DNA of 64,000 nucleotides from Streptomyces niveus (GTDB taxonomy: Bacteria > Actinomycetota > Actinomycetes > Streptomycetales > Streptomycetaceae): contig NZ_CP018047.1 in NCBI RefSeq assembly GCF_002009175.1, positions 1 to 64,000 on the forward strand, written 5' to 3'. Under the pieces are notes generated by a model. That model did not search any database and was not told the DNA's origin. It was given only the letters and a program-made list of their open reading frames with translations. The translations under genes were made by a program, and so were the position numbers. Shown here piece after piece: positions 1 through 64,000 of this stretch. Position 1 is the stretch's first letter. Each line of letters starts with the position of its first letter.

Positions 1-285
1 CGCGCCTGGGCCCACCGGTTCGACATGCCACCGCTGGAAGGCCCGGAGAAGGCCCTCGACTGGGGCGAGCGCTCGCGCCACCAGCTGGTCACCACCGCCC
101 ACACCCGCCTCGTCATCGAAGGCACCTGGGACGAGACACGCTGGGCTGCCCTCGAAGACCGGGCACGGTCGCTCACCCGCGCGGGCTGGTGGATCGACCA
201 GCGCGACGCGGACGGCTCCGACCTGCCCGAACTCCTTGACGCCGCCACCGAGAACGACCGCGGCAGCGAGAACCCCTTCCGGTAA
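1..285 (+). CDS. 3' end of a hypothetical protein, cut by the window start
   Basis: The frame is open from the first base and closes with TAA at 283-285, so this is the C-terminal 94 residues of a gene that starts upstream. The visible part is charged and Trp-rich (residues such as WDETRWAALEDRARSLTRAGWWIDQ) and looks globular. I do not recognise a family. It precedes the coupled gene run that starts at 392 and probably belongs to the same plus-strand operon-like block. An internal ATG at 25 could be taken as a start, but the coding frame clearly continues to the left of it. Confidence 0.6.
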   Translation, partial: RAWAHRFDMPPLEGPEKALDWGERSRHQLVTTAHTRLVIEGTWDETRWAALEDRARSLTRAGWWIDQRDADGSDLPELLDAATENDRGSENPFR

Positions 286-391
286 ACGGAACCGCTTATA
301 GCGGCAACTGCCCGGTTGGCCAAACCGGCACTTGTCCGGACCATTGATCCTCCCACCGCCACCCGCACCGTCAGTGGAAGGACCCGCTCCT

Positions 392-829
392 TTGACCGAT
401 CCACAGCATCCGCTGAAGATCCCCGCCGCCTGGGCGCCCGTGCCCGATCACCTCACCCCGCAACGGGACATCACCCACGCCCATTTCCGGCCCGGCGAGC
501 AGGTCGTGATCCTCCAGGGCGTTGCCGGCGGGGAGCTGTGGGGCGCCTCGATGCGGGTGGTCACCCCGTCGTGGCACACCCCGACCGACGAGAACGGGTG
601 GCGGCTGCGCGACCCCGACGGCGGTGAGCGCAGCTACGTCACCGCCCACCCCCGCTACCTCGTTCACCTGAACCGTCGCTGCCCCGACTGCCTGATCCAC
701 CTGCGCGCCATGGAGGACTCCCTGCTGCCGAAGTTCACCGGCAACACCGGGGTGGTGAACTGCGGCTGGTATGAGATCACCGCGCTCAACCACATGATCC
801 ACATCGGCGACGGCAGGCAGAGCCGGTGA
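392..829 (+). CDS. Hypothetical protein with a CxxC pair
   Basis: A 145-residue protein if translation starts at TTG 392, which has a GGAAGGA ribosome site at 376-382. A TTG at 332 is also in frame but lacks such a site. TTG starts followed by ACC or CCC recur in this block. The protein has a CPDC motif, and its RSYVTAHPRYLVHLN segment suggests a compact beta-rich domain, possibly metal binding. Its stop overlaps the next GTG start (GTGA at 826-829), so the two are translationally coupled. No family recognised. Confidence 0.55.
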   Translation: MTDPQHPLKIPAAWAPVPDHLTPQRDITHAHFRPGEQVVILQGVAGGELWGASMRVVTPSWHTPTDENGWRLRDPDGGERSYVTAHPRYLVHLNRRCPDCLIHLRAMEDSLLPKFTGNTGVVNCGWYEITALNHMIHIGDGRQSR

Positions 830-1610
830 CCCTCCCTCCTTATCCACCGGGCCGCGAAGCGCTTCTGGATCACGTGCGCGCCGCCGCGACCGTGTCGGCC
901 CAACAGGGCGGGAACTGGCCCCGTCTGCTGGCCGACCGCCTCGGTGACATCACAGCCACGTGGCAGGAGTCCGCCGAAGTCTGTACCGACATCGCCTGGC
1001 GGGCCCGTACCGCGGGAAAGGGCGCACTGCCGCTCCTGGGCACCGGGCACCTGCCCCATGCCGACGCCCCGGTTGTCGCGCGTGCGCTGCGGCACATCCA
1101 ACTCACCGCGCTGCGCTACGACTTCCGGTGCCGCCGGATCGAAGCGCTCCTGGACACGCTCCCCGCCCGGACCAGGGACGAACTCGACTGCTACACCCGG
1201 GCGCTGTGGGCGTTCGCCCTGCTCGGCCAGTCCCGCACCGGCGGGTACCCGCTAATGGAACAGGTCCTCGACGAAGCCGGCCCTCACGCCAAGACCGTGC
1301 ATGTCCTGCTGCACGGACTGTGGCTCGGGCACGGACTGCCCGGCCGGGAAGAAGCGATGCTCCGCCTGGTGGACATGCCAGTGCTGGCCGGCGATCCGAT
1401 CGCCCGGTTCCGCGCCGCCGCTGCCCACCGGCGACAGGGGAACTACCGGCCGGCGCTCAAGGCGATCGAGACGCCCTCGACCTCCTCCCACCCGAACAGA
1501 CCGACGTACGCGCCGACTTCATCCGTGAACGATGCCTGATCACCGCCGCGGACGACATCCGGCGCCTGTACGGCACCCCGGGCGAGCAGGGTGAAGGGAG
1601 CCTCCGGTGA
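826..1610 (+). pseudogene. Hypothetical TPR-like protein interrupted by a -1 frameshift
   Basis: The frame from GTG 826 runs about 215 codons of good high-GC3 coding sequence to about 1470, then degenerates into a Ser/Thr/Pro-rich tail ending at 1539. The -1 frame from 1470 (GAC GCC CTC GAC) continues with a convincing helical segment (ALDLLPPEQTDVRADFIRER) to a TGA at 1608-1610. That TGA overlaps the next start, GTG 1607. This coupled overlap argues that the original stop was at 1610 and that one base is missing near 1468-1470. The helical repeats resemble TPR units. It may be a real pseudogene, a sequencing error or a slip site. Confidence 0.55.
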
Positions 1611-2506
1611 TTCCTTACGTTCATGAGCGGGGCATCTCCTCGGTCGAAGCGCTGGCGGAGGCGCTGGGGCGCCCGGTCAGTGATCAGGAGGGCCTGACGA
1701 CCGACCATACGGTGGTCGCCCACTGGCCCGGTCTGGACTACTACACGCAGGATGATCTGGAGAGGATCTGGACGTCCGTCGAATGGGCTGGTCACCTGCA
1801 CGACCCGCTGGCGGAATTCCCTTCCGCCGTCAGCGCTTCCGGGGACCGGCGGGCGGTCTTCCACGCCCACGTGGTTCTGCACCCGGGCGACCGGATCCTC
1901 ACCGTCCCCGAGTGGTCGGAGACGGCGCACCGGCTCGCCCGCGCCGCTGGAATCGCCGACCCGGGCGACGACGTGGGATGCCGGTGGATCGCCGTCCAGG
2001 CACAGCCCTGCCGCCTCGATCTGATCGCCAACCTGATCCGCCAGGACGGCATGTGGCAGCCGCTGGACCAGGTCAACCAGCGGATCACGGCAGAGGCACG
2101 CCGCATCGAGCACGAACTTGACCTTCACGTCCCCTACGACGCCCGGCCCGCATCGCCCAACTCCAGGCGCGGTCCCGCCGATCCCGTGCTGCCGGACACG
2201 GTCAGCGTCTCCGCGCAGATCGGCCGACTGCTCGGACAGATCACCGAGGAGACCACCGGCCCGCTGGCAACCGTGCGCGGACTGATCGAACACGCCGCCC
2301 ACCGTCTCGGCTCCCTCCCCGACAGCAGCAGCGTCGAGGCCGGGTACCGCCTGGAATGGGCCGCCCGCCGCCTGTTCGCACTCCAGCAGGACCTCGACCA
2401 CATGGCCTCCACTCTGCGCGAACCCGCTCGCCGGACGGGGACCATGCCCGTCAAACCGGCCGAACCGGTACCGGCTCGTGCACCGGCAGCGCATCGCACC
2501 CGCTGA
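1607..2506 (+). CDS. Relaxase-like mobilisation protein, probably without the catalytic HxH
   Basis: 299 residues from a GTG coupled to the preceding frame. The middle (residues about 85-165) follows the pattern of actinobacterial plasmid relaxase/mobilisation proteins: an HAHVVLHPGDR strand, a helix with PEWSETAHRLARAAGI, then GCRWIAVQAQ and LIANLIRQDG. In the active family the strand before VATLVREDG carries the metal-binding His-x-His. Here that place reads CRLDLIAN, so the histidines are gone. The C-terminal 120 residues are helical with a Pro/Ala tail ending HRTR. I infer a relaxase-derived accessory protein rather than a working nuclease. The coupling ATPase at 9113 fits a conjugation context. 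Confidence 0.5.
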   Translation: MIPYVHERGISSVEALAEALGRPVSDQEGLTTDHTVVAHWPGLDYYTQDDLERIWTSVEWAGHLHDPLAEFPSAVSASGDRRAVFHAHVVLHPGDRILTVPEWSETAHRLARAAGIADPGDDVGCRWIAVQAQPCRLDLIANLIRQDGMWQPLDQVNQRITAEARRIEHELDLHVPYDARPASPNSRRGPADPVLPDTVSVSAQIGRLLGQITEETTGPLATVRGLIEHAAHRLGSLPDSSSVEAGYRLEWAARRLFALQQDLDHMASTLREPARRTGTMPVKPAEPVPARAPAAHRTR

Positions 2507-2531
2507 CCCCCCTCAGCCGAAAGGCCCCCGT

Positions 2532-3227
2532 TTGACCCTGTCCAACCGCGTCCTGACTCTGCGGCGTGACCCCCATTCCGGTGAAGTCCTCGCCCGCGGC
2601 GGAGATCCGGAAGCGCACAGCATCCTCCAGCGCACCGACTGGGTGCCCGTGATCCGTATCCACGAGCAGTACCACCGCCTCCCCACCGGTCTCGATACCG
2701 CGGAGGAGACCCGCCTCGCCACGCGTGCTGTCGCCCGGCTGCGCAGCGTGGGCTACCACGTCGACTGCGACGAGGAGTTCGACACCGAACTGCGCGAGCC
2801 GCACCACCTCCCGCTCGGCGCCCAGATCCTGCACCTCGCCGAACAGATCCGCACGGCCACCACCACCGACGAAGCCGCGACCGTCCTCACGGAACTGACA
2901 GCCGCCCACGACGGTGTCCTCACCGCCCTGGACGACGTGCTCGGCGCCACGGCGGAGTTCTGCGACGGGCTCGGTGAGCCGCCGGACCCGCACGTCGCCC
3001 GGCGGCTGCGCTACCTCGCCGAGGAGTACCTGCAGATCATCCGCACCGACCTCTCCCACACCCGCGACGCCCTGGCGGACCGGCACGCCCCGCATCCCGG
3101 CCGCCGCACCTGCACCAACGAGGTCTCCGCCACGGAACGCGAACGCTCCGCCGTCTGCGCCTGCTCGCCCCCGCCACGCGCCCCGGCTGCGCCACCGCCC
3201 GCCGTGAGCGCTGGGCTTCGCCGCTGA
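2532..3227 (+). CDS. Hypothetical protein, two-domain member of a tandem family
   Basis: A start at TTG 2532 with GAAAGG just upstream is preferred over GTG 2478, which lies inside the previous gene. An N-terminal module of about 75 residues (LTLRRDPHSGEVLARGG to YHRLPTGLDTAEETRLATRAVARLRSVGYHVDCDEEFD) is shared with the genes at 4010 and 4678. A helical domain (LAEQIRTATTTDEAATVLTEL and on) follows, then a basic Pro/Ala tail ending in Arg-Arg. No catalytic motif is visible. It is one of four adjacent related genes. Function unknown. Confidence 0.55.
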   Translation: MTLSNRVLTLRRDPHSGEVLARGGDPEAHSILQRTDWVPVIRIHEQYHRLPTGLDTAEETRLATRAVARLRSVGYHVDCDEEFDTELREPHHLPLGAQILHLAEQIRTATTTDEAATVLTELTAAHDGVLTALDDVLGATAEFCDGLGEPPDPHVARRLRYLAEEYLQIIRTDLSHTRDALADRHAPHPGRRTCTNEVSATERERSAVCACSPPPRAPAAPPPAVSAGLRR

Positions 3228-3251
3228 CCTCCACCACTCTTCAAGGACACC

Positions 3252-4013
3252 ATGGACGACCACGACACCTCCGAACACCTCGCCTCCTACGCCGACCTCC
3301 TCGCCGGTGAACTCCCCGGTAGCTGGACCAGTACCTGCCATCCGCCCGAGGACAAGGACGACCTCGCCGAACTCACCGACCGGATCTGGGACCTGGACCT
3401 CGTCGCCGCCTCCCTCGCCACTCATCCGCTGCGGCAGGCCGCTGTCCTGACCCGCACCGACGGCGCCCAACTGGCCGTCCTCGACCGGTACGACGGACAC
3501 AACGGGTTCCTCGTCGCCGCCCTCGCCCCCCGCACACTGCCCGACGAGGCATACCGCGCCGTGCGCGAGCCCGACGGCATCGCCGTGACGGACGACCCCT
3601 TCATCAGCGCGGAACAGGTCGCCTCCGACCTGCTGGTCCGCTACGACACCGCGCTCGCCCAAGTCCGCCATCACGCCATCGGCGGCGTCCAGCCGTCGCA
3701 GCCGGACCGGGTCGTGATGACCTGGCAGCCCGACGGCAGCATCGCGACCGCACCCGTCGCCGATACCGCCGGCGCCGTTTTGGTGGCCAACGGCTTCGTC
3801 CAGGACCAGCAGACCGGTATCTACCGCCTCACCGGCGACGACACCGCCGCGCAGGCCCTTGCCGTGCGTGAGATCGGCCCGCAGCTCGACGCACTGGGCA
3901 TCGGCATCAGCCTCCAGCATCCGGCTGCCCGGACCGCGCCCACCACCGCGCCGGCCGCCACACCGCCGTCCACGGCCGTCACGCCCCGAACTCCGGCCGT
4001 CAGGACACGGTGA
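3252..4013 (+). CDS. Hypothetical protein, distant member of the tandem family
   Basis: 253 residues from ATG 3252 with AAGGA seven bases upstream. The N-terminal 140 residues are unrecognised. The C-terminal part (GAVLVANGFVQDQQTGIYRLTGDDTAAQALAVREIGPQLDALGIGISLQ) is a divergent copy of the module seen at 2532, 4010 and 4678. A Thr/Pro/Ala linker ends RTR. The stop overlaps the next start (GTGA at 4010-4013). No enzyme motif seen. Confidence 0.55.
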   Translation: MDDHDTSEHLASYADLLAGELPGSWTSTCHPPEDKDDLAELTDRIWDLDLVAASLATHPLRQAAVLTRTDGAQLAVLDRYDGHNGFLVAALAPRTLPDEAYRAVREPDGIAVTDDPFISAEQVASDLLVRYDTALAQVRHHAIGGVQPSQPDRVVMTWQPDGSIATAPVADTAGAVLVANGFVQDQQTGIYRLTGDDTAAQALAVREIGPQLDALGIGISLQHPAARTAPTTAPAATPPSTAVTPRTPAVRTR

Positions 4014-4663
4014 AAAACGGAGAGCCCTACTTCTGGGTGCTGGAGTACCTCACCGTCACCAAGGATCCCCGTACGGGGCTCGTCGTGGCCATCGGCGGCA
4101 CCGAGCAGGCTGCGGACACCCTCCAGCGGACCGGCTTCGTCAACCACCCCGGCCCGCGCGGCGACTATCACCGTCTGCCCCACGGCCTGGCCACTGAGGA
4201 GCAGCGTCTGAAGGCCACGGCCGCCTCCCACGTCCTCCTCGCCGCCGGCCACAGCGTCCACCTCGACCCCGCCCTGAACGCCCTGGCCACGCCGGACAGG
4301 GACCGGGAGGCCGCCCTGCGGCATCTCGCCCAGCTCGTCGAACGGGCCTCCGACGCCACCAGCAGCAGGGAGGTCGCCGAGGTCCTCACCGCAGTCGCCG
4401 CTCCCACCATGGGCCTGTTGACGCTGGTGCGGGAAGTCGTCCTGACCGCCTGGACCGCCCTGGCCGCGGATACAGACACCCTGCGCGCGGAACCGGAACC
4501 CGTCGCCCAGCTCGCAGACAGCACCGAGGTGCTGTTGCGCACGGCCCACCGGATCCTCCTCGCCCGCAACCACCTCGCTCGCACCCCGGAGCGGACGGCG
4601 CCCGGCACGACAGCGACGACACCGGTGGAACAGCCCTCCGCGCCCGCCGCCCGCCGCCGCTGA
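4010..4663 (+). CDS. Hypothetical protein, two-domain member of the tandem family
   Basis: 217 residues from GTG 4010, coupled to the gene before. It has the same architecture as the 2532 gene. The module spans residues about 5-90 (LEYLTVTKDPRTGLVVAIGG to YHRLPHGLATEEQRLKATAASHVLLAAGHSVHLDPALN). A four-helix-like domain follows (HLAQLVERASDATSSREVAEVLTAV), then a tail ending in three Arg. The spacing of the module motifs matches 2532 closely, so these are duplicates. Role unknown, perhaps a conjugation or fitness accessory protein of the island. Confidence 0.55.
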   Translation: MKNGEPYFWVLEYLTVTKDPRTGLVVAIGGTEQAADTLQRTGFVNHPGPRGDYHRLPHGLATEEQRLKATAASHVLLAAGHSVHLDPALNALATPDRDREAALRHLAQLVERASDATSSREVAEVLTAVAAPTMGLLTLVREVVLTAWTALAADTDTLRAEPEPVAQLADSTEVLLRTAHRILLARNHLARTPERTAPGTTATTPVEQPSAPAARRR

Positions 4664-4677
4664 ACTGGAGAACCCAC

Positions 4678-5094
4678 ATGGCCAATCTGGCCGACGAGTA
4701 CGGCACCGATGTCGAGATCTACCGCAAGGCCCTGAGCGACACCGTCCACGCCGACACACCCACCGGCGCCCCGGAAACGCTCCTGGCCCTCCTGGACCAA
4801 CTGGGCCTGGAACGGCACACCGTCGAAACCGGCGGCCCCGCCTACATCTGGCACGAAGTCCCCGGCCGCCTCGACGAGGACGCGAAGAAGCAGCTCGCCA
4901 CCCGCGCCGTCCCCGCCCTCCTGATGGCCGGATACATCGTCAACATCCCCGACGACCTCTTCGATCCGGACGCCTTCGCCGAAGCCGCCCGCGACATCAG
5001 GCCCCCCGCACCCGGTCTGCCGGAAACAGCACAACCCGTACCACCCAGCCAGCCGGCCACCGGCGCCACGGCCCACCAGCGCCGTGGCGCCTGA
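4678..5094 (+). CDS. Hypothetical protein, module-only member of the tandem family
   Basis: 138 residues from ATG 4678 with GGAG 6 bases upstream. It contains only the shared module (LLDQLGLERHTVETGGPAYIWHEVPGRLDEDAKKQLATRAVPALLMAGYIVNIPDDLFD) and a Pro-rich tail ending RRGA. The helical half that follows this module in the 2532 and 4010 genes is encoded separately by the next gene, so 4678 plus 5154 looks like a split version of the same protein. Unknown function. Confidence 0.55.
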   Translation: MANLADEYGTDVEIYRKALSDTVHADTPTGAPETLLALLDQLGLERHTVETGGPAYIWHEVPGRLDEDAKKQLATRAVPALLMAGYIVNIPDDLFDPDAFAEAARDIRPPAPGLPETAQPVPPSQPATGATAHQRRGA

Positions 5095-5153
5095 AACCCC
5101 CACGCCGCGAACGGCCCGGCACGACGCACGACCCCCTTGCTCCTGGGAGGACC

Positions 5154-5543
5154 ATGACCTTCACGACCTGCTACCCCGCACGCCTCGCCGACGACATCGC
5201 CGGCCTGCTGGACACCCTCAACGAACACCTCATCCAGGCGACACCACAGGAGGCCGCGCAGATCCTGGCGAAGGTTCTCGACGGTGAAGACGGTGTGCTC
5301 GGCCGGATGACCGGCCTCATGGCCACCGGATCTCACTTCGCCAAAGACCTCTCCATGCGTGACATCCTGCCGCCCGAGATCTGGCTCGCCCTGGGCCGGG
5401 CCGCGAACGAACTCCACGACATCGGCCTCGACATCGACGAGCACACCGACACCATCTCCGCGCTTGCCACACCGCCACCGGACGCGACCGTGACGGTGCC
5501 GAAACCGGCGGTGTCCGCCACAGGCGTCGGACGGCACCGATGA
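5154..5543 (+). CDS. Hypothetical helical protein
   Basis: 129 residues from ATG 5154, preceded by GGGAGGACC. The sequence LADDIAGLLDTLNEHLIQATPQEAAQILAKVLDGEDGVLGRMTGLM parallels the helical second half of the 2532 and 4010 proteins, so this is probably the separated C-terminal half of a 4678-type protein. It ends GRHR. The stop overlaps the ATG of the DUF317 gene (ATGA, 5540-5543), indicating coupled translation. No motif of known activity. Confidence 0.55.
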   Translation: MTFTTCYPARLADDIAGLLDTLNEHLIQATPQEAAQILAKVLDGEDGVLGRMTGLMATGSHFAKDLSMRDILPPEIWLALGRAANELHDIGLDIDEHTDTISALATPPPDATVTVPKPAVSATGVGRHR

Positions 5544-6352
5544 CCAAGGCGAAGAAAAAGAACCAGTGGGCCGGCTGGGGGCCGGGCGAGCACCCTGAGC
5601 AGCACTACCTCGTAACCCCCCGCCACCTCGCGGGCGGCGGCGACCTGCGGCACGTCACCGAGTACCTGCGCGCCTCCGGCTGGAAGGACCAGTCCAAGAC
5701 CGGCGGTCCGCTGGTGTTCGACAGTCCCGACCGCAGTATCCGCGTCGGCTACGACCCCTTCGTCCAGCCCGGCGGGTGGACCATCTCCGCCAAGCCCACA
5801 CCCCGACAGGAGGCTTGGGTCGCGACGTTCGGCCCACGCCTTCCCGTGGAGATCGTCGCCGGGTTCACCGACGCCCTCGCCCAGCCCCGCTCGGCGCACG
5901 CCCCCAACGTGTGGGAACCCCTGCATCAGCAGGGTTGGCGCAGTGAACGCGCCCCGCACGTGCGGGCGTCGAGCCCCGACGGCACCGCCTTCCTGCAGTT
6001 CCACCAGACCGGCCCGGGCCAGGCGATGTGGTGGGCCCGCGCCGCCAACGAGCACGGCATCGCGTGGCACGCCACCTTCACCCCCACCACCCCGATGCAC
6101 CTCATCGCCGCGTTCAACACCGCGCTCGCCCACCCGGACCCGGTCATGCGACCCCGCGGCCACGTACCGCCCAGCCGGCACACCCGCACCCGGTCCATGT
6201 CCGTCCAGCCCTTCCAGCTCCGCGCATGGCAGCAGACCCGCATCACCGCCGCCCGCGCAGCCACGTGGGCCCTCAACACCACCACCCGCCGCCCCGCCAC
6301 CACACCCGCCGGACCACGCCAGACCTCCGGCGGCTCGTACGCGCGACGCTGA
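5540..6352 (+). CDS. DUF317 domain protein 1
   Basis: 270 residues. Two DUF317-type repeats are visible. The first is about residues 18-115, with TPRHLAGGG, the SPDRSIRVGYDP strand and WVATFGPRLPVEIVAGFTDAL. The second is about 120-200, with WEPLHQQGWR, SSPDGTAFLQF and WHATFTPTTPMHLIAAFNTAL. DUF317 proteins are common in Streptomyces plasmids and islands and have no established function. The Arg-rich tail ends ARR. It is coupled to the gene before and is one of four full copies in the window. Confidence 0.75.
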   Translation: MTKAKKKNQWAGWGPGEHPEQHYLVTPRHLAGGGDLRHVTEYLRASGWKDQSKTGGPLVFDSPDRSIRVGYDPFVQPGGWTISAKPTPRQEAWVATFGPRLPVEIVAGFTDALAQPRSAHAPNVWEPLHQQGWRSERAPHVRASSPDGTAFLQFHQTGPGQAMWWARAANEHGIAWHATFTPTTPMHLIAAFNTALAHPDPVMRPRGHVPPSRHTRTRSMSVQPFQLRAWQQTRITAARAATWALNTTTRRPATTPAGPRQTSGGSYARR

Positions 6353-6386
6353 CCGACCCCATCTCCTCTATGTATCAAGGACGTTG

Positions 6387-6749
6387 ATGCCCGCCCCCAC
6401 GGCACCCAGTGCACCCACAGCGGAACAGATACAGCAGGCGAGCCGGATCCTGGCTGGCCTCGTCACCCACCTCCGCGAGGAGCCCCCGCTCCCCGGCGTG
6501 GTTCCACTGCTTGCCCCGCTTCTCGACGAGAACACCGGCGTGCCCATGCTGCTCGGCGACGTCCTGCGCGCCGCCGCACGGATCGTCAGCCGGCAGGCGG
6601 CCGTGCCGTGGACCGACGAGACACGCGACATCGTCAGCACACTCCGCGAAGCCGCCCAGGAGATCACCGACTGGCACATCCTGCACGGGGACAAACAGCG
6701 CCTGAGCAACCAATCCCCGCAAGCCCCAAGCACGTTGACGGCACAATGA
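6387..6749 (+). CDS. Small hypothetical helical protein
   Basis: 120 residues from ATG 6387, with AAGGA at about 6378-6382. Upstream in-frame starts lie inside the DUF317 gene in another frame and are unlikely. The body is helical (AEQIQQASRILAGLVTHLREE and VLRAAARIVSRQAAVPWTDETRDIVSTLREAAQEITDW). It resembles the helical domains of the tandem family in length and spacing only. Its TGA overlaps the ATG of the next DUF317 gene (6746-6749). Confidence 0.55.
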   Translation: MPAPTAPSAPTAEQIQQASRILAGLVTHLREEPPLPGVVPLLAPLLDENTGVPMLLGDVLRAAARIVSRQAAVPWTDETRDIVSTLREAAQEITDWHILHGDKQRLSNQSPQAPSTLTAQ

Positions 6750-7567
6750 GCCACCCGTACATCTCCACCCGGGCCGACGGCCCGGAGCACACCATCTGGT
6801 TCGAGACCCGGCCCCGCCATCTCGCCGGGGGCGGCGATCCCCGGCACATCACCCAGGCACTGCGGGCCGCCGGATGGAAGAACCATTCCGACCCGGACTA
6901 TCCCCACGTCGTCCTCGCCAGCCCCGACCACCGGCACACCGTGGTCCTGGAACCCGAGACGAGTTCGTACACGGCGTGGTGGCGGATCCAGGCCCATGGC
7001 GATCACGACCACTGGTACACGACGTTCGGCGGCAACACACCCGTGGAGATCCTCGCCGGCCTCACCGACGCCCTCCTCAAGCCGGTCCCCAAGACGGCGC
7101 CGGACATCTGGGCCCCGCTCACACAGGCGGGCTGGACCTACGAACGCGACGAGCACCGCAACGAAAGCGCCCGCCACCCCGACAACATCCTCAGCCTCCG
7201 CCGCCGAGCCGTCGAACCCGGTGAAGACTTCTCCTGGACCGCTGAAGCCACTCTGCCCACCGGTCTCGGCGGACACAAGCGGATCTGGCACGCCTACTTC
7301 AACGACCGTATGCCACCCCATCTCATCGCCGCGTTCACCCACGCACTGGCCCGCGACGAACCGGTCCAGCGCCGCCACTACGACGTCCCGCACTCCCACC
7401 TCGTCACCCAGGAACGCGGCCCGCGCGGTGAGCGACTCGCCCACGCACACGAGGCCCGGCTGAAGACCGTACGCGCCACCGCACGCAAGACCCGCCGGAC
7501 CGCGCTCGCCGCGCAGAAACCGTCGGCCCCGTCCACGGCCCCCGCAGCGCCGGCCCGCAGCCGCTGA
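6746..7567 (+). CDS. DUF317 domain protein 2
   Basis: 273 residues from ATG 6746, coupled to the previous stop. The first repeat has RPRHLAGGGDPRHITQALRAAGWK, SPDHRHTVVLEP and WYTTFGGNTPVEILAGLTDAL. The second has WAPLTQAGWTYERDE and WHAYFNDRMPPHLIAAFTHAL. Repeat layout and motifs match the 5540 and 8293 copies, so these are paralogues. The basic tail ends RSR and the gene closes with the shared CGCTGAC end motif. Function unknown. Confidence 0.75.
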   Translation: MSHPYISTRADGPEHTIWFETRPRHLAGGGDPRHITQALRAAGWKNHSDPDYPHVVLASPDHRHTVVLEPETSSYTAWWRIQAHGDHDHWYTTFGGNTPVEILAGLTDALLKPVPKTAPDIWAPLTQAGWTYERDEHRNESARHPDNILSLRRRAVEPGEDFSWTAEATLPTGLGGHKRIWHAYFNDRMPPHLIAAFTHALARDEPVQRRHYDVPHSHLVTQERGPRGERLAHAHEARLKTVRATARKTRRTALAAQKPSAPSTAPAAPARSR

Positions 7568-7684
7568 CACACCCGCCGCCGCACCGGTGAACTCACCCCG
7601 GCCGGCTCCCCTGCCCTGCCAGGAAAGCCCGGTTCCCCGTCCGATCCGGCCTCCCCTCCCGCGCGATCCTTCTGTGAGCCGCCC

Positions 7685-8296
7685 TTGACCCCTTCCCCTC
7701 CGCCCCCGAACCCGCCCTCGAACGAGGCGCACCAGCTTTACCTGCGGCAACTGGGCACGTATCTGCGGGAAAGCAAGCAAATCCTCGACGCGTGGGACGC
7801 CTACTCCGACGAACACTGCGACCCGGAGACGTTCGAGCCCTTCGACGAGGCCGCGTACGGCATCCGCCAGCGGCGGCGTGACACAGACACCCTGAACGCC
7901 TTCGGCCGCGTCTACTTCCACGCCGACGTACTGGTGGACACCGCCGAACACCAGCTCGCCCGCCTGCCCGCTTCCTCCGCCGCGCGGGCCCGCGCGTGGC
8001 AGATCGTCGAACTCCGCACCAGCACGCAGAAGTTGTACGAGCTGCACCGCCAGTGGCTCGACCTGCGCGGCAACCTCCCCACGGATGCAGTGCCCGGCAC
8101 CGCCGCGTACGACGAGCCGCTCGCCGAAAGCCGCGCGGACGCCTGGCATCACCTCGACCAGTGGGGCATCCACGGCCAGGCACTCATCGACATCAACACC
8201 CAGGCCCAGAAGCAAGCCCGGCGCCCCTCCGACACCCTCGTCAAAACACCGCCCGCTCCGGAGGCCGCCCCCAAGTCACCTGGCTCAAGACGGTGA
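7685..8296 (+). CDS. Hypothetical helical protein
   Basis: 203 residues from TTG 7685 (TTGACC, the start context used repeatedly in this block). The sequence is mostly amphipathic helix (LYLRQLGTYLRESKQILDAWDAYSDEH, ARAWQIVELRTSTQKLYELHRQWL). Its C-terminus, ALIDINTQAQKQAR, is followed by a Pro-rich tail ending SRR. Its stop overlaps the GTG of the third DUF317 gene. I recognise no family; a coiled-coil or helical-bundle partner of the DUF317 protein is possible. Confidence 0.55.
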   Translation: MTPSPPPPNPPSNEAHQLYLRQLGTYLRESKQILDAWDAYSDEHCDPETFEPFDEAAYGIRQRRRDTDTLNAFGRVYFHADVLVDTAEHQLARLPASSAARARAWQIVELRTSTQKLYELHRQWLDLRGNLPTDAVPGTAAYDEPLAESRADAWHHLDQWGIHGQALIDINTQAQKQARRPSDTLVKTPPAPEAAPKSPGSRR

Positions 8297-9057
8297 AGGG
8301 CATGAGCGAAACCATCGAACAGGCGCTCGTCGCTCCCCGCTACCTGGCAGGTGGCGGTGACCCGGGCTGGGTCACCGTTCCGCTTCACCGGGCGGCGGGC
8401 TGGAGTTACGGGCACGACCCGCTGATGCCCCGCGTCATCCTCACCAGCCCCGACCAACTCACCCAGCTGCGCATCGACCCCGACCCGGACGATCCGTGGT
8501 GGACCATCCGGCACGCTCGTGACGCGCACCGGCCCGGATGGGCTGCCACGTTCGGCGCCCGCACCCCGGTCGAGATCATCGCCGCGTTCACCGATGCCCT
8601 CACCGATCCACCGGGGCCCGCCGGCACCGGAGCGGATCCGTTCGTCCCTCTGCGGGAGGCCGAGTGGGACACCCCGCGGCACCTCTACGGACTCGCCTCA
8701 CCCGACGGCATCGCACTTGTGGAGCATCTCGGCACCGCCGGAAACGACCTGTGGACCGTCGAGACCGCGGTGATCGAGAGCCCGACGATCTGGCGGGCCT
8801 ACTTCACCGGCAGCACCCCGACCCACCTGATCACGGCCTTCACCCGGTCGCTGGCCGACCAGACCCCCGTCGCCCGCGACCCGAGCAACATCCCGGGCTT
8901 CGCCCGCGACCGCATGAGCGTTGGCACCCGCCGCGTCCCGGCAGCTGATGTCGCCTCCGCCCTGGAGCGACGCGTCCGCGCGCTGGCCGCGCGGCACACC
9001 GCACCGCCAGCTGCCGCACCCGCGCCGCACGTCCCCCCGCCGCGCCGCACCCGCTAA
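8293..9057 (+). CDS. DUF317 domain protein 3
   Basis: 254 residues from GTG 8293, which overlaps the previous stop; ATG 8302 is an alternative. The first repeat reads APRYLAGGGDPGWVTVPL, SPDQLTQLRIDPDPDDPWWTI and WAATFGARTPVEIIAAFTDAL. The second includes FVPLREAEWDTPR, SPDGIALVEHLG and WRAYFTGSTPTHLITAFTRSLA. The tail ends RRTR. It is a paralogue of the copies at 5540 and 6746. It immediately precedes the coupling ATPase gene. Confidence 0.75.
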   Translation: MKGMSETIEQALVAPRYLAGGGDPGWVTVPLHRAAGWSYGHDPLMPRVILTSPDQLTQLRIDPDPDDPWWTIRHARDAHRPGWAATFGARTPVEIIAAFTDALTDPPGPAGTGADPFVPLREAEWDTPRHLYGLASPDGIALVEHLGTAGNDLWTVETAVIESPTIWRAYFTGSTPTHLITAFTRSLADQTPVARDPSNIPGFARDRMSVGTRRVPAADVASALERRVRALAARHTAPPAAAPAPHVPPPRRTR

Positions 9058-9112
9058 CCCGCTGACCCGGCGCCCGCGCGGCCCTCACCTCCCCACATAT
9101 CTGGAACTGCCC

Positions 9113-10909
9113 TTGCCCCAGCCCTCCACCAGTTCGAACACCGAGGGCTACGACCTAGCCTTCCGCCTCCTTCTCGCAGTGCTCGTTGTCGCTGTGCCCC
9201 TGTCCCACCTGGCCTGGCTGGGCGGCAACCTCACCGCCCGGCTGACCGGCGGCGACTGGGCGCCGTACCAGCCCACCACCGCCCTGCTTCACCCCGACCA
9301 GCTCTGGCCCCACCTCGGTGATACGGCCCTGCTGATCGGCACCCGGATCGTCCCGGTCGTGGTGCTGCTCGTCCTCGGCGCCCTGGCCGCCGTCCTGTGG
9401 TCCCGCCACAGAAACAACAGCAGCGGCGGCGACCGGAAGAAGATCACCGGTATGGCCAAGGCCCGGGACATCCAGCCCCTGATGGCGAAAGCGACCGCTG
9501 CGAAGGCGCGTTCGCTGCGGCCGAGCCTCAAGGACGCCAAGCGCGTCGAGGCGGCTGATGCCGGTGTCCTTCTCGGCAACCTCCAGGGCACCCGGCACGA
9601 AGTACGCATGGGCTACGAGGACGTCGCCGTCGCGATCATGGCGCCGCGCTCCGGGAAGACCACCTCGCTGGCGATCCCCTCCATCCTCGCCGCGCCCGGC
9701 CCGGTCCTACTCACCTCCAACAAGGCCGGCGGCGACGCGTACACGGCCACCCTCGACGCCCGCACGAGGGCGGGCCGGACGTGGTCGATGGACCCGCAGC
9801 AGATAGCCCACGCCGACCGGGCCATGTGGTGGAACCCCCTCGCCAGCGCGACCACGCTGGACGGTGCGAACCGGCTGGCCGGGCACTTCCTCGCCGCCTC
9901 CGTGGACGCCTCCCAGCAAGGGGACTTCTGGTCCAAGGCCGGATCCAACATCCTCAGCCAGCTCCTGCTCGCCGCCGCCCTGGACGAGCGTCCCATCACC
10001 GACGTGATGCAGTGGCTCGCGTTCCCCGCCGACCGCACCCCACTCGACATCCTGCGCGACCACAACCTGCGGGCCGTCGCCGCCCAGCTGAAAGGCACCG
10101 TCGAAGGCCCGCCCGAAACCCGCGACGGCATCTACGAAACCGCCCGCCAGTACGCCGCCGCCCTCCTCAACCAGGAGATCGCCGCCTGGGTCACCCCGCA
10201 GAGAGATGTTCCCGAGTTCCGGCCGGGCGACTTCGTCACCAGCACTGACACCCTCTACCTGCTGTCGAAGGACGGCGGAGGCGGAGCGAGCGCGCTGATC
10301 GCGGCGTGCGCGGACGCGGTGATGCGGGCCGCGACCGCGCAGGCCGAGCGTGCCGGCGGGCGCCTCGACCCGCCACTGCTCGCGATCCTCGACGAGGCCG
10401 CGAACGTGTGCAAGATCAGCGATCTGCCGGATCTGTACTCCCACTTGGGCTCCCGGGGGATCATCCCGATCACGATCCTTCAGTCCTACCGCCAGGGCCA
10501 GAAGGTGTGGGGGGACGCGGGCATGGACGCCATGTGGTCCGCCTCCACGATCAAGGTCATCGGCTCCGGCATCGACGACCCCGACTTCGCGGACAAGCTC
10601 TCCCGCCTCATCGGCGACCACGATGTCCAGACGACGTCGACCTCCCACTCCGAATCCGGCAAGTCCACGTCGGTGTCGATGCGGCAGGAGCGGATCCTGC
10701 CCGCCGACGCGATCCGCGCCCTGCCCAAGGGCACCGCCCTGTGCTTCGCCACCGGCATGCGCGTCGCGATGCTCGACCTGCGCCCCTGGTACCTGGAACC
10801 CGACGCCGCCGAACTCACCGCAGCTTCCGCCCGCGCGTCGAAGGCCATCACGACCCGCGCCGTCGCGAAGCACGCGCCGAAGCAGAGCGGCTTCGACAAG
10901 GCCGCATGA
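9113..10909 (+). CDS. VirD4/TraG-type conjugative coupling ATPase
   Basis: 598 residues if started at TTG 9113. Two N-terminal membrane helices lie at about residues 15-40 and 80-105. They precede a cytoplasmic P-loop domain with Walker A APRSGKTT at about 177-184 and a Walker B-like strand LLAILDEAAN near 424. The segment ILQSYRQGQKVWGDAGMDAMW is typical of type IV coupling proteins. Such proteins sit at the membrane and bring the relaxase-DNA complex to the transfer channel. Length fits the actinobacterial members. No other type IV secretion gene lies in the window. It suggests a conjugative or mobilisable element rather than a TraB-type plasmid. Confidence 0.85.
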   Translation: MPQPSTSSNTEGYDLAFRLLLAVLVVAVPLSHLAWLGGNLTARLTGGDWAPYQPTTALLHPDQLWPHLGDTALLIGTRIVPVVVLLVLGALAAVLWSRHRNNSSGGDRKKITGMAKARDIQPLMAKATAAKARSLRPSLKDAKRVEAADAGVLLGNLQGTRHEVRMGYEDVAVAIMAPRSGKTTSLAIPSILAAPGPVLLTSNKAGGDAYTATLDARTRAGRTWSMDPQQIAHADRAMWWNPLASATTLDGANRLAGHFLAASVDASQQGDFWSKAGSNILSQLLLAAALDERPITDVMQWLAFPADRTPLDILRDHNLRAVAAQLKGTVEGPPETRDGIYETARQYAAALLNQEIAAWVTPQRDVPEFRPGDFVTSTDTLYLLSKDGGGGASALIAACADAVMRAATAQAERAGGRLDPPLLAILDEAANVCKISDLPDLYSHLGSRGIIPITILQSYRQGQKVWGDAGMDAMWSASTIKVIGSGIDDPDFADKLSRLIGDHDVQTTSTSHSESGKSTSVSMRQERILPADAIRALPKGTALCFATGMRVAMLDLRPWYLEPDAAELTAASARASKAITTRAVAKHAPKQSGFDKAA

Positions 10910-11012
10910 CCTGCTGCGACCCGCCGGGAGCTTGAACGCCGGTGTCCCGCTGGCGAGATCGGCCGGCGCCGTTCAGCCACTTCCACGCCATAACCAGAAA
11001 GATCCCCCGACC

Positions 11013-11825
11013 TTGCCCGACACCCACCCTGAGGACCTGATCCGGCAACTCCGCTCGCTGGCCAAGGACTTCGCCGACGTTCACCACCTCACCCTGCGCA
11101 CCGGCCTGCTCGACGACGACGCCATCCTGATGCCACTCCTCGCCCGGATCCGCACCACCCAGAGCCTCACCAACCAGACGCTCACCCTCACCCTGGCCAC
11201 CGGCAACAGCACCATCGCCGCGACCGCCGCCGGACGCAGCGCCATCGAGCATCTGACCAGCGCCGCGCGTCAGGGCAACAACGCCGGCGGCCACCTCCTC
11301 GCGGGCATTCCCGCCGCGACCACACTCCACCGCGCCCCCCGCAGCGCGCCGCGCCCAGCCCGTACGCCGCGCACCTCGATTCACCACCTCGCCCTGCGCC
11401 GGCACATCAGCGCCGCCACCGGCCTCCTGCGGGACGCGCCGGTCATCTGTCTCGACGCCGCCGCGCTCATCACGGCCGCCCTCACCACCTCGGCTCTCGT
11501 CCCGGGTGACGTGCTGCCACGGCTGACGGACCCGCAACTCGCCGCGTTCCGGCTGATCTCCCAGCGTGCCGTCCGCATCCGCCAGCGTGAAGGACGGCCG
11601 CCGTTCCTCCACACGAGCGTTCCCGCACCGACCATCACCGCCACCGTCGCCGCACTGGAACGCAAGAAACTCGTGACCCGTGACACCGGCACCAGCCTCG
11701 ACGAGGGCCAGGAACTCATCCTCACCACCACCGGACAACGCGCCCTGCCCGCACTCGTACTACCGACCGCCGCTGCGAGCCGCACAACTCCCGCACCAGC
11801 ACCGCCGCGAAGGCGCACCCGCTGA
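11013..11825 (+). CDS. Hypothetical protein with a winged-helix-like C-terminus
   Basis: 270 residues from TTG 11013 (TTGCCC, with AGAAAG upstream). The N-terminal half is helical. Residues about 170-255 (LTDPQLAAFRLISQRAVRI to VPAPTITATVAALERKKLVTRDTGTSLDEGQELILTTTGQRAL) look like a winged-helix DNA-binding fold: a recognition-like helix, a short lysine turn and a beta wing. The genes at 12766 and 14384 share this C-terminal pattern, so they form a second paralogous family here. The tail ends RRRTR with the CGCTGACC gene-end motif. Confidence 0.55.
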   Translation: MPDTHPEDLIRQLRSLAKDFADVHHLTLRTGLLDDDAILMPLLARIRTTQSLTNQTLTLTLATGNSTIAATAAGRSAIEHLTSAARQGNNAGGHLLAGIPAATTLHRAPRSAPRPARTPRTSIHHLALRRHISAATGLLRDAPVICLDAAALITAALTTSALVPGDVLPRLTDPQLAAFRLISQRAVRIRQREGRPPFLHTSVPAPTITATVAALERKKLVTRDTGTSLDEGQELILTTTGQRALPALVLPTAAASRTTPAPAPPRRRTR

Positions 11826-12119
11826 CCCCCGCCGGAACGCGCGAAAGGCCCGCACGCCTGCTGCGAGCAGCGGGAACGGAAGCTCAACGTACGGGGGCGA
11901 TACACAACTACCGGGAAAAAGGGGGCGGATGGCCCGGCACAAATCTGTCGCATCCCTACCAAAGACCCTGGCAACCGAAGGAAACGAGGCAATCGGCGCT
12001 ATCCGCTGTGGAGCCCGGGACCATCTCGACCAACCCAGCCGGAGAGCCTGGCCTGCGCCTTCACCTGCCCACCCTGACTCTCCAATTCATCCGGTGCGCG
12101 CGGACCCGGAGCGCGCCGG

Positions 12120-12434
12120 TCAGTCCGTGGTCCTGAACAGCGTTAGAAGCCGGGCACGTTGCTTGGCGCCGAGGCCCTGGACGCGGCGCCTGTCGGAGAT
12201 ATCCAGGTCGGTGAGCAGCTGGCCGGCGCGGATGGTGCCGATGCCGGGGAGTGATTCAAGGAGCCGGCGTACCCGGAGCTTGCCGACTACGTCGTCCTCG
12301 CGGGCGAGCAGGGCGGGGAGTGTCAGGGCCCCTGATTTGAGAGCGACCAACAGATCTGCGCGTTCCCGGCGGACCGCCAACGCCTTCTCCAGCGCCTGGG
12401 CCCTCTGCGAGAGGGTCAGTGCGGGCAGTGCCAT
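12120..12434 (-). CDS. Integration host factor, actinobacterial type (sIHF/MihF paralogue)
   Basis: 104 residues from the ATG at 12434; upstream in-frame starts at 12446 and 12494 are possible. MALPALTLSQRAQALEKALAVRRERADLL followed by DDVVGKLRVRRLLESLPGIGTIRAGQLLTDLDISDRRRVQGLGAKQRARLL matches the layout of chromosomal sIHF: an N-terminal helix, then a helix-two-turn-helix with the LLESLPGIG hairpin and a terminal RGLG loop. sIHF binds duplex DNA and affects nucleoid shape and recombination. It is the only clear minus-strand gene in the 1-21 kb block and sits between two members of the winged-helix family. Confidence 0.85.
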   Translation of the reverse strand: MALPALTLSQRAQALEKALAVRRERADLLVALKSGALTLPALLAREDDVVGKLRVRRLLESLPGIGTIRAGQLLTDLDISDRRRVQGLGAKQRARLLTLFRTTD

Positions 12435-12512
12435 GAGTATCGCCATCCCTTGCTCTACGACTGAGGCATCACCATCCTCCCACTGCAGGACCAATCACCC
12501 ACAACGGTCGAG

Positions 12513-12657
12513 TCAATTGCGGGTGTTTGACTGTGTATTGGAGGTAATCACGCCAGTCATTCGATCATGAAGAGGCGTTGGGTCGGCGTCAAGGCCATGG
12601 CCCATCACGTCGATCACGGCCACGTCCAGGACGGTGTCGTTCAGGGCGTCGTCGAAC
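12513..12657 (-). pseudogene. Remnant of a SpoIIE/PP2C-type phosphatase
   Basis: On the minus strand a short open stretch reads FDDALNDTVLDVAVIDVMGHGLDA, which fits the core of Streptomyces SpoIIE-type phosphatases (the conserved metal-binding VxxIDxMGHGLxA). An in-frame stop lies just upstream and the similarity ends after about 25 residues, so only a fragment remains. It lies directly upstream of the sIHF paralogue. The rest of 12495-12765 shows no gene. Confidence 0.35.
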
Positions 12658-12765
12658 TACCCGGTGCCACCCCAACCCGGTCGGCGCCGCTGCCGCACCA
12701 GCCCGTATCCACCCCGCAGGCAGCCCCCCGAAACCCCTGACCCGTTCTCCCCGGAGCCCAACCCC

Positions 12766-13620
12766 ATGCCCTCACTCAACCTGCCCGAACAAGCCCAGCA
12801 AGTCCGCGATCTGGCACACGAATTCGAGGCCCTGCGCGCACGCGTGCGTGGCGTCTCCTACACCCCCGGCACCGACGCGCTGCGCCAGATCGGCCCGCTC
12901 CTGCTCACAACACAGGACCTGACCGCCACGCTCCTCGTCCGCCTGGGCGCCCTCGCCAACAGCCCCTACACCCGTACCCCCGGCAGCCACGCCAGCCTTG
13001 AATGCCTGTCCTCGCTCGTACTCGCCTCCACCCTCGCCGGCAACGACCTCGCCAATGCCCTGCACGCCAACCCCCTCGAAGGAGCGGCATTCCCCGGCTA
13101 TCGGGCAGACAACGACTCGGATCGTGTGGCCCGTCACGCCACGGCCATACCGCGCATGACCGGCCACCTGAACGACGCAGCCCACCAGCTCGACCTGAGC
13201 GCCACCGGCTGCCACTACGTCGCCACCGGCATCACCAGCGACCTCGCCGACACACAAGCCAACCAGGCGAAGTCCGGTCAGCAGACTGCCGGTCCCGCGC
13301 TCAGCCCCGCCCAGTACGACGCCCTCACGGCTCTGAGCGCCGGAGAAGGAACGCTGTACGAAAGTCCGCGCCGCGGGCTGGGCGTAACCCGCGTCGTCAC
13401 CCACGACGGAACCCGTGTTTCCATCGCCACCTACCGGGCCCTTGCCAAACGCAGGCTCGTCACCGTCGACACCAGCACCTCGCTGTTCCACGGACAGAAG
13501 ATCACCGTCACCGGCGATGGGCAGCGGGCCCAGGCAGAACACCGCCCGCTCCCGGTCACGCCCCCGGCTGTCGCGGCCCCTGTGCCGACGGCATCCCGCG
13601 CGCAGAAGGCACGGCGTTGA
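12766..13620 (+). CDS. Hypothetical protein with a winged-helix-like C-terminus
   Basis: 284 residues from ATG 12766. An earlier in-frame start would put a low-complexity segment in front of a clean N-terminus, MPSLNLPEQAQQVRDLAHEFEALRARV. Residues about 180-260 (LSPAQYDALTALSAGEGTLYES, VSIATYRALAKRRLVTVDTSTSLFHGQKITVTGDGQRA) resemble a winged-helix domain and match the paralogues at 11013 and 14384. The tail ends KARR. The stop is TTGA, overlapping the TTG start of the DUF317 gene at 13617. Confidence 0.55.
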   Translation: MPSLNLPEQAQQVRDLAHEFEALRARVRGVSYTPGTDALRQIGPLLLTTQDLTATLLVRLGALANSPYTRTPGSHASLECLSSLVLASTLAGNDLANALHANPLEGAAFPGYRADNDSDRVARHATAIPRMTGHLNDAAHQLDLSATGCHYVATGITSDLADTQANQAKSGQQTAGPALSPAQYDALTALSAGEGTLYESPRRGLGVTRVVTHDGTRVSIATYRALAKRRLVTVDTSTSLFHGQKITVTGDGQRAQAEHRPLPVTPPAVAAPVPTASRAQKARR

Positions 13621-14387
13621 ACCGCTTCGCGCCCGAGGAACGGGTACTCGTCTCGCCGCGTCATCTGGCGGGAGCCGGTCCCGGCCAGCTCGCCGACGCG
13701 CTCGGCCCGCTGATCCACCTCTTCGGCTGGCCTCCGCAGCACGACGCTACGACCGGACACGTCGCCATCAACAGCCCCGACCACAGTCTTCGTATCGACT
13801 TCGAACCCGGCCGGTACGACGGCATCTGGTGGACCATCGTCCACCACGAGCCTTACTGGGAAGCGGAGTTCACCCGGCAGACCCCCATCGAGGCCATCGC
13901 CGCCGTCACCCAGGCCCTGCCCCAACTGCTCGGCGACCGCCGCCACACCGAGCGGATCCCGCTCACCGCTCTCGCCCTCACCGAGATCGCCCACCTGAAC
14001 CACTGGGCGGCCGGAGAGGAGAACGGCACACTCACCTCACCCGACCGGCACTGCCTCCTGCGGCACGCCCCCGGTGACGAGAGGCCGTGGCGGTTCCAGC
14101 ACCACGTCCACGACGGATTCGACACCCACTGGCACGCCTCCTTCACGCGCGACACCCCCGAACGGCTCGTCGCCCAGTTCTTCGCCCACCTCGCGACGAC
14201 CGCACCGGTGGAGCGCGCCTTCCGCGACATCCCCCACCTCGTGCGGGACCTCAACGACGCGCTGATCACACCCGTCCGCGGAGCCGCCGTGAATCCGCAT
14301 GTCCACCACGCCGGCGCCCAGCTCGACCACGCGGTACGCGCCGTCGCTGACACCGCAGCCGAACGGAAAAGCCCGCACCTCAGATGA
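13617..14387 (+). CDS. DUF317 domain protein 4
   Basis: 256 residues from TTG 13617, coupled to the preceding stop. Motifs are SPRHLAGAGPGQLADALGPLIHLFGW, SPDHSLRIDFEP, WWTIVHHEPYWEAEFTRQTPIEAIAAVTQAL, then a second repeat with LTSPDRHCLLRHAP and WHASFTRDTPERLVAQFFAHL. This copy diverges more from the other three, for example HLAGAG in place of HLAGGG. Its stop overlaps the ATG of the 14384 gene, repeating the alternation of DUF317 and helical or winged-helix genes seen on the left. Confidence 0.7.
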   Translation: MNRFAPEERVLVSPRHLAGAGPGQLADALGPLIHLFGWPPQHDATTGHVAINSPDHSLRIDFEPGRYDGIWWTIVHHEPYWEAEFTRQTPIEAIAAVTQALPQLLGDRRHTERIPLTALALTEIAHLNHWAAGEENGTLTSPDRHCLLRHAPGDERPWRFQHHVHDGFDTHWHASFTRDTPERLVAQFFAHLATTAPVERAFRDIPHLVRDLNDALITPVRGAAVNPHVHHAGAQLDHAVRAVADTAAERKSPHLR

Positions 14388-15187
14388 CCACACCCACCGC
14401 ACCGGCCGAGCATCTGCTGCTCCTGGCCGCCGACTTCACCCGGCACAACGACGCCCTCACCCGGCTGCGGCTGAACGGCACCAGCCCCGCCACCGCCCTC
14501 ACCCACCACACCTCCTCCACCCAGCACCTGGCCAACTCGGCACTGCACATCGTGGACACCCTCAACACCCAGCCGATGTACCACAGCCCCGTGATCCGCA
14601 CCGTGTACGCCCGGGTACGGCAGCTCGCCCACCTGGCCACGAGCGCCGCCGACCACCTCCTGGACGCCGTGGACATCCTCAACAACACCCGCCCCGGAAT
14701 ACCCGTCCACGGCCAGGGCCCGCTTCTGACCCACGAGCAAGCCCTCAGGGGGGCAGGCAGCCGCCTCACCCTCGTACGGGACCTGACCGACCTCGGCGCC
14801 CACGACGCGGTGACGACCGCGGAAGTGTTCGTCACCGAACGGCGCCACCGGGGCGCCATCCCCTCATACCGTCCGCCCGCGCTGTCCCCCGCCCAGGACA
14901 CGGCGCTGCGTGCCGTCGCACGGGGCGAGGTGACGGTCACCGACGACAAGCCCTCCGTCCGCCGCGACAACATCCGCATCACGATCAGAACCATCCGCTC
15001 CCTGGAGTCCCGCCACCTCGTAGCCCGCGAACCCTGCCCGCGCTGGCTCCACGATCAACGGATCCACCTCACCTCAGAAGGGTGCCGCGGCCTGGCAGCC
15101 ACCTTCGGCCGGCCACGCACCCCCGCACTCACGACCGCCCGACCGGCCGGCGGCCCCGCCGTGACCTCCCGTCCGATGACCCGTTGA
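14384..15187 (+). CDS. Hypothetical protein with a winged-helix-like C-terminus
   Basis: 267 residues from ATG 14384 (ATGA overlap). The N-terminal 150 residues are helical with many His and Thr. The C-terminal domain (LSPAQDTALRAVARGEVTVTDDKPSVRRDNIRITIRTIRSLESRHLVAREPC to IHLTSEGCRGLAA) parallels the winged-helix-like region of the 11013 and 12766 proteins. The tail ends PMTR and the gene closes CGTTGACC, close to the common gene-end motif. Function unknown; DNA binding is inferred from fold-like spacing only. Confidence 0.55.
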   Translation: MTTPTAPAEHLLLLAADFTRHNDALTRLRLNGTSPATALTHHTSSTQHLANSALHIVDTLNTQPMYHSPVIRTVYARVRQLAHLATSAADHLLDAVDILNNTRPGIPVHGQGPLLTHEQALRGAGSRLTLVRDLTDLGAHDAVTTAEVFVTERRHRGAIPSYRPPALSPAQDTALRAVARGEVTVTDDKPSVRRDNIRITIRTIRSLESRHLVAREPCPRWLHDQRIHLTSEGCRGLAATFGRPRTPALTTARPAGGPAVTSRPMTR

Positions 15188-15290
15188 CCACATCCGCCTG
15201 GAGCCCACCACGTCTTCCGACACCCCGACCGTCCACGACCTCGCCCGCGCCCTCGCCGCCCACCTCCACCCCGACGCCGCCCCGCGCGAC

Positions 15291-15779
15291 GTGACCGTCA
15301 GCTTCAGCGCCCGGCCCCAGGCGCCCATCGAATTCCGCCACCGCGGGCGCGGCGGCCCCGTCACCGGCGTCGCCCAGGAACTGCACGCCCACCTCTTCGG
15401 CCTCCTCCCCGTGGACGAAGCCCCGCTCCCCACCGCCCTCGACGCACTCCTGCAAGCCACCCACACCGCGACCAGTCCCGAGCAACGGACCGCGGTCCTG
15501 CACCAGCTCGCCGACCAGCTGCGCAACGCCACCGAGATCATCCAGCGCCACCAGTACGAGGCCCAGTGGGACCGGCTCCCCGACGACGTCGCCGCACAAC
15601 TCCGCCACGCCCACGACCAAACCCAGCAAGTAGCCGAAGCCCTCGACCGCGTCGCACCCGCCTTCAACAGCCCGCCCACCACGGACACCACACCCGACCG
15701 AAGGCCCCCACGCGAACCACACGACGGGCCAGTCGCTCCAACGACCACCCCTACGCCACCGGCCGGACGACGCCGCTGA
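15291..15779 (+). CDS. Hypothetical helical protein, start uncertain
   Basis: 162 residues from GTG 15291, but that start has no ribosome site. The frame is open upstream, and a protein-like segment (TVHDLARALAAHLHPDAAPRD) precedes it. A GGAG six bases before an ACG at 15210 hints at a non-standard start there. The visible protein is helical (ALDALLQATHTATSPEQRTAVLHQLADQLRNATEIIQRHQYEAQW, then AHDQTQQVAEALDRV). Its Pro-rich tail ends GRRR. No family recognised. Confidence 0.5.
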   Translation: MTVSFSARPQAPIEFRHRGRGGPVTGVAQELHAHLFGLLPVDEAPLPTALDALLQATHTATSPEQRTAVLHQLADQLRNATEIIQRHQYEAQWDRLPDDVAAQLRHAHDQTQQVAEALDRVAPAFNSPPTTDTTPDRRPPREPHDGPVAPTTTPTPPAGRRR

Positions 15780-16117
15780 CCTCCGCCCAGCGCCACCCGG
15801 CCGCGGACCCCGGCGGCACCCGTGCTCCACCACCGGACATGCGAAAGCCCCGCACGCAAGCCCCAAAGAGGGGAAGCCCAGCGTGCGGGGCCGACAGACA
15901 GCCCGCCGGGGCCAAGGCCCGAAAGACCCCGGCATACATCTGCCACAGGGACCAACGAGCCCACACCCGAACAGTCACCGATCACCCCACCACAGGGACT
16001 CCCGTGACCGGGATGGCCAGCCTCCGTGGCTCTACCAACCTGTTCCCGCCGGGCCCCCCGCACCGGACAAATCCGGGGGCCAGCCGATCACGACACCACC
16101 CGCCGCAAGGACGCACC
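15780..16117 (+). terminator. Gene-free stretch with two hairpins
   Basis: No convincing gene. A stem of about 11 bp (GCCCCGCACGC at 15847 pairing with GCGTGCGGGGC at 15881) encloses a second small CCCC/GGGG hairpin. A GGCCCCC/GGGGGCC pairing lies at about 16050-16080. Neither has a T-tract, so termination is only likely. The block ends with AAGGA at 16107-16111 before the next gene. Confidence 0.4.
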
Positions 16118-17055
16118 ATTTCCCCTGCTCCCGTATTCAGATCATTCTCGCTCGGCGCCGGAATCCAGTCCAGCGCCATGCTCGCCCTTTCCGCCGAAGG
16201 AACACTCCCAAAGGTCGACTACGCAATATTTGCCGACACCGGATGGGAGCCGAAAGCTGTCTACGATCACCTCGACCGCCTGGAACAGGAAATAGCCGGA
16301 CCAGCAGGCATCCCAATCTTTCGCGTTTCCTCCGGCAACATTCGTGCCGACGCACTCGACCCGGATCACCGGTTCGCCTCCATGCCGCTTCATATCCTGA
16401 ATAAGGACGGCAGGGCCGGAATGACAAGACGGCAATGTACCGGTGAATATAAAATAAAACCGATCAAAAAGAAGGTGCGCGAACTCCTCGGCTACCCGTA
16501 CCCAACGCGCATCCCCAATGGCGTGTTCGTCGAGCAATGGGTCGGCATCTCCACCGACGAATTCCACCGCGCCAAGGACGCCGACGTGAAATACATGCGC
16601 AACCGGCACCCCTCATCACCGACATGAACTGGTCCCGGTCCGACTGCGTCCGCTACCTCACCTCCCGCGGCCTGGCCGACACACCGAAATCCTCGTGTCT
16701 GGGATGCCCGTTCCACGGCAACGCCCAGTGGCGGCACATCCGCGACGAGAACCCCGAAGAGTGGCAGGACGTGGTGGAGTTCGACGCCGCGATCCGCAAG
16801 GGCAACGCCCGCGCCAACGCGACCGGCAACCGGCTGCTCGGCCAGGCGTTCCTCCACCGCTCCCGCGTCCCGCTCTCCGACGCGCCGATCGACCATGTCA
16901 CGGCCGCCGAATGGGCCGCCCGCCAGCGCGAACTCGGCGACGGTGAGATATCGGGTATAGACGCGGCGGAGCACGGGGTGGCCGACGGCTGCTCGCCATG
17001 GGCCTGCAGAGGCGAAGTCGATCCGGTGCAGGGCGACTTCGGACTGGCTTCTTGA
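16118..17055 (+). pseudogene. PAPS-reductase-family protein interrupted by a -1 frameshift
   Basis: The first part begins near FRSFSLGAGIQSSAMLALSAEGTLPKVDYAIFADTGWEP. That is the PP-loop-like nucleotide-binding start of the phosphoadenosine phosphosulfate reductase fold, and it continues to MRNRHP. The frame then stops at 16627, while the -1 frame resumes at 16612 with LITDMNWSRSDCVRYL and CLGCPFHGNAQWRHI. It runs to TGA at 17055, overlapping the next TTG start. One C is missing from the CCCC at 16609-16612. The best-placed start is ATT 16118 behind AAGGA; ATG 16013 is the nearest ATG. In mobile elements such proteins often accompany DNA modification genes. Confidence 0.65.
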
Positions 17056-18287
17056 TCCTGGACCTCTTCGCGGGTCCCGGCGGCTGGAGCCACGCCCTGA
17101 CCGTCCTCGGCGTACGGGACATCGGGCTGGAATGGGACCAGTGGGCGTGCAAAACGCGCGCTGCCGCGGGTCAGTTGACGGTCCGTACCGACGTGGCGAT
17201 GTATCCGGTCTGGCCTTTCACCGGTCGGACCCACGGGCTGATCGCCTCTCCGCCGTGCCAGGCATGGTCGATGGCCGGCAAACGCCTCGGGCTTCTCGAC
17301 CAGCCGCTCGTCCACCAGGCGGTAACCGATCTCGCTGCCGGCCGGGACACCCGTGAACGGCTACTCGCCTCCTGCCAGGACACGCGGTCCCTGCTCGCGG
17401 CCGAGCCCATGCGCTACCTCCACGCCCTGAACACCGTCGGCGAGCCGGAATGGGTCGCCATGGAGGAAGTACCGGACGTCCTGCCCCTGTGGAAGCAGTA
17501 CGCCGCGGTGCTGCGCCGGTGGGGGTTCTCCGTGTGGACGGGGATCCTGAACGCCGCCGACTACGGAATACCCCAGACGAGACGGCGGGCCATCCTGCTC
17601 GCCTCCCGCGTGCGAACCGCCGAACCACCCGCGCCGACCCACGCCCAAGCCGCCGAACCCGAGAGCCTGTTCGGGCCCGGCCGCGAGCAGTGGGTGTCCA
17701 TGGCCACCGCGCTCGGCTGGGGCGCCACCGACCGCCCCGTGCCCACCGTCTGCGCCGGCGGCGGACCCGGCGGCGGCCCCGAGCCGTTTCCCTCCGGATC
17801 CCGCAAGACCCTCACCGACGCCCGCGACCGCGGGACGTGGAAACCGCAGAACCCGTCCATGGCTTCGAGATCCAGCCGCGCCGGCACCGACCGCCGCGGC
17901 AACCGGTCAGTCCGGCCGGCCGAAACTCCCCGCTGGTCATGGTCGCTGCGCAGCAACAACCAGGCCAACGCCACCATCCGGTCGCTCTCCGAGCCCGCGG
18001 GGACGCTGTTCTTCGGACACCGCGCCAACGAATGCGTCTGGGTGCCCGAGCCCGCAGAGCCCGGCGGCACCGATACGGAGCAACTGCTGATCCCCGATTC
18101 GATCCGGATCACCGCCCGCGAGGCCGGTCTGCTGCAGACCTTTCCCGCCGGCTACCCGTGGGCCGGGAACAAGGGTCAGCAGTTCTCGCAGATCGGCAAC
18201 GCCGTGCCGCCCCGGCTCGCGGCCCACCTCCTCGCCCCGCACCTCGAACTCCCGCTCGACCCCGACGACTTCACCCTGGCCGCCTGA
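17052..18287 (+). CDS. DNA (cytosine-5) methyltransferase
   Basis: 411 residues from TTG 17052, overlapping the previous stop. Motifs appear in order: I DLFAGPGGW (SAM binding), IV SPPCQAWS with the catalytic Cys, VI MEEVPDV (ENV-type, with Glu-Glu-Val here), VIII QTRRRAILLAS, and X QIGNAVPPRLAAH at the C-terminus. The protein should methylate cytosine at C5 in DNA. No restriction endonuclease gene adjoins it, so it looks like an orphan enzyme, perhaps protecting the element from host restriction. It is coupled upstream to the PAPS-reductase-family gene and downstream to the DnaB-N protein. Confidence 0.85.
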   Translation: MILDLFAGPGGWSHALTVLGVRDIGLEWDQWACKTRAAAGQLTVRTDVAMYPVWPFTGRTHGLIASPPCQAWSMAGKRLGLLDQPLVHQAVTDLAAGRDTRERLLASCQDTRSLLAAEPMRYLHALNTVGEPEWVAMEEVPDVLPLWKQYAAVLRRWGFSVWTGILNAADYGIPQTRRRAILLASRVRTAEPPAPTHAQAAEPESLFGPGREQWVSMATALGWGATDRPVPTVCAGGGPGGGPEPFPSGSRKTLTDARDRGTWKPQNPSMASRSSRAGTDRRGNRSVRPAETPRWSWSLRSNNQANATIRSLSEPAGTLFFGHRANECVWVPEPAEPGGTDTEQLLIPDSIRITAREAGLLQTFPAGYPWAGNKGQQFSQIGNAVPPRLAAHLLAPHLELPLDPDDFTLAA

Positions 18288-19399
18288 TGCCCCACATCCC
18301 CGACCCTGAGGACGACCTCGGCTCCCTCCCGCCGCCGCCTCCGGTGTTCCACGTCGAGCAGGCCCTCCTCGGCGCCCTCCTCCTCGAACCCCACCGTCAC
18401 CGCGACCTGACCGGCATCAGCGCCGAGGCGTTCTCCACCGCCGGACACGCCGCGCTGTTGACCGCGATCCGCTCGCTGCCGGCCCCCGACCCCGCCGAGC
18501 ACGCGAAGACCACGACGTGGCTCAACCAGGTGCTCACCGCAGCCGGCGAGCAGACGCGCGGGCTGACCACCGCCTACCTGCACCAACTGATCCACTGCTG
18601 TCCCCAGCCCCACCACGCTCCCGCCTACGCGCGGATCATCGAAGCGGAGCACTCCCGGCGCCTCCTGCGCGCCGCCGCCCAACGGCTCGTCCAGACCGCC
18701 CTGGACACCTCGCTCCCCCAGCGTGTGGCCAGCACCCTCGCCGAAGCCGGCACCCTCACCACCGTGGTCGACGGCATCGCGAACCGGTTCCCGCCGCACC
18801 CCGGCTCCCTGCCCCGCACTCCCGCCACGCCGGATCCCGTACACGACGAGGAAGCCTCCGGGGATGAGCAGTTGCTCCTCGCGGCGGCGACCGCCCGGCC
18901 CGCCAGTGTCGAACGGATGCGGTGGCTGACCCCCGGCGACTTCACCCACCCCCTGCACGCCGGGCTGTGGCGGTGCCTGTCCACCATGGCCAGGCGCGGC
19001 GCCTCCATCGACCCCGTCACCGTCCGGTGGGAGGCACAGCACCACGGTCTCCTCACTCACGGGAGCGAGCCGGCCGGGCTGCTCAGCTTCCTCGGCGAAC
19101 CGGCCGGGTGCGACCCGGAGTACCGGGGTGAGCAGATCCTCCGGCGCTCCCTCCTCACCACCGCACAGAACACCGGCCGGCACATCGAAGCGCTTACCCA
19201 CGACTCGGCCACCACGACCTACCAGCTCGTCGTCGGCAGCCGCCGCGCGCTCGCCGGCCTGAACACCGTGCGTACCCGCTGGCATCTCGCGACCACACCC
19301 CCGCAGGTCAATACCCCCACGCAAGCCAGGACCTCGGCGCCGCCACGCGCCGGCCCACCGCCGACCACCGCACCGCCCGCCGTACGCAGCGCCCGCTGA
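18287..19399 (+). CDS. Protein with two DnaB N-terminal domains, no helicase core
   Basis: 370 residues from ATG 18287 (TGATG overlap). The first DnaB-N-like domain lies at about residues 20-110: VEQALLGALLLEPHRHRDLTGISAEAFSTAGHAALLTAI. The second is at about 190-265: DEQLLLAAATARPASVERMRWLTPGDFTHPLHAGLWRCLSTMARRGASIDPVTV. In DnaB this helical domain makes the hexamer collar and binds primase. No RecA-like ATPase domain follows, only a helical end and a Pro/Ala tail ending RSAR. It may modulate the host helicase or act as a replication adaptor (inference). Confidence 0.65.
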   Translation: MPHIPDPEDDLGSLPPPPPVFHVEQALLGALLLEPHRHRDLTGISAEAFSTAGHAALLTAIRSLPAPDPAEHAKTTTWLNQVLTAAGEQTRGLTTAYLHQLIHCCPQPHHAPAYARIIEAEHSRRLLRAAAQRLVQTALDTSLPQRVASTLAEAGTLTTVVDGIANRFPPHPGSLPRTPATPDPVHDEEASGDEQLLLAAATARPASVERMRWLTPGDFTHPLHAGLWRCLSTMARRGASIDPVTVRWEAQHHGLLTHGSEPAGLLSFLGEPAGCDPEYRGEQILRRSLLTTAQNTGRHIEALTHDSATTTYQLVVGSRRALAGLNTVRTRWHLATTPPQVNTPTQARTSAPPRAGPPPTTAPPAVRSAR

Positions 19400-19464
19400 C
19401 CCCTCAACCCACTGGTGACCGGATCACGTTGGTCCGGCCGCCGACAGAAGAGAGCACCGCCTTC

Positions 19465-20844
19465 GTGAGCACACCGTCCATCGAGGCGCACGTCCGCCTC
19501 GACACCCACCCCACGCATCCCAGCGCCGTGACCGCCACCCTGACCGGAGCCCAGGCCCACATCCCCCACTTGGGCCTGGAGGCCGCCGGCTGGCACGTCG
19601 CGGCCGAGAACGTCCTGGTCCTGGCCCGTATCGACCACGAGGAGCCCTACTGGGCCGAGCAGGCCGCCCGCCAACTGACCAAAGACGGCATCACCGTCGA
19701 GATCACACCCCGGCTCCGGGAAGCGATCGACGAGGAATGGACATGGGCCAACTACCCGATGCCCTGGTGCAGTCGCGCAGAAATCCGTGAGGTCTCCGAC
19801 GCAGCCCAGAAGATCTACGACGACATCCGCCGTGGGCGCCTGCTCATCCACGCCCACGCCCAGGATGCCCATACCACCGTCGCGGTCGGGACCTACCTCG
19901 ACACCGGCAAGAGCGTCTACCTCCACGGCGAGAACCACATGCGGCAGATCGCGAACACCTTCGACTCCCCCGCCCAGGCCCTGACCGCCTTCGAGGACAT
20001 GCACAGCGACACCATGCGCCCCGGCCCCGCCCCGATGACCGACACCGAACGCGCCGCCACCGAAGCCCGAACCTCACCCGGCACACCACCAACCAAGCCT
20101 GAACCGTCCAGCGCGGGGGCAGACACCGCGCCCGCCCTCGTCACCGCCGGCGCTCACGAGGCGCTGTTCGCCTCGTTCGTCGAGGACCATGGTGAGTGGG
20201 AGAACTACCGGACGTGGTCCGACGAAGCCTCCGTCGCCAACCACGAATCCCTCACCCTGCGCGCCGAGTTCGACCACGAAGCCAGCGGCCACGACATCGC
20301 CTGGGCCATCGCCTCCTACCAGTCCCCCGTCGGGGAACGGACCTGGCACGCCACCGCCACCGCCAGCACCCCCACCGACATGATCAAGACCCTGCTCGAC
20401 GCTCTCGACACCGACACCGCATGGACCGAGCGGACCAGCGCACCCCTCACCGAACGCACCCTCACCACGGTCACCCGCCCGCTGACCGAGTTCGGCTGGA
20501 CCCAGACCATCAACGGACACCACATCAACTGGCCCGCACCCAACGGCGAAACCGGCCTCCGCCTCGACGTATCCGCCGCTGTCGGCGCAACCTCCGCCGG
20601 CTCCGGCCCCGCCTGGACCGTGTGGGGCGGCAAGAGCGCCGAACAGCCCGCCTGGACAATCGAGTTCTCCCGACACACCCCGGCCGCCGTGCTCCAGGAC
20701 CTCACCTACGAACTCGCCCTCACCCACTCCGCGCGAACAACCCAGGCACCGAACTCCCAGCGCCACAGGTACGGAGCCGTCCGCACCACAGCACCTGCCG
20801 CGCCGTCCCCGCCGGCGTCCGGTCACCCTGCTCGGAGCAGGTAG
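19465..20844 (+). CDS. Large protein with DUF317-like C-terminal half
   Basis: 459 residues from GTG 19465; the in-frame TTG at 19429 would add 12 residues. The N-terminal 180 residues are unrecognised (a strand-rich LTGAQAHIPHLGLEAAGWHVAAENVLVLARIDHEEPYWAEQAARQL segment and a helical region). Residues about 225-430 follow the DUF317 pattern loosely: WHATATASTPTDMIKTLLDAL and PLTEFGWTQTINGHHINWPAPNGETGLRLDVS with WTIEFSRHTPAAVLQDLTYELA. The tail ends ARSR. It is the last gene of the coupled plus-strand block. Confidence 0.6.
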   Translation: MSTPSIEAHVRLDTHPTHPSAVTATLTGAQAHIPHLGLEAAGWHVAAENVLVLARIDHEEPYWAEQAARQLTKDGITVEITPRLREAIDEEWTWANYPMPWCSRAEIREVSDAAQKIYDDIRRGRLLIHAHAQDAHTTVAVGTYLDTGKSVYLHGENHMRQIANTFDSPAQALTAFEDMHSDTMRPGPAPMTDTERAATEARTSPGTPPTKPEPSSAGADTAPALVTAGAHEALFASFVEDHGEWENYRTWSDEASVANHESLTLRAEFDHEASGHDIAWAIASYQSPVGERTWHATATASTPTDMIKTLLDALDTDTAWTERTSAPLTERTLTTVTRPLTEFGWTQTINGHHINWPAPNGETGLRLDVSAAVGATSAGSGPAWTVWGGKSAEQPAWTIEFSRHTPAAVLQDLTYELALTHSARTTQAPNSQRHRYGAVRTTAPAAPSPPASGHPARSR

Positions 20845-21071
20845 ACCCAGCCCGGACGGCGACCCACCGCCGCTGTCGGCCTGCGGTGCACCGGGGACAG
20901 CACTCGGTGTGCAGCACCATGGGCCCGAAGGGGCACCGCTTCAACAAGCGCTGAAAAGCCCCGACTTGACGCGGCACGGATCACCACTCGAATGGGTGAC
21001 TCCTACACTGGCGGCCTGTTACAACGATAGAACGTTTTATAGCGTCGGACTCCCCCGCGGAAGGAAACGCT

Positions 21072-21380
21072 GTGAACGCACCGTGGAACTGGAGCGAACA
21101 GGGGGCCTGCCGAACTATCGCCCCCGACTCGCTGTTCGTCCAGGGACAGGAGCAGAACCGGGCCAAGTCCGTCTGTCTCGGCTGCCACGTGCGTACCGAA
21201 TGCCTGGCCTACGCGCTCGACAACCGCGAAGAATTCGGCATCTGGGGCGGCATGACCGAACGGGAACGCCGCGCGCTGCTCCGACGACGACCACACGTCA
21301 CATCCTGGCAGCGACTCCTGGAAACCGCCCGCAACACACACGGACAAACCAACGACAGCAACCGCTGGGACATCGCCTAA
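21072..21380 (+). CDS. WhiB-like iron-sulfur transcription factor
   Basis: 102 residues from GTG 21072 behind a GGAAGGAAA ribosome site. The four cluster-binding cysteines are C13, C35, C38 and C44 (the CxxC is CLGC), followed by the GIWGG turn and a basic MTERERRALLRRR helix used to contact DNA or the sigma factor. Wbl proteins bind a [4Fe-4S] cluster and modulate sigma-A-dependent transcription. Plasmid- and phage-borne copies are common in actinomycetes. It stands alone with its own promoter region and could control the upstream block or host genes. Confidence 0.85.
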   Translation: MNAPWNWSEQGACRTIAPDSLFVQGQEQNRAKSVCLGCHVRTECLAYALDNREEFGIWGGMTERERRALLRRRPHVTSWQRLLETARNTHGQTNDSNRWDIA

Positions 21381-21442
21381 CTACCACCGCATGCACGCCC
21401 GCAACGACAGGGATGGCACCGGGAGAACAGCAGACCCCAAAT

Positions 21443-21838
21443 CGGTCGCTCCCACGCCTACGGACCGGACGGGCCCGGTGGTGAACCACACGGTAGAAAT
21501 GGACGGTTGCTCCCCACGCGTACGGACCGGACCAGTTCGCCCAGCGGGTGCCTGCTCTACGTCACCGGTCGCTCCCCGCGCGTACGGACCGGACGGTTTC
21601 GGCGTGGGTCGGCATCAGGCTGGTGTCGGTCGCTCCCAGCGCGTACGGACCGGACTGGAGACAGGAGCTGCTCCGGTGAGAACTGTACGGTCGCTCCCCG
21701 TGCGTACGGACCGGACAACGCCCCGTTCGAGAGGTGCTTCTCGGTGATCGGTCGCTCCCCGTGCGTACGGACCGGACGCGTCGGCGATCACCTGCCAGCC
21801 GGACCCGGTGGGTCGCTCCCCGTGCGTACGGACCGGAC
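21443..21838 (-). CRISPR. Seven-repeat type I-E-like CRISPR array without cas genes
   Basis: Repeats of 28-29 bp start at about 21443, 21504, 21566, 21627, 21688, 21749 and 21810, a period of 61-62 bp, giving six spacers of 32-33 bp that differ from one another. The plus-strand repeat is CGGTCGCTCCCCGTGCG followed by TACGGACCGGAC. Its complement has the layout of type I-E repeats (GTCC start, G-rich stem, GACCG end). The three right-hand repeats are identical across 28 bp, while those to the left drift and the leftmost lacks one base. That puts the trailer on the left and the leader to the right, so transcription is minus-strand. No cas gene is present in the window. Confidence 0.88.
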
Positions 21839-21856
21839 GCTTCGCCGCCTGCGGTT

Positions 21857-23416
21857 TCATGGCCGCTTTGCCGTTTGTTGGTCCGGTACGTCGAGGGTAA
21901 AGAGCGTCAGCGGATCGCTCCGCTGAGGTGGCACCGGCCGCGGTGGGCCGGTGTCTTCCCGCTTCAGCGCGGCCTGCCTTCCACCCCGAGGGGTGGCGGG
22001 TCTTGCAGCTGCTCCACGGGCGTTTGACGCCTCCACCCGACCGGGGGCGGCGGTGCCTGGCGGCACGAGAACAGCGTGGGCGGCGATGTTCCGGGCCGCG
22101 TTGAGATCCCGGTCGATCACCAGCCCGCACTGTCCGCAGGTGAACACACGCTCGGCCAGGGTCAGGCTTGATTTTTGCCACCCACAGGCCGAGCACGTTC
22201 TGCTGGAGGGGAACCACTGGTCGCACACGGCGAGTTGTGATCCGTTCCAGCGGGTCTTGTAGTCGAGCTGACGCCGCATTTCAGCGGGCGAGGCGTCGAG
22301 GATGGAGCGGTTGAGTCCGGCCTTCTGCCGGACCTTGGATCCCGGCTTCTCCACCGTCCCGCGAGCCGAGGACGTCATGCCCGCGACGTTGAGGCTTTCC
22401 ACGGCCACCACGGCGTAGCTGGTGGCGAGTTGCTTGGTGAGGGTGTGGAGGTAGGTGGCGCGGCGTTCGGCGATGCGGTGGTGGATGATCCCCACACGCT
22501 GGGCGGCCTTGCGCCGGCGGGCTGATCCTTTCGTGGTGCGTGACAGTGCGCGCTGGGCTTTGGTAAGTCGGCGTTTGTCGGAGGCGAGGTGGCGGGGGTT
22601 GGGCACCTTGGCCACGAGGCCGAGGTGGGGCAGGGTGATGGGTGCGGTCAGGGTGGCGAGGGTCTTGACGCCGAAGTCGACCCCGACGGTGCCTGCCTGT
22701 CGCTGGCGGCGGGTAGGACGCTCGGGGAGGTCCTGGAGGACGCTGACGAGCACGCTGGCGTACCAGCGGGTCCCGGAGCGGGAGACCGTCACGGACTTGA
22801 CGGTCGCTCCCCGGTTCATCAGGCGGGCGAGGGGTTTGGCCGTGTCGTGCAGGCGTACCGAGCCCAGCGCCGGGATGCGCAGGCGCCGGTAGCCGTCGGG
22901 GCGGATCGTCGGCTTCTTCGCGTCATGGCAGATGCGGAAGGAATCCTTGGTGCGGCCCTTTTTCTTGAACCGCGGATAGCCGACCTTCCGGCCGGCCCGG
23001 CGTCCGCTCAGCGATGCCTGCCAGTTGCCCCAGGCGCGGTCGGCATCCTCGAAGGCACTCTGGAAGGCGTAGGTCGACACCTCGTGGAACCACGGGCACG
23101 GTCGCTGCGGTCCCTGGGCGCCCCCGGGAAGATCCGGGGACCTGGAGTCGCCCTTGATCCGGTTGAGGTGTTTGCGGATCGTCGGCCTCGTGGGAACCGG
23201 GACCTTCACCGTCTTGCGCGCTTGAGCTTCCGGCATCCCGCCGTCGACCAGAGCCTTCACCTCACGCTGCCACTGGCGGTGCGCGGCGACCTTCATGCCC
23301 AGCGCGTGGTTGAACGCCCACCGGGCCGCCCCGGCGTGCCGCAGGAAGCCTTCCTCCTGGGCAGCAGTGGCATCCAGCGCGAACCGGAACGCACGCAGCA
23401 CCACCGTCTCCGCCAT
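21857..23416 (-). mobile_element. tnpB: tnpB, RNA-guided nuclease of an IS200/IS605-type element
   Basis: 519 residues. It has an N-terminal TnpB domain (RAFRFALDATAAQEEGFLRHAGAARWAFNHAL), a helical WED/REC-like region, and a split RuvC domain. RuvC residues are Asp247 (GVDFGVKTL), Glu340 (AVESLNVAGM) and Asp435/Asp437 (VIDRDLNAARN). A zinc finger has C408, C411, C427 and C430. All catalytic residues are present, so it looks intact. No tnpA transposase gene is nearby, so it is a tnpB-only (IS1341-like) element. The C-terminal 65 residues after AARNI are Pro/Arg-rich and overlap an RNA-like fold. The gene runs on the same strand as the inferred CRISPR transcript and ends 19 bp from it. Confidence 0.9.
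21890..22000 (-). ncRNA. Possible omega-RNA scaffold at the 3' end of tnpB
   Basis: Within and just inside the tnpB 3' end are three stable inverted repeats: CAGCGGA/TCCGCTG at about 21909-21926, CACCGGCC/GGCCGGTG at about 21932-21953, and CCACCCC/GGGGTGG at about 21980-21996. TnpB proteins use a guide RNA transcribed from this position, with the guide lying beyond the element end. The right boundary is not defined, so the exact RNA is inferred. Confidence 0.4.
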
Positions 23417-23936
23417 CAGCCACCTCCTTCAACCATCCGCGCGCCAAGAGTCGTTGACGACTGTAGAGGCCACCACTGACAACGACCCCCGACAGGCCCC
23501 TGACCTGCATTTTCACCGCCAGATCACCCGCAGCACCCTGCCCTTGGGGGCACGGGCCCGTTTACAAGGTCTGTTCGGTCCAGAGAAGCCGACGCTGGCG
23601 GAGGCAACACAAGAAACGCTGCGGACCTCTCGCAACTGGAGCGACCGGCCGGAACCGCGAAGACTCCAAGCGTTCAATCATCGGAAATTATTACAGCGCT
23701 GAGTGCATTCAAATTCGCTCAGCCGTCCCGCGTTTGACTCAATCGAGTTACCCGCCTGAAGGTTTACACAGACAGCTCACGAAAAAGGGCACCGAAGAAT
23801 CGATCCAGCGAGCACAGAAGGTCCAGTTCCTCCCCGATTTCCCCTTTTCCTTTCGGCGCTTCAGTCGCACAGGCAGTGTCAGTAGGTCGCCGTAGTCTCC
23901 CGCTTCGTCGTCATTCACAGGCGAGACAGGAGAGAA
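23417..23936. other. 520-bp gene-free stretch upstream of tnpB
   Basis: No supported gene. The sequence separates divergent genes and is less GC-rich toward its right end. A TTGACT at 23734-23739 may be a -35 for the 23937 gene, but no convincing -10 follows at the usual distance. AGGAGAGAA just before 23937 is a good ribosome site. The left end of the IS element probably lies in the first part but cannot be placed by eye. Confidence 0.4.
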
Positions 23937-24992
23937 ATGAAACAGGAGAACGAATGGATCGAACCGTGTGCGGGCCGGGATTTCACCGACGAGGACGTGC
24001 GGTTCGTCGTTTCCTTGACCGGCCGAAGTAACCGCAGCACTCGCACGCAGCTCGATGACCGGCTGGCGGTAGGGCGTCGACTGCATGAAATCGCGCCGAA
24101 GGAAGATGCTGACGGCAGGCTCTCCGCGGCCGGCCGCCTGAAGGAATTGGCGCGCAGGGCGGGCCTGGAGTACTCAACCGCATGTTCCTACCGCGACGTC
24201 GCGGTGGGGCTGGACAACTCGCCCGTGCTGAAGAGACTTGACGATTCGGGTGTCACTTATTCCTGGACAGTCCTTCGGGAGACGATCGTTAACGGCGGGG
24301 GGTCCCCTCTGGATCTTGCGGCGAGGTGGGAATGTCTCGTTAAGGAGCTGGAGTCCTGTCGGAAAGAAGATCTCTCCCGCCTTACGGGCGAGCGGTTTCG
24401 GGCGGCGCTCGGGTCCACGCCGATTCCCAACAGCGCGACCGCGATGTCACCGGCCAAGATCGTCGATCAGATCAGCAGCCGTCCTGACGTTCATGCGGCT
24501 GTCCTTGCCGCCGTGGCCGGCGACGAGGCGCTGAAGAAGGCGGTTGCCGCGGAGTCTCGCAAGGCCGAACGTCTGAGTTACGTCCAGCAGGTGGCAGAGG
24601 ACGGCACGACGAAGACGCCTGGTGGGCAGGTGATCGAAGTGCCAGAGCATGCGAGGCAGGAAGCGAGCCGGCACCTGCAGCAGCTCAAAGAGGCGGAGTC
24701 TGCTCCGGAGTGGGCCGATCAGGCGTTTGAGGCGGTCCGGAAATTGGTGGCGGAGTCGATCGCCGGCGATCCCGAGATCGCGGCCAACGAGGCGCGGGCA
24801 CAATTCCACGCGGCCATGAGCCGCACCGCCAAAGCCATCCACGGTATCGACCTGGAAAGGGCCGTCACAGTGGCGGATGACGAGATGCGTCGCAGTGTGA
24901 CAGACCTGCAGGCAGCGCTCTCCGACTTGGCCGAACTCCTCAATCAGCAACCGGCGCGCGGCCTGCGCGTCGTGAAGTCAGGGATCGCGTAG
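23937..24992 (+). CDS. Hypothetical plasmid-type helical protein
   Basis: 351 residues from ATG 23937 behind AGGAGAGAA. Almost entirely helical: LDDRLAVGRRLHEIAPKEDADGRLSAAGRLKELARRAGLEYSTACSYRDVA suggests a helix-turn-helix near residues 35-90. The second half is a long charged helix region. The general layout is of actinobacterial plasmid proteins that bind DNA through an N-terminal HTH, but I cannot name the family with confidence. TAG at 24990-24992 overlaps the GTG of the next gene, so both are co-translated. Confidence 0.6.
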   Translation: MKQENEWIEPCAGRDFTDEDVRFVVSLTGRSNRSTRTQLDDRLAVGRRLHEIAPKEDADGRLSAAGRLKELARRAGLEYSTACSYRDVAVGLDNSPVLKRLDDSGVTYSWTVLRETIVNGGGSPLDLAARWECLVKELESCRKEDLSRLTGERFRAALGSTPIPNSATAMSPAKIVDQISSRPDVHAAVLAAVAGDEALKKAVAAESRKAERLSYVQQVAEDGTTKTPGGQVIEVPEHARQEASRHLQQLKEAESAPEWADQAFEAVRKLVAESIAGDPEIAANEARAQFHAAMSRTAKAIHGIDLERAVTVADDEMRRSVTDLQAALSDLAELLNQQPARGLRVVKSGIA

Positions 24993-25729
24993 TGAACGAC
25001 AAAGCGAACAAGCTCAATTTCGCGCCTTCGGACTGGGCGGCCATCGTAGAGGCGGCGACGGAAGAGTGGAACAACGCTCCTGACGGGCGCACCGCGGGCG
25101 TGAACTTCGGTAGCAGGACTCAGACCGCGATGGACAACGGTGAGGCGTGGGCCATCAGCATCGCCCGTCTGAGCTGTGCGGTGATCGGCAGGCGGATCAT
25201 GTCGGATCTGTTGAAGGCATGGGCTTCTGTGCCCGTCGATGTCGGTGGGGGCACCGGCACCCGTGGCCTGACGACGGGCACGCCTGGACCGACCACAGGG
25301 ACCACTGAGCTTCCGCCGGGCACCGACGGGGGGAAGGAAATGGGGAAGAATCCCCCTGGCCTGATTCCTCAGCAGACAGCCGGTCCGCAGCCGCCCGTCT
25401 ACGTACAGACCGGTCTTGACATCGACGTCGAGTGCGCGATTTTGCAACGCAAGCTGCTGGCCAGGATGGAGCAGGTCCGGGCTGAGCAGGAGCAGGGCAA
25501 GTCCCGGGTCGCCAGGGAGCGAGCCGCGGGCGGGGCCAGGACTGCAGAACTCCGAACTCTGCGCGAGGTGAAGCGCGCGATGGGAACGATCCGCGAACAC
25601 TGGAAGCGTCAGTCCCAGGAACGGGACTTCGACGCGATGCTGAAACTCGCGGGCGTAACCCTTGAATCGCTGGCTCTCTCCGAGGAGGGGGCGGACTGGG
25701 TTCGCCGCAACTGGGCGGTCGGCGAATGA
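24992..25729 (+). CDS. Hypothetical protein with Gly/Thr-Pro linker
   Basis: 245 residues from GTG 24992, coupled to the previous gene. It has an N-terminal helical domain of about 80 residues, a low-complexity linker (GTGTRGLTTGTPGPTTGTTELPPGT), then a long basic helix (ILQRKLLARMEQVRAEQEQGKSRVARERAAGG) and LREVKRAMGTIREHWKRQSQERDFDAMLKLAGVTLESLALSEEGADWV at the end. The linker and coiled-coil suggest a scaffold or DNA-associated protein. No family recognised. Its TGA overlaps the ATG at 25726. Confidence 0.55.
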   Translation: MNDKANKLNFAPSDWAAIVEAATEEWNNAPDGRTAGVNFGSRTQTAMDNGEAWAISIARLSCAVIGRRIMSDLLKAWASVPVDVGGGTGTRGLTTGTPGPTTGTTELPPGTDGGKEMGKNPPGLIPQQTAGPQPPVYVQTGLDIDVECAILQRKLLARMEQVRAEQEQGKSRVARERAAGGARTAELRTLREVKRAMGTIREHWKRQSQERDFDAMLKLAGVTLESLALSEEGADWVRRNWAVGE

Positions 25730-26247
25730 ACACTCGCCAGCCACGGCGTCCCGGCAACGTCTCCCCCTGGCACTGGGACTGGCAGTTGGCCGCTCCCGTC
25801 CGTGACCAGCACCGTGGAGCCTTCATCGCCGACGCTGTCACCGCACTCGGGGTATTCGTCGAAATCCAGTTCAGCAAGATCAGCTCAGCTCACATCGCCG
25901 TCCGCGAGCGGCACTGGGGCAACATGGTGTGGATCTTCGACGCGCGGGAGGCACACGCCGGGGGCCGGCTGCGGTTCACGCCACCGACCTCAACCGCGCC
26001 GGTCCGCTACGCATGGTCCCGGCCGCCGCAGTATCTGGCCCAGTGCCACCGGCCCATCTTTCTCGACCTCGGCCGGTCCGATCAGTTCGGGCTGGACCTT
26101 CTGTACCGGCTTCCCGATCTCTACGACCGGGACAGCGGGCTCGGTAACCTGTACACAGCCGAATCCGTCCGGGGATGGATGAGCTACGGCACGGAGTTGA
26201 CGCCCTGGTACTCCAGCACCAGTGGGCAGCGCGGGCAGGCAGCGTGA
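25726..26247 (+). CDS. CoiA-like protein (PD-(D/E)xK nuclease fold suspected)
   Basis: 173 residues from ATG 25726. The segment HRGAFIADAVTALGVFVEIQFSKISSAHIAVRERHWGNMVWIFDAR follows the pattern of CoiA-type proteins: an Asp before the strand, a V(I)EIQ.S.IS motif and a MVWIFD strand. CoiA proteins belong to the restriction-endonuclease fold and act on DNA during transformation. Actinobacterial small homologues appear on plasmids. Here the conserved Asp is in IADAV and the Glu in VEIQ. It lies within a four-gene coupled run (23937-26618). Confidence 0.55.
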   Translation: MNTRQPRRPGNVSPWHWDWQLAAPVRDQHRGAFIADAVTALGVFVEIQFSKISSAHIAVRERHWGNMVWIFDAREAHAGGRLRFTPPTSTAPVRYAWSRPPQYLAQCHRPIFLDLGRSDQFGLDLLYRLPDLYDRDSGLGNLYTAESVRGWMSYGTELTPWYSSTSGQRGQAA

Positions 26248-26618
26248 GCGCGGACCAACCGGCACAGGACAACCTCCCAACGACGGTTCCGGGAACACCC
26301 GGCGAGATCGCCGAGGCACAGGGAGGCCCTCAACGCATGGCGTTCTTCCTGGAGATGCTGACCACCCCGTTCAACGGCTCCGGTCTGGACGCGACGTTCA
26401 GTTACTGGCGTCGGCGCGCTCGGACAGCCCCGCCCGGAAGTGACAGGGGCGAGATCCCCCGCACCATCCTCGGCATCGGTGATGCGCTCGACTTCGCAGG
26501 CTGCTCCGACTTCTACCTCCAGGTCGTTGAGGCCGAACAGGGCGAGCCTCTGAACTCGGTACTCGATCACTGGTGGCAGATCGCACAGGACATCCGGCGG
26601 GAACAACCCGAAGCATGA
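26244..26618 (+). CDS. Small hypothetical protein
   Basis: 124 residues from GTG 26244, overlapping the stop of the CoiA-like gene (GTGA). Body: MAFFLEMLTTPFNGSGLDATFSYWRRRARTAPPGSDRGEIPRTILGIGDALDFAGCSDFYLQVVEAEQGEPLNSVLDHWWQIAQDIRRE. Acidic and compact, with no known motif. It is the last gene of the coupled run and may function with the CoiA-like protein. Confidence 0.5.
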   Translation: MSADQPAQDNLPTTVPGTPGEIAEAQGGPQRMAFFLEMLTTPFNGSGLDATFSYWRRRARTAPPGSDRGEIPRTILGIGDALDFAGCSDFYLQVVEAEQGEPLNSVLDHWWQIAQDIRREQPEA

Positions 26619-26712
26619 AGGTCGGCGGTGTGCCCGTCACTCACTGGCGGGCACACCTCCGTGCGCAGTCCACAGAGAAGCCGAACCAGAACGCCCCAGC
26701 GGAGAAATCATC

Positions 26713-27975
26713 ATGCCAGAATCCTGGGTCAGCCTGAAGACCGGGCAAGAAATTCTGACATCCGGCCTCAATGGCCTGGAGATCCATCTGAACCTGAATC
26801 TCCGAAGCAGCCACTTCCGCCTGACGAACTCCCACATGGTAGGTGACACCCCTATCCGTGGGAGAAAAATCGGCCGGAAGTGGCATGTACATCCGAGCGA
26901 TCTCACGACAGTGATTGAAAAGATGTCGACCCTTTCCGTAATTGGGCAGAGCTGGGAAACAGTCACTCCCCCACGCCGAGATAAACGCAACCGGCAGAAC
27001 CAACGCACGCACCTGGGGCTTCGCTCTTGGAAGGCCGACACCCACGAAGTACTCATCAACAAGCCATCGTCGCGTGACTGGGGCCGCACCTATCTCGTCT
27101 CGGGAATCTACATTGCTCCGCTGGCACAGCGAACAGAGACGTCCCTCAGTCTACCGGCATCCCTCGTGGAACTCCTCGACAGAGCAGAGGCGGTGGAGCA
27201 TTCACTGCTGCGTGAAGCGTCGCGGTGCTCCTGCGGGAAAAAGGTAGACCTTGGCCTCCTGTACCACATGCGCCAAGAGGGACCAGAAGGCTGGCTGACC
27301 GTATGCAACCCGTGCAGGGATGCCGAGATCCAAGGACGAATCACCTACACGACTCAACTGTTCGACGTGGTCTACGATTCCACGAGAATGCGGAGCGAAC
27401 CAGCAGCCAAATACGCGTGCGCCCTCTGCGGCGGCACAGCAACATTGTGGGACCACTGCCATGATCACGGAATGGTCCGAGGGCCTCTTTGCGACTCATG
27501 CAATCAGTCCGAGACGTATATTTTCGCGGACTGCTGGGAGGGAAAAGTACTCCTCGGAAATTGGAAGCGATCAGCGCACCGACAAGTTTCATTACAACAG
27601 GTCGCGACATACCTGCAGGCATGCAGAGTCTGTGCTCACCTCCGGACGATTCCGATTCACCACTGGGCCTATCTCGCGCACGAAGGGCTGTGGGGCGCAC
27701 CCCGCGGTCGCGGGAGGCGCGACTTAGGACGTTGCGACGAGTGGTCGGAGGAAAATCCATGTGAAATGTTCAGGCTCCGCAACCACAGTGCAGCCAGTGC
27801 GATCGTGCCGTTGTTCTGGGAACAGCCGAGAGAGCCCAACGAACAATGGCTCTGCCGAACGCACTGGCGCCGAGCACGCCCCCACGAAATCACCAGGGAA
27901 CTAGCACAGGCAGCAGCAGTAGAACGTCTTGAGGCCCTGCGGATTACCGGCGTGGCGCCACCCTGGCAGACATGA
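26713..27975 (+). CDS. Endonuclease VII-like (His-Me finger) protein
   Basis: 420 residues from ATG 26713 behind GGAGAAATC. An N-terminal helix-turn-helix-like region contains a VGDTPIRGRKIGRKWHVHPSDL segment, like excisionase or MerR-type wing text. The central zinc and catalytic motif is C236-x2-C239, D247-H248-C-H250, then RGPLC260-x2-C263-N264, the signature of phage recombination endonuclease VII. A preceding Cys pair near 172-201 may be a second zinc site. Such enzymes cut branched DNA or nick DNA at specific sites. GC content and codon choice are lower than in neighbouring genes, consistent with phage origin. Confidence 0.75.
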   Translation: MPESWVSLKTGQEILTSGLNGLEIHLNLNLRSSHFRLTNSHMVGDTPIRGRKIGRKWHVHPSDLTTVIEKMSTLSVIGQSWETVTPPRRDKRNRQNQRTHLGLRSWKADTHEVLINKPSSRDWGRTYLVSGIYIAPLAQRTETSLSLPASLVELLDRAEAVEHSLLREASRCSCGKKVDLGLLYHMRQEGPEGWLTVCNPCRDAEIQGRITYTTQLFDVVYDSTRMRSEPAAKYACALCGGTATLWDHCHDHGMVRGPLCDSCNQSETYIFADCWEGKVLLGNWKRSAHRQVSLQQVATYLQACRVCAHLRTIPIHHWAYLAHEGLWGAPRGRGRRDLGRCDEWSEENPCEMFRLRNHSAASAIVPLFWEQPREPNEQWLCRTHWRRARPHEITRELAQAAAVERLEALRITGVAPPWQT

Positions 27976-28406
27976 CCTGACCGGCGGTCAGAGCAAATAG
28001 CCGAACTGTCGACTCCCGGTTCATATCCCGGCGGTGTATGAACACGAGGTGACCGCACGCGCCGTGATGGCAGTACTGGAACAGACATGGGCCACCTCCG
28101 GCATCACCCCCGTACAACGGGAGGCCGGAGTACCGGGAGTCCGCGCCCGCGTACATGCGGACATCCGGCGCCCCGGCACCACGCCACGGTGGTCCCAACG
28201 GTTATAACCGGCCGCAGCCGACCTTAGGTGCTGACCAACGGCACATCAGAGCGGGGCAACATAGCGCGGGATCGCCGGTTAGCCAAACCGGCGATCCCGC
28301 GCATCATTGATAGTCCACCGCCACGACCTGCCCGTACGTCGAAAGGCACCACCCGACGACCTCAAACCAAGCGCGAGACGCTCACGGCCAAGGCGCCGTC
28401 ACGCGA
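27976..28406. other. Gene-free stretch with a perfect 17-bp hairpin
   Basis: No gene is supported. At 28264-28280 and 28286-28302 a 17-bp perfect inverted repeat (GCGCGGGATCGCCGGTT with a 5-nt AGCCA loop) forms a very stable hairpin. It has no T-tract. The hairpin top CCGGTT-nGCCA-AACCGG, the CATTGAT after it and the CCACCGCCAC beyond it recur at 310-360, just before the first complete gene of the window. Confidence 0.5.
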
Positions 28407-29297
28407 TCATCCTGCTGCGTAGCTCGCGCGGAACAGATCTTGGGCACGCTCCACGTCTCTCGGCGTGCGGAGCTGCACCTCCAGGTCGCCCGTTCCGTGG
28501 TGGCCGAGGCCGGTCACGTTCCGGGTGAACCCGGGAACGAGGTCGACGTCCTTCGGGTCGACCTTCAGGTAGACCAGGACCTTGCTGCGCTGAGGCGGAC
28601 ACAGGCAGGCGAAGTTCCGCAGCCGCTGATACGCCCGGTACTGCTTGTGCTCGACCCGGTTCACGCCGTCCCCGAGACCGAGCAGCGCCTCGTCCACCGT
28701 GTCCGCCAGCTCGACCATCGACGCACCCTGCACGGCGGCTGCCGCCCGTGCGACCGCCTTCCGGCGCGACCTGCGAGTCACCCGGATAGCGCCGCTGACG
28801 GAGGCAACGGTCTCAAGACCGATCAGGTCGCTGCCGAAGAACCGGTAGCGGACCAGGTCGATCGATCTCCGGTGCTCGCTTACGGCGTGGGCGTCGTAGC
28901 GGGTGAAGTCGCCGGCGATACAGATCAGGCGTGGTCCGCTCCAGAGCACCTGGGACGCGGCTGTCGCCCCGAGCTGGTCGCGGACCAGGTGCTCGAACTC
29001 CGCCCGGTGGTCCATCAGCCACGACAGGTAGAACAAGCCCTGGTTGATGACGCCGGCGTCGACGCCTCGCTTGTACTCCACGATGACCGGCGACCCGTTC
29101 TCGTCCAGCCCGAGCGAGTCGATCCGGCCTCCGTGGACCGACCCCGTGCCGTACTCACTCGCCAGGAAACGGACGCCCAGCAGCGTCTCCATGTGCGCCT
29201 CGACAAGGCCCTGCACATCCGCCTCGGCCTCAGCAAGACGCGGCGCGACCTCAATCACGCCGCCTTTCGTCGTGTGGAACAGCTTCAGGCCCGACAC
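28407..29297 (-). CDS. DUF5655/NucS-like nuclease-domain protein
   Basis: 296 residues from GTG at 29297 behind a GAGGAGGGGAA site. The N-terminal half has a PD-(D/E)xK-like core: Asp60 (HGGRIDSLGLDENG), Glu74 and Lys76 (VIVEYKRG), as in NucS-related and DUF5655 proteins. The C-terminal domain ends VLVYLKVDPKDVDLVPGFTRNVTGLGHHGTGDLEVQLRTPRDVERAQDLFRASYA, the usual DUF5655 tail. It could act in DNA repair, defence or stress response. It is a stand-alone gene on the strand opposite to the rest of the island. Confidence 0.7.
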   Translation of the reverse strand: MSGLKLFHTTKGGVIEVAPRLAEAEADVQGLVEAHMETLLGVRFLASEYGTGSVHGGRIDSLGLDENGSPVIVEYKRGVDAGVINQGLFYLSWLMDHRAEFEHLVRDQLGATAASQVLWSGPRLICIAGDFTRYDAHAVSEHRRSIDLVRYRFFGSDLIGLETVASVSGAIRVTRRSRRKAVARAAAAVQGASMVELADTVDEALLGLGDGVNRVEHKQYRAYQRLRNFACLCPPQRSKVLVYLKVDPKDVDLVPGFTRNVTGLGHHGTGDLEVQLRTPRDVERAQDLFRASYAAG

Positions 29298-29462
29298 CTT
29301 CCCCTCCTCGGCTCAGAGAGCATCAACGCCGAGTAGGCACAGGTTTGTTTCCGTGAACGGCTTCAGGGGCCGTGAAAGAAATGTGTGCATGGACCGCTCT
29401 GCCGAGCCCACTTATCTCTTCCGTAGGACTGCCGCCGCAGGGCCCTCCAGGACTTCGCCGGT

Positions 29463-29549
29463 GTCCAGCACCAATCCAGCACGGTGCGGGTGACGAGGGG
29501 TGATGACAGGTGACGAGAGATCAGATCATCCAGCACCTATCCAGCACGG
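29463..29549. repeat. Paired 22-bp direct repeats, possible recombinase arm sites
   Basis: Two copies of a 22-bp sequence at 29463-29484 and 29528-29549 match at 20 of 22 positions. Each is itself built from two TCCAGCAC units (TCCAGCACC then ATCCAGCACGG). Between them lie two GGTGACGAG copies. Direct repeats like these next to an insertion point are typical of tyrosine-recombinase arm-binding sites. No integrase gene is in the window, so the role is inferred. Confidence 0.4.
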
Positions 29550-29591
29550 GAAAAAACTAAGGGCCCGACCCCGGAAGGTCGGACCCCTTAT
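29550..29591 (-). terminator. Rho-independent terminator (minus strand)
   Basis: AAGGGCCCGACC at 29559-29570 pairs with GGTCGGACCCCTT at 29577-29589 around a CCGGAA loop. Read on the minus strand, the stem is followed by TTAGTTTTTT. It would stop transcription entering from the right, which fits the ychF-like 3' end at 29637-29663. Confidence 0.65.
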
Positions 29592-29636
29592 GACCTGCAT
29601 GTTTGCCAGATCAGCGACGTGGTGCTAAGCCACCCG

Positions 29637-29663
29637 CTACACGTTGAAGCGGAACTCCATCAC
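29637..29663 (-). pseudogene. 27-bp remnant matching the 3' end of ychF
   Basis: The minus strand encodes V-M-E-F-R-F-N-V-stop, identical to the usual C-terminus of the Streptomyces YchF GTPase. Upstream of it the frame is unrelated (KQART). It could be an attachment-site core left by an element that inserts at the end of ychF, or a deletion scar. The stretch is short, so a chance match is not excluded. Confidence 0.4.
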
Positions 29664-29689
29664 AGTCCTGGCCTGTTTGACGCACTCCG

Positions 29690-30055
29690 GTCACCTCATC
29701 AGCGAGTTATCCTCATCTGGCGCACAACCCGCCCGGTCGACCCGCAGTTGGAACCCTTCGACCCGGCGCAGGGTCTCCAGGCCGAGGACTCCATCGATCC
29801 TGGTAGTCGCCCCGGTGCCGGCCAGGGGGGCGGCGATCTCGGCGGCCGGGACCGCCGCCAGCCGAGAGGGCAGCGACCAGGACTACGACCAGGCTCATCG
29901 CCTTGTTCAGAATGACTGCGGAGAGCGCGGCGAACCCGAACAGGCCAATCAGCAGCGGCAGACGGAAGCGCGCCGCCCAGACCGATCATCCCGCCCAGCA
30001 CGGCCAGCCGCCGACCCGCTTTTCGCGCTGTCTCCTGCTGCGGGTCGTCGCTCAC
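29690..30055 (-). pseudogene. Broken TauE/SafE-type permease gene
   Basis: Pieces of one protein appear in successive minus-strand frames. MSDDPQQETARKAGRRLAVLGGMIGLGG comes first (from 30055). Then ARFRLPLLIGLFGFAALSAVILNKAMSLVVVLVA, the typical glycine-rich start and first membrane pair of sulfite-exporter (TSUP) proteins. Then ARLAAVPAAEIA, running into GVLGLETLRRVEGFQLRVDRAG and a stop. At least two frameshifts and loss of most membrane segments make it non-functional. It marks the decayed junction between island and biosynthetic cluster. Confidence 0.6.
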
Positions 30056-30123
30056 TCATTGGCGGGCACGGGGGCCACCGCGCCGTGTACTCAGTCTTTC
30101 GTGCCCGTCTCCGTCTGCCGGGC

Positions 30124-31320
30124 TCATCCGCGCCGGGGCTGCTCGTCAGGCCGACCCGCAAGGTCTGAGGCCGTTCCGCCGCGGACACCGGGTGGAGCGG
30201 TGAACAGGAGCAAGATCGCGCTCAAGGCCAAAGCAGCCGGGGCGACCAGCAGCGCCGCGTCGGATGCGTCGGGCACAACTGGGGCGAGTAGCGCTACGCA
30301 TGCTGGCACAGCGGGTTGGGCAACGGCCCAGGAAGACCCGTGGAAGGCAAACCAGAGGGTGCGGTCCGGTGCAGGGGCGTGATCGGCGACACGAGCGGAC
30401 CATTCTCCGAGGAGAGAGGCACTTCCTGCCGTCCACAGCACGTACAGCGCTGAGAACCAGACCACGTCGTGGAGGGTGGTCAGGGCTACTCCGAGGAGCG
30501 CGGTAACCGTCAACCCGAACTCGAGTTCACGCGGCCGGTGCCTATTGCCGGCAGCCCTGCTCCGGGTTGCCGACAGCAGGGGCGCGGCGACGGCCGAGAC
30601 CATGAGGATGACTCCGGGCACCCATGCCGCGGCGCCTCTGTCGAAGAGCGCCAACGGAACGAACATGACCACGGCCAGGTAACCAATGGAGAAGATCGTG
30701 CCCGCAGTTGTCAGGAGGACAAGGGAGGATGGCGGCTTCCAACGGCTCTTCTGACGCTCCGCTCTTGGCAGTGGCCGATCCGCGGAGAGGTGGCGCCACG
30801 CGACCGCCGCTGCGGCGAAGCAGGTCGCCGAGTCCGCCAGGATCAGCCAGTTGGTTCCGAGCGGGAGCAGCACGGTCACTACCAGGCCGGACAGTGCTCC
30901 TGCGGCAACGAGGACGGTACTCAGCAGGGTGTACGCCCGGCGGCGTTCGGAGGCGGTGACGGCTTGTGCGAACGCCTCGTAGGTGACGGGTTCATAAATT
31001 TCGAAGGCCAATCCGACGAGGGCCGCCGCACCCACCATCGTCAATGACCCCCGCACCGAGAGGAGGAGAATCAGGGCTACGCCTGTCGCGGCGAGACCGG
31101 TTGATACCACTGTGCGAGGTGACAGGTGCAGCGCCATCCACGCTCCGAGCCAGCGTGAGAGAAACGCTCCCACTCCGAAGGCACCCAGTACAGCGGTGGC
31201 CAGTTCGGGGCCTGCGTACACGGCCAGGAACGGCACGGTGTAGGCGCCCATCTGATTGAGCGCACGTACCCACAGCAGGGATCGGATCTGCCGCGGTAGC
31301 GGAGGTCGCCGTTCCTGCAC
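30124..31320 (-). CDS. Major facilitator superfamily transporter 1
   Basis: 398 residues from GTG 31320. About twelve membrane segments are visible, starting LNQMGAYTVPFLAVYAG. The loop after helix 2 is short (LSRWLGAWMALHLSPRTVVSTG), and a central basic loop (LPRAERQKSRWK) divides the two halves. It most resembles drug or small-molecule exporters of the MFS. It is the last gene of a minus-strand set that starts at 36118, separated from the phosphatase gene by 66 bp. In this context it probably exports the cluster product or gives self-resistance (inference). Confidence 0.75.
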   Translation of the reverse strand: MQERRPPLPRQIRSLLWVRALNQMGAYTVPFLAVYAGPELATAVLGAFGVGAFLSRWLGAWMALHLSPRTVVSTGLAATGVALILLLSVRGSLTMVGAAALVGLAFEIYEPVTYEAFAQAVTASERRRAYTLLSTVLVAAGALSGLVVTVLLPLGTNWLILADSATCFAAAAVAWRHLSADRPLPRAERQKSRWKPPSSLVLLTTAGTIFSIGYLAVVMFVPLALFDRGAAAWVPGVILMVSAVAAPLLSATRSRAAGNRHRPRELEFGLTVTALLGVALTTLHDVVWFSALYVLWTAGSASLLGEWSARVADHAPAPDRTLWFAFHGSSWAVAQPAVPACVALLAPVVPDASDAALLVAPAALALSAILLLFTAPPGVRGGTASDLAGRPDEQPRRG

Positions 31321-31386
31321 TCAAGGCCCTTCTGCTCAGTTCGGCTGTACGGACCGTAGTGCGAGGCCAGAGACCCGACCCGGATG

Positions 31387-32427
31387 TCACAACCCGACGG
31401 CGGCAAGAGCCTCTTGGGCATCTGGCAGTCGGACACCGGACCAAGCTGCCACACAGATCGTCTTGAGCCCGTCGTGCGGCTCGCCGCTGCCTTGCGTTAT
31501 CAGCGCCCCCTCTCGCTCGGTGGTGGACCATCCGCCGCAGAAGTAGGTGTCACCCTCGCGGGTGACGGGCTCGTGGGCAGTGAGCAGGCCGCGCAGGTCC
31601 CCAGCCACATAGCTGGGCCGCGCCCCGGTCGGCGCCGAGATCAGAGCCATGGGATCAGTGGCGCCGGTGAACACCAGCAAACTGTCGATACCCGCTTCGC
31701 GCGCACCCTGGATATCGGTGTCCAGTCGGTCACCGATCATCAAGGGACGCGCGGCCTGTGTGCGCCGAAGTGTCTCCCTGAAGAGAGGAGGGGAGGGCTT
31801 GCCCGCCACGGTCGGGGACATTCCGGTGGCCGTCCGCACGACATCCACCAAAGTGCCGTTGCCGGGTGCCAGTCCACGCGGGGTGGGAACCGTCGGATCC
31901 GTGTTGCTCGCGATCCAGGGGATTCCCCGAGCGACCGCGTAGCTCACCTCGGCCAAGTCACGCCAGTTGACGTCCGGTGAGTACCCCTGCAGCACAGCGC
32001 TCGGGTGATCGTCCGCGGAGTCGACCAGGCTCAGGCCGCATTCCATGGCAGCCGTCCGGAGTCCTTCGCCACCGACGACGAGAACGGGCGAGCCGCATCC
32101 GTACGTCTCGACGGCGAGACGGGCGGCTGCCTGAGCCGAGGTAACCACGCTTTCCTCGCAGGCCGGCATCCCGATGTCGCTGAGGTGCTTGGCTACGACG
32201 CGGGGCGTACGGGCGGCGTTGTTGGTGACGTACGCCAGCCGCATTCCGTTGTCCACAGCGCGGAACAAGGACGGCGCGGCGTGTTCCACGGCGTGGGGCC
32301 CGACGTAGACCACCCCGTCGAGATCCAGAAACGCGGTGTCGTACACCTGGCAGAGCGGAAGAGTCGAGCCGCTGGCGAGATTTCTCAGGGCCTCAGGCAC
32401 GGCTTGTCTCCGCTTCGTCTGCTGCAT
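31387..32427 (-). CDS. HAD-IIA family phosphatase (NagD/PGP-like)
   Basis: 346 residues from the start at 32427. HAD motif I is AFLDLDGVVYVG, motif II VTNNAARTP, the lysine motif AGKPSPPLFRETL, and motif III MIGDRLDTDIQGA. The cap insertion between motifs II and III is of the C2 (IIA) type. These enzymes hydrolyse sugar or nucleotide phosphates and phosphoglycolate. The last 60 residues are extra and unrecognised. It overlaps the MFS gene at 32393 by 35 bp, so the two are co-transcribed. A role on a phosphorylated pathway intermediate is possible, but a housekeeping gene cannot be excluded. Confidence 0.75.
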   Translation of the reverse strand: MQQTKRRQAVPEALRNLASGSTLPLCQVYDTAFLDLDGVVYVGPHAVEHAAPSLFRAVDNGMRLAYVTNNAARTPRVVAKHLSDIGMPACEESVVTSAQAAARLAVETYGCGSPVLVVGGEGLRTAAMECGLSLVDSADDHPSAVLQGYSPDVNWRDLAEVSYAVARGIPWIASNTDPTVPTPRGLAPGNGTLVDVVRTATGMSPTVAGKPSPPLFRETLRRTQAARPLMIGDRLDTDIQGAREAGIDSLLVFTGATDPMALISAPTGARPSYVAGDLRGLLTAHEPVTREGDTYFCGGWSTTEREGALITQGSGEPHDGLKTICVAAWSGVRLPDAQEALAAVGL

Positions 32428-33679
32428 CGGTGATGTTCTCGGCGCCAGTGACCGGTCCGGTCTTCTCAGCTGGAGGCTCGGTCGGCCGTTTCAGCACGAG
32501 CGTCAAGACCACCGCCAAGAGCCCGAACGCTGCCGCCTGAGCGGCGCAGTAGGCCCAGAAGAGCTGATCGTTGCCCTGGGATTGAGTGACTGATTCGTAG
32601 AGCCAGCCTCCTGTGGAGGCACTCGCGAACGCGCCGATCCCTGCGGCAAGACGCTGGTTACCGAAGACAGAGGCAGGGCTCTCCGGGGCGTAACGCAGCG
32701 CCACCAGTTCGTTCTTGAGGAAGAGAACGACCTCGCCGAGGCTGATCAGCACCACTCCCAGAACCACGGCCGGCAGACCGGCCTGGGCAATCAGGAGCAG
32801 TCCTGCTGCGAAGGCCGCGAAGGAGAGAGCTATGGCGGCAGGGTAGTTGAGAGCGTCGATCCACCGCGACAAGAGCGGCTGGAGGACGATTACGAGCACA
32901 CCGTTGATGAGGAGAAGCAAGCCGAAGACCATCGGCGGGTAGCGGTCGACGGTGTACACGCTCATGTAGTTCTGGAAGAACATGTAGATGTAGAAGCCGA
33001 ATGCGGCCGTGATGACAGGAGGGATGAAGAGCCCCTTCATGCTGCCACCGCGCTGCCGGCTGGCCGGCTCGTGCGTCTGACGCTCGTCTGCAGGCAGCGC
33101 CCGGATGTGGAGCAGTGTCACGGTTGCGAAGATGCCGGTGGCGGCAACGAACACCACGGTCGGCGCATTCATGATGAAGAGGCCGGAGATCAGAGGGCCG
33201 AGCGCCATCCCCCCGTTGAGTGCCGAATTGTTCAGCGACAGGAACAGCGGGCGTCTCTCCTCGTCGCAGTCCCTCACCACGTATGCCTTGTTCGCGGGCA
33301 AGTACAGGGCAACGCCGACCGACGACAGGAGCAGGGCGGGCACCGAGAGCGCTGGGGTGGCGAACGTGGCTACGAAGAGCAAGAAGCTGGTCGTTCGGAC
33401 AGTGAGTGCCAGAACCATGGTGCGTTTCAGGCCGTACCGGTCGGCCACGATGCCGCCGACCACGCCGCCCGACATCTGAACGAACGAGGCGACGGCGATG
33501 ATGATGCCGACCGTTCCCATGTCCATCTTCAGTCGGTCGTGCAGGAAGAAGGACATGAACGGCATCACCATGAAGCCGCCCAGTGGGATGAGGAATGAGG
33601 CTACGAGCAGGAGCCGGAAATTGGGGGGAAGCTGCCCGATCTTCTTAAAACTTCGGATGCCAGCGTCGGCCATCGGCAT
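32393..33679 (-). CDS. Major facilitator superfamily transporter 2
   Basis: 428 residues from ATG 33679, with ATG 33670 possible. Twelve membrane segments: FRLLLVASFLIPLGGFMVMPFMSFFL at the start, then the DRYGLKRT loop-2 motif of the MFS signature. A charged C-terminal tail (ENITDAADEAETSRA) follows. It overlaps the ATP-grasp gene by 35 bp upstream and the HAD gene downstream. ATP-grasp ligase plus MFS pairs are common in dipeptide antibiotic clusters, where the MFS exports the product. Confidence 0.78.
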   Translation of the reverse strand: MPMADAGIRSFKKIGQLPPNFRLLLVASFLIPLGGFMVMPFMSFFLHDRLKMDMGTVGIIIAVASFVQMSGGVVGGIVADRYGLKRTMVLALTVRTTSFLLFVATFATPALSVPALLLSSVGVALYLPANKAYVVRDCDEERRPLFLSLNNSALNGGMALGPLISGLFIMNAPTVVFVAATGIFATVTLLHIRALPADERQTHEPASRQRGGSMKGLFIPPVITAAFGFYIYMFFQNYMSVYTVDRYPPMVFGLLLLINGVLVIVLQPLLSRWIDALNYPAAIALSFAAFAAGLLLIAQAGLPAVVLGVVLISLGEVVLFLKNELVALRYAPESPASVFGNQRLAAGIGAFASASTGGWLYESVTQSQGNDQLFWAYCAAQAAAFGLLAVVLTLVLKRPTEPPAEKTGPVTGAENITDAADEAETSRA

Positions 33680-34892
33680 ACTCCACCCAGTAGTTCGTGC
33701 AGATCCCTTGTATCCGTGCCTGAGCTGTGTCGTGGTCCGGTGCCTCGAACCACACAGCCCCGTGCTGGGCCAGATCGACGTTGTCCGTCACCGACGTCAG
33801 CGTGTCGCCAGAGCGGATTTTGATCTGCGAAGCGAAGGCGCCCTCTACGTTCTCCAGAACACCAGGGTCCGCAACGCCTGTGACTTCGCCTGCGGGAGCG
33901 AGGAGACGGAACATCACGCAGACGCTCGTTGCGGTGGGCAGATGGGGCACGTCGGTCTCGTCGCTGATCAGGCTCGTGAGAGCTGTGTCGATCTGCTTGA
34001 ATCCGGTCGTCCTCTCGGCCATCTGATAGATGCGGCCACCTCCGATCCGCGTCTGCGATTCGATGGGGTACGCCCGCCCATCGGTATCGATCATGAGTTC
34101 GGTGTGGGCTATGCCCCAATCGAGACCGACCGCGTCCAGCAACTTGAGTGCTGAGCTGACCAGTTCGTCTCTGACCGCGTCGCTGAAGGGCGGTGGCGGC
34201 GGGACCATGATGTAGGTGGTGGCGGAGTTCCCCTGGCCGACCGTCTGCTCGAGTGAAAACGCGATCACGTGGTGCCGGCCGCCGATGGTCAGGGACTCGA
34301 CGCTGTAGACGGAATCGCTGTTTATTCGTTTCTCGGCGAGGAAGGACTCACCGTTGTCCCAAGGCGCCGCAGAGATCAGTTCCTTGAGTTCTTCCTCTGC
34401 CCTGAGGTGATGCACCTGAGCGCTGCCGGCCCCCGTGATCGGCTTCACGATGACGTCGGGGCCGTGGTCGCGGTAGAACTCCTCCAAGGAGTCCGAGGAG
34501 GACACCTTGCGCCAGGGGATCGCGAGACCTGGGGTTTGGTCGAGAGCCTGTCGTGTCCAGGCCTTGTCTCGCGTAATGGCGGTCGGCCACGGCGAAAGGC
34601 TCTTGATCCCCAGCGCGTCCCCAACGACCGCTGAAGTCTCGATCCCGTACTCGCTGAAGGACACAGCACCTACGTACGGGCGTTCCTCATGCAGACGCTT
34701 CGCGAGGGCGAGGCATAGAGCAGTCTGTCCGACCGGAACATCCTGGACGTGTTCGCATCGGGCGAGCACCTCCGCGTCGAGCCAGAAACCGGGCTCCGTC
34801 GGGCCGAAGTAGGTGACGTCAAATCCGCCGTCGACAGCCTTCTGGATGCAGTCTGTCCAGCCGCCGATCATGAGGAGCCGGGGCTTGCTCAC
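33645..34892 (-). CDS. ATP-grasp ligase 1 (carboxylate-amine ligase)
   Basis: 415 residues from ATG 34892, overlapping the previous gene by 4 bp. It has the ATP-grasp fold: a Rossmann-like N-terminal domain (RLLMIGGWTDCIQKAVDGG), the lysine strand PDVIVKPITGAGS, and the metal-binding DWGIAHTELMIDTDGRAYPIESQTRIGGGRIY segment in place of the usual EINPRxGG. The family couples ATP hydrolysis to amide or thioester formation via an acyl-phosphate. It probably makes an amide bond between amino acid units outside the NRPS line. The final domain with VTGVADPGVLENVEGAF is typical of amino-acid ligases. Confidence 0.75.
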   Translation of the reverse strand: MSKPRLLMIGGWTDCIQKAVDGGFDVTYFGPTEPGFWLDAEVLARCEHVQDVPVGQTALCLALAKRLHEERPYVGAVSFSEYGIETSAVVGDALGIKSLSPWPTAITRDKAWTRQALDQTPGLAIPWRKVSSSDSLEEFYRDHGPDVIVKPITGAGSAQVHHLRAEEELKELISAAPWDNGESFLAEKRINSDSVYSVESLTIGGRHHVIAFSLEQTVGQGNSATTYIMVPPPPPFSDAVRDELVSSALKLLDAVGLDWGIAHTELMIDTDGRAYPIESQTRIGGGRIYQMAERTTGFKQIDTALTSLISDETDVPHLPTATSVCVMFRLLAPAGEVTGVADPGVLENVEGAFASQIKIRSGDTLTSVTDNVDLAQHGAVWFEAPDHDTAQARIQGICTNYWVEYADGRRWHPKF

Positions 34893-36118
34893 TGGTCACC
34901 CGATTGCACGTGCACGCCGAGTTTGCCCACGGCTGACATCACGTTGTGAAGTGCCAGCTCAGCGGTTGCACCCGCCGCGAAGAGAACCGCCACCGCTCCT
35001 CGCTGGTCGGTGGTGGAAGGCACCGGGTCGCCGTGCCGCTTCAACGGGTACAGCTTCGGTTCGCCCGGATGGCCGGCCAGGAGGTCCTCACCGGTGAAGC
35101 GATCGAAAAGACCGGTCTCGTGTGCGTAGACGAGCACCTGCGCGGCGCCTGACCGCGGGTCGAGGTGCATGTCCATCAGTGCCGGGCGTTGCCCCAGGGC
35201 AAGGTCGATGAAGGCCTCGTGCACGTTGATGCCCAGTGCTTGATGGATGGACTCCCCGATGAGCGCACCGCCGAGACGCGGGTTGATCTCGACGATCTCG
35301 AAGCCGTCTGCGGTGATGATGAACTCGCTGTGGGTGAAGCCTTCGCTGTAGCCCGCGGAAGCGAGGATGCTACTGAGCCAATCCGTGAGCTCCTTGGCGT
35401 CGGCCTCCGGGAACGCGACCGGGAAACTGACGGAGTCTTCACGGAAGTGCGGTTCCGGTGACAATGACCTGCTCGAGACACCGAGGATGCGCGTCTCCCC
35501 GTCCCAGGACAGGGTCTCTGCGCTGTACAGCGGCCCCACGAAGTACGGCTCGGCTGTGAGCGCGCCGCCTCGCACTTCTTCCACCTGCCGGGCCGCATCA
35601 AGGACGGGGGCCAGGTCGGTCGATGTTTTCACCAGCCATACATTCTGACTGGAGCTGCCTGCGACGTCCTTGACGACGCATGGGTAGGACAGTTGCCGCA
35701 TCAGCGTGTCAGGGTCGGCGGCGTGGGGATCGAACACGATGCTGGGGGCACGGGAGAAGCCGCGGGCATGAAGGTGGTCACGCAAGCGCCCCTTGTCGCG
35801 CAGCAACGCGACCGCCTCCGCGCTCTGATGGGGGAGGCTCAACTCCTTCGCCGCCGCGAGCGCCGGCATGCTCCACAAGTCGGTCATGCGGATGACGCCC
35901 GCAAGGTCAGGGATCGCGCGCAGCGCGGTCACCAGCGCCCGGACATCCGACGTGTTGACGTCCGTGATCTTGATCTTTGAGCCGGATCCAGCCTGAAGCT
36001 CGTACCGGTAGAAGCTCCTGTCGGTCGTTAAAAGATGCAGCTCATGACCGCGCTTGCGGGCAGCATCAGCCAAGTGGCCGAGGCCGAAATTCAGTGTCTC
36101 AATTACAGCGATAGCCAT
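34889..36118 (-). CDS. ATP-grasp ligase 2 (carboxylate-amine ligase)
   Basis: 409 residues from ATG 36118, with a GGAGGTAACTG ribosome site at 36121-36131. First gene of the minus-strand operon. N-terminal domain MAIAVIETLNFGLGHLADAARKRGHELHLLT, ATP-binding lysine in PCVVKDVAGSSSQNVWLVK, and GFTHSEFIITADGFEIVEINPRLGGALIGE containing the standard EINPRLGG metal site. It is more canonical than its neighbour. Two ligases in tandem suggest two successive couplings or a dipeptide-like starter. The divergent intergenic region should hold its promoter. Confidence 0.78.
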   Translation of the reverse strand: MAIAVIETLNFGLGHLADAARKRGHELHLLTTDRSFYRYELQAGSGSKIKITDVNTSDVRALVTALRAIPDLAGVIRMTDLWSMPALAAAKELSLPHQSAEAVALLRDKGRLRDHLHARGFSRAPSIVFDPHAADPDTLMRQLSYPCVVKDVAGSSSQNVWLVKTSTDLAPVLDAARQVEEVRGGALTAEPYFVGPLYSAETLSWDGETRILGVSSRSLSPEPHFREDSVSFPVAFPEADAKELTDWLSSILASAGYSEGFTHSEFIITADGFEIVEINPRLGGALIGESIHQALGINVHEAFIDLALGQRPALMDMHLDPRSGAAQVLVYAHETGLFDRFTGEDLLAGHPGEPKLYPLKRHGDPVPSTTDQRGAVAVLFAAGATAELALHNVMSAVGKLGVHVQSGDQ

Positions 36119-36719
36119 CGACAGTTACCTCCGTGGCGCGACACGCGCAGATTTCGTACAGGCTTGACATCCGAGACGAGCGACCACCCCTGGCGCCGGC
36201 TCATCAAGGATCGAAGACAGGAAGGAACGCCTCGTCAGGGGACGCAACACGGCGACGTTACATGACGCCTGAACGCGACTCAAAGCATTACCCATGACCC
36301 ATGAGCGCAGTTGCACACCGTTTGCAGGAACGCCGATTAAGCAGAAGCGACACACCCCGCACCAACAGCCGGGGTTTCAATCGGAATGAGCGCCTACGGT
36401 TAGCATCTTTACCTTCTCGTTACCATCTGACGCTTGGTCAGTTTGATTTCTTGATGGCAGGGTGACTCGGGTTGACCGCGGGGGTCCAAGCCGTTTCTCA
36501 TACCCCAACCCCCCATAGGTACAGGCCGGATGGCCTGTCACAGCTGATGCGCAAGCGACTAGTTCCAGCAGGTGGGGGCAGGTTTCGACGTGACAGCAAG
36601 CTGCGGGGCGCACCCCGTTCAGACCGGGAACGCCCGAGCTGCCGACCGTTGATGAGCCACACACCCGTGCTGGGTGACATGGATCGGGGTCTGTCCGGTC
36701 GCAGAAATGAGGAGCTTTG
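36119..36719. promoter_or_regulatory. Divergent intergenic region of the biosynthetic cluster
   Basis: About 600 bp without a gene, more AT-rich than its surroundings, between the minus-strand ligase operon and the plus-strand NRPS run. It must hold both promoters. I can place the ribosome sites (complement of CAGTTACCTCC at 36121-36131; GAGGAG at 36709-36714) and a TTGACA at 36164-36169 on the plus strand without a matching -10. No riboswitch or clear operator was recognised. Confidence 0.5.
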
Positions 36720-39251
36720 ATGTCTGATCAGCGACGTCTCGAGGGAGTCCTTAGCGGCCACCTCTTCGAAACGGATAGCGATGAGATGACACTGGAAGAC
36801 CTGCAGCGAAGGATTACCGAGATACCGCCTTTTGAACTGCCACTCCCCCGGCACCACTTAGCAACCACTCAAGCCTCGGGGATGTCCCGGTGTCGTGTTT
36901 TACCAGCCCCACTGGCATTGCGTATCAAAGAATTAAGCACGGAACTTGACATCCCTCCCGCACTAATACTTCTGGCTTCTTTCACCGCCCTCTTGCACCG
37001 TTACACCGGCAGAGGCACGCTATGCCTCGCCACACGGACGCGGAGCATGCCAGGAGACCGCAGTCATCCCGCGCCGTTTTGGTCCGTGGTCGACAGCTCC
37101 AGCACTTTCGCGAACCATCTCCGCGCGACGGCCCAAGCTCTGGCCGACACCGAGAGCATTCCTGATACCTCGGACGTCGCGAGGCTCCTCACCTCGGAAC
37201 GAGTGACCTGCTCGTTTGGATCGCCGCATCCCGCAGCTGCTGGCGAGAGCCTCCTGAACGTGGCACCAGAGCCGTTCGCGCCGACAACGGGATCGCATGA
37301 AGCCCCTGGGTGGACCCTTAATTGGTCCTGCGGCAACGCCGTCATGAGTGCTACCGCCTTCGAGCGCCTGATCGTCCACCACGATGTCTTGCTGACCTCT
37401 GCGCTCGCGCACCCGGACGTCCCGCTCAACGAGTTGCCGATACTGACCGACCGGGAAATAGCGCAGCTCGCCTCGTGGACAGCGACCGAGATTGATCTTC
37501 CCCGGTGCACGGTGATCGATCTGCTCGCCCGGTGCGCCAGTCGACGCCCCCTTAGTGAGGCCGTGACTGGCCGCAGCGAAGCACTCACTTATAGCGAATT
37601 GCAGAAACGTGTAACCCAGCTGGCAAGTCGTCTGCTCGCCGCTGGACTGACGAGAGGCGCCCGGGTCGGCATCCTGATGGACCGTTCGCCTGGTCTCTAC
37701 GTCGCGATGCTGGCGGTGATGAAAGCCGGCGCTGCCTACTTGCCGCTCGATCCCTGCCACCCTCAGCAGCGAATTGCCGCTGTGCTCGACGACGCGGCGG
37801 CCTCCATGGTGCTGACGGACCTGCCCCCCAGTGCCACCCTCAACGGAACCCCGGCCAAGATCGTGCGAGTGAGCAGCGAGGGGATCGCCGACCTCCCTGA
37901 CTCACAAGCGCTGGTATCGGAAGATCCCGCCCCAGATGATCTCGCCTACGTCATCTACACGTCCGGTACGACGGGGCGTCCCAAAGGCGTGGAGATCACA
38001 CACAGGGCGCTGACCAACCTGCTTCTGCATTTCGACAGCGAGTTGGCGCTCGGCGAAGAGGACACCGTTGGTGGCATCACCACAGTCGCCTTCGACATGT
38101 CGGTACTTGAACTCTTCCTGCCGCTCGTTCGCGGTGCTCGGCTGGCCATTCTGCCTCGCGCCACGGTCACCGATGGCTTCGCGCTGCGGAACGCGATGCG
38201 TGAGTACGACCTCTCCTTCATGCAGGCCACCCCCATGACCTGGCGGATGTTGATCGACGCGGGATGGGAGGGCAGCAGTCGCCTGACCGCGGCATGCGGC
38301 GGAGAGACGACACCACCGGACCTGGCCGAACAACTGCGAGTACGGGTAGGCGCGGCGTGGAACCTCTACGGGCCGAGCGAAACCACCGTCTGGTCGACCG
38401 GCCACCGAATCAAGGACACGTCCGGCCCCATCCCGGTCGGCCGCCCGATCACCAATACGGTCCTCCGCGTCCTGGACGAGCATGGTCAACTGGTGCCTGT
38501 CGGTGTGTCCGGGGAGCTGTACATCGGCGGCGCTGGCGTCGCCCGCGGCTACCTGGGCCGGCCTGAACTCACCAAAGAACGCTTCGTTGGTGATCCGCAC
38601 AGCTCTCAGCACCAAGTGCTCTACCGCACTGGGGACCTGGCACGGTGGTCCGAGGACGGCGAGCTGGAGTTCCTGGGCCGTATGGACCGGCAGGTGAAGA
38701 TCCGGGGACACCGCATCGAACTCGAAGAGATCGAAGCTGTCCTCAATCGTCTCCCGGGCGTGCGCCACGGCGTGGTTGACGTTTGTGAGAACGCCGCCGG
38801 CCAGCAACAACTGATCGGCTATGTGGTCCCCGCTTCCTTGGCCGGGCCCAAGCCGCAGGAGATCACGGCTGCCCTGAGCGCAGTGCTGCCTGGCTACATG
38901 GTTCCCCGGCCCATTGTCATCCTGCCCGCATTGCCCGTGTCAGAGAACGGAAAGGTTCTTCGGGACCTCCTCCCTTCACACCGCAGCGGCAGGACTGCAT
39001 CTCAACCTCCCTCCTACGGCAGTGAACTGGAAGCACGACTGGCCGGGATCTGGGCGCAGGTCCTCGCCGTCGACACAGTCTTCCCCGAGGACGACTTCTT
39101 CGACCTCGGCGGAACCTCGCTCCTTGCCCAGCGAGTAGCAGCGCAAGTCCAGGCCGAGCTGAACGTACGACTCAGGCTGTCCGCGCTGATGAAGCACACG
39201 ACTGTGCCCGCCCTCGCCGCATCTCTTCAGGAGCACGTCGGCCTCGGCTGA
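36720..39251 (+). CDS. NRPS, partial condensation - adenylation (Gly-like) - thiolation
   Basis: 843 residues from ATG 36720 (GAGGAG upstream; the TTG at 36717 is less likely). Residues 1-250 resemble only the C-terminal lobe of a condensation domain (LSTELDIPPALILLASFTALLHRYTGRG) and lack an HHxxxDG motif. The adenylation domain spans about 270-690, with YTSGTTGRPKG, NLYGPSETT and YRTGDLARW. By eye its specificity residues are D-M-L-Q-A-G-L-V-W, close to the glycine code DILQLGLIWK. The thiolation domain has Ser800 in DLGGTSLL. It would load glycine or another small or disubstituted amino acid as a thioester. First gene of the plus-strand run, 120 bp before the PLP enzyme gene. Confidence 0.82.
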   Translation: MSDQRRLEGVLSGHLFETDSDEMTLEDLQRRITEIPPFELPLPRHHLATTQASGMSRCRVLPAPLALRIKELSTELDIPPALILLASFTALLHRYTGRGTLCLATRTRSMPGDRSHPAPFWSVVDSSSTFANHLRATAQALADTESIPDTSDVARLLTSERVTCSFGSPHPAAAGESLLNVAPEPFAPTTGSHEAPGWTLNWSCGNAVMSATAFERLIVHHDVLLTSALAHPDVPLNELPILTDREIAQLASWTATEIDLPRCTVIDLLARCASRRPLSEAVTGRSEALTYSELQKRVTQLASRLLAAGLTRGARVGILMDRSPGLYVAMLAVMKAGAAYLPLDPCHPQQRIAAVLDDAAASMVLTDLPPSATLNGTPAKIVRVSSEGIADLPDSQALVSEDPAPDDLAYVIYTSGTTGRPKGVEITHRALTNLLLHFDSELALGEEDTVGGITTVAFDMSVLELFLPLVRGARLAILPRATVTDGFALRNAMREYDLSFMQATPMTWRMLIDAGWEGSSRLTAACGGETTPPDLAEQLRVRVGAAWNLYGPSETTVWSTGHRIKDTSGPIPVGRPITNTVLRVLDEHGQLVPVGVSGELYIGGAGVARGYLGRPELTKERFVGDPHSSQHQVLYRTGDLARWSEDGELEFLGRMDRQVKIRGHRIELEEIEAVLNRLPGVRHGVVDVCENAAGQQQLIGYVVPASLAGPKPQEITAALSAVLPGYMVPRPIVILPALPVSENGKVLRDLLPSHRSGRTASQPPSYGSELEARLAGIWAQVLAVDTVFPEDDFFDLGGTSLLAQRVAAQVQAELNVRLRLSALMKHTTVPALAASLQEHVGLG

Positions 39252-39371
39252 TCCGGTTCACCTGTCAAAGCCACACGGAGCGACAACCGCCCGTGCCATC
39301 ACCCCTCCGGATGCGCCGCCTCCCCCACCGGCGCATCCGGAGCGGTCCCTCACAAACCCGCTGGGAGAGTC

Positions 39372-40904
39372 ATGTCCATAGCCAGCCACGCCCATGGGGG
39401 CTCGAGTCCTGTTTGGGACGCGATCGGTAACTTCCGACGTGGTCGCGACGCCATTTCCGGCCTTGATGACAACGGCCTGCAAGCCAGCGCGAGCTGGTTC
39501 GACCCCGACGTGATCTCGCTGGCGCACGGCGAGGGGATACGCAGACCCCATCCGTCGGTGGTGGCGTCCGGTGTCGCAGCGCTCCTCGATTCCAAGAACC
39601 ACTCCTTGGACAACTACCTGTATCTGCGACGGGCAGACGCCTTCGAGGACACGCTCATCGAGCTGTTCAAGAGCCAGGGCATTCCGGGCGAGATCGCAGC
39701 AAATCTGGGCGTGGACAGCGGGGTCACCCGGCTCTTCTTCGGTTTCTTCCACGCGGTCGCCGAGCCGGGCGATGTGTTCTTGACCGCGCAGTCGTACTAC
39801 CAGGGCATCAACATGTGGTGCGACTTGGCCAAGGTCCAGCTGGAGAGCGTCGAAACCGCCTCCGAGCAGGACCACAAGCTGACCCGTGCAGCGCTGGAGC
39901 GCTGGTACGAGCGTTACGTCTACACCGGCCGGGTGCGAAAGCCGCGCGGCATCATCCTGTTCAACCCGAGCTATACCGGGGCCCTCTACGACGCCGATGA
40001 ACTGGCTGCTCTGGGCGAGTTCGCCGTGGAACAGGATTTGGTCGTGCTTGAGGACGCCATCTTCTGGCGTACGGAGTTCCCCGGGAACCGGTCCGTCCGG
40101 CTGGCGTCGTTGCCGGGCATGGCCGACCGGGTCGTCACCGTCGACGGCGGTTCCAAGGCCTACGGCCTGGCCAACATCCGTATCGGATGGGCCTGCGGCC
40201 CCAGCCAGATCATGGATCGCATCAACTACCACACGATGGTGTCCTCCATGACCGTCACGTCCCAAGCCAAGACCATGGCGCTGGCGGCGCTACGGGCCCC
40301 CGCCGAGTACCTGGAGGGCAACGCCCTTGAGTGCATGGCGAGGGCAGCACTCGTCACGGAGCTGGTGGAGTCGGTAAACGAACAAGTGTCTTTCGCCGTC
40401 GGATTCTCCCCCCACGTCCCCTTCTTTCGCGTAGCGCATCAGCCGAAAGCCGGGCACTCGATCCTCCTCGACGGCAATGGGATGCGGGGACTGAGCCTGC
40501 CCGACGGCAATCTCATCCACGACAGCACGGACGTCACGCGGTACTTCCTCAGGGAAGGAAAGGTGTGCTTCTCGCCGGCGATCTCCAACGGTTTCACCGA
40601 CTGCACCTTGCGGGTGTCCTACGGCTGCCTCGGTTCCGAGCACACCTACGCCCATCCACACCGCGCCGAGACCAAGGCCGCCGCACGGGCCGTCCTCCGC
40701 CACGCCGATCCGCTCGCCTCCGAGACGCAGCTCGACCACCGGCTGCGGCAGGCCGACATCGACCTCGACTGGTCGTGCCCTGACGGTACGAACGACGGGT
40801 TCGCCGCCGGCCGCAGCCTGATCCGCGAAGCGTTCCTGCACCGTATCGCCCCGGCCGCCGTGCGCCTGGCTCTGTCCAACAAGGAAGCCCTCCACGCCCC
40901 CTGA
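39372..40904 (+). CDS. Fold-type I PLP-dependent enzyme (aminotransferase/ACC-synthase-like)
   Basis: 510 residues from ATG 39372 behind GGGAGAG. It has the class I/II aminotransferase core, including the PLP lysine motif VTVDGGSKAYGLANIRIGWACGP, GIILFNPSYTGALYD and LEDAIFWRTEF (PLP-ring Asp). Length exceeds the usual 390-430 through a C-terminal extension of about 70 residues (HADPLASETQLDHRLRQADIDLDWSCPDGTND). Neighbours are NRPS genes. Together with the methionine-salvage genes downstream, I infer that it may use S-adenosylmethionine by gamma elimination or replacement, releasing methylthioadenosine, as ACC synthase and SbzP-type enzymes do. A plain transaminase remains possible. Confidence 0.7.
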   Translation: MSIASHAHGGSSPVWDAIGNFRRGRDAISGLDDNGLQASASWFDPDVISLAHGEGIRRPHPSVVASGVAALLDSKNHSLDNYLYLRRADAFEDTLIELFKSQGIPGEIAANLGVDSGVTRLFFGFFHAVAEPGDVFLTAQSYYQGINMWCDLAKVQLESVETASEQDHKLTRAALERWYERYVYTGRVRKPRGIILFNPSYTGALYDADELAALGEFAVEQDLVVLEDAIFWRTEFPGNRSVRLASLPGMADRVVTVDGGSKAYGLANIRIGWACGPSQIMDRINYHTMVSSMTVTSQAKTMALAALRAPAEYLEGNALECMARAALVTELVESVNEQVSFAVGFSPHVPFFRVAHQPKAGHSILLDGNGMRGLSLPDGNLIHDSTDVTRYFLREGKVCFSPAISNGFTDCTLRVSYGCLGSEHTYAHPHRAETKAAARAVLRHADPLASETQLDHRLRQADIDLDWSCPDGTNDGFAAGRSLIREAFLHRIAPAAVRLALSNKEALHAP

Positions 40905-40960
40905 GCGGCCAATTCCTGAAACGTGACATCCGCACCATCGAAGGCAGTGAGAGATCCGGT

Positions 40961-43900
40961 ATGACAGCCCAAGACACATGGACCCCATCATCAAGACCCT
41001 CGAACACGCCGCGTACTGCCCTGCAGCCCACGCCCTTGCAAGAGGCGTACCTCGTCGGGCAGAGCGACTACTTCGAGCTCGGTAACGTCAACGCCCATCT
41101 CTACGAAGAGTTCGAGATCATCGATCTCGACATCGCCCTTGCGACTCGCTGCCTTCACGCCCTCATCGAACGACACGAGGTCATGCGGCTGGTGGCGCAT
41201 ACCGACGGTCAGCTACAGGTCCTCGACGAGGTTCCGGACTACGAGATCCCCGTTGTCGACTTGACCGCCTGGGATGCCGACAAGGTCGAGGCGGAACTCG
41301 CGCTCTCGCGGGACCGGTTCGCCCGCCACGGACCAACCACGGACCGCTGGCCGCTGTTCGAAACTCTCTGCTACAGGCTCTCCGGAGGTCGGTACCACCT
41401 CTTCGTCAGCGCAAGCCTGCTCATGCTTGACGTCCATACCGAAGGACTGCTGCTGTCGGACTTCCTTCGCCTGTACCGCACGCCGGGTGCGGCCCTGCCC
41501 CGTACAGCGCTGACCTACCACGAATACAACAACGCGATGCGCGGTGAGACTGCCGCGGAGGAGACCGAGGCCTGGCGCTACTGGAGAGAACGCCTGGCCG
41601 ATCTCCCACCAGCCCCGGAACTGCCCATTCGGCAGTTGGATACACAGGCTGGTGGGGCCGTCTTCACGCGTCGGCGGTACCGCATGGACGCCGATCAGTG
41701 GCGGCAGCTGAAGGACCGGGCGGCCGCGGCCAAGCTGACCCCCACCAGCGTGCTGTGCGCCGCCTATGCGCAAGTGCTCGCCCAGTGGAGCAAACAGCAG
41801 CACTTCACCCTCAACGTGCTCGCCTCCCGCCGGCTTCCCCTCCATGAGGAGGTCCACCGCCTGGGCGGCAACTTCGGCACCACAATTCCTCTCGCCGTCG
41901 ACTGCCGGGAGAACTCCTCGTTCGCCGAACGAGCTCGTGCCGTGCAGATGTGTCTGTGGGACCACATCGAATTCGCCAGCGTCAGCGCCATCGACATCTC
42001 ACGCGAGGCCGCTCGTCTGCGCGGCTGGAACAGTCAGTCAGCCCTGCCGGTCGTCTTCGCCAGTGGACTGGAGATGGACACGGCAGAGGCCGACGACCCG
42101 CCCTTCCAGGTGCGAGAGATCAGCGGTGCGCTCCAGACTCCACAGGTCCATCTCGACCACCAGGTCTACGAGTTCGCGGGCGCGCTGACCAGCAACTGGG
42201 ACGCTGTAGAAGGCTTGTTCCCGGAGAACATGCTGGATGAGGCCCTCGATTCGTACCGCATCCTTCTCCACCGCCTCGCGAACGACGACACCGCGTGGAC
42301 CGAACCAGCCGACAGCCTGCTGCCCGCTCCTCATACGCCCGATCTGCTACCGGTGCCGACCGACACCTGCCAGGGGATCCTTCACGCGCCGTTCCTCGGA
42401 TGGGCCGCCCGGTACCCCGAGCACGACGCGGTGATCACCCCTGGCAAAACCATCAATTACGCAGAGTTGGCAAGATGGTCGGCCGTCGTCGCTGAACAGC
42501 TTCGCGGCGCGGGTGCGGTTCCCGGCAGCCTCGTTCCCGTTGTCATGGACAAGGGATGGGAGCAGATCGTCGCGGTGCTGGGCATCGTCCGATCCGGCGC
42601 CGCCTACCTGCCCATCGACGCGGCCCTCCCTCCCGCTCGCATCGAATACCTCATCGAGCAGGCCGGCTGCGGCCTCGCCCTCACGCAGCCCTGGGTCGAT
42701 GAGCGGTCGAACTGGCCCGACGGCATCGAACGCCTCGTGGTCGACGAGCGGCTGGCCGAGCGAAAACCCGATGACTGGCTGGCCCCCGGCCCAGCCATAC
42801 CGCAGAGCCTGGCTTACGTCATCTACACCTCAGGCTCCACAGGGCTGCCCAAAGGCGTGGCCATCGAGCATGCCTCAGCAATGAACACGGTCGACGACGT
42901 CAACGAGCGCTTCTCCATCACAGCACGTGACAAGGTGCTCGCGCTGTCCTCGCTGAGCTTCGATCTTTCGGTCTACGACGTATTCGGCCTGCTCGCTGTG
43001 GGTGGCACGCTGGTCATCCCTTCCGCCGAGCGGATGCGCGACCCAGGGCACTGGCTGGACCTTGTCCGCGAGGAACACGTCACCGTGTGGAACTCGGTGC
43101 CGGCACTGATGGACATGCTCACCAAGCACGCCGCGTCGGCACCCGAGGCACCCTCGGACCTGCGACTGGTCATGATGAGCGGGGACTGGATACCCGTCAC
43201 TCTGCCCGAGCGGATTCGCAACCAGTTCGACGTCACCGAGGTCGTCAGCCTGGGCGGGGCGACGGAGGCATCGATCTGGTCGATCCTCTACCCCATCGGG
43301 GACGTCGACCCGACCTGGCGGAGCATTCCCTACGGCGCGGCAATGGAGCGCCAGCGCGTCTACGTTCTGGACGACTCACTGGAGCCTCGGCGCACATGGG
43401 CAGTCGGCGAGCTGTACATCGGCGGCGTGGGCGTCGCCCTTGGATACTGGCGGGACAGCGACCGCACGGAACAACGTTTCGTCAATCATCCCAGGACGGG
43501 TGCGAGGCTCTACCGCACCGGAGATCTGGGCCGCTATCTCCCGGACGGGAACATCGAGTTCCTGGGGCGAGAGGACGGCCAGGTCAAGGTCCAGGGTTAT
43601 CGCATTGAACTCGGCGAGATCGAGTCCGCGCTTCAACGAAACTCCGCTGTGCAAGAAGCCGTGGCTTCGGCTCACAAGACTGCCAATGGCAACATCCTGG
43701 TCGCCTACATCGTGGCTTCGGACCAGGACCTGGACGCCGCAGCACTACGCATTGACCTCGACACGCAGCTCCCGTCCTACATGGTCCCCACACGTCTGAT
43801 CGTGCTCGACCGGCTACCGCTCACGGGGAACGGCAAGGTGGACCGCGGTGCGCTGCCGGACCCCGACAACCTGCAGGAGATCGACCGTTCCGACGCCGTG

Positions 43901-44977
43901 GAACCGCGGGACCAAGTCGAACGCACTCTGGTGAGCATCTGGGAAGAGGTTCTTGAGACGACCGGCATCACCGTCGCGGACAACTTCTTCGACATCGGAG
44001 GAAACTCCTTCGCCGCGATGCGTGTCAGCGCCGCCATCCGCCGTGAATTCGATGTGGACCTTCCGCTGTCCGCGTTGTTCCAGGGAGCGACGGTCGAACG
44101 GCTGGCCCCTCTCGTACGGGACGGCAGGGCCCCAGCTTCAGGTGAGTCCTCCCCACTGGTGCCGATCCAGCCCGAGGGCAGCCGTCCGCCCATCTACTGC
44201 GTCCATCCAGTGGGCGGCAACGTGATGTGCTACAGCCCCCTGGCCCGGCTCCTCGGGCCCGATCAGCCCGTCTTCGGCCTGGAGTCGGCAGCACTGTCCG
44301 GCGCCGACACGGCCGGCCAATCGGTGGAAGAGATCGCAGCCTCGTACGTGCGCACGGTCCTCAACCACAGCGCCGGCGGGCCATTCTCCATCGGTGGATG
44401 GTCCATGGGCGGTGTCATCGCCTACGAGATGGCACGCCGACTGGCCGACGCCGGACATCCACCGGCCGAAGTGTTTCTGATCGACAGTCCGTATCCATCG
44501 CCCGAGGATGGCGCCCCGGTCCGCAAGGCCGATCTGGCCCTGCGCTTCCTGACCGACTTCCGGTCCGGTACTGCTCCGACGGAGGACGAGCGGACACGGC
44601 TCGTTCAGTGCCCGGACGACGCCTCCGCGCGGGATGTGGTGCGGCTGATGGTGCACTCCGGCGGGTTACCTGTGGACACCGACGAGCGGCAAGTTGCCAC
44701 GCTGTTCGAGGTCTTCGAGGCCAATAGCGCCGCGCTCGCCGGATACACCGCAGGCTCGTACAACGGTCTCGTCCGCGAACTACGGGCCACGCGTGGCGTC
44801 AGCGGCGAGCAGCACGAGACTCGCTTCTCGCGCTGGTGCGAGGACGCCGCGGAAGTAACCGTGCGGGTCTTCGACGGGGATCACTACTCGATCGTGCGCG
44901 AGCCGTGTGTCGCGGACGTGGCTGAGGAAGTGGCGCGGATCCTGAACCACTCGGGGAGCGCCGATGTCGCTCACTGA
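40961..44977 (+). CDS. NRPS, Cyc-like - adenylation (Cys) - thiolation - thioesterase
   Basis: 1338 residues from ATG 40961. The N-terminal domain begins PTPLQEAYLVGQ, as heterocyclisation domains do. Its DxxxxD motif reads S152-LLML-D157, so the first Asp is replaced by Ser. The adenylation domain (about 490-900) has FDLSVYDVFG, VWNSVPALMDML, MMSGDWIP and SLGGATEASIW, giving D-L-Y-N-M-S-L-I-W, the cysteine code. The thiolation Ser is Ser1016 (DIGGNSFAA). A type I thioesterase has Ser1148 (GGWSMGG) and a His in GDHYSIV. It should load cysteine, perhaps form a thiazoline, and release the product. The stop overlaps the aldolase start by 14 bp. Confidence 0.88.
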   Translation: MTAQDTWTPSSRPSNTPRTALQPTPLQEAYLVGQSDYFELGNVNAHLYEEFEIIDLDIALATRCLHALIERHEVMRLVAHTDGQLQVLDEVPDYEIPVVDLTAWDADKVEAELALSRDRFARHGPTTDRWPLFETLCYRLSGGRYHLFVSASLLMLDVHTEGLLLSDFLRLYRTPGAALPRTALTYHEYNNAMRGETAAEETEAWRYWRERLADLPPAPELPIRQLDTQAGGAVFTRRRYRMDADQWRQLKDRAAAAKLTPTSVLCAAYAQVLAQWSKQQHFTLNVLASRRLPLHEEVHRLGGNFGTTIPLAVDCRENSSFAERARAVQMCLWDHIEFASVSAIDISREAARLRGWNSQSALPVVFASGLEMDTAEADDPPFQVREISGALQTPQVHLDHQVYEFAGALTSNWDAVEGLFPENMLDEALDSYRILLHRLANDDTAWTEPADSLLPAPHTPDLLPVPTDTCQGILHAPFLGWAARYPEHDAVITPGKTINYAELARWSAVVAEQLRGAGAVPGSLVPVVMDKGWEQIVAVLGIVRSGAAYLPIDAALPPARIEYLIEQAGCGLALTQPWVDERSNWPDGIERLVVDERLAERKPDDWLAPGPAIPQSLAYVIYTSGSTGLPKGVAIEHASAMNTVDDVNERFSITARDKVLALSSLSFDLSVYDVFGLLAVGGTLVIPSAERMRDPGHWLDLVREEHVTVWNSVPALMDMLTKHAASAPEAPSDLRLVMMSGDWIPVTLPERIRNQFDVTEVVSLGGATEASIWSILYPIGDVDPTWRSIPYGAAMERQRVYVLDDSLEPRRTWAVGELYIGGVGVALGYWRDSDRTEQRFVNHPRTGARLYRTGDLGRYLPDGNIEFLGREDGQVKVQGYRIELGEIESALQRNSAVQEAVASAHKTANGNILVAYIVASDQDLDAAALRIDLDTQLPSYMVPTRLIVLDRLPLTGNGKVDRGALPDPDNLQEIDRSDAVEPRDQVERTLVSIWEEVLETTGITVADNFFDIGGNSFAAMRVSAAIRREFDVDLPLSALFQGATVERLAPLVRDGRAPASGESSPLVPIQPEGSRPPIYCVHPVGGNVMCYSPLARLLGPDQPVFGLESAALSGADTAGQSVEEIAASYVRTVLNHSAGGPFSIGGWSMGGVIAYEMARRLADAGHPPAEVFLIDSPYPSPEDGAPVRKADLALRFLTDFRSGTAPTEDERTRLVQCPDDASARDVVRLMVHSGGLPVDTDERQVATLFEVFEANSAALAGYTAGSYNGLVRELRATRGVSGEQHETRFSRWCEDAAEVTVRVFDGDHYSIVREPCVADVAEEVARILNHSGSADVAH

Positions 44978-45797
44978 CCTTCTACGTCCCGCTCTGTCAC
45001 AGGGCTACGCGGTCCCCGCTTTCAACGTCGTCGACGGCGCGATGCTTGCAGGAGTGATCGACGCAGCTCACCGAGTGCAGTCGCCAGTCATCGTTCAGGT
45101 GTCCGAACGCATCGCTCGGGCGCTGGGGCCGGAGCACTTCAAGGTTGCGTTCGATCAACTGGTGAACGAGACAGGGGCGACGGCGGTCCTGCATCTCGAC
45201 CACTGCGGAGATCCGGTCTTCACCGAGAAGTGCCTGGAGGCGGGGTGGGATTCCGCCCTCTACGATGCCTCCGATCTCCCCTATGAGGAGGCTCTGCGCA
45301 CCACCGCAGAGGTAGTACGAACCGCCGATCGATACGGTGCGGAGATCGAGGGGGAGTTCGAGCGAATCGGGCGGGCGAGCCTCGCGGACGTGGTGATGGC
45401 TCGACCCGTCTCTGACTCCGTCGAGTTCATACGCAGGACCGGAGTCGCGTGCTTCAGTCCGGCGGTCGGGACCCTGCACGGTCGTTACGTGGCAGCCCCG
45501 AATCTCCAGCCGGAGCGCGTTGACGCAATTGTCCGGGCCTGCAGGATCCCTCAAGTGCTCCACGGTGCCACCGGCCTCGATGACGAGACACTTCAGGACT
45601 TCATCGGCCGAGGCATCGCGAAGATCAACTTCTCGACGGTATTGAAGGGTGTGCACACCGACTCCGTCCGCAGCCACGCGGCCGAACCCGGACGCGAACT
45701 GGAGCCGCTCAACCTCTTCCTGGACATTCGTGCGCGGGTAACCAAGGTGGTCGAGCACTACATGACGGTGCTGTGCAGCCACGGCAGGACCTCCTGA
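44964..45797 (+). CDS. Class II (zinc) aldolase, fructose-bisphosphate aldolase family
   Basis: 277 residues from ATG 44964, which lies inside the NRPS 3' end, so it is translationally coupled. It shows the family order: GYAVPAFNVVDGAMLAGVIDAA, LHLDHCGD (zinc His and catalytic Asp), GEFERIG in place of the usual EGELGxIGG, GTLHGRY (zinc His), LHGATGL in place of LHGGSG, and KINFST for the phosphate. The substitutions and short length fit a GatY/KbaY-like relative with another substrate. It would make or cleave a carbon bond next to a dihydroxyacetone-phosphate-like group. A phosphatase and a dehydrogenase gene follow directly. Confidence 0.78.
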   Translation: MSLTDLLRPALSQGYAVPAFNVVDGAMLAGVIDAAHRVQSPVIVQVSERIARALGPEHFKVAFDQLVNETGATAVLHLDHCGDPVFTEKCLEAGWDSALYDASDLPYEEALRTTAEVVRTADRYGAEIEGEFERIGRASLADVVMARPVSDSVEFIRRTGVACFSPAVGTLHGRYVAAPNLQPERVDAIVRACRIPQVLHGATGLDDETLQDFIGRGIAKINFSTVLKGVHTDSVRSHAAEPGRELEPLNLFLDIRARVTKVVEHYMTVLCSHGRTS

Positions 45798-46627
45798 TGC
45801 CGGCGTTGATCTTCGACTGCGACGGCGTCCTCATCGACACGGAGCAAGGCGGGCACCTGCGCGCATTCAACGAGATGTGGCAGGACTTCGAGGTGCCCTG
45901 GCAGTGGTCTCCCGAGCAGTACGCCACGAAGTTGAGGATCTCGGGTGGAAGGGAGCGGCTTTACAGCCTCAGATACGATCCGGCGTTCCGCGCCGTCTGG
46001 GAGGTGCCCGCCTCCCCAGTGGTCTGGGAACGTACAGTCTCGGCCTGGCATCGCCGGAAGACGGAGATCTTCCTGGAGATCATCCGAGGCGGCGAGGTGG
46101 CACCCCGCCCCGGTGTTCGCCGCCTGGCCAATGAGGCGGCACAGGCGGGATGGGGGCTGGCCATCGCCTCGGCCAGCGCGGCACAGTCCGTCCGGGCAGT
46201 GGTCGATCACGTCATGGGACCCGAACTCGCGCGCCGCTTCCATGTCCTGAGCGGTGAGTCCGTCAAGGCGAAGAAGCCAGCTCCTGAAGTCTACGAGCTC
46301 GCCGCGCGGGCCGTCGGTCAGAAGCCGTCGGAGTGCGTGGTCGTGGAGGACACCGGGAACGGTCTCGCGGCCGCCCGAGCCGCCGGGATGACGTGCCTGA
46401 TCACCCCCACGGGGCTCTCCGCCGCGCAGGACTTCTCCGGGGCCGTGCTCGTCATCAGCTGCCTCGGTGAACCGTCCACCGGACAGGGACGGGTCCTGGT
46501 CAATCCGCGCGGCGTACCAGTGGTCGACCACGTGAACCTCGGGCATCTCGGGCAGCTCCTGGGGCCCGCCCCCGCGGACTCACCGCACCGCTTTGTCACG
46601 TTCGCAGGCTCCAGACGCAGGAGCTGA
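45797..46627 (+). CDS. HAD-superfamily phosphatase (CbbY/beta-phosphoglucomutase-like)
   Basis: 276 residues from ATG 45797 (TGATG overlap with the aldolase stop), preferred over the in-frame start at 45773. Motif I LIFDCDGVLIDT, motif II AIASASAAQS, lysine motif KAKKPAPEVYELAA, motif III VVVEDTGNGLAAARAAG, and a helical cap of the C1 type. It should hydrolyse a small phosphorylated metabolite, plausibly the product of the coupled aldolase. The last 50 residues are extra and unassigned. HAD substrate cannot be read from sequence. Confidence 0.78.
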   Translation: MPALIFDCDGVLIDTEQGGHLRAFNEMWQDFEVPWQWSPEQYATKLRISGGRERLYSLRYDPAFRAVWEVPASPVVWERTVSAWHRRKTEIFLEIIRGGEVAPRPGVRRLANEAAQAGWGLAIASASAAQSVRAVVDHVMGPELARRFHVLSGESVKAKKPAPEVYELAARAVGQKPSECVVVEDTGNGLAAARAAGMTCLITPTGLSAAQDFSGAVLVISCLGEPSTGQGRVLVNPRGVPVVDHVNLGHLGQLLGPAPADSPHRFVTFAGSRRRS

Positions 46628-46700
46628 TCTGCGGACAGACCGAAGTCCGCCGGGTCACGACAATCACTCTTCGCAATCGACAACAACGGGAGATACCGAA

Positions 46701-47834
46701 ATGCCGCAACGCACCATCATGATCGTGGGCCTGGGAAACATGGGAGGCCACGTCCTCGACATGATGCTCCGCAGGCCCGACAGCCCTCGCATCATCGTTG
46801 CCGGCCGCGACGCCACCCAGTTGGAGCGGCGAGCGAACCTCTCCGTACTCGCGGCGACTCATCTCGGCTACGAGCCGAACGTCGACACCGCCGTCCTGGA
46901 CGTCCACGACATCGACCGCACCGCCGAGACGCTGGCACGGCTGCGGCCGGACATCATCCTCAGCACCGTCAGTCTTCAGGCCTGGTGGGTGGTGACGGAG
47001 CTCCCGGCGCCGATTCTCGACGATCTGACTCAGGCCGAGATCGGCCCCTGGCTCCCCATGCAACTCACTCTGATTTACAAGCTGATGCAGGCAGTTCGTG
47101 CTTCTGGCATCGACACCAGGGTGGCGAACGCCGCTCTGCCGGACGCGACCCACAAGATCCTCAACTCCATTGGCCTCGCCCCGACCGTCGGCATCGGAAA
47201 TGTCGCCAACGCTGTCCCCGCGCTGCGCCGTGCGAGCGCGGAGGTACTCGGCGAGCCACTCTCGCGGGTGACGGTCCGGCTGGTCGCCGAGCACTTCGCC
47301 ACGACGCGCCTGCCTCGAAAGGGGCACGCCGATGGTGCCCCATTCCATTTCTCCGTCTACCGCGACGGCACCGACGTGACAGACACGCTCGACGTGGAGC
47401 AGGTCCTCAAGACGGCCGCGAGCCGCTACCCGCGTACCGGCGGAAAGGTGGGTGTGATGCTCACCGCCGCATCCGCTGTCACGGTGCTCGACGCGCTGAT
47501 GAGCGAGGACGAGGTCCTCGTTCACACGCCTGGTCCGCTGAGCCTGATCGGGGGCTATCCGGCCTGGGTCAGCAGCACCAACGTCTCCCTCGCCCTGCCC
47601 GACAGCCTGAGCCTGGAGGAGGCCAAGCGCATCAACGCCGGAGGACTCGTCCACGAAGGCATCGACGAGATCGGTGAAGACGGCTCGGTCCGCTACGGCG
47701 AGAAGCACATGTCCGTGATGAAGCGGACCCTGGGCTACGAGTGCTCCACCATGCGCCTGGAAGACACCGAGGCTCAGGCCGCGGAGATCGCCGCCCGCTA
47801 TGCGGAACTCGTCCGGCGCGTCCGCGCCGCCTGA
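46701..47834 (+). CDS. NAD(P)-dependent dehydrogenase, saccharopine/opine dehydrogenase-like
   Basis: 377 residues from ATG 46701 behind GGGAG; the longer frame starting at 46593 lies inside the phosphatase gene. The N-terminal Rossmann fold is clear (TIMIVGLGNMGGHVLDMMLRRP then IIVAGRD). The rest resembles saccharopine dehydrogenase-like proteins (VANAALPDATHKILNSIGLAPTVGIGNVANAVPALR). This group includes opine, carboxynorspermidine and homospermidine-type enzymes, which reduce an imine formed between an amine and a carbonyl. It would fit reductive coupling of the aldehyde or ketone from the aldolase-phosphatase pair with an amine (inference). Confidence 0.65.
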   Translation: MPQRTIMIVGLGNMGGHVLDMMLRRPDSPRIIVAGRDATQLERRANLSVLAATHLGYEPNVDTAVLDVHDIDRTAETLARLRPDIILSTVSLQAWWVVTELPAPILDDLTQAEIGPWLPMQLTLIYKLMQAVRASGIDTRVANAALPDATHKILNSIGLAPTVGIGNVANAVPALRRASAEVLGEPLSRVTVRLVAEHFATTRLPRKGHADGAPFHFSVYRDGTDVTDTLDVEQVLKTAASRYPRTGGKVGVMLTAASAVTVLDALMSEDEVLVHTPGPLSLIGGYPAWVSSTNVSLALPDSLSLEEAKRINAGGLVHEGIDEIGEDGSVRYGEKHMSVMKRTLGYECSTMRLEDTEAQAAEIAARYAELVRRVRAA

Positions 47835-47904
47835 CATCAGTGACCGGACCGCTGCCCACGGGGTGAGTGCGCGGTGACCAAGCATCAACTCAAGGAGCAG
47901 GCAG

Positions 47905-48774
47905 ATGGAGATAACACCTCAGGCCGGCGGGAAGTTCGGTGTGACGGTTGAGGGATTCGACGCACTCACCTCGCCCGATGCGGACGTCGAGGCTGTCAAG
48001 CAGGTGGTCTACGCCCAGAAGATCGCTGTTCTGAAGGATCAGAAGCTGACCCCACAGGACTTCGTGGCTCTTGGGCGTCGCTTCGGTGAGCCCGAGGTGT
48101 ACTACCAGCCGATGTACCACCACCCCGAGGCCAAGGAGATCTTCGTATCTTCGAACGTGCCCGAGGACGGAGAACGGGTCGGTGTGCCCCAGACAGGCAA
48201 GTTCTGGCACTCCGACTATTCGTTCATGCCGCGGCCCTTCTCCCTCACCTTCATCTACCCGCAGGTGGTCCCCAAGAAGAAGCGGGGCACCTACTTCATC
48301 GACATGGGGCGCGCCTACCGGAAACTACCGGAGCGGTTGAAGGCTGCAGTGGCCGGCACCAGGGCGCGGCACAGCGCGAGTCGATATTTCAAGATTCGCC
48401 CGACGGACGTCTTCCGTCCCATCGGCGAGGTATTGGCGGAGATTCAGAAAGAGAGCCCGGACGTCTTCCACCCCACGGTGGTCGCACACCCTGTGACGGG
48501 CGAAGAGATCCTCTACATCAGCGAGGCCCTTGCGCACGAGCTGCTGGACAAGACAGGTGCGCCGCTGGACGACACCGTCCTGCCGGAACTGTTCGAAGTT
48601 ACCGGCCAGCGCGACCTGACGTTCACGCACGAGAACGTCCACTTGCAGACCTTCGAAGAGGGCGACCTGCTGATCTGGGACAACCGCAGCCTGATCCACC
48701 GTGCACTGCACACCGACAAACCTGAGCCGGCGGTGTCCTTCAGAGTCACCGTCATGGACAGCTACCGGTGGTGA
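47905..48774 (+). CDS. ScoE-like Fe(II)/2-oxoglutarate isonitrile-forming oxidase
   Basis: 289 residues from ATG 47905 behind AAGGAG. It has the TauD fold with iron ligands H102-x-D104 (KFWHSDYSF) and H265 (SLIHRALH). As I recall ScoE of isonitrile lipopeptide biosynthesis, its key residues lie here at a constant offset of 30: Y67, Y71, R127, K163, H269 and R280. Those enzymes oxidise an N-carboxymethyl-3-amino acyl substrate with loss of carbon dioxide to give the isonitrile. The ScoD-, ScoB- and ScoC-like genes follow, although separated by a CCR and a PKS gene. That context makes isonitrile formation the most likely role. Confidence 0.85.
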
Positions 48775-48830
48775 TCCACCGGTCCCAGGCACGCGATTCC
48801 ACGCCCGCTGTCGGGCAGAGAGGCAACTCC

Positions 48831-50156
48831 TTGGATGCCCTGGCCGAGGCCGTCATAGCAGGAGCGTCTCCCGCAGCGCTGCAACGGGAAGCTGTTCCCA
48901 TCTCCTACACAGCGGCGCACCTTCGCGCAGCCGACATCGGGATGTTCGACGGGTGCGAGGACGCGGATGTTCGGCGGTCGCTGCGTGTCGGTGGCGTTCC
49001 GATGCCGAGCCTCGCACCCGACGAGGTGCTCGTGGCCGTGATGGCGAGCTCGATCAACTACAACACCGTCTGGTCGGCGATGTTCCAGCCGATGCCGACC
49101 TTCAACTTCCTGAAGCGGTACGGCAAACGGGGAGGGGATGCCCTGCGCCATGACCAGCCTCACCACGTGGTCGGATCGGACGGCGCGGGGGTGGTCGTCA
49201 GGGCGGGGGCAGCCGTACGTCGCTGGAAAATCGGCGACCACGTGGTCGTCTCGTGCATTCAAGTGGACGACCATGAGCCGGCGACCCACGCGGACAGTGT
49301 GCTGGGAGCCGAGCAGCGCGCCTGGGGGTACGAGACGAACTTCGGAGGCCTCGCCCACTACACGGTGGTCAAGGCGAGCCAGCTCATTACCAAGCCGGGA
49401 CATCTGACCTGGGAGGAGGCAGCGAGCAACATGCTGACCGCCACCACCTCGTACCGGATGCTCATCGGTGACAAGGGAGCCCGCATAAAGGTCGGCGACA
49501 TCGTCCTCATCTGGGGAGCCACCGGCGGCTTGGGGGCGTTCGCGGTCCAGCTTGTGAAGCAGGCCGGCGGCATTCCCGTCGGTGTGGTCGGCTCCGAGGC
49601 GAAGGAACGCGCGCTGTCAGCTCTCGGCTGCGACGTCGCCATCAACCGTATGGAAATCGGCCTCACCGATGACGCCACACCCGAGCAGACGATTGAGCAG
49701 GGCAAGCGCCTCGGCCGGATTATCCGGAAGAAGGTCGGCGAGGATCCCCATGTGGCTTTCGACTACGTAGGGAGAGCCACGTTCGGCATCTCCGTGTTCG
49801 TCGTACGCCGCGGCGGAACCGTCGTGACCTGTGGATCCAGCACAGGGTTCCAGCATACGTACGACAACCGCTATCTCTGGATGAACTCGAAGCGCATTCT
49901 CGGAAGCCATGCGGCGAACCTCAACGAGCAGGCCGAGTGCGCGCGCCTGTTCAATCTGGGGAAAATCTCACCGGTGCTTTCTGCTGTATATCCGCTGGAC
50001 GAAGTAGGCGACGCCGCTCGACTGGTTCAGAAGAATGAGCACATGGGAAAGGTCGGCGTGCTCTGCATGGCACCGAAAGAGGGGATGGGAATAACCGACC
50101 AGGAACTGAGGGACAGCATAGGCGAGGCACGGATGAACCCGCTCAGGGCTGTATAG
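48831..50156 (+). CDS. ccr: Crotonyl-CoA carboxylase/reductase
   Basis: 441 residues if started at TTG 48831 (AGAGAGG upstream), the usual length; GTG 48768 is an in-frame alternative coupled to the oxidase stop. MDR-fold reductase with SSINYNTVW, WGYETNFGGLAHY, LIWGATGGLGAFAVQLV, FDYVGRATFGISVFVVRRGGT and KRILGSHAANL, which includes the Asn, Glu and His positions tied to CO2 binding in this family. It reductively carboxylates an enoyl-CoA with NADPH to give ethylmalonyl-CoA or another alkylmalonyl-CoA, a PKS extender. It lies between the ScoE-like and ScoD-like genes, which is unusual for an isonitrile cassette. Confidence 0.88.
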   Translation: MDALAEAVIAGASPAALQREAVPISYTAAHLRAADIGMFDGCEDADVRRSLRVGGVPMPSLAPDEVLVAVMASSINYNTVWSAMFQPMPTFNFLKRYGKRGGDALRHDQPHHVVGSDGAGVVVRAGAAVRRWKIGDHVVVSCIQVDDHEPATHADSVLGAEQRAWGYETNFGGLAHYTVVKASQLITKPGHLTWEEAASNMLTATTSYRMLIGDKGARIKVGDIVLIWGATGGLGAFAVQLVKQAGGIPVGVVGSEAKERALSALGCDVAINRMEIGLTDDATPEQTIEQGKRLGRIIRKKVGEDPHVAFDYVGRATFGISVFVVRRGGTVVTCGSSTGFQHTYDNRYLWMNSKRILGSHAANLNEQAECARLFNLGKISPVLSAVYPLDEVGDAARLVQKNEHMGKVGVLCMAPKEGMGITDQELRDSIGEARMNPLRAV

Positions 50157-50193
50157 ATCCGGATCGCGTCGCCCACGGGGAGAGTGCAAAGAC

Positions 50194-50745
50194 ATGACAA
50201 CCAATCAGGCTCAGTCGACGGGCGCTACGGTGCTGAACACCGACCAGATGCTGCTGGACGGCGTGCTCGAGCCGTACAAGGAGAACTGCCGCTATCTGAA
50301 GACCGCGAGGGTGGAGCGGGACGCACCGGAGGACGGCTCCCTGGCCGCCCACTGCACCTTCGAAATTCCGGAGTCCTGCTACATTGCGGACACCGGGCAT
50401 TTCAACTCGGTGGAGTTCAACATCTGCTACAACCAGATGGCCTACTACCTCATCGCCAAAGCCGTCGAGGCGTCACTCATCGAGCCATTCAACTCCTGGA
50501 GCATGAAGGACTACTGGGAGCGTCAACTCCCGAACATCCTTATCGCCGACTTCCGGAGCACGTTCCGCAGCCCTGTCCGGAGCGCTTCCTTCTCGGGGAC
50601 ATTGCAGTTCGTCCGGGTCACGCAGCGAAGCGGTGACCGGCCCATGGTGCTCATCGACACAACATGCCGGTACACCGACACAACGGGCGGGCGTGCCGAA
50701 GGCGCCGTCAAGCTGGTCATCACCAATCCTCCGTCGCGTCCCTGA
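50194..50745 (+). CDS. FcoT/ScoD-like hot-dog thioesterase
   Basis: 183 residues from ATG 50194 behind GGGGAGAG. Its hot-dog pattern (CTFEIPESCYIADTGHFNSVEFNICYNQMAYYLIAKAVE and FRSTFRSPVRSASFSGTLQF) matches the Rv0098 (FcoT)/ScoD type. In isonitrile lipopeptide pathways ScoD adds glycine to an alpha,beta-unsaturated acyl-ACP by a Michael-type reaction and hydrolyses the thioester. It directly precedes the free ACP gene, as in the known cassettes. This is the second member of the isonitrile set. Confidence 0.8.
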   Translation: MTTNQAQSTGATVLNTDQMLLDGVLEPYKENCRYLKTARVERDAPEDGSLAAHCTFEIPESCYIADTGHFNSVEFNICYNQMAYYLIAKAVEASLIEPFNSWSMKDYWERQLPNILIADFRSTFRSPVRSASFSGTLQFVRVTQRSGDRPMVLIDTTCRYTDTTGGRAEGAVKLVITNPPSRP

Positions 50746-50756
50746 AGGAGTCTACC

Positions 50757-51074
50757 GTGCCTTTCACCCCCGAAGACGAGCAGCGGGTACATTCCCTGCC
50801 GAAGGCTGAGCGGGAAATCGTCCTGGAAAGGATCGTGCTTCGGGAGTTCAGAGTCCAGCTACTCATGGAGGAATCCGATGAGCTTTCTGTCGATGAGAAC
50901 TACTTCGACCTCGGACTCGGCTCTTTACAGCTCACCGAGGTGAAGGAGCATCTGGAACAGAGCTTCGGATGCGAAGTCGACACGACCCTCCTGTTCAACA
51001 ACCCCACCATCTCGCAGCTCTTGGAGCATCTCGATGAACTCATCACCCGAAGCGCCGGAGCCGACCGTGAATGA
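50757..51074 (+). CDS. Stand-alone acyl carrier protein (ScoB-like)
   Basis: 105 residues from GTG 50757 with AAGGAG 8 bases upstream. The phosphopantetheine serine is in YFDLGLGSLQLTEVKEHLEQSFGCEVDTTLLFNNPTISQLLEHL. Length and position next to the ScoD-like gene fit the carrier that holds the acyl chain while glycine is added. Its 3' end overlaps the PKS start, so the two proteins should be made in similar amounts. Confidence 0.85.
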   Translation: MPFTPEDEQRVHSLPKAEREIVLERIVLREFRVQLLMEESDELSVDENYFDLGLGSLQLTEVKEHLEQSFGCEVDTTLLFNNPTISQLLEHLDELITRSAGADRE

Positions 51075-54000
51075 GACATACCGCGATGCCCCCATAGCGA
51101 TCGTGGGGATGGGTCTCCGCTTCCCCGGGAGCAACAGCACGCCGCGGAAGTTCGCGAAATTCCTGAGGGAAGGGCGCTCCGGCATTACGGAGCTGCCAGC
51201 AGGTCGGCTGGGTCAAGGAGTTCCCGACGATGTGCAAACGGACGCCGGCTACCTGGACACACTGGAGGAGTTCGACGCGGGCTTCTTCAACATCTCGCCC
51301 AGAGAGGCGGCCTTCGTCGACCCGCAACACCGGCTGACGCTGGAAACCGCTTGGGAAGCCCTGGAGGACTCGGGGATCGACCCGACGTCGCTTCGCCATG
51401 GGGACACCGGCGTGTACGTCGCTGTAACCGGCATGGACTACGCCATGGAAATAGCCCGGCTCCCGACGGACCAGGTCGAGTTGTACGCGGGCACCGGCAT
51501 GTTCCACTGCGGCGCCTCGGGCCGAGTGTCGTACTTCCTGGGCCTCCGCGGTCCGAGCATGAGTGTCGACGGTGCCTGCGCGTCGTCCCTCGTGGCCGTG
51601 CACCTGGCGGTTCAGGGGCTACGCATGGGCGAATGCGGCGTTGCCCTGTGCGGCGCGGCCAACACCATCAGCGATCCCGCATACCCGGTGATGGCCAGCC
51701 GGTCCGGAGTGCTGGCGGGTGACGCCCGGTGCAAAACCTTCGACGACGCGGCCGACGGCTATGTGCGCGGCGAGGGCGTTGCCATGATCGTGCTCAAGCG
51801 ACTCGATGACGCGCGGAGAGCCGGTGACAGGATCCTCGCCGTCATCCGCGGGTCGGCGGTACGTCAGGACGGAGAGAGCGCCGCCCTTATGGCGCCGAAC
51901 GGCAAAGCCCAGGCGCTGCTCATGCGAGCCGCCCTCAAGAACGCGGGACTCACGGCCGCCGACATCCAGTACGTCGAGGCCCATGGGACCGGCACGGCTC
52001 TGGGCGACCCGATCGAGATCGCTGGAATCACCGAGGTCTTCTCCGGATCTCACTCCACCCAGAACCCTGTGATCGTGGGGTCCGTCAAGACGAACCTCGG
52101 TCACCTGGAATCGACTGCGGGGATGGCGGGCCTCATCAAAACCGTCTCGCAACTCCGGGACGGCACCATCTATCCCCACCTCAACTACACGACCCCGTCA
52201 CGCAAAATCCCCTGGGACCGTGTGCCGGTGAAAGTCCCTGTCGAGTTGACACCTTGGACAGGCGGCACTCGTCGCGCGCTCGTCAATTCCTATGGGGCCA
52301 CGGGAACCATCGCTTCCGTCGTACTGGAGGAGGCGGGCGCCGAAGCCGCCGGCGACACCGACAATGGGGAGGCGGACACATCCGCGGTCTTCACCTTGTC
52401 GGCCAAGACCGCGAACTCCCTGCGGCGGCAACTCGACGCCTACGCGGAGTTCATGACCGGCAAGACGGACCTCGACCTGGCAGACGTCTGCTACACATCC
52501 AACGTCGCTCGTGCGCATCATGCCTGGCGCGTTTCCGCGTCCGTGTCGAGCGCATCAGACCTGACTCAGTTCATCGAGCGTCAGCGGACCCAGATCGAGC
52601 GGCTGCGCTCGACCTCCGGCAGGAAGAACGTCGCCCTGATGTTCTCCGGAGGTGGCTCGCAGTACGCCGGGATGGGCCGGTCGCTCTACCAGAGGATCCC
52701 GGTCTTCAGACAGCACATCGACAAGTGCGGCGACCTCTTCGCCCCTCTCGTCGGCCACTCCCTGAGAGAGGAGATCCTCGGGGACATCTACGAAGGGTCG
52801 ATACCAACCGGCGCGGGCGTTCTGACGGCGCGACTCTTCTCGCTGCAATACGCCCTCGCCAAGCTGTGGCTCTCAGTCGGCGTGAGGCCCACTGCCCTGA
52901 TCGGCCACAGCCTCGGAGAGATAGTGGCCGCGACGGTCGCCGGCATCTTCACCTTGGAAGACGCGGTGCGGCTGGTGGCTTTTCGCGGAGAGCTCCTGGA
53001 CAAGACCTCCGCAGGCTCCATGGCGGCCGTCGAAGCCTCCCGTGACGAGATGGCACGCATCCTCGAGAGCTACCCCGACACCTCCCTCGGAGCGGTCAAC
53101 GGTCTCAACAAGTGTGTGATCTCCGGCGGCAGCGATTCAGTCGCCGAGATCGTGACGTTACTCCAGGCCCGGGGAACCAAGGTCAAGCACCTACGGGTCC
53201 CGGTCGCCTCACATTCCCCACTGATGGACGAGATCGCCGACTCCTACCGCGCTGAGCTGGAGAAACTCCGGTTCGGCAAACCGGAGTTCGCCATCGCATC
53301 CACGGTCCTGGGCAAAATGGCACAGCCGGGCGACATGACCACTCCGGATTACTGGATGCGCCACCTCCGTGACACCGTGAACTTCTCCGAGGCGATGCGC
53401 GCCATCGAGGGCCGAGGACAGCATGTATTCCTCGAAGTCGGTCCCGGAGCGGAACTCATCGGTATGGGCAGAGAGTGCGCGGGCGACAGGGGCCATCTGT
53501 GGCTGGGCAGCATGCACCGAAACGACCCGTCCGGGAACACGACGCAACTCTCGGTCTCCCGCCTGTACGGCGCCGGCCTGCCCATCGACTGGAGCGCCTG
53601 GCACAGCGGAGCCCGTGGCACGCGAGTGCCCCTCCCCCTCTACGCGTTCGACCGTAAGCCGTACTGGCTCCCGGCCCCCGCCACAGACACCGGCATCGAC
53701 CCGTCGGACCAGTTCCACCCTCTCCTCGGGGCCGAGATATCGGATAAGGCGGATCGGGCTGCCGGAACCAGAACCTTCGAGTCCAGCATCTCGTCCACAC
53801 AGCCCGCCTACCTCGCCGAACACGATCTCAACGGAACCCCGGTCTTCCCCGGCACCGGCTTCATCGAGATGCTGCTGGCGGTCCAAGACGCGCTCTTCGG
53901 AGAGACAACCCGGCCGATCGAGGGACTCAAGTTCCACGAACCGCTCTTCTTCTCCGAGAATCCCGTGGGCTTACGCACCCGTGTGCACCAGGAGTCGGAC

Positions 54001-54966
54001 CGCTCCCTCAGCGTGGACATCATCAGTCGGCTCGGGTCCGCGGAACAGTCAGTGGACCGTCTGCACGTGAGCGCGCGGATAGGTTCCGGCGTCAAGGGCG
54101 TGGTGCGGAGCGGTCCGCGTACAACAGCCGACCGACTTCGTTCCGGCCCGACCCCGTCAGAAGTGGCCGAACTGTCCCTGACTACGGCGGACTTGAGCGC
54201 GTACTTCAGGCAGCACGGCGCGGGCTACGGACCCACCTTCCGAACTCTTCGGCAGGCGACAAGGTACGCGGGCGCGACGGTCGTCGGCGAGATCGAGGGA
54301 CGCCGGGCCGCGCCCGGGGACATCCTGCACCCCGCTCTCCTGGCCGGCGCCCTCCAGAGCGCCGCCGGTCTCTTCAAGGACCGCCTCGGTGACGATGTCG
54401 CGTTCATCGCGTCGGGCTCCGACGAGGCCCAACTCTTCCGCAAGCCCCGCGGTCGGTCCTTGCGCAGCGTCCTGCGAGTGGTGCACAGCGAAGAAGAGCA
54501 CATCACTGCGGACCTCGCCCTCTTCGACGAGGACGACAACGCTGTGTTCTGCATGACCGGTCTCTCGTTCCAGCGAGTGTCGACAGCGCCTCCCGGCCTC
54601 GGAGCCGGGACATCGGCCGCCCGAGCGCAGGGCGAGGAGGAGCGCTCCAGCGAGTCCGGGACGTTCGATGTGAGGGAGTGGAACGAACTGCCTGATGAAC
54701 AGCGTCGGAAATCAGCGAGCGCCTTTCTCTTGGTACGTGTAGCGGACCTCCTCCACTTCCAGGACCCCGGCGAAATCCCCGACGGCGCCTCATTCTTCGA
54801 ATTGGGCATGGACTCGCTTATCACCGTGAGGCTCAAGAACGTGGTGGAGAACGCGTTCCGCATTCCTCTGGAAGTGCGGACCATCTTCGATAACCCCACC
54901 ATTGACGCCTTGGCCGAAGTGCTGGTCACGAAGGCGTCAGCCGGCCTGTCGAAGAATCGAGCGTGA
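51067..54966 (+). CDS. Type I PKS module, KS-AT-DH-ACP (no ketoreductase)
   Basis: 1299 residues from GTG 51067 (GGAG upstream); ATG 51034 is also in frame. Ketosynthase: Cys171 in DGACASS, His in EAHGTGTALGD and NLGHLES. Acyltransferase: GHSLGE active site, with VASH where malonyl enzymes have HAFH, so a substituted extender such as ethylmalonyl-CoA is plausible. Dehydratase: the HDLNGTPVFPG histidine is present, but the Asp motif reads HPALLAGALQ, with Ala in place of Asp. ACP: ELGMDSL near the end. No KR or ER is found. It is likely fed by the CCR gene 0.9 kb upstream. Confidence 0.88.
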   Translation: MNETYRDAPIAIVGMGLRFPGSNSTPRKFAKFLREGRSGITELPAGRLGQGVPDDVQTDAGYLDTLEEFDAGFFNISPREAAFVDPQHRLTLETAWEALEDSGIDPTSLRHGDTGVYVAVTGMDYAMEIARLPTDQVELYAGTGMFHCGASGRVSYFLGLRGPSMSVDGACASSLVAVHLAVQGLRMGECGVALCGAANTISDPAYPVMASRSGVLAGDARCKTFDDAADGYVRGEGVAMIVLKRLDDARRAGDRILAVIRGSAVRQDGESAALMAPNGKAQALLMRAALKNAGLTAADIQYVEAHGTGTALGDPIEIAGITEVFSGSHSTQNPVIVGSVKTNLGHLESTAGMAGLIKTVSQLRDGTIYPHLNYTTPSRKIPWDRVPVKVPVELTPWTGGTRRALVNSYGATGTIASVVLEEAGAEAAGDTDNGEADTSAVFTLSAKTANSLRRQLDAYAEFMTGKTDLDLADVCYTSNVARAHHAWRVSASVSSASDLTQFIERQRTQIERLRSTSGRKNVALMFSGGGSQYAGMGRSLYQRIPVFRQHIDKCGDLFAPLVGHSLREEILGDIYEGSIPTGAGVLTARLFSLQYALAKLWLSVGVRPTALIGHSLGEIVAATVAGIFTLEDAVRLVAFRGELLDKTSAGSMAAVEASRDEMARILESYPDTSLGAVNGLNKCVISGGSDSVAEIVTLLQARGTKVKHLRVPVASHSPLMDEIADSYRAELEKLRFGKPEFAIASTVLGKMAQPGDMTTPDYWMRHLRDTVNFSEAMRAIEGRGQHVFLEVGPGAELIGMGRECAGDRGHLWLGSMHRNDPSGNTTQLSVSRLYGAGLPIDWSAWHSGARGTRVPLPLYAFDRKPYWLPAPATDTGIDPSDQFHPLLGAEISDKADRAAGTRTFESSISSTQPAYLAEHDLNGTPVFPGTGFIEMLLAVQDALFGETTRPIEGLKFHEPLFFSENPVGLRTRVHQESDRSLSVDIISRLGSAEQSVDRLHVSARIGSGVKGVVRSGPRTTADRLRSGPTPSEVAELSLTTADLSAYFRQHGAGYGPTFRTLRQATRYAGATVVGEIEGRRAAPGDILHPALLAGALQSAAGLFKDRLGDDVAFIASGSDEAQLFRKPRGRSLRSVLRVVHSEEEHITADLALFDEDDNAVFCMTGLSFQRVSTAPPGLGAGTSAARAQGEEERSSESGTFDVREWNELPDEQRRKSASAFLLVRVADLLHFQDPGEIPDGASFFELGMDSLITVRLKNVVENAFRIPLEVRTIFDNPTIDALAEVLVTKASAGLSKNRA

Positions 54967-54967
54967 G

Positions 54968-56551
54968 ATGACCGATACTTACGAAACACGGCAGCCACTC
55001 AAGACCCTGGTGGAAACGGCCCGGAGGAATGCCGCTCGGTTTCCGGAGAAGAAAGCCGTCGTGTGCGACGGCCGCTCCTTGACCTACGGCCAACTGGACA
55101 CAGAGAGCGATCGCACAGCCTGTGCACTCGGAGTGGCAGGCCTCGACAAAGGGGCGCGGGTCGCCTACCTGGGCAAGGAATCGGAAAGTTACTACGACGT
55201 CCTGTTCGGTTGTGCGAAGGCCGGCGCCGTTCTCGTACCGATCAACTGGCGACTCACCTCGGCGGAGATCGAGCACATCCTCAGCGACTCCACCGCACAA
55301 CTGATCTTCGTGGAGCAGGAATTCCTCGCGACGGTCGAACAGATCACCGCCCCTCTCCCCGCGCTCAGCCACACAGTCGTCCTTGACGGCCCTGGCGGCC
55401 CAGGAGGGGGATTCCAGAGCTGGAAAGCCCGGAACGAAGGCGTGCTCGAGACCCCAGTGGCCGATAGTGGCGATCCCGTCGTCCAGATCTACACCAGCGG
55501 CACAACTGGCCTGCCGAAGGGTGTGGTCCTCGCCCACCGCAGCTTCTTCGCGGTTCCCGACATGCTGGAACGCGGCGGCCTGGACTGGATCGACTGGAGG
55601 AAGGACGACAAGAGCCTGATCGGTGTGCCCGGCTTCCACATTGGAGGGCTGTGGTGGGCCGTGCAAGGCCTCAACGCCGGCGTCACGAACATTGCCGTCA
55701 GTACCTTCGTCAGCGGCGAGGCACTCAGGTTGATACGCGACATGGGCATCACCACCACATGCATGGTGCCCGCCATGCTCCACATGTTGACTTCCGAGCC
55801 GAGCGCCTCACCCGAAGCATTCCACACCCTGCGCAAGGTGGTCTACGGAGGATCTCCGATCTCCGAATCGCTGCTGGAACGCTGTCATACCCTCATGAAC
55901 TGCGACTTCGCTCAGATCTACGGCCTGACAGAGACAGGCAACACCGCCGTCTGTCTGCCCCCGGAAGCGCACTCGATAGGCGGCAGCCTCCTCAAGGCCG
56001 CCGGACGTCCGTACCCCGGGGTCGACATCGTCGTGCTCGACGAGCGAGGCGCGGAAGTGAAGACCGGCACAGTCGGGGAGATCTGCGTCAGGACTCCCGC
56101 GCGCATGGTGGAGTACTGGGGCCTGCCCAACGCGACGGCGGAGACCCTCAGGAACGGCTGGGTCCACACCGGAGACGCCGGATACATGGACGACGGATAC
56201 GTCTACATCTGCGACCGCCTCAAGGACGTTGTCATCGTGGCCGGTGAAAATGTTTATCCGGCGGAAGTCGAGAAGGCGCTCGAACAACTCCCCGCCGTAG
56301 CCGAGGCCGCTGTCATCGGTATCCCGGATGAACGGTGGGGTGAGCGTCTCCACGCGGTCGTCGTCCTCAGGGACGGCGAGACGGCCACCCGCCGTGAACT
56401 CGCACTCGACCTGCGCGGCTCCCTGGCCACCTTCAAGATCCCGAGCAGCTGGGAGTTCGCAGACCACGTGCCGCGCAACCCCAGCGGAAAGATCCTGAGG
56501 CGCCGTTTGCGCGAGCGCTTCTGGAGCGGCCGGGAGAGGAAGGTCGGCTGA
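54968..56551 (+). CDS. Acyl-CoA/ACP synthetase (ScoC/FadD10-like)
   Basis: 527 residues from ATG 54968, one base after the PKS stop; upstream in-frame codons lie inside the PKS. ANL-family ligase with VVQIYTSGTTGLPKGVVLAHRS, YGLTETGNTA, GWVHTGDAGYMDDGYVYICDR and NPSGKILRRRL (catalytic Lys). It lacks a downstream carrier domain. In isonitrile cassettes this enzyme adenylates a fatty or enoic acid and loads it on the stand-alone ACP. It closes the isonitrile block, and the methionine-salvage genes begin 84 bp later. Confidence 0.82.
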   Translation: MTDTYETRQPLKTLVETARRNAARFPEKKAVVCDGRSLTYGQLDTESDRTACALGVAGLDKGARVAYLGKESESYYDVLFGCAKAGAVLVPINWRLTSAEIEHILSDSTAQLIFVEQEFLATVEQITAPLPALSHTVVLDGPGGPGGGFQSWKARNEGVLETPVADSGDPVVQIYTSGTTGLPKGVVLAHRSFFAVPDMLERGGLDWIDWRKDDKSLIGVPGFHIGGLWWAVQGLNAGVTNIAVSTFVSGEALRLIRDMGITTTCMVPAMLHMLTSEPSASPEAFHTLRKVVYGGSPISESLLERCHTLMNCDFAQIYGLTETGNTAVCLPPEAHSIGGSLLKAAGRPYPGVDIVVLDERGAEVKTGTVGEICVRTPARMVEYWGLPNATAETLRNGWVHTGDAGYMDDGYVYICDRLKDVVIVAGENVYPAEVEKALEQLPAVAEAAVIGIPDERWGERLHAVVVLRDGETATRRELALDLRGSLATFKIPSSWEFADHVPRNPSGKILRRRLRERFWSGRERKVG

Positions 56552-56635
56552 ATGCCCAGCAACGTCCCGACCGGCCGTTCAATCCTCGCGCCGTGCGCCA
56601 CCGCCGTCGCGGGCCCTTAGAAGGTGAGGATGCGG

Positions 56636-58201
56636 ATGAGCACATCAATTGACCAGAACCATGGCTTCTCTCTGTACTGGCAGGAGAACGCCATCATGGC
56701 AGTGGATCAACGCGCGCTCCCGCACGCGTTCGAGCTGCTGCGTCTGGAGAGCGTCGACGAACTGATCGCCGCGATACGGACGCTCGCCGTCCGAGGGGCT
56801 CCCGCGGTCGGCCTTGCGGGCGCCTTAGGGGTCGCCCTCTCCGCCCAGACCCATCAGACGGAGGGCACGGTGGACGAAGGCGCCGTGCGAGCTGACGCCG
56901 CTCGCCTGGCCGCCGCCAGGCCCACGGCCGTCAACCTCGCTTGGGGGGTGGGACGGGCCCTTGAGCAAGTACCGAACGGGCCCCACGCCGTGCTGGACGA
57001 AGCGATGAGGATGGTGACCGAGGACGCGGCGATCAACTCCGCCGCCGTCGCGCGCACCACAGAGCTGGTCGAGTCTCTCGTACCGGACAGGCCGCTGCGC
57101 CTGTTGACCCACTGCAACACGGGCCGGCTCGCCACAGCCGCTGTGGGAACCGCTCTGGGAACCATCCTTGAGCTCTCCCGCCGCGGTCGCGTGAAGGAGG
57201 TGCTGGTCGACGAAACCCGCCCTCTGCTTCAGGGCTCCCGGCTCACCGCCTGGGAGCTCGGCCAGGCTGAGGTGCCTTACCGGATCTGCGTCGACTCGGC
57301 GGCCGCCGCCGCGATGTCGAGGGGGTTGGTCGACTGCGTCCTCGTCGGAGCCGACCGCATCACCGCCAACGGCGATACGGCCAACAAGATTGGCACCTAC
57401 GGCCTCGCGGTCGCCGCGGCCCGGCACGGGATCCCCTTCATCGTTGTCGCACCGGAGTCTTCCTGGGACATGGCTCTGCCCGACGGCAACGCGATCGACG
57501 TCGAAGAACGCGACGCCGCGGAGGTCACCGGTTTCGCAGGAGCCGGGGCAGCGCCTTCGGACGCCGGTGCCTTCAACCCCGCGTTCGACGTGACTCCGGG
57601 GGAGCTGATCACGGCGATCGTGACTGAAAACCGCGTAGTGCGACCGGGCCGCGATTCCCGACTGCGGCACGGCGAGGTGCTCCGGACCCGCATCGGCGCA
57701 CTGCTGGAGGCGTTTCCCGACCACCCCAGGGCCGGTGTCGTCTGCCAAGACCTCTCCGCGCTCTATACGGAGCCCGGTCTGCTGAACGATGTGTACGAAC
57801 AGGTGCGGGAGCACTTCTCCGGAGAGTTCGACCGCATCGTCGCTGTGGAATCCCGAGGTTTCATCCTGGGTGCGGTCCTGGCGGTTCGCGCCGGGGTCCC
57901 GCTGACCCTCGCACGCAAGGCGGGCAAGCTACCCGGACACGTTCACTCGGTCGGCTACTCGCTGGAATACGGGGACGATCGCCTCGAAATCCGCCACGGT
58001 GCCGTGGCGCCGGGTGACCGAGTGCTGTGCGTGGACGACGTCCTCGCCACCGGCGGCACACTTCTCGCGGCAGTGGATCTGGTCGAGGCAGCTCAGGCCG
58101 AAGTCGTCGGCCTGGTCACCCTGGTCGCGCTCTCCGGTCTGCCCGGACCCGAACGGCTGGAACGCTACGAGCTCCTCTCCCTGTGCGAGGTGGCGGCATG
58201 A
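56636..58201 (+). CDS. mtnA: Fusion of methylthioribose-1-phosphate isomerase and adenine phosphoribosyltransferase
   Basis: 521 residues from ATG 56636 (AAGGTGAGG upstream); GTG 56624 and ATG 56630 are alternatives. Residues about 1-345 are MtnA: VRGAPAVGLAGALG, catalytic Cys in CNTGRLAT, catalytic Asp in GADRITANGDTANKIGTY. Residues about 350-521 are a type I adenine phosphoribosyltransferase: FDRIVAVESRGFILGAVLA and the PRPP loop VLCVDDVLATGGTLL. MtnA opens methylthioribose-1-phosphate to the ribulose form; Apt returns the released adenine to AMP. Joining both in one chain handles both products of MtnP. Coupled to mtnB by an ATGA overlap. Confidence 0.9.
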   Translation: MSTSIDQNHGFSLYWQENAIMAVDQRALPHAFELLRLESVDELIAAIRTLAVRGAPAVGLAGALGVALSAQTHQTEGTVDEGAVRADAARLAAARPTAVNLAWGVGRALEQVPNGPHAVLDEAMRMVTEDAAINSAAVARTTELVESLVPDRPLRLLTHCNTGRLATAAVGTALGTILELSRRGRVKEVLVDETRPLLQGSRLTAWELGQAEVPYRICVDSAAAAAMSRGLVDCVLVGADRITANGDTANKIGTYGLAVAAARHGIPFIVVAPESSWDMALPDGNAIDVEERDAAEVTGFAGAGAAPSDAGAFNPAFDVTPGELITAIVTENRVVRPGRDSRLRHGEVLRTRIGALLEAFPDHPRAGVVCQDLSALYTEPGLLNDVYEQVREHFSGEFDRIVAVESRGFILGAVLAVRAGVPLTLARKAGKLPGHVHSVGYSLEYGDDRLEIRHGAVAPGDRVLCVDDVLATGGTLLAAVDLVEAAQAEVVGLVTLVALSGLPGPERLERYELLSLCEVAA

Positions 58202-58848
58202 CGATTCTTGACAAGCGGACCGAACTCACCACCGCGGGTGCCTCCCTCGCGAGCTTCTCCCGAGACCTGTACGCACGCGGCTGGATGCCCGGCACCTCAG
58301 GCAATCTCTCCGTACGTATCCCGGTCGGCCACGGAGAAACGGCCCTGATCACGGCCAGCGGACGCGACAAGGGCAGCCTCACCGAAGACGACATGGTCGC
58401 CGTGCACGCCCAGACCGGTGACGTCCTGGTCCCCGGGTCGCTGAAAGCCTCGGCGGAGACATCGATCCACGCGGCGGTCTACGCGGCGACCGAAGCCCGA
58501 GCGGTCATCCACGTCCACTCGCCCTACGCCACGGTCATGGCCTGCCGCACCGGCGAATCCGACCGCACCACCTCCCTCCGGCTCGAACGGTTCGAGCTGC
58601 TCAAGGGACTCGGCCTCGACGACCCCTCACGCACAGAGATCCCGGTCTTCCGCAACTGGCCCCAGGTTCAGATGATCGCCGATGAGGTGGACGAGCATCT
58701 TGGCACCCATCCCGACGCCGCTCCGGGACTGCTGATCGCCGACCACGGCATCACCACGTGGGGCAAGGACCTCGCCCAGGCACGCAATCGGCTGGAGTGC
58801 TTCGAAGCCATCTGCCAGTTGCTCGTGCTCGGCGCCATGGACAGCTGA
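58198..58848 (+). CDS. mtnB: Methylthioribulose-1-phosphate dehydratase
   Basis: 216 residues from ATG 58198, overlapping the MtnA-Apt stop. Class II aldolase/adducin fold with GWMPGTSGNLSVR, ITASGRDKGSLTEDDMV, the zinc pair IHVHSPYATVM and a distal His in LLIADHGITTWG. It removes water from methylthioribulose-1-phosphate to give the diketo intermediate. Length is standard. Second gene of the salvage block; MtnD follows after 24 bp. Confidence 0.88.
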   Translation: MTILDKRTELTTAGASLASFSRDLYARGWMPGTSGNLSVRIPVGHGETALITASGRDKGSLTEDDMVAVHAQTGDVLVPGSLKASAETSIHAAVYAATEARAVIHVHSPYATVMACRTGESDRTTSLRLERFELLKGLGLDDPSRTEIPVFRNWPQVQMIADEVDEHLGTHPDAAPGLLIADHGITTWGKDLAQARNRLECFEAICQLLVLGAMDS

Positions 58849-58872
58849 CCCACTCAAGAAGGACGGGAAACC

Positions 58873-59451
58873 ATGACACTGCTACAGGTAATGCCGCAGG
58901 ACGCGCCTCAGGATGTGCTGCTGCGCACGCGGGACGGCGCCCGCATCGCCACCCTGTTGAAGGAGCTCGGCGTCGAGTACGGGCACTGGGAACTGCGCGC
59001 CACGGTGACCGCGGACACCACGCAGGAAGAGCTGCTGGACAGCTACCGGGCTGAGATCGACGCCCTGCGCGCCCGCGACGGCCTCCTCGTGGTCGACGTG
59101 GCGCAGCTCCTCCCCGCGCCGGGGCCGGAGTGGGAGGAGCGCGCCGCGAAGGCTCGTTCCACCTTCCTGGAGGAGCACCGGCACGCCGAGGACGAGGTGC
59201 GTTTCTTCGCCCACGGAACCGGCTGCTTCTACCTCCACATCGAAGGCAAGGTCTACGCCGTCGTGTGCGAAGCGGGCGATCTGCTCTCCGTCCCGGCCGG
59301 CACCCTCCACTGGTTCGACATGGGCCCCAGGCCGGAGTTCGCGGCCATCCGCTTCTTCAAGGAAGAGGACGGCTGGGTGGGCGACTTCACCGAGGATCCG
59401 ATCGCCCAGGGGTTCCCACGCCTGGACTCGCTCCTGGCAGGCGATCAGTGA
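58873..59451 (+). CDS. mtnD: Acireductone dioxygenase
   Basis: 192 residues from ATG 58873 behind AAGGACGGG. Cupin fold with metal ligands in EEHRHAEDEVRFF (HxHxxxE) and the later His in AGTLHWFDMG, plus the conserved GTGCFYLHIEGKVYAVVCEAGDLLSVPAGT. With iron it oxidises the acireductone to the 2-keto-4-methylthiobutyrate precursor of methionine; with nickel the same protein makes a dead-end product. Third gene of the salvage block. The stop overlaps the MtnC start. Confidence 0.9.
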   Translation: MTLLQVMPQDAPQDVLLRTRDGARIATLLKELGVEYGHWELRATVTADTTQEELLDSYRAEIDALRARDGLLVVDVAQLLPAPGPEWEERAAKARSTFLEEHRHAEDEVRFFAHGTGCFYLHIEGKVYAVVCEAGDLLSVPAGTLHWFDMGPRPEFAAIRFFKEEDGWVGDFTEDPIAQGFPRLDSLLAGDQ

Positions 59452-60161
59452 ATCCTCAGGCGGTCGTCCTCGACATCGAAGGAACGGTCGGATCGGCCAG
59501 GCACGTCCAGGACGTTCTGTTCCCCTACGCCCGGGAGCGGCTGCCGCAGTGGTTCGCCGAGCATCGTGGCACGGAGCGGGCTGAACGATTGCTCGCGGAG
59601 GTCAGGCATGACCTCCGGGCCGGGGATTTGAACGAAGCCGGTGTGGTCGCGGCCCTCTTGGCCTGGACCGATGAGGACATAAAGGCGCCTGCGCTCAAGG
59701 AGATTCAGGGGTGGATCTGGGCGGCCGGCTATGCGGAGGGCTCCCTCACGGGACACGTCTATGCGGAGGTTCCCCACGTACTGCGCCGCTGGGCCGAGTC
59801 CGGCGCCTCGCTCTACACCTACTCCTCCGGCTCGGTCGCGGCGCAGGTGAACTGGTTCGCCCACACCACGTACGGCGATCTCACACCACTGCTGCGTGGG
59901 TACTTCGACCTGACCACCGCGGGGAGCAAGATGTACGCCGCTTCGTACCGGCGGATCTCGGAAGTCATCCAAGTACCGGCGGACGCAACGCTGTTCCTCA
60001 GTGACTCGGCAGAGGAGCTGGACGCCGCGACCGAGGCGGGCTGGCGCACGGTCGGTGTACGCCGGCAGGACGATCCACGCCGCTGTCCCATGCCCCGGCA
60101 CCTGACGGTCCGTTCGCTCGATGAACAGGAACTGGCCCAATTGATGAAAGGAACAGAGTGA
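59448..60161 (+). CDS. mtnC: Enolase-phosphatase E1
   Basis: 237 residues from GTG 59448 (GTGA overlap). HAD-fold enolase-phosphatase: motif I VVLDIEGTVGSARHVQDVLFPYARERL, motif II LYTYSSGSVAAQ, lysine in TTAGSKMYAASYRRI, motif III TLFLSDSAEELDAATEAG. It enolises and dephosphorylates the diketo-phosphate made by MtnB to give the acireductone. The order MtnA-Apt, B, D, C, P is tight, each stop touching the next start or close to it. Together they cover MTA to the 2-keto acid; only the final transaminase is not obvious. Confidence 0.9.
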   Translation: MNPQAVVLDIEGTVGSARHVQDVLFPYARERLPQWFAEHRGTERAERLLAEVRHDLRAGDLNEAGVVAALLAWTDEDIKAPALKEIQGWIWAAGYAEGSLTGHVYAEVPHVLRRWAESGASLYTYSSGSVAAQVNWFAHTTYGDLTPLLRGYFDLTTAGSKMYAASYRRISEVIQVPADATLFLSDSAEELDAATEAGWRTVGVRRQDDPRRCPMPRHLTVRSLDEQELAQLMKGTE

Positions 60162-60976
60162 GGGCGACCAAAGAGGAGATGCGGGCGGACATAGGCGTCG
60201 TGGGAGGAAGCGGCTTCTACGAGCTCCTCACCGACGCCGAGCAGGTGGGGGTCGACACGCCCTACGGAGAGCCGTCCGACCTGGTGTCCGTGGGAAGCGT
60301 CGGTGGCCGGCGTGTGGCCTTCCTGCCAAGACATGGGCGCCGGCACACGCAGGCGCCGCACACGATCAACTATCGAGCGAACGTATGGGCTCTGCGCTCG
60401 CTCGGCGTTCGCCGAATACTGGCACCCTGCGCTGTCGGCTCGCTGCGAAGGGAACTGGGTCCGGGCGCGCTCGTCGTCCCCGACCAACTGGTCGACCGCA
60501 CCAGCGGCCGGGTGCAGACCTTCTACGACGAAGGCGCCGTCCATGTGTCCTTCGCCGACCCGTACTGCGGGCAGGGGCGCACGGCCGTCCTGAAGGCTGC
60601 CGCAGACGCGGGGGACGGTGCCCACGACGGCGGCACAATGGTCGTCGTCGAAGGTCCGCGGTTCTCGACCCGGGCCGAATCCCAGTGGTTCGCCGCAGCT
60701 GGCTGGAGCCTCGTCAACATGACCGGGCACCCCGAGGCCGTGCTCGCCCGGGAACTGGGACTGTGCTACACATCCGTCGCCCTGGTGACAGACCTCGACG
60801 CGGGCATCGACGCGGATGACAGCGTTTCCCAGGAAGACGTCTTCAAGGTCTTCGGTGAGAACACCGAGCGCCTGCGCAATGTGATTCTGGAGGCGGTGAA
60901 GCTGCTCCCTGAGCGGCGGGAGTGCCCCTGCGGCCATGTTTTGGACGGGATTCCCCTTCCGTTCGATCTGCCCTGA
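60158..60976 (+). CDS. mtnP: 5'-methylthioadenosine phosphorylase
   Basis: 272 residues from GTG 60158, overlapping the MtnC stop. PNP/MTAP family II: IGVVGGSGFYELL, FLPRHGRRHTQAPHTINYRAN (phosphate binding), EGPRFSTRAESQWF, NMTGHPEAVLARELGLCY, and TDLDAGID with both Asp residues that favour 6-aminopurines in MTA phosphorylases. It cleaves methylthioadenosine to adenine and methylthioribose-1-phosphate, the substrates of the two halves of the MtnA-Apt fusion. Last gene of the salvage block. Confidence 0.88.
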   Translation: MRATKEEMRADIGVVGGSGFYELLTDAEQVGVDTPYGEPSDLVSVGSVGGRRVAFLPRHGRRHTQAPHTINYRANVWALRSLGVRRILAPCAVGSLRRELGPGALVVPDQLVDRTSGRVQTFYDEGAVHVSFADPYCGQGRTAVLKAAADAGDGAHDGGTMVVVEGPRFSTRAESQWFAAAGWSLVNMTGHPEAVLARELGLCYTSVALVTDLDAGIDADDSVSQEDVFKVFGENTERLRNVILEAVKLLPERRECPCGHVLDGIPLPFDLP

Positions 60977-61690
60977 CAAAGAACTTTCAACCCACTACTC
61001 ATCGAGGGAGGAACGTACTGGGCTACTCGCCCTCAGAGCCGCCAAAGTGCTCATGTTCACGGCTTCCACGCCTTCGATAAAGGCGCGGAAGGGGTCGTAT
61101 ACGGCTCCATGAAGGCTCCGCCGGAGCCTCTCTTCGGCATGCCAACATGACTTCCACATCGTCGCTACATAGCCTTTCACCAGCGAAAACGTCGACTCCT
61201 ATCGCGGTCTTCACGGGCAAAGAAGGGGAGGTCGTGACCTGGTTGACAACTCTGGCCGGCGTAGGGTTTTGTCTAGCGAGCAAAGAGCCGGTAGCCACCG
61301 GATCGGTTCGATGCAATCACCGGATCGGTTCGATGCAATCACCGGATCGCAATCTCAGCCAGCCGCTCTTGAGCCGAGCGCCATTGGGATCGCGGAAATC
61401 CGTGTGTGAACCACTGCCCTGAATTCTCGGTGTTACTTCGGCCAGCTCGGGAAGAGCCCGGATTTCACTCACCTGAATTGACGAATCGGTGCCATTGCCT
61501 TGTCCGGTTCCGGACTGGGCAATGGCCGGCACACATCACAGGAGCAGGACCGGTCGTCGAGAGCTGCCCAGCTGGTGGGCAGCCTGGGTGTGCTCTGCCG
61601 CACCGCGATGAGCGATACGAATCAGCCACGACTGTTGGGCTGCTGACGCTTGGCCAGATCCGCCACGTGCTACTGAATCGAGGGGGACCA
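60977..61690. promoter_or_regulatory. Intergenic region before the terminal NRPS gene
   Basis: About 700 bp with no supported gene; small open frames on either strand have no homology I can see. It contains a TTGACA at 61243-61248 with AT-rich sequence 18 bp on (TTTTGT), a weak promoter candidate, followed by the 22-bp tandem repeats at 61296-61349. AGGGGG at 61681-61686 is the ribosome site of the NRPS gene. The size of the gap suggests that the last NRPS has its own promoter. Confidence 0.45.
61296..61349. repeat. 22-bp tandem repeat, 2.5 copies
   Basis: Two exact tandem copies of a 22-bp unit (CACCGGATCGG followed by TTCGATGCAAT) at 61296-61317 and 61318-61339, then a partial third copy to 61349. 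They lie just downstream of the possible promoter at 61243-61272. They could be operator sites for a regulator, or the product of replication slippage. Confidence 0.7.
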
Positions 61691-64000
61691 ATGGGAAACG
61701 ACAGCAAGAAGTTAGTCCACGAGCGCTTCGCGCTCCGTGCTGCCGTGCAGCCGGACGCGATAGCTGTGGAGCAGGGCGATCAGCGGATCACCTATGCCGA
61801 ACTCGACAGGAACGCGAACCAGTTGGCCAGGTGCCTGAAAGCCGACGGGCTCGGCAAGGGCTCGGTGGTCATGGTCCACCTGGAGCGCTCGATCGACCTG
61901 ATCGTGTCGATGCTGGCCACGTTCAAGGCAGGTGTGGCCTATCTTCCGGTGGAGCCGAGCCTGCCGGACCACCGGGTGGAAACGTTCCTCAAGGAAACCG
62001 GGTGTGCGGCCGTCCTCACCGACGCCGGAGGTATGGATCGCTTCAGCGGACAGGGCCTCTCGGTTCTGGATGTCAGCGCGGTCCGCGGAACGTCTCCGAC
62101 ACGCGCGACCGGCGCTCCGGAGACAACAGTCGACGGGACAGATCGCGCGTACATCATCTACACGTCCGGATCGACCGGCGCTCCGAAGGGGGTCGAGATC
62201 GACCACGGATCGCTCGGTTACCTCTTCGACGAGGTCAACGAGCGCTACGGCATCGGTCCGGAAGACCGGGTGCTTCAGTTCGCGGCCACTACGTTCGACA
62301 CCTCCATCGAGCAGATCCTCGTCACACTGCTGAACGGCGCGGCGCTGATTCTCCCGGATCGCCTCTGGGCACCGAGTGAACTCTCCGGCGAGTTGACCAA
62401 GCACCGCGTAACTGTCATGGACCTGACTCCCTCTTATTGGCGCGCCTTCCTGTCCGAGCTCGCCGGCCCGCGGCCCGCCGAGCTCCCGGTCCGGCTGACG
62501 ATTGTGGGCGGCAGTGCAGTGCATGCAGTCGATTGCAGAACTGCGCTGCGCCTCATGCCGGACTCGCGGCTGGTGAACGCGTACGGACTGACCGAGACGA
62601 CGATCACCTCATCCACGATGGAGATCACACCGCAAGTCCTGCCCGAGCACGGGTCCGCCCCGGTCGGCCGGCCGCTGCCGCACACCGCCGTGCATATCCT
62701 CGACAAGGACATGCACCCTGTTGGGCCGGGCCAGATCGGTGAGATCTACATTTCCGGGCGTGGTGTCGCGCGGGGTTACCTGACGGAGAGCGCCACCCAC
62801 GCACGGTTCCTGCCTGATCCCCACGCGGAGCGATCCGGAACGCGGATGTACCGCACCGGAGACCTCGGCTGCTGGACATCCGACGGAAACCTCGAGATCA
62901 CGGGGCGCGCCGACCGGCAGATCAAGGTGCGCGGTTTCCGCGTCGAGCCGGGCGAGATCGAGGAGGCACTGACTTCGCACGAGCTTGTCGCCGACGCCGC
63001 GGTGAAAACGTACGACCGCCGAGGCGAAGTTGAGATCGCCGCGTACTACGTCTTGACTGCGGCCGATACCCGCGCCCTCAGCTCACGCGACCTGCGTGCC
63101 CATGCCGCCGAACGTCTGCCCAGCTATATGGTCCCGTCGGTGTTCGTCCAACTCGACAAGATGCCGGTGAAGACCAACGGCAAGGTGGACCTGGAGGCCC
63201 TGCCAGAGCCGGACAACGCACTGACGCCGGCATCCGCGGCCTCAGCGAGTGAATCGCAGCAGGCGGGGAGTCTGGTCGAACAAGCCGTGGCCGGGATCTG
63301 GCGCCAAGTGCTCGGCCTGGACGAGGTAAAGCCGGATGGCAACTTCTTCGAACTCGGCGGCAACTCGATCTTGGCAGCCCAGCTTCTTGCGAAGGTGCGG
63401 GCTTCCCTCGGCCTCATGATCACTCAGGTGCGTCCGTTGATCCGGCTCCTGCTCGACGACGCGACGCTCCGCGGTTTCGCGGCTGCGGTGGAGTCGGCGA
63501 GGGCAGGGACGTTCTCCGACGCCGACACGAAGACCGTGAACTTTGACGCCGAAGCCGTTCTGGACGTACCTGTCCAGCGAACGCCGGCAAATCCTGCCCT
63601 GTGGCAGAAGCCGGCCAACATCTTCCTCACCGGCGCCACCGGATTCCTCGGCATCTACCTGCTGCGCGAATTGCTGGCAACCACCGACGCGACCGTGCAC
63701 TGTCTCGTACGGGCCGACGGTCACACCCACGCGATGGATCGCATCCAGGCGAACGCACGGCACTACTTCAAGGACGACCTGTCCGAACACCGAGAGTCCG
63801 GAAGGATCTCCGCCATCCCCGGAGATCTGGCCGAGCCACGCCTCGGTCTATCGGAAGAGAAGTTCGACCAACTGGCCGGCCTCGTCGACGTCATCCACCA
63901 CCCCGGCGGCCTCGTCAACTTCATCTATCCCTACACACACATGCGTGCGGCCAACGTCGAGGGCACACGCGAGATCATTCGTATGGCCGCCCGGTACCGC
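61691..64000 (+). CDS. NRPS, adenylation (Lys/Orn-like) - thiolation - reductase (cut by window end)
   Basis: The first 770 residues are visible, from ATG 61691 behind AGGGGG. It starts directly with an adenylation domain (no condensation domain): YIIYTSGSTGAPKG, FDTSIEQIL, NAYGLTETTITSS, RTGDLGCWTSD. By eye the code is D-T-E-D-I-G-A-I-T, with acidic residues at the positions used to bind Lys or Orn side chains. A thiolation domain follows (ELGGNSILAA, about residue 560). The N-terminus of a thioester reductase has NIFLTGATGFLGIYLLRELL and VNFIYPYTHMRAANVEGT. Release would be as an aldehyde or alcohol, as in isonitrile lipopeptide synthetases. Confidence 0.85.
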   Translation, partial: MGNDSKKLVHERFALRAAVQPDAIAVEQGDQRITYAELDRNANQLARCLKADGLGKGSVVMVHLERSIDLIVSMLATFKAGVAYLPVEPSLPDHRVETFLKETGCAAVLTDAGGMDRFSGQGLSVLDVSAVRGTSPTRATGAPETTVDGTDRAYIIYTSGSTGAPKGVEIDHGSLGYLFDEVNERYGIGPEDRVLQFAATTFDTSIEQILVTLLNGAALILPDRLWAPSELSGELTKHRVTVMDLTPSYWRAFLSELAGPRPAELPVRLTIVGGSAVHAVDCRTALRLMPDSRLVNAYGLTETTITSSTMEITPQVLPEHGSAPVGRPLPHTAVHILDKDMHPVGPGQIGEIYISGRGVARGYLTESATHARFLPDPHAERSGTRMYRTGDLGCWTSDGNLEITGRADRQIKVRGFRVEPGEIEEALTSHELVADAAVKTYDRRGEVEIAAYYVLTAADTRALSSRDLRAHAAERLPSYMVPSVFVQLDKMPVKTNGKVDLEALPEPDNALTPASAASASESQQAGSLVEQAVAGIWRQVLGLDEVKPDGNFFELGGNSILAAQLLAKVRASLGLMITQVRPLIRLLLDDATLRGFAAAVESARAGTFSDADTKTVNFDAEAVLDVPVQRTPANPALWQKPANIFLTGATGFLGIYLLRELLATTDATVHCLVRADGHTHAMDRIQANARHYFKDDLSEHRESGRISAIPGDLAEPRLGLSEEKFDQLAGLVDVIHHPGGLVNFIYPYTHMRAANVEGTREIIRMAARYR

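Follow-up and report, generated by a model that had tools for sequence, protein, structure and literature searches.

What does Streptomyces niveus make at a locus where the genes for an isonitrile acyl chain are interrupted by a CCR (enoyl-CoA carboxylase/reductase) and a PKS? Isonitrile lipopeptide clusters have a C-A-T-R NRPS for Lys/Orn adjoining the cassette, C-A-T-R being the domain order of ScoA. In the available text of PMC9600254, the ScoE pathway is described as giving copper-binding diisonitrile lipopeptides with linear chains (PMC9600254). The window analysed here is a stretch of 64,000 nucleotides (contig NZ_CP018047.1, positions 1 to 64,000). Profile searches confirmed six cassette genes at positions 47905–56551, all on the plus strand, whose neighbours overlap or lie at most 40 bases apart, as in an operon. 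The first-pass annotation had described a complete set for a beta-isocyano acyl chain, with a CCR between oxidase and thioesterase and a PKS between ACP and ligase; ScoE- and ScoD-like enzymes, ACP and ligase are indeed all present, and both inserted genes are where it placed them. The cluster reaches well past both ends of this cassette, and the locus is a hybrid biosynthetic cluster (Table 1). Comparison of the opening 30 kb of the contig with its final 20 kb gave no match that would mark an inverted repeat.

Table 1. Features of the hybrid cluster, with positions in the window.
Feature	Position	Strand	Basis
Possible cluster members: two MFS transporters; HAD-IIA phosphatase carrying a GNAT-like tail	30127..33679	-	
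Possible cluster members: two ATP-grasp ligases, transcribed divergently from NRPS1	33648..36118	-	
NRPS1: A and PCP after a truncated C remnant (by eye)	36717..39251	+	Pfam, translation
PLP enzyme of a rare fold type I family; may use SAM and release MTA	39372..40904	+	Pfam, model
NRPS2: condensation, A with Cys code, PCP, TE	40961..44977	+	Pfam, code
Class II fructose-bisphosphate-type aldolase	44964..45797	+	PF01116 214 bits
HAD phosphatase	45797..46627	+	Pfam
NAD(P)-binding saccharopine-dehydrogenase-like protein	46701..47834	+	PF03435 26.9 bits (cutoff 25.1)
ScoE-type Fe/2-oxoglutarate isonitrile-forming oxidase/decarboxylase (TauD/ScoE)	47905..48774	+	NF049937, PDB 6dch, catalytic residues
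CinF-type enoyl-CoA carboxylase/reductase (CCR), long alkylmalonyl-CoA predicted	48768..50156	+	TIGR01751, CinF similarity
ScoD/FcoT-type thioesterase, predicted Michael addition of glycine	50194..50745	+	PF10862, NF049938
Stand-alone ACP, ScoB-like	50664..51074	+	PF00550 53.5 bits; LGLGSL motif
PKS KS-AT-DH*-ACP, no KR, AT VASH, DH His kept, Asp to Ala	51034..54966	+	
Acyl-CoA/ACP ligase, ScoC-like	54968..56551	+	Profile matches, identity to ligases of ScoE loci
MtnA fused to adenine phosphoribosyltransferase	56630..58201	+	TIGR00512 372 bits, NF002636 167 bits, both above cutoff
MtnB methylthioribulose-1-phosphate dehydratase	58198..58848	+	TIGR03328 174 bits, above cutoff
ARD acireductone dioxygenase (MtnD)	58873..59451	+	PF03079 99.7 bits
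MtnC enolase-phosphatase	59448..60161	+	TIGR01691 206 bits, above cutoff
MtnP methylthioadenosine phosphorylase	60158..60976	+	NF005876 445 bits, above cutoff

The oxidase scored 463 bits against the family model NF049937 (cutoff 400), and in a PDB comparison it reached 417 bits with ScoE (6dch) against 77 bits with TauD, which rules out an ordinary TauD and upholds its first reading as ScoE-like. Residues Y66, Y71, H102, D104, K163, R165, H265 and R280, among which are those we take to be the Fe ligands, are invariant across 28 sequences and correspond to ScoE Y96, Y101, H132, D134, K193, R195, H295 and R310. In the available text of PMC7949033, Y96, Y101 and R195 of ScoE are implicated by mutation, and K193 and R310 by contact (PMC7949033). 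By similarity and by these residues, the oxidase is a true ScoE.

The thioesterase encoded at 50194 matched the FcoT model PF10862 at 205 bits (cutoff 27) and NF049938 at 221 bits, under that model's cutoff of 250. With 172 bits to PDB 5wsy, which we take to be SAV606, and 93 bits to Rv0098, it is FcoT/ScoD-like, in line with the first proposal. It carries Ala at position 65, where 74 of 76 relatives carry Asp. The role assigned to ScoD follows that of CmiS1/SAV606-type enzymes in the available text of PMC11284099 (PMC11284099). The stand-alone ACP could also start further on, for instance at 50757, and the ligase reading frame spans 54902–56551 with the ATG at 54968 as the likelier start; the ligase is about 49–61% identical to the full-length ligase matches in other ScoE loci.

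The CCR exceeds the cutoff of TIGR01751 (529 against 378.6 bits) and is closer to CinF, the octenoyl-CoA carboxylase/reductase of cinnabaramide, than to crotonyl CCR (621 against 461 bits). Its two pocket positions are Ala/Ala, against Ile/Phe in a second CCR elsewhere in the S. niveus genome (L118), while the N, E and H residues are kept; it also has Tyr where the other three aligned CCRs have Phe. We take the two pocket positions to act in chain-length choice. The small pocket residues are shared with CinF and with MatL of matlystatin, although the S. niveus CCR differs from both in standing inside an isonitrile cassette. The available text of PMC5719088 proposes octenoyl-CoA as the substrate of MatL, which shares 66% identity with CinF (PMC5719088). 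Judged by sequence and pocket, this is a medium-chain and not a crotonyl CCR, and the crotonyl-CoA/ethylmalonyl reading was dropped on the same grounds. A CinF-like CCR makes a long alkylmalonyl-CoA its probable product, although the pocket residues are no proof of chain length. The first-pass suggestion of an isonitrile chain extended by an alkylmalonyl unit remains the best reading of the CCR together with the non-HAFH AT of the PKS; the unit expected is long, not ethylmalonyl. A CCR occurs near ScoE in two of 80 other loci (L028, L062), both of the same small-residue pocket type. No paper joining isonitrile and crotonyl-CoA carboxylase was found in the open-licence literature, an absence that proves little.

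The PKS has the domain order KS-AT-DH-ACP as first described, but its DH is probably dead for dehydration, judging from its residues: the fold and the His are retained while the catalytic Asp is replaced by Ala. Only 46 residues separate DH and ACP and there is no KR, so that neither the KR nor the DH His/Asp dyad of a reducing module is present. The 50 matches listed in a fold search with the DH model are PKS dehydratases or fragments that contain one; a CurK D1169N entry, described in its title as an inactive mutant, is among them. Loss of KR and of the DH Asp occur together in all 13 close relatives (this PKS included) and in none of 35 other relatives, all of which have Asp or Glu at that position. 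The 13 also share the AT motif [VC]ASH, and their named members come from three genera (Nocardia, Microbispora and Streptomyces), with three unnamed. Chance decay is unlikely to explain a form common to all 13. This conserved KR-less module with an Asp-less DH poses a clear enzymological question.

To place the cassette, we compared it with 80 other ScoE loci with flanks of 10 kb or less, L002, L006, L067 and L081 being among those cut by contig ends. A cassette PKS is present in 16 of the 80 (e.g., L008, L013, L065 and L080), which refutes the idea that a PKS in the cassette is unique and makes the arrangement a recurrent one. These loci share with S. niveus the order ScoE-ScoD-(ACP)-PKS, and in some of them the ligase comes next. 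They differ in that no CCR was found in the 16 and in that their PKSs, at 1769–2283 aa, are long enough to include KR or ER-KR. The DH keeps its Asp in 16/16, a KR- or ER-KR-sized stretch precedes the ACP in 15/16 (the exception, L012, is cut by a contig end at 1557 aa), and Pfam confirmed a KR in each of the three scanned.

These reducing modules bear on whether the PKS acts before isonitrile formation, with CCR and PKS building an alpha-branched 2-enoyl chain for ScoD and ScoE. The intact modules elsewhere are what would be expected for a ScoD substrate, but this PKS and all 12 of its closest relatives lack both KR and DH Asp. Such a route would need a KR and a DH in trans, and no SDR-type KR was found among the Pfam-scanned cluster genes; we consider it improbable.

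Outside the cassette, the A-domain code of NRPS1 reads D-M-L-(A or Q)-(A or C)-G-L-V-W. The condensation domain of NRPS2 is heterocyclisation-like (by eye only), and its A-domain code, DLYNMSLIW, is listed as a Cys code in the available text of PMC12283262 (PMC12283262). With no TE in the PKS and just a C-domain remnant in NRPS1, no PKS-to-NRPS route is evident. The aldolase reaches none of the cutoffs of the NCBIfam models listed for it, and the saccharopine-dehydrogenase-like protein had no PDB match up to E 1. MtnP, MtnA, MtnB, MtnC and ARD together form a complete methionine-salvage set; four score above NCBIfam cutoffs, and ARD is assigned by Pfam, having matched no NCBIfam model at E 0.001 or 0.01. 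A second MtnP copy lies at 4.70 Mb of the genome.

The PLP enzyme has 94 relatives listed, 61 at E below 1e-56 and then a gap to 1e-17, and no close characterised relative was found. Its model (pLDDT 90) has an aminotransferase fold, and the 50 fold matches listed point to nothing specific: most are aminotransferases, beside a small number of C-S lyases and further PLP enzymes. Like the bacterial ACC synthases GnmY and Orf30, and like other PLP enzymes that consume SAM, it is a fold type I enzyme beside NRPS genes and would have MTA as its by-product; the ACC synthases in the PDB match it weakly, at 23–33 bits, and it is the salvage operon only that suggests kinship. The enzyme was absent from 199 and 394 genomes at E 1e-40 apart from S. 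niveus itself, and from plasmids at 1e-20.

The nearest named relative, L002, has a ScoE 82% identical and a helicase-like gene upstream; its short contig ends about 80 bases after ScoE, and no CCR or other cluster gene is recognisable on it. Ten named Streptomyces strains have a ScoE at least 73% identical, and at least three of them also have the KR-less PKS among the matches listed. Equal-sized contigs and strain names suggest that ScoE, PLP enzyme and PKS are linked in Streptomyces sp. DSM 42041 (71391), ScoE and PKS in NPDC055607 (87776), and PLP enzyme and PKS in NPDC126933 (1954246), and equal contig size likewise suggests that ScoE and PLP enzyme share one 11091-base contig. In NPDC054787, the contig with the KR-less PKS differs in length from that with ScoE. 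Two Streptomyces genus samples, the second seemingly a subset of the first, had no other ScoE above 65% identity, and plasmids gave three distant ScoE matches.

Could the locus instead serve two or more products, a classical isonitrile chain and an unrelated Cys-derived product of the NRPS, PLP and salvage genes? Within 10 kb of ScoE, none of the 80 loci has the PLP, aldolase, saccharopine-dehydrogenase-like or MtnA/MtnB genes (ARD, MtnC and MtnP would lie beyond these flanks), and other Streptomyces have salvage operons away from ScoE, once behind SAM synthetase (L147). On the other hand, the genes from NRPS1 to MtnP run in one direction and are tightly packed, with a largest gap of 120 bases, and PLP enzyme and ScoE seem to occur together in DSM 42041 and on the 11091-base contig. 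Separate products therefore seem rather unlikely to us.

The known isonitrile lipopeptide clusters (ScoA-E, SfaA-E, nrp/Rv0097-0101) likewise hold oxidase, FcoT/ScoD thioesterase, ACP and ligase in one operon. The S. niveus cassette differs in being broken by the CCR and the KS-AT-DH*-ACP protein, in adjoining an NRPS with Cys code and TE rather than a C-A-T-R protein for Lys/Orn, and in its added salvage, PLP and aldolase genes. An ordinary lipopeptide cluster with a stray CCR and a decayed PKS is very unlikely: ScoB-E homologues are present and an A-PCP-reductase protein (61691–64738 of the genome) with a code, D-T-E-D-V-G-A-I-T, that we take to be basic-residue-like lies beyond MtnP, but 13 proteins share this form of the PKS, and the A-PCP-reductase begins about 0.7 kb past MtnP, has no C domain and is about 36% identical to the NRPSs of ScoE loci.

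Instead, we propose that isonitrile formation precedes chain extension. By homology to the Sco pathway, the ligase would load a short or medium 2-enoate onto the stand-alone ACP, ScoD would add glycine onto C3 and free the N-carboxymethyl-3-amino acid, ScoE would oxidise and decarboxylate it to the 3-isocyano acid, and the ligase would return this acid to the ACP. The CCR is predicted to convert a 2-enoyl-CoA of about C8 to a long alkylmalonyl-CoA, e.g., hexylmalonyl-CoA, which the xASH-type AT would take, so that the KS could extend the isonitrile acyl-ACP once. With neither a KR nor the DH Asp, the module would leave its product as an alpha-alkyl-beta-keto isonitrile thioester; speculatively, DH*, which keeps just its His, may act on this by enolisation, epimerisation or cyclisation. 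The NRPS pair would add one residue and cysteine, with release by the TE. The salvage set would recycle methylthioadenosine, whose simplest source would be SAM, through the PLP enzyme as it makes an amino acid for the NRPS.

We give about an even chance to this pathway, in which a 3-isocyano acyl-ACP would gain a single long alkylmalonyl unit and become a beta-keto isonitrile, with recycling of methylthioadenosine. The analysis establishes which genes are present and in what order, their motifs, and the losses common to the PKS clade; the reactions are predictions. Counting against the pathway are the missing PKS-to-NRPS link, the sub-cutoff score and Ala 65 of ScoD, the Tyr of the CCR, the sparse co-occurrence of cluster genes in relatives such as L002, the absence of PLP and salvage genes from the flanks viewed in the 80 other ScoE loci, and the want of a close characterised relative for the PLP enzyme. 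More tentatively, and with clearly less confidence, the cluster family may make branched beta-keto isonitriles by hexylmalonyl-type extension, with a His-only DH in a new, non-dehydrating role, a Cys-derived peptide, a SAM-derived residue from a new PLP enzyme and its own MTA recycling. The PLP enzyme and the dedicated salvage operon point to a SAM-consuming step. A cluster that puts a long alkylmalonyl branch on an isonitrile chain would, if the proposal is true, broaden this product class.

The six co-directional genes at 47905-56551 match the layout proposed in the first-pass annotation, and its two isonitrile-type enzymes are of the families named there. The oxidase scores 463 bits on the curated ScoE model (cutoff 400) and 417 bits against the solved ScoE structure, compared to 77 bits against TauD, which rules out an ordinary TauD enzyme. 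A tree built from 111 ScoE homologue sequences places it within a 19-member clade (support 0.999). ScoE with Y96, Y101 or R195 substituted yields no product, while K193 and R310 contact the substrate (PMC7949033); equivalents of all these residues are found in the window oxidase and are invariant across 28 relatives. The thioesterase at 50194 is of the FcoT/ScoD type (PF10862, 205 bits; 5wsy, 172 bits; Rv0098, 93 bits), with a score below the NCBIfam ScoD cutoff, and carries Ala65 (codon 50386-50388) where Asp stands in 74 of 76 relatives. FcoT/ScoD-type enzymes are described as adding glycine to 2-enoates en route to isonitriles (PMC11284099).

The carboxylase/reductase (CCR) and polyketide synthase (PKS) had been read as two insertions into a cassette whose genes are adjacent in published clusters. 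We searched 80 named ScoE loci, with up to 10 kb per side and some cut by contig ends, using the window proteins. A PKS lies directly within the cassette at 16 of the 80, and a CCR near ScoE at two (L028, Streptomyces catenulae; L062, Streptomyces sp. MP131-18); a PKS thus recurs in such cassettes, a CCR is rare among them, and the window gave the sole case of one placed between ScoE and ScoD. The CCRs of L028 and L062 are of the small-pocket type and lie near PKS genes.

The nearest solved relative of the window CCR is CinF, an octenoyl-CoA carboxylase/reductase (621 bits; 66.5% identity over 206 aligned positions counted), compared to 461 bits for crotonyl CCRs. At two aligned positions that we take to be pocket determinants, the window enzyme has Ala/Ala, as does L062, while L028 has Ala/Gly and the second CCR of the genome, at 1.29 Mb, has Ile/Phe. 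At what is presumably the CO2 site, Asn, Glu and His are retained and Phe is replaced by Tyr. MatL, which is 66% identical to CinF, is proposed to convert octenoyl-CoA to hexylmalonyl-CoA (PMC5719088).

The KS-AT-DH-ACP domain order of the PKS is as first described, although the DH lacks its Asp and dehydration is doubtful. The AT motif is VASH, in place of the HAFH of malonyl ATs (PMC6273641, PMC6164871, PMC5331325). A protein search scored the 7996 candidates sharing the most words, and 48 sequences were then aligned. The window PKS falls in a clade of 13, whose named members belong to Streptomyces, Nocardia and Microbispora, where the AT motif is [VC]ASH, a KR is absent and 38-52 residues separate DH from ACP; one member (P0225) is a fragment without a KS and another (P0231) lacks the KS active-site stretch. 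In all 13, the DH Asp is replaced by Ala or Gly and the His is retained, while all 35 PKSs outside the clade, six of them likewise without a KR, have Asp or Glu at this position. The 16 cassette PKSs of other ScoE loci likewise keep the DH Asp; ten have HAFH and six xASH. The region from DH to ACP is of KR or ER-KR size in 15, L012 being truncated, and each of the three scanned with Pfam proved to hold a KR. In the mechanism proposed in PMC5331325, His deprotonates C2 and Asp stabilizes the leaving hydroxyl, and the same paper notes a demonstrated essential role for His alone; a DH with altered motifs, including Dxxx(Q/H), is treated as inactive in PMC6273641. The predicted structure of the domain (pLDDT 88) has a normal DH fold. 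We infer that the window DH does not dehydrate, and one might speculate that it serves in C2 enolisation or cyclisation.

The genes upstream of the cassette are tightly packed, with aldolase, HAD and saccharopine-DH-like genes completing the run after NRPS2, whose code is listed for Cys (PMC12283262) and whose C domain looks heterocyclisation-like by eye. Fusion to a HAD-type hydrolase is seen in four distant relatives of the PLP enzyme (P0174, P0175, P0179, P0180). Release of MTA has been described for some PLP enzymes (PMC7277169, PMC10491745), and the window enzyme is a candidate for such a reaction.

Features flanking the cassette and beyond the window end (L166, the locus that spans that end)
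Feature	Coordinates	Strand	Remarks
Higher-GC stretch	1-22000		GC 0.70, strong GC and AT skew
DUF317 (SPDY) protein	19429-20844		inside the higher-GC stretch 1-22000
OrfB_IS605/TnpB-type protein	21857-23416	-	left edge of low-GC region
HAD-IIA gene	31387-32427		separate gene
Two adjacent ATP-grasp ligases	33648-36118	-	one weakly matches L-amino acid ligase C-terminal domain
NRPS1	36717-39251	+	A-T with C remnant
PLP enzyme	39372-40904	+	510 aa, fold type I, rare family
NRPS2	40961-44977	+	C-A-T-TE, code DLYNMSLIW
MtnA-APRT fusion, MtnB, ARD, MtnC, MtnP	56630-60976	+	complete methionine-salvage operon, downstream of cassette
A-PCP-thioester reductase protein	61406-64738, likely start 61691 (L166:691-3738)		after MtnP, crosses window end
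O-methyltransferase, acyl-CoA dehydrogenase, P450, then PKS-NRPS	L166:5430-20000		just past window, after A-PCP-reductase

The salvage set would convert MTA into a methionine precursor, with adenine going to AMP, and the MtnA-APRT protein could handle both MtnP products; a second MTAP lies at 4.70 Mb. Of 382 Streptomyces genomes, 73 have an MtnB relative, with that of the window counted, and the relatives at least 44% identical comprise 20 loci in 19 other Streptomyces genomes, examined as 20-kb stretches. ARD is also present in 19 of the 20 and MtnC or MtnP in 18; a single MtnA match spans the whole fusion at one locus only (L146), and a SAM synthetase lies upstream of MtnA at another (L147). 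These groups fit SAM-recycling units. Past MtnP, the A-PCP-reductase (code D-T-E-D-V-G-A-I-T, no C domain) appears from its sequence to resemble a basic-residue module, and the PKS-NRPS beyond the window is a large ligase-KS-AT-ACP-luciferase-like-C protein.

Within the flanks of up to 10 kb, PLP, aldolase, saccharopine-DH-like, MtnA and MtnB genes were found at none of the 80 ScoE loci; ARD, MtnC and MtnP would fall outside such flanks. At the closest named locus (L002, ScoE 82%), the gene upstream of ScoE is helicase-like and no CCR is recognisable on a contig that stops about 80 bases past ScoE; these surroundings speak against conservation of the cluster. Contigs of equal length and matching strain names suggest that ScoE, PLP enzyme and PKS share one contig in DSM 42041, ScoE and PKS in NPDC055607, PLP enzyme and PKS in NPDC126933, and ScoE and PLP enzyme on one 11091-base contig. 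In NPDC054787, the contigs with ScoE and PKS differ in length. A further seven named strains, whose ScoE is 73% identical or more, are absent among the PKS matches listed.

The window forms the opening 64 kb of a genome of 7.99 Mb in a single contig, and its closest protein relatives point to Streptomyces. GC is 0.652 over 36.7-61 kb compared to 0.702 over 1-22 kb, and the cluster may therefore be imported. The genes are real and the form of the PKS is conserved, and their arrangement is unlike that of the isonitrile lipopeptide clusters available for comparison.
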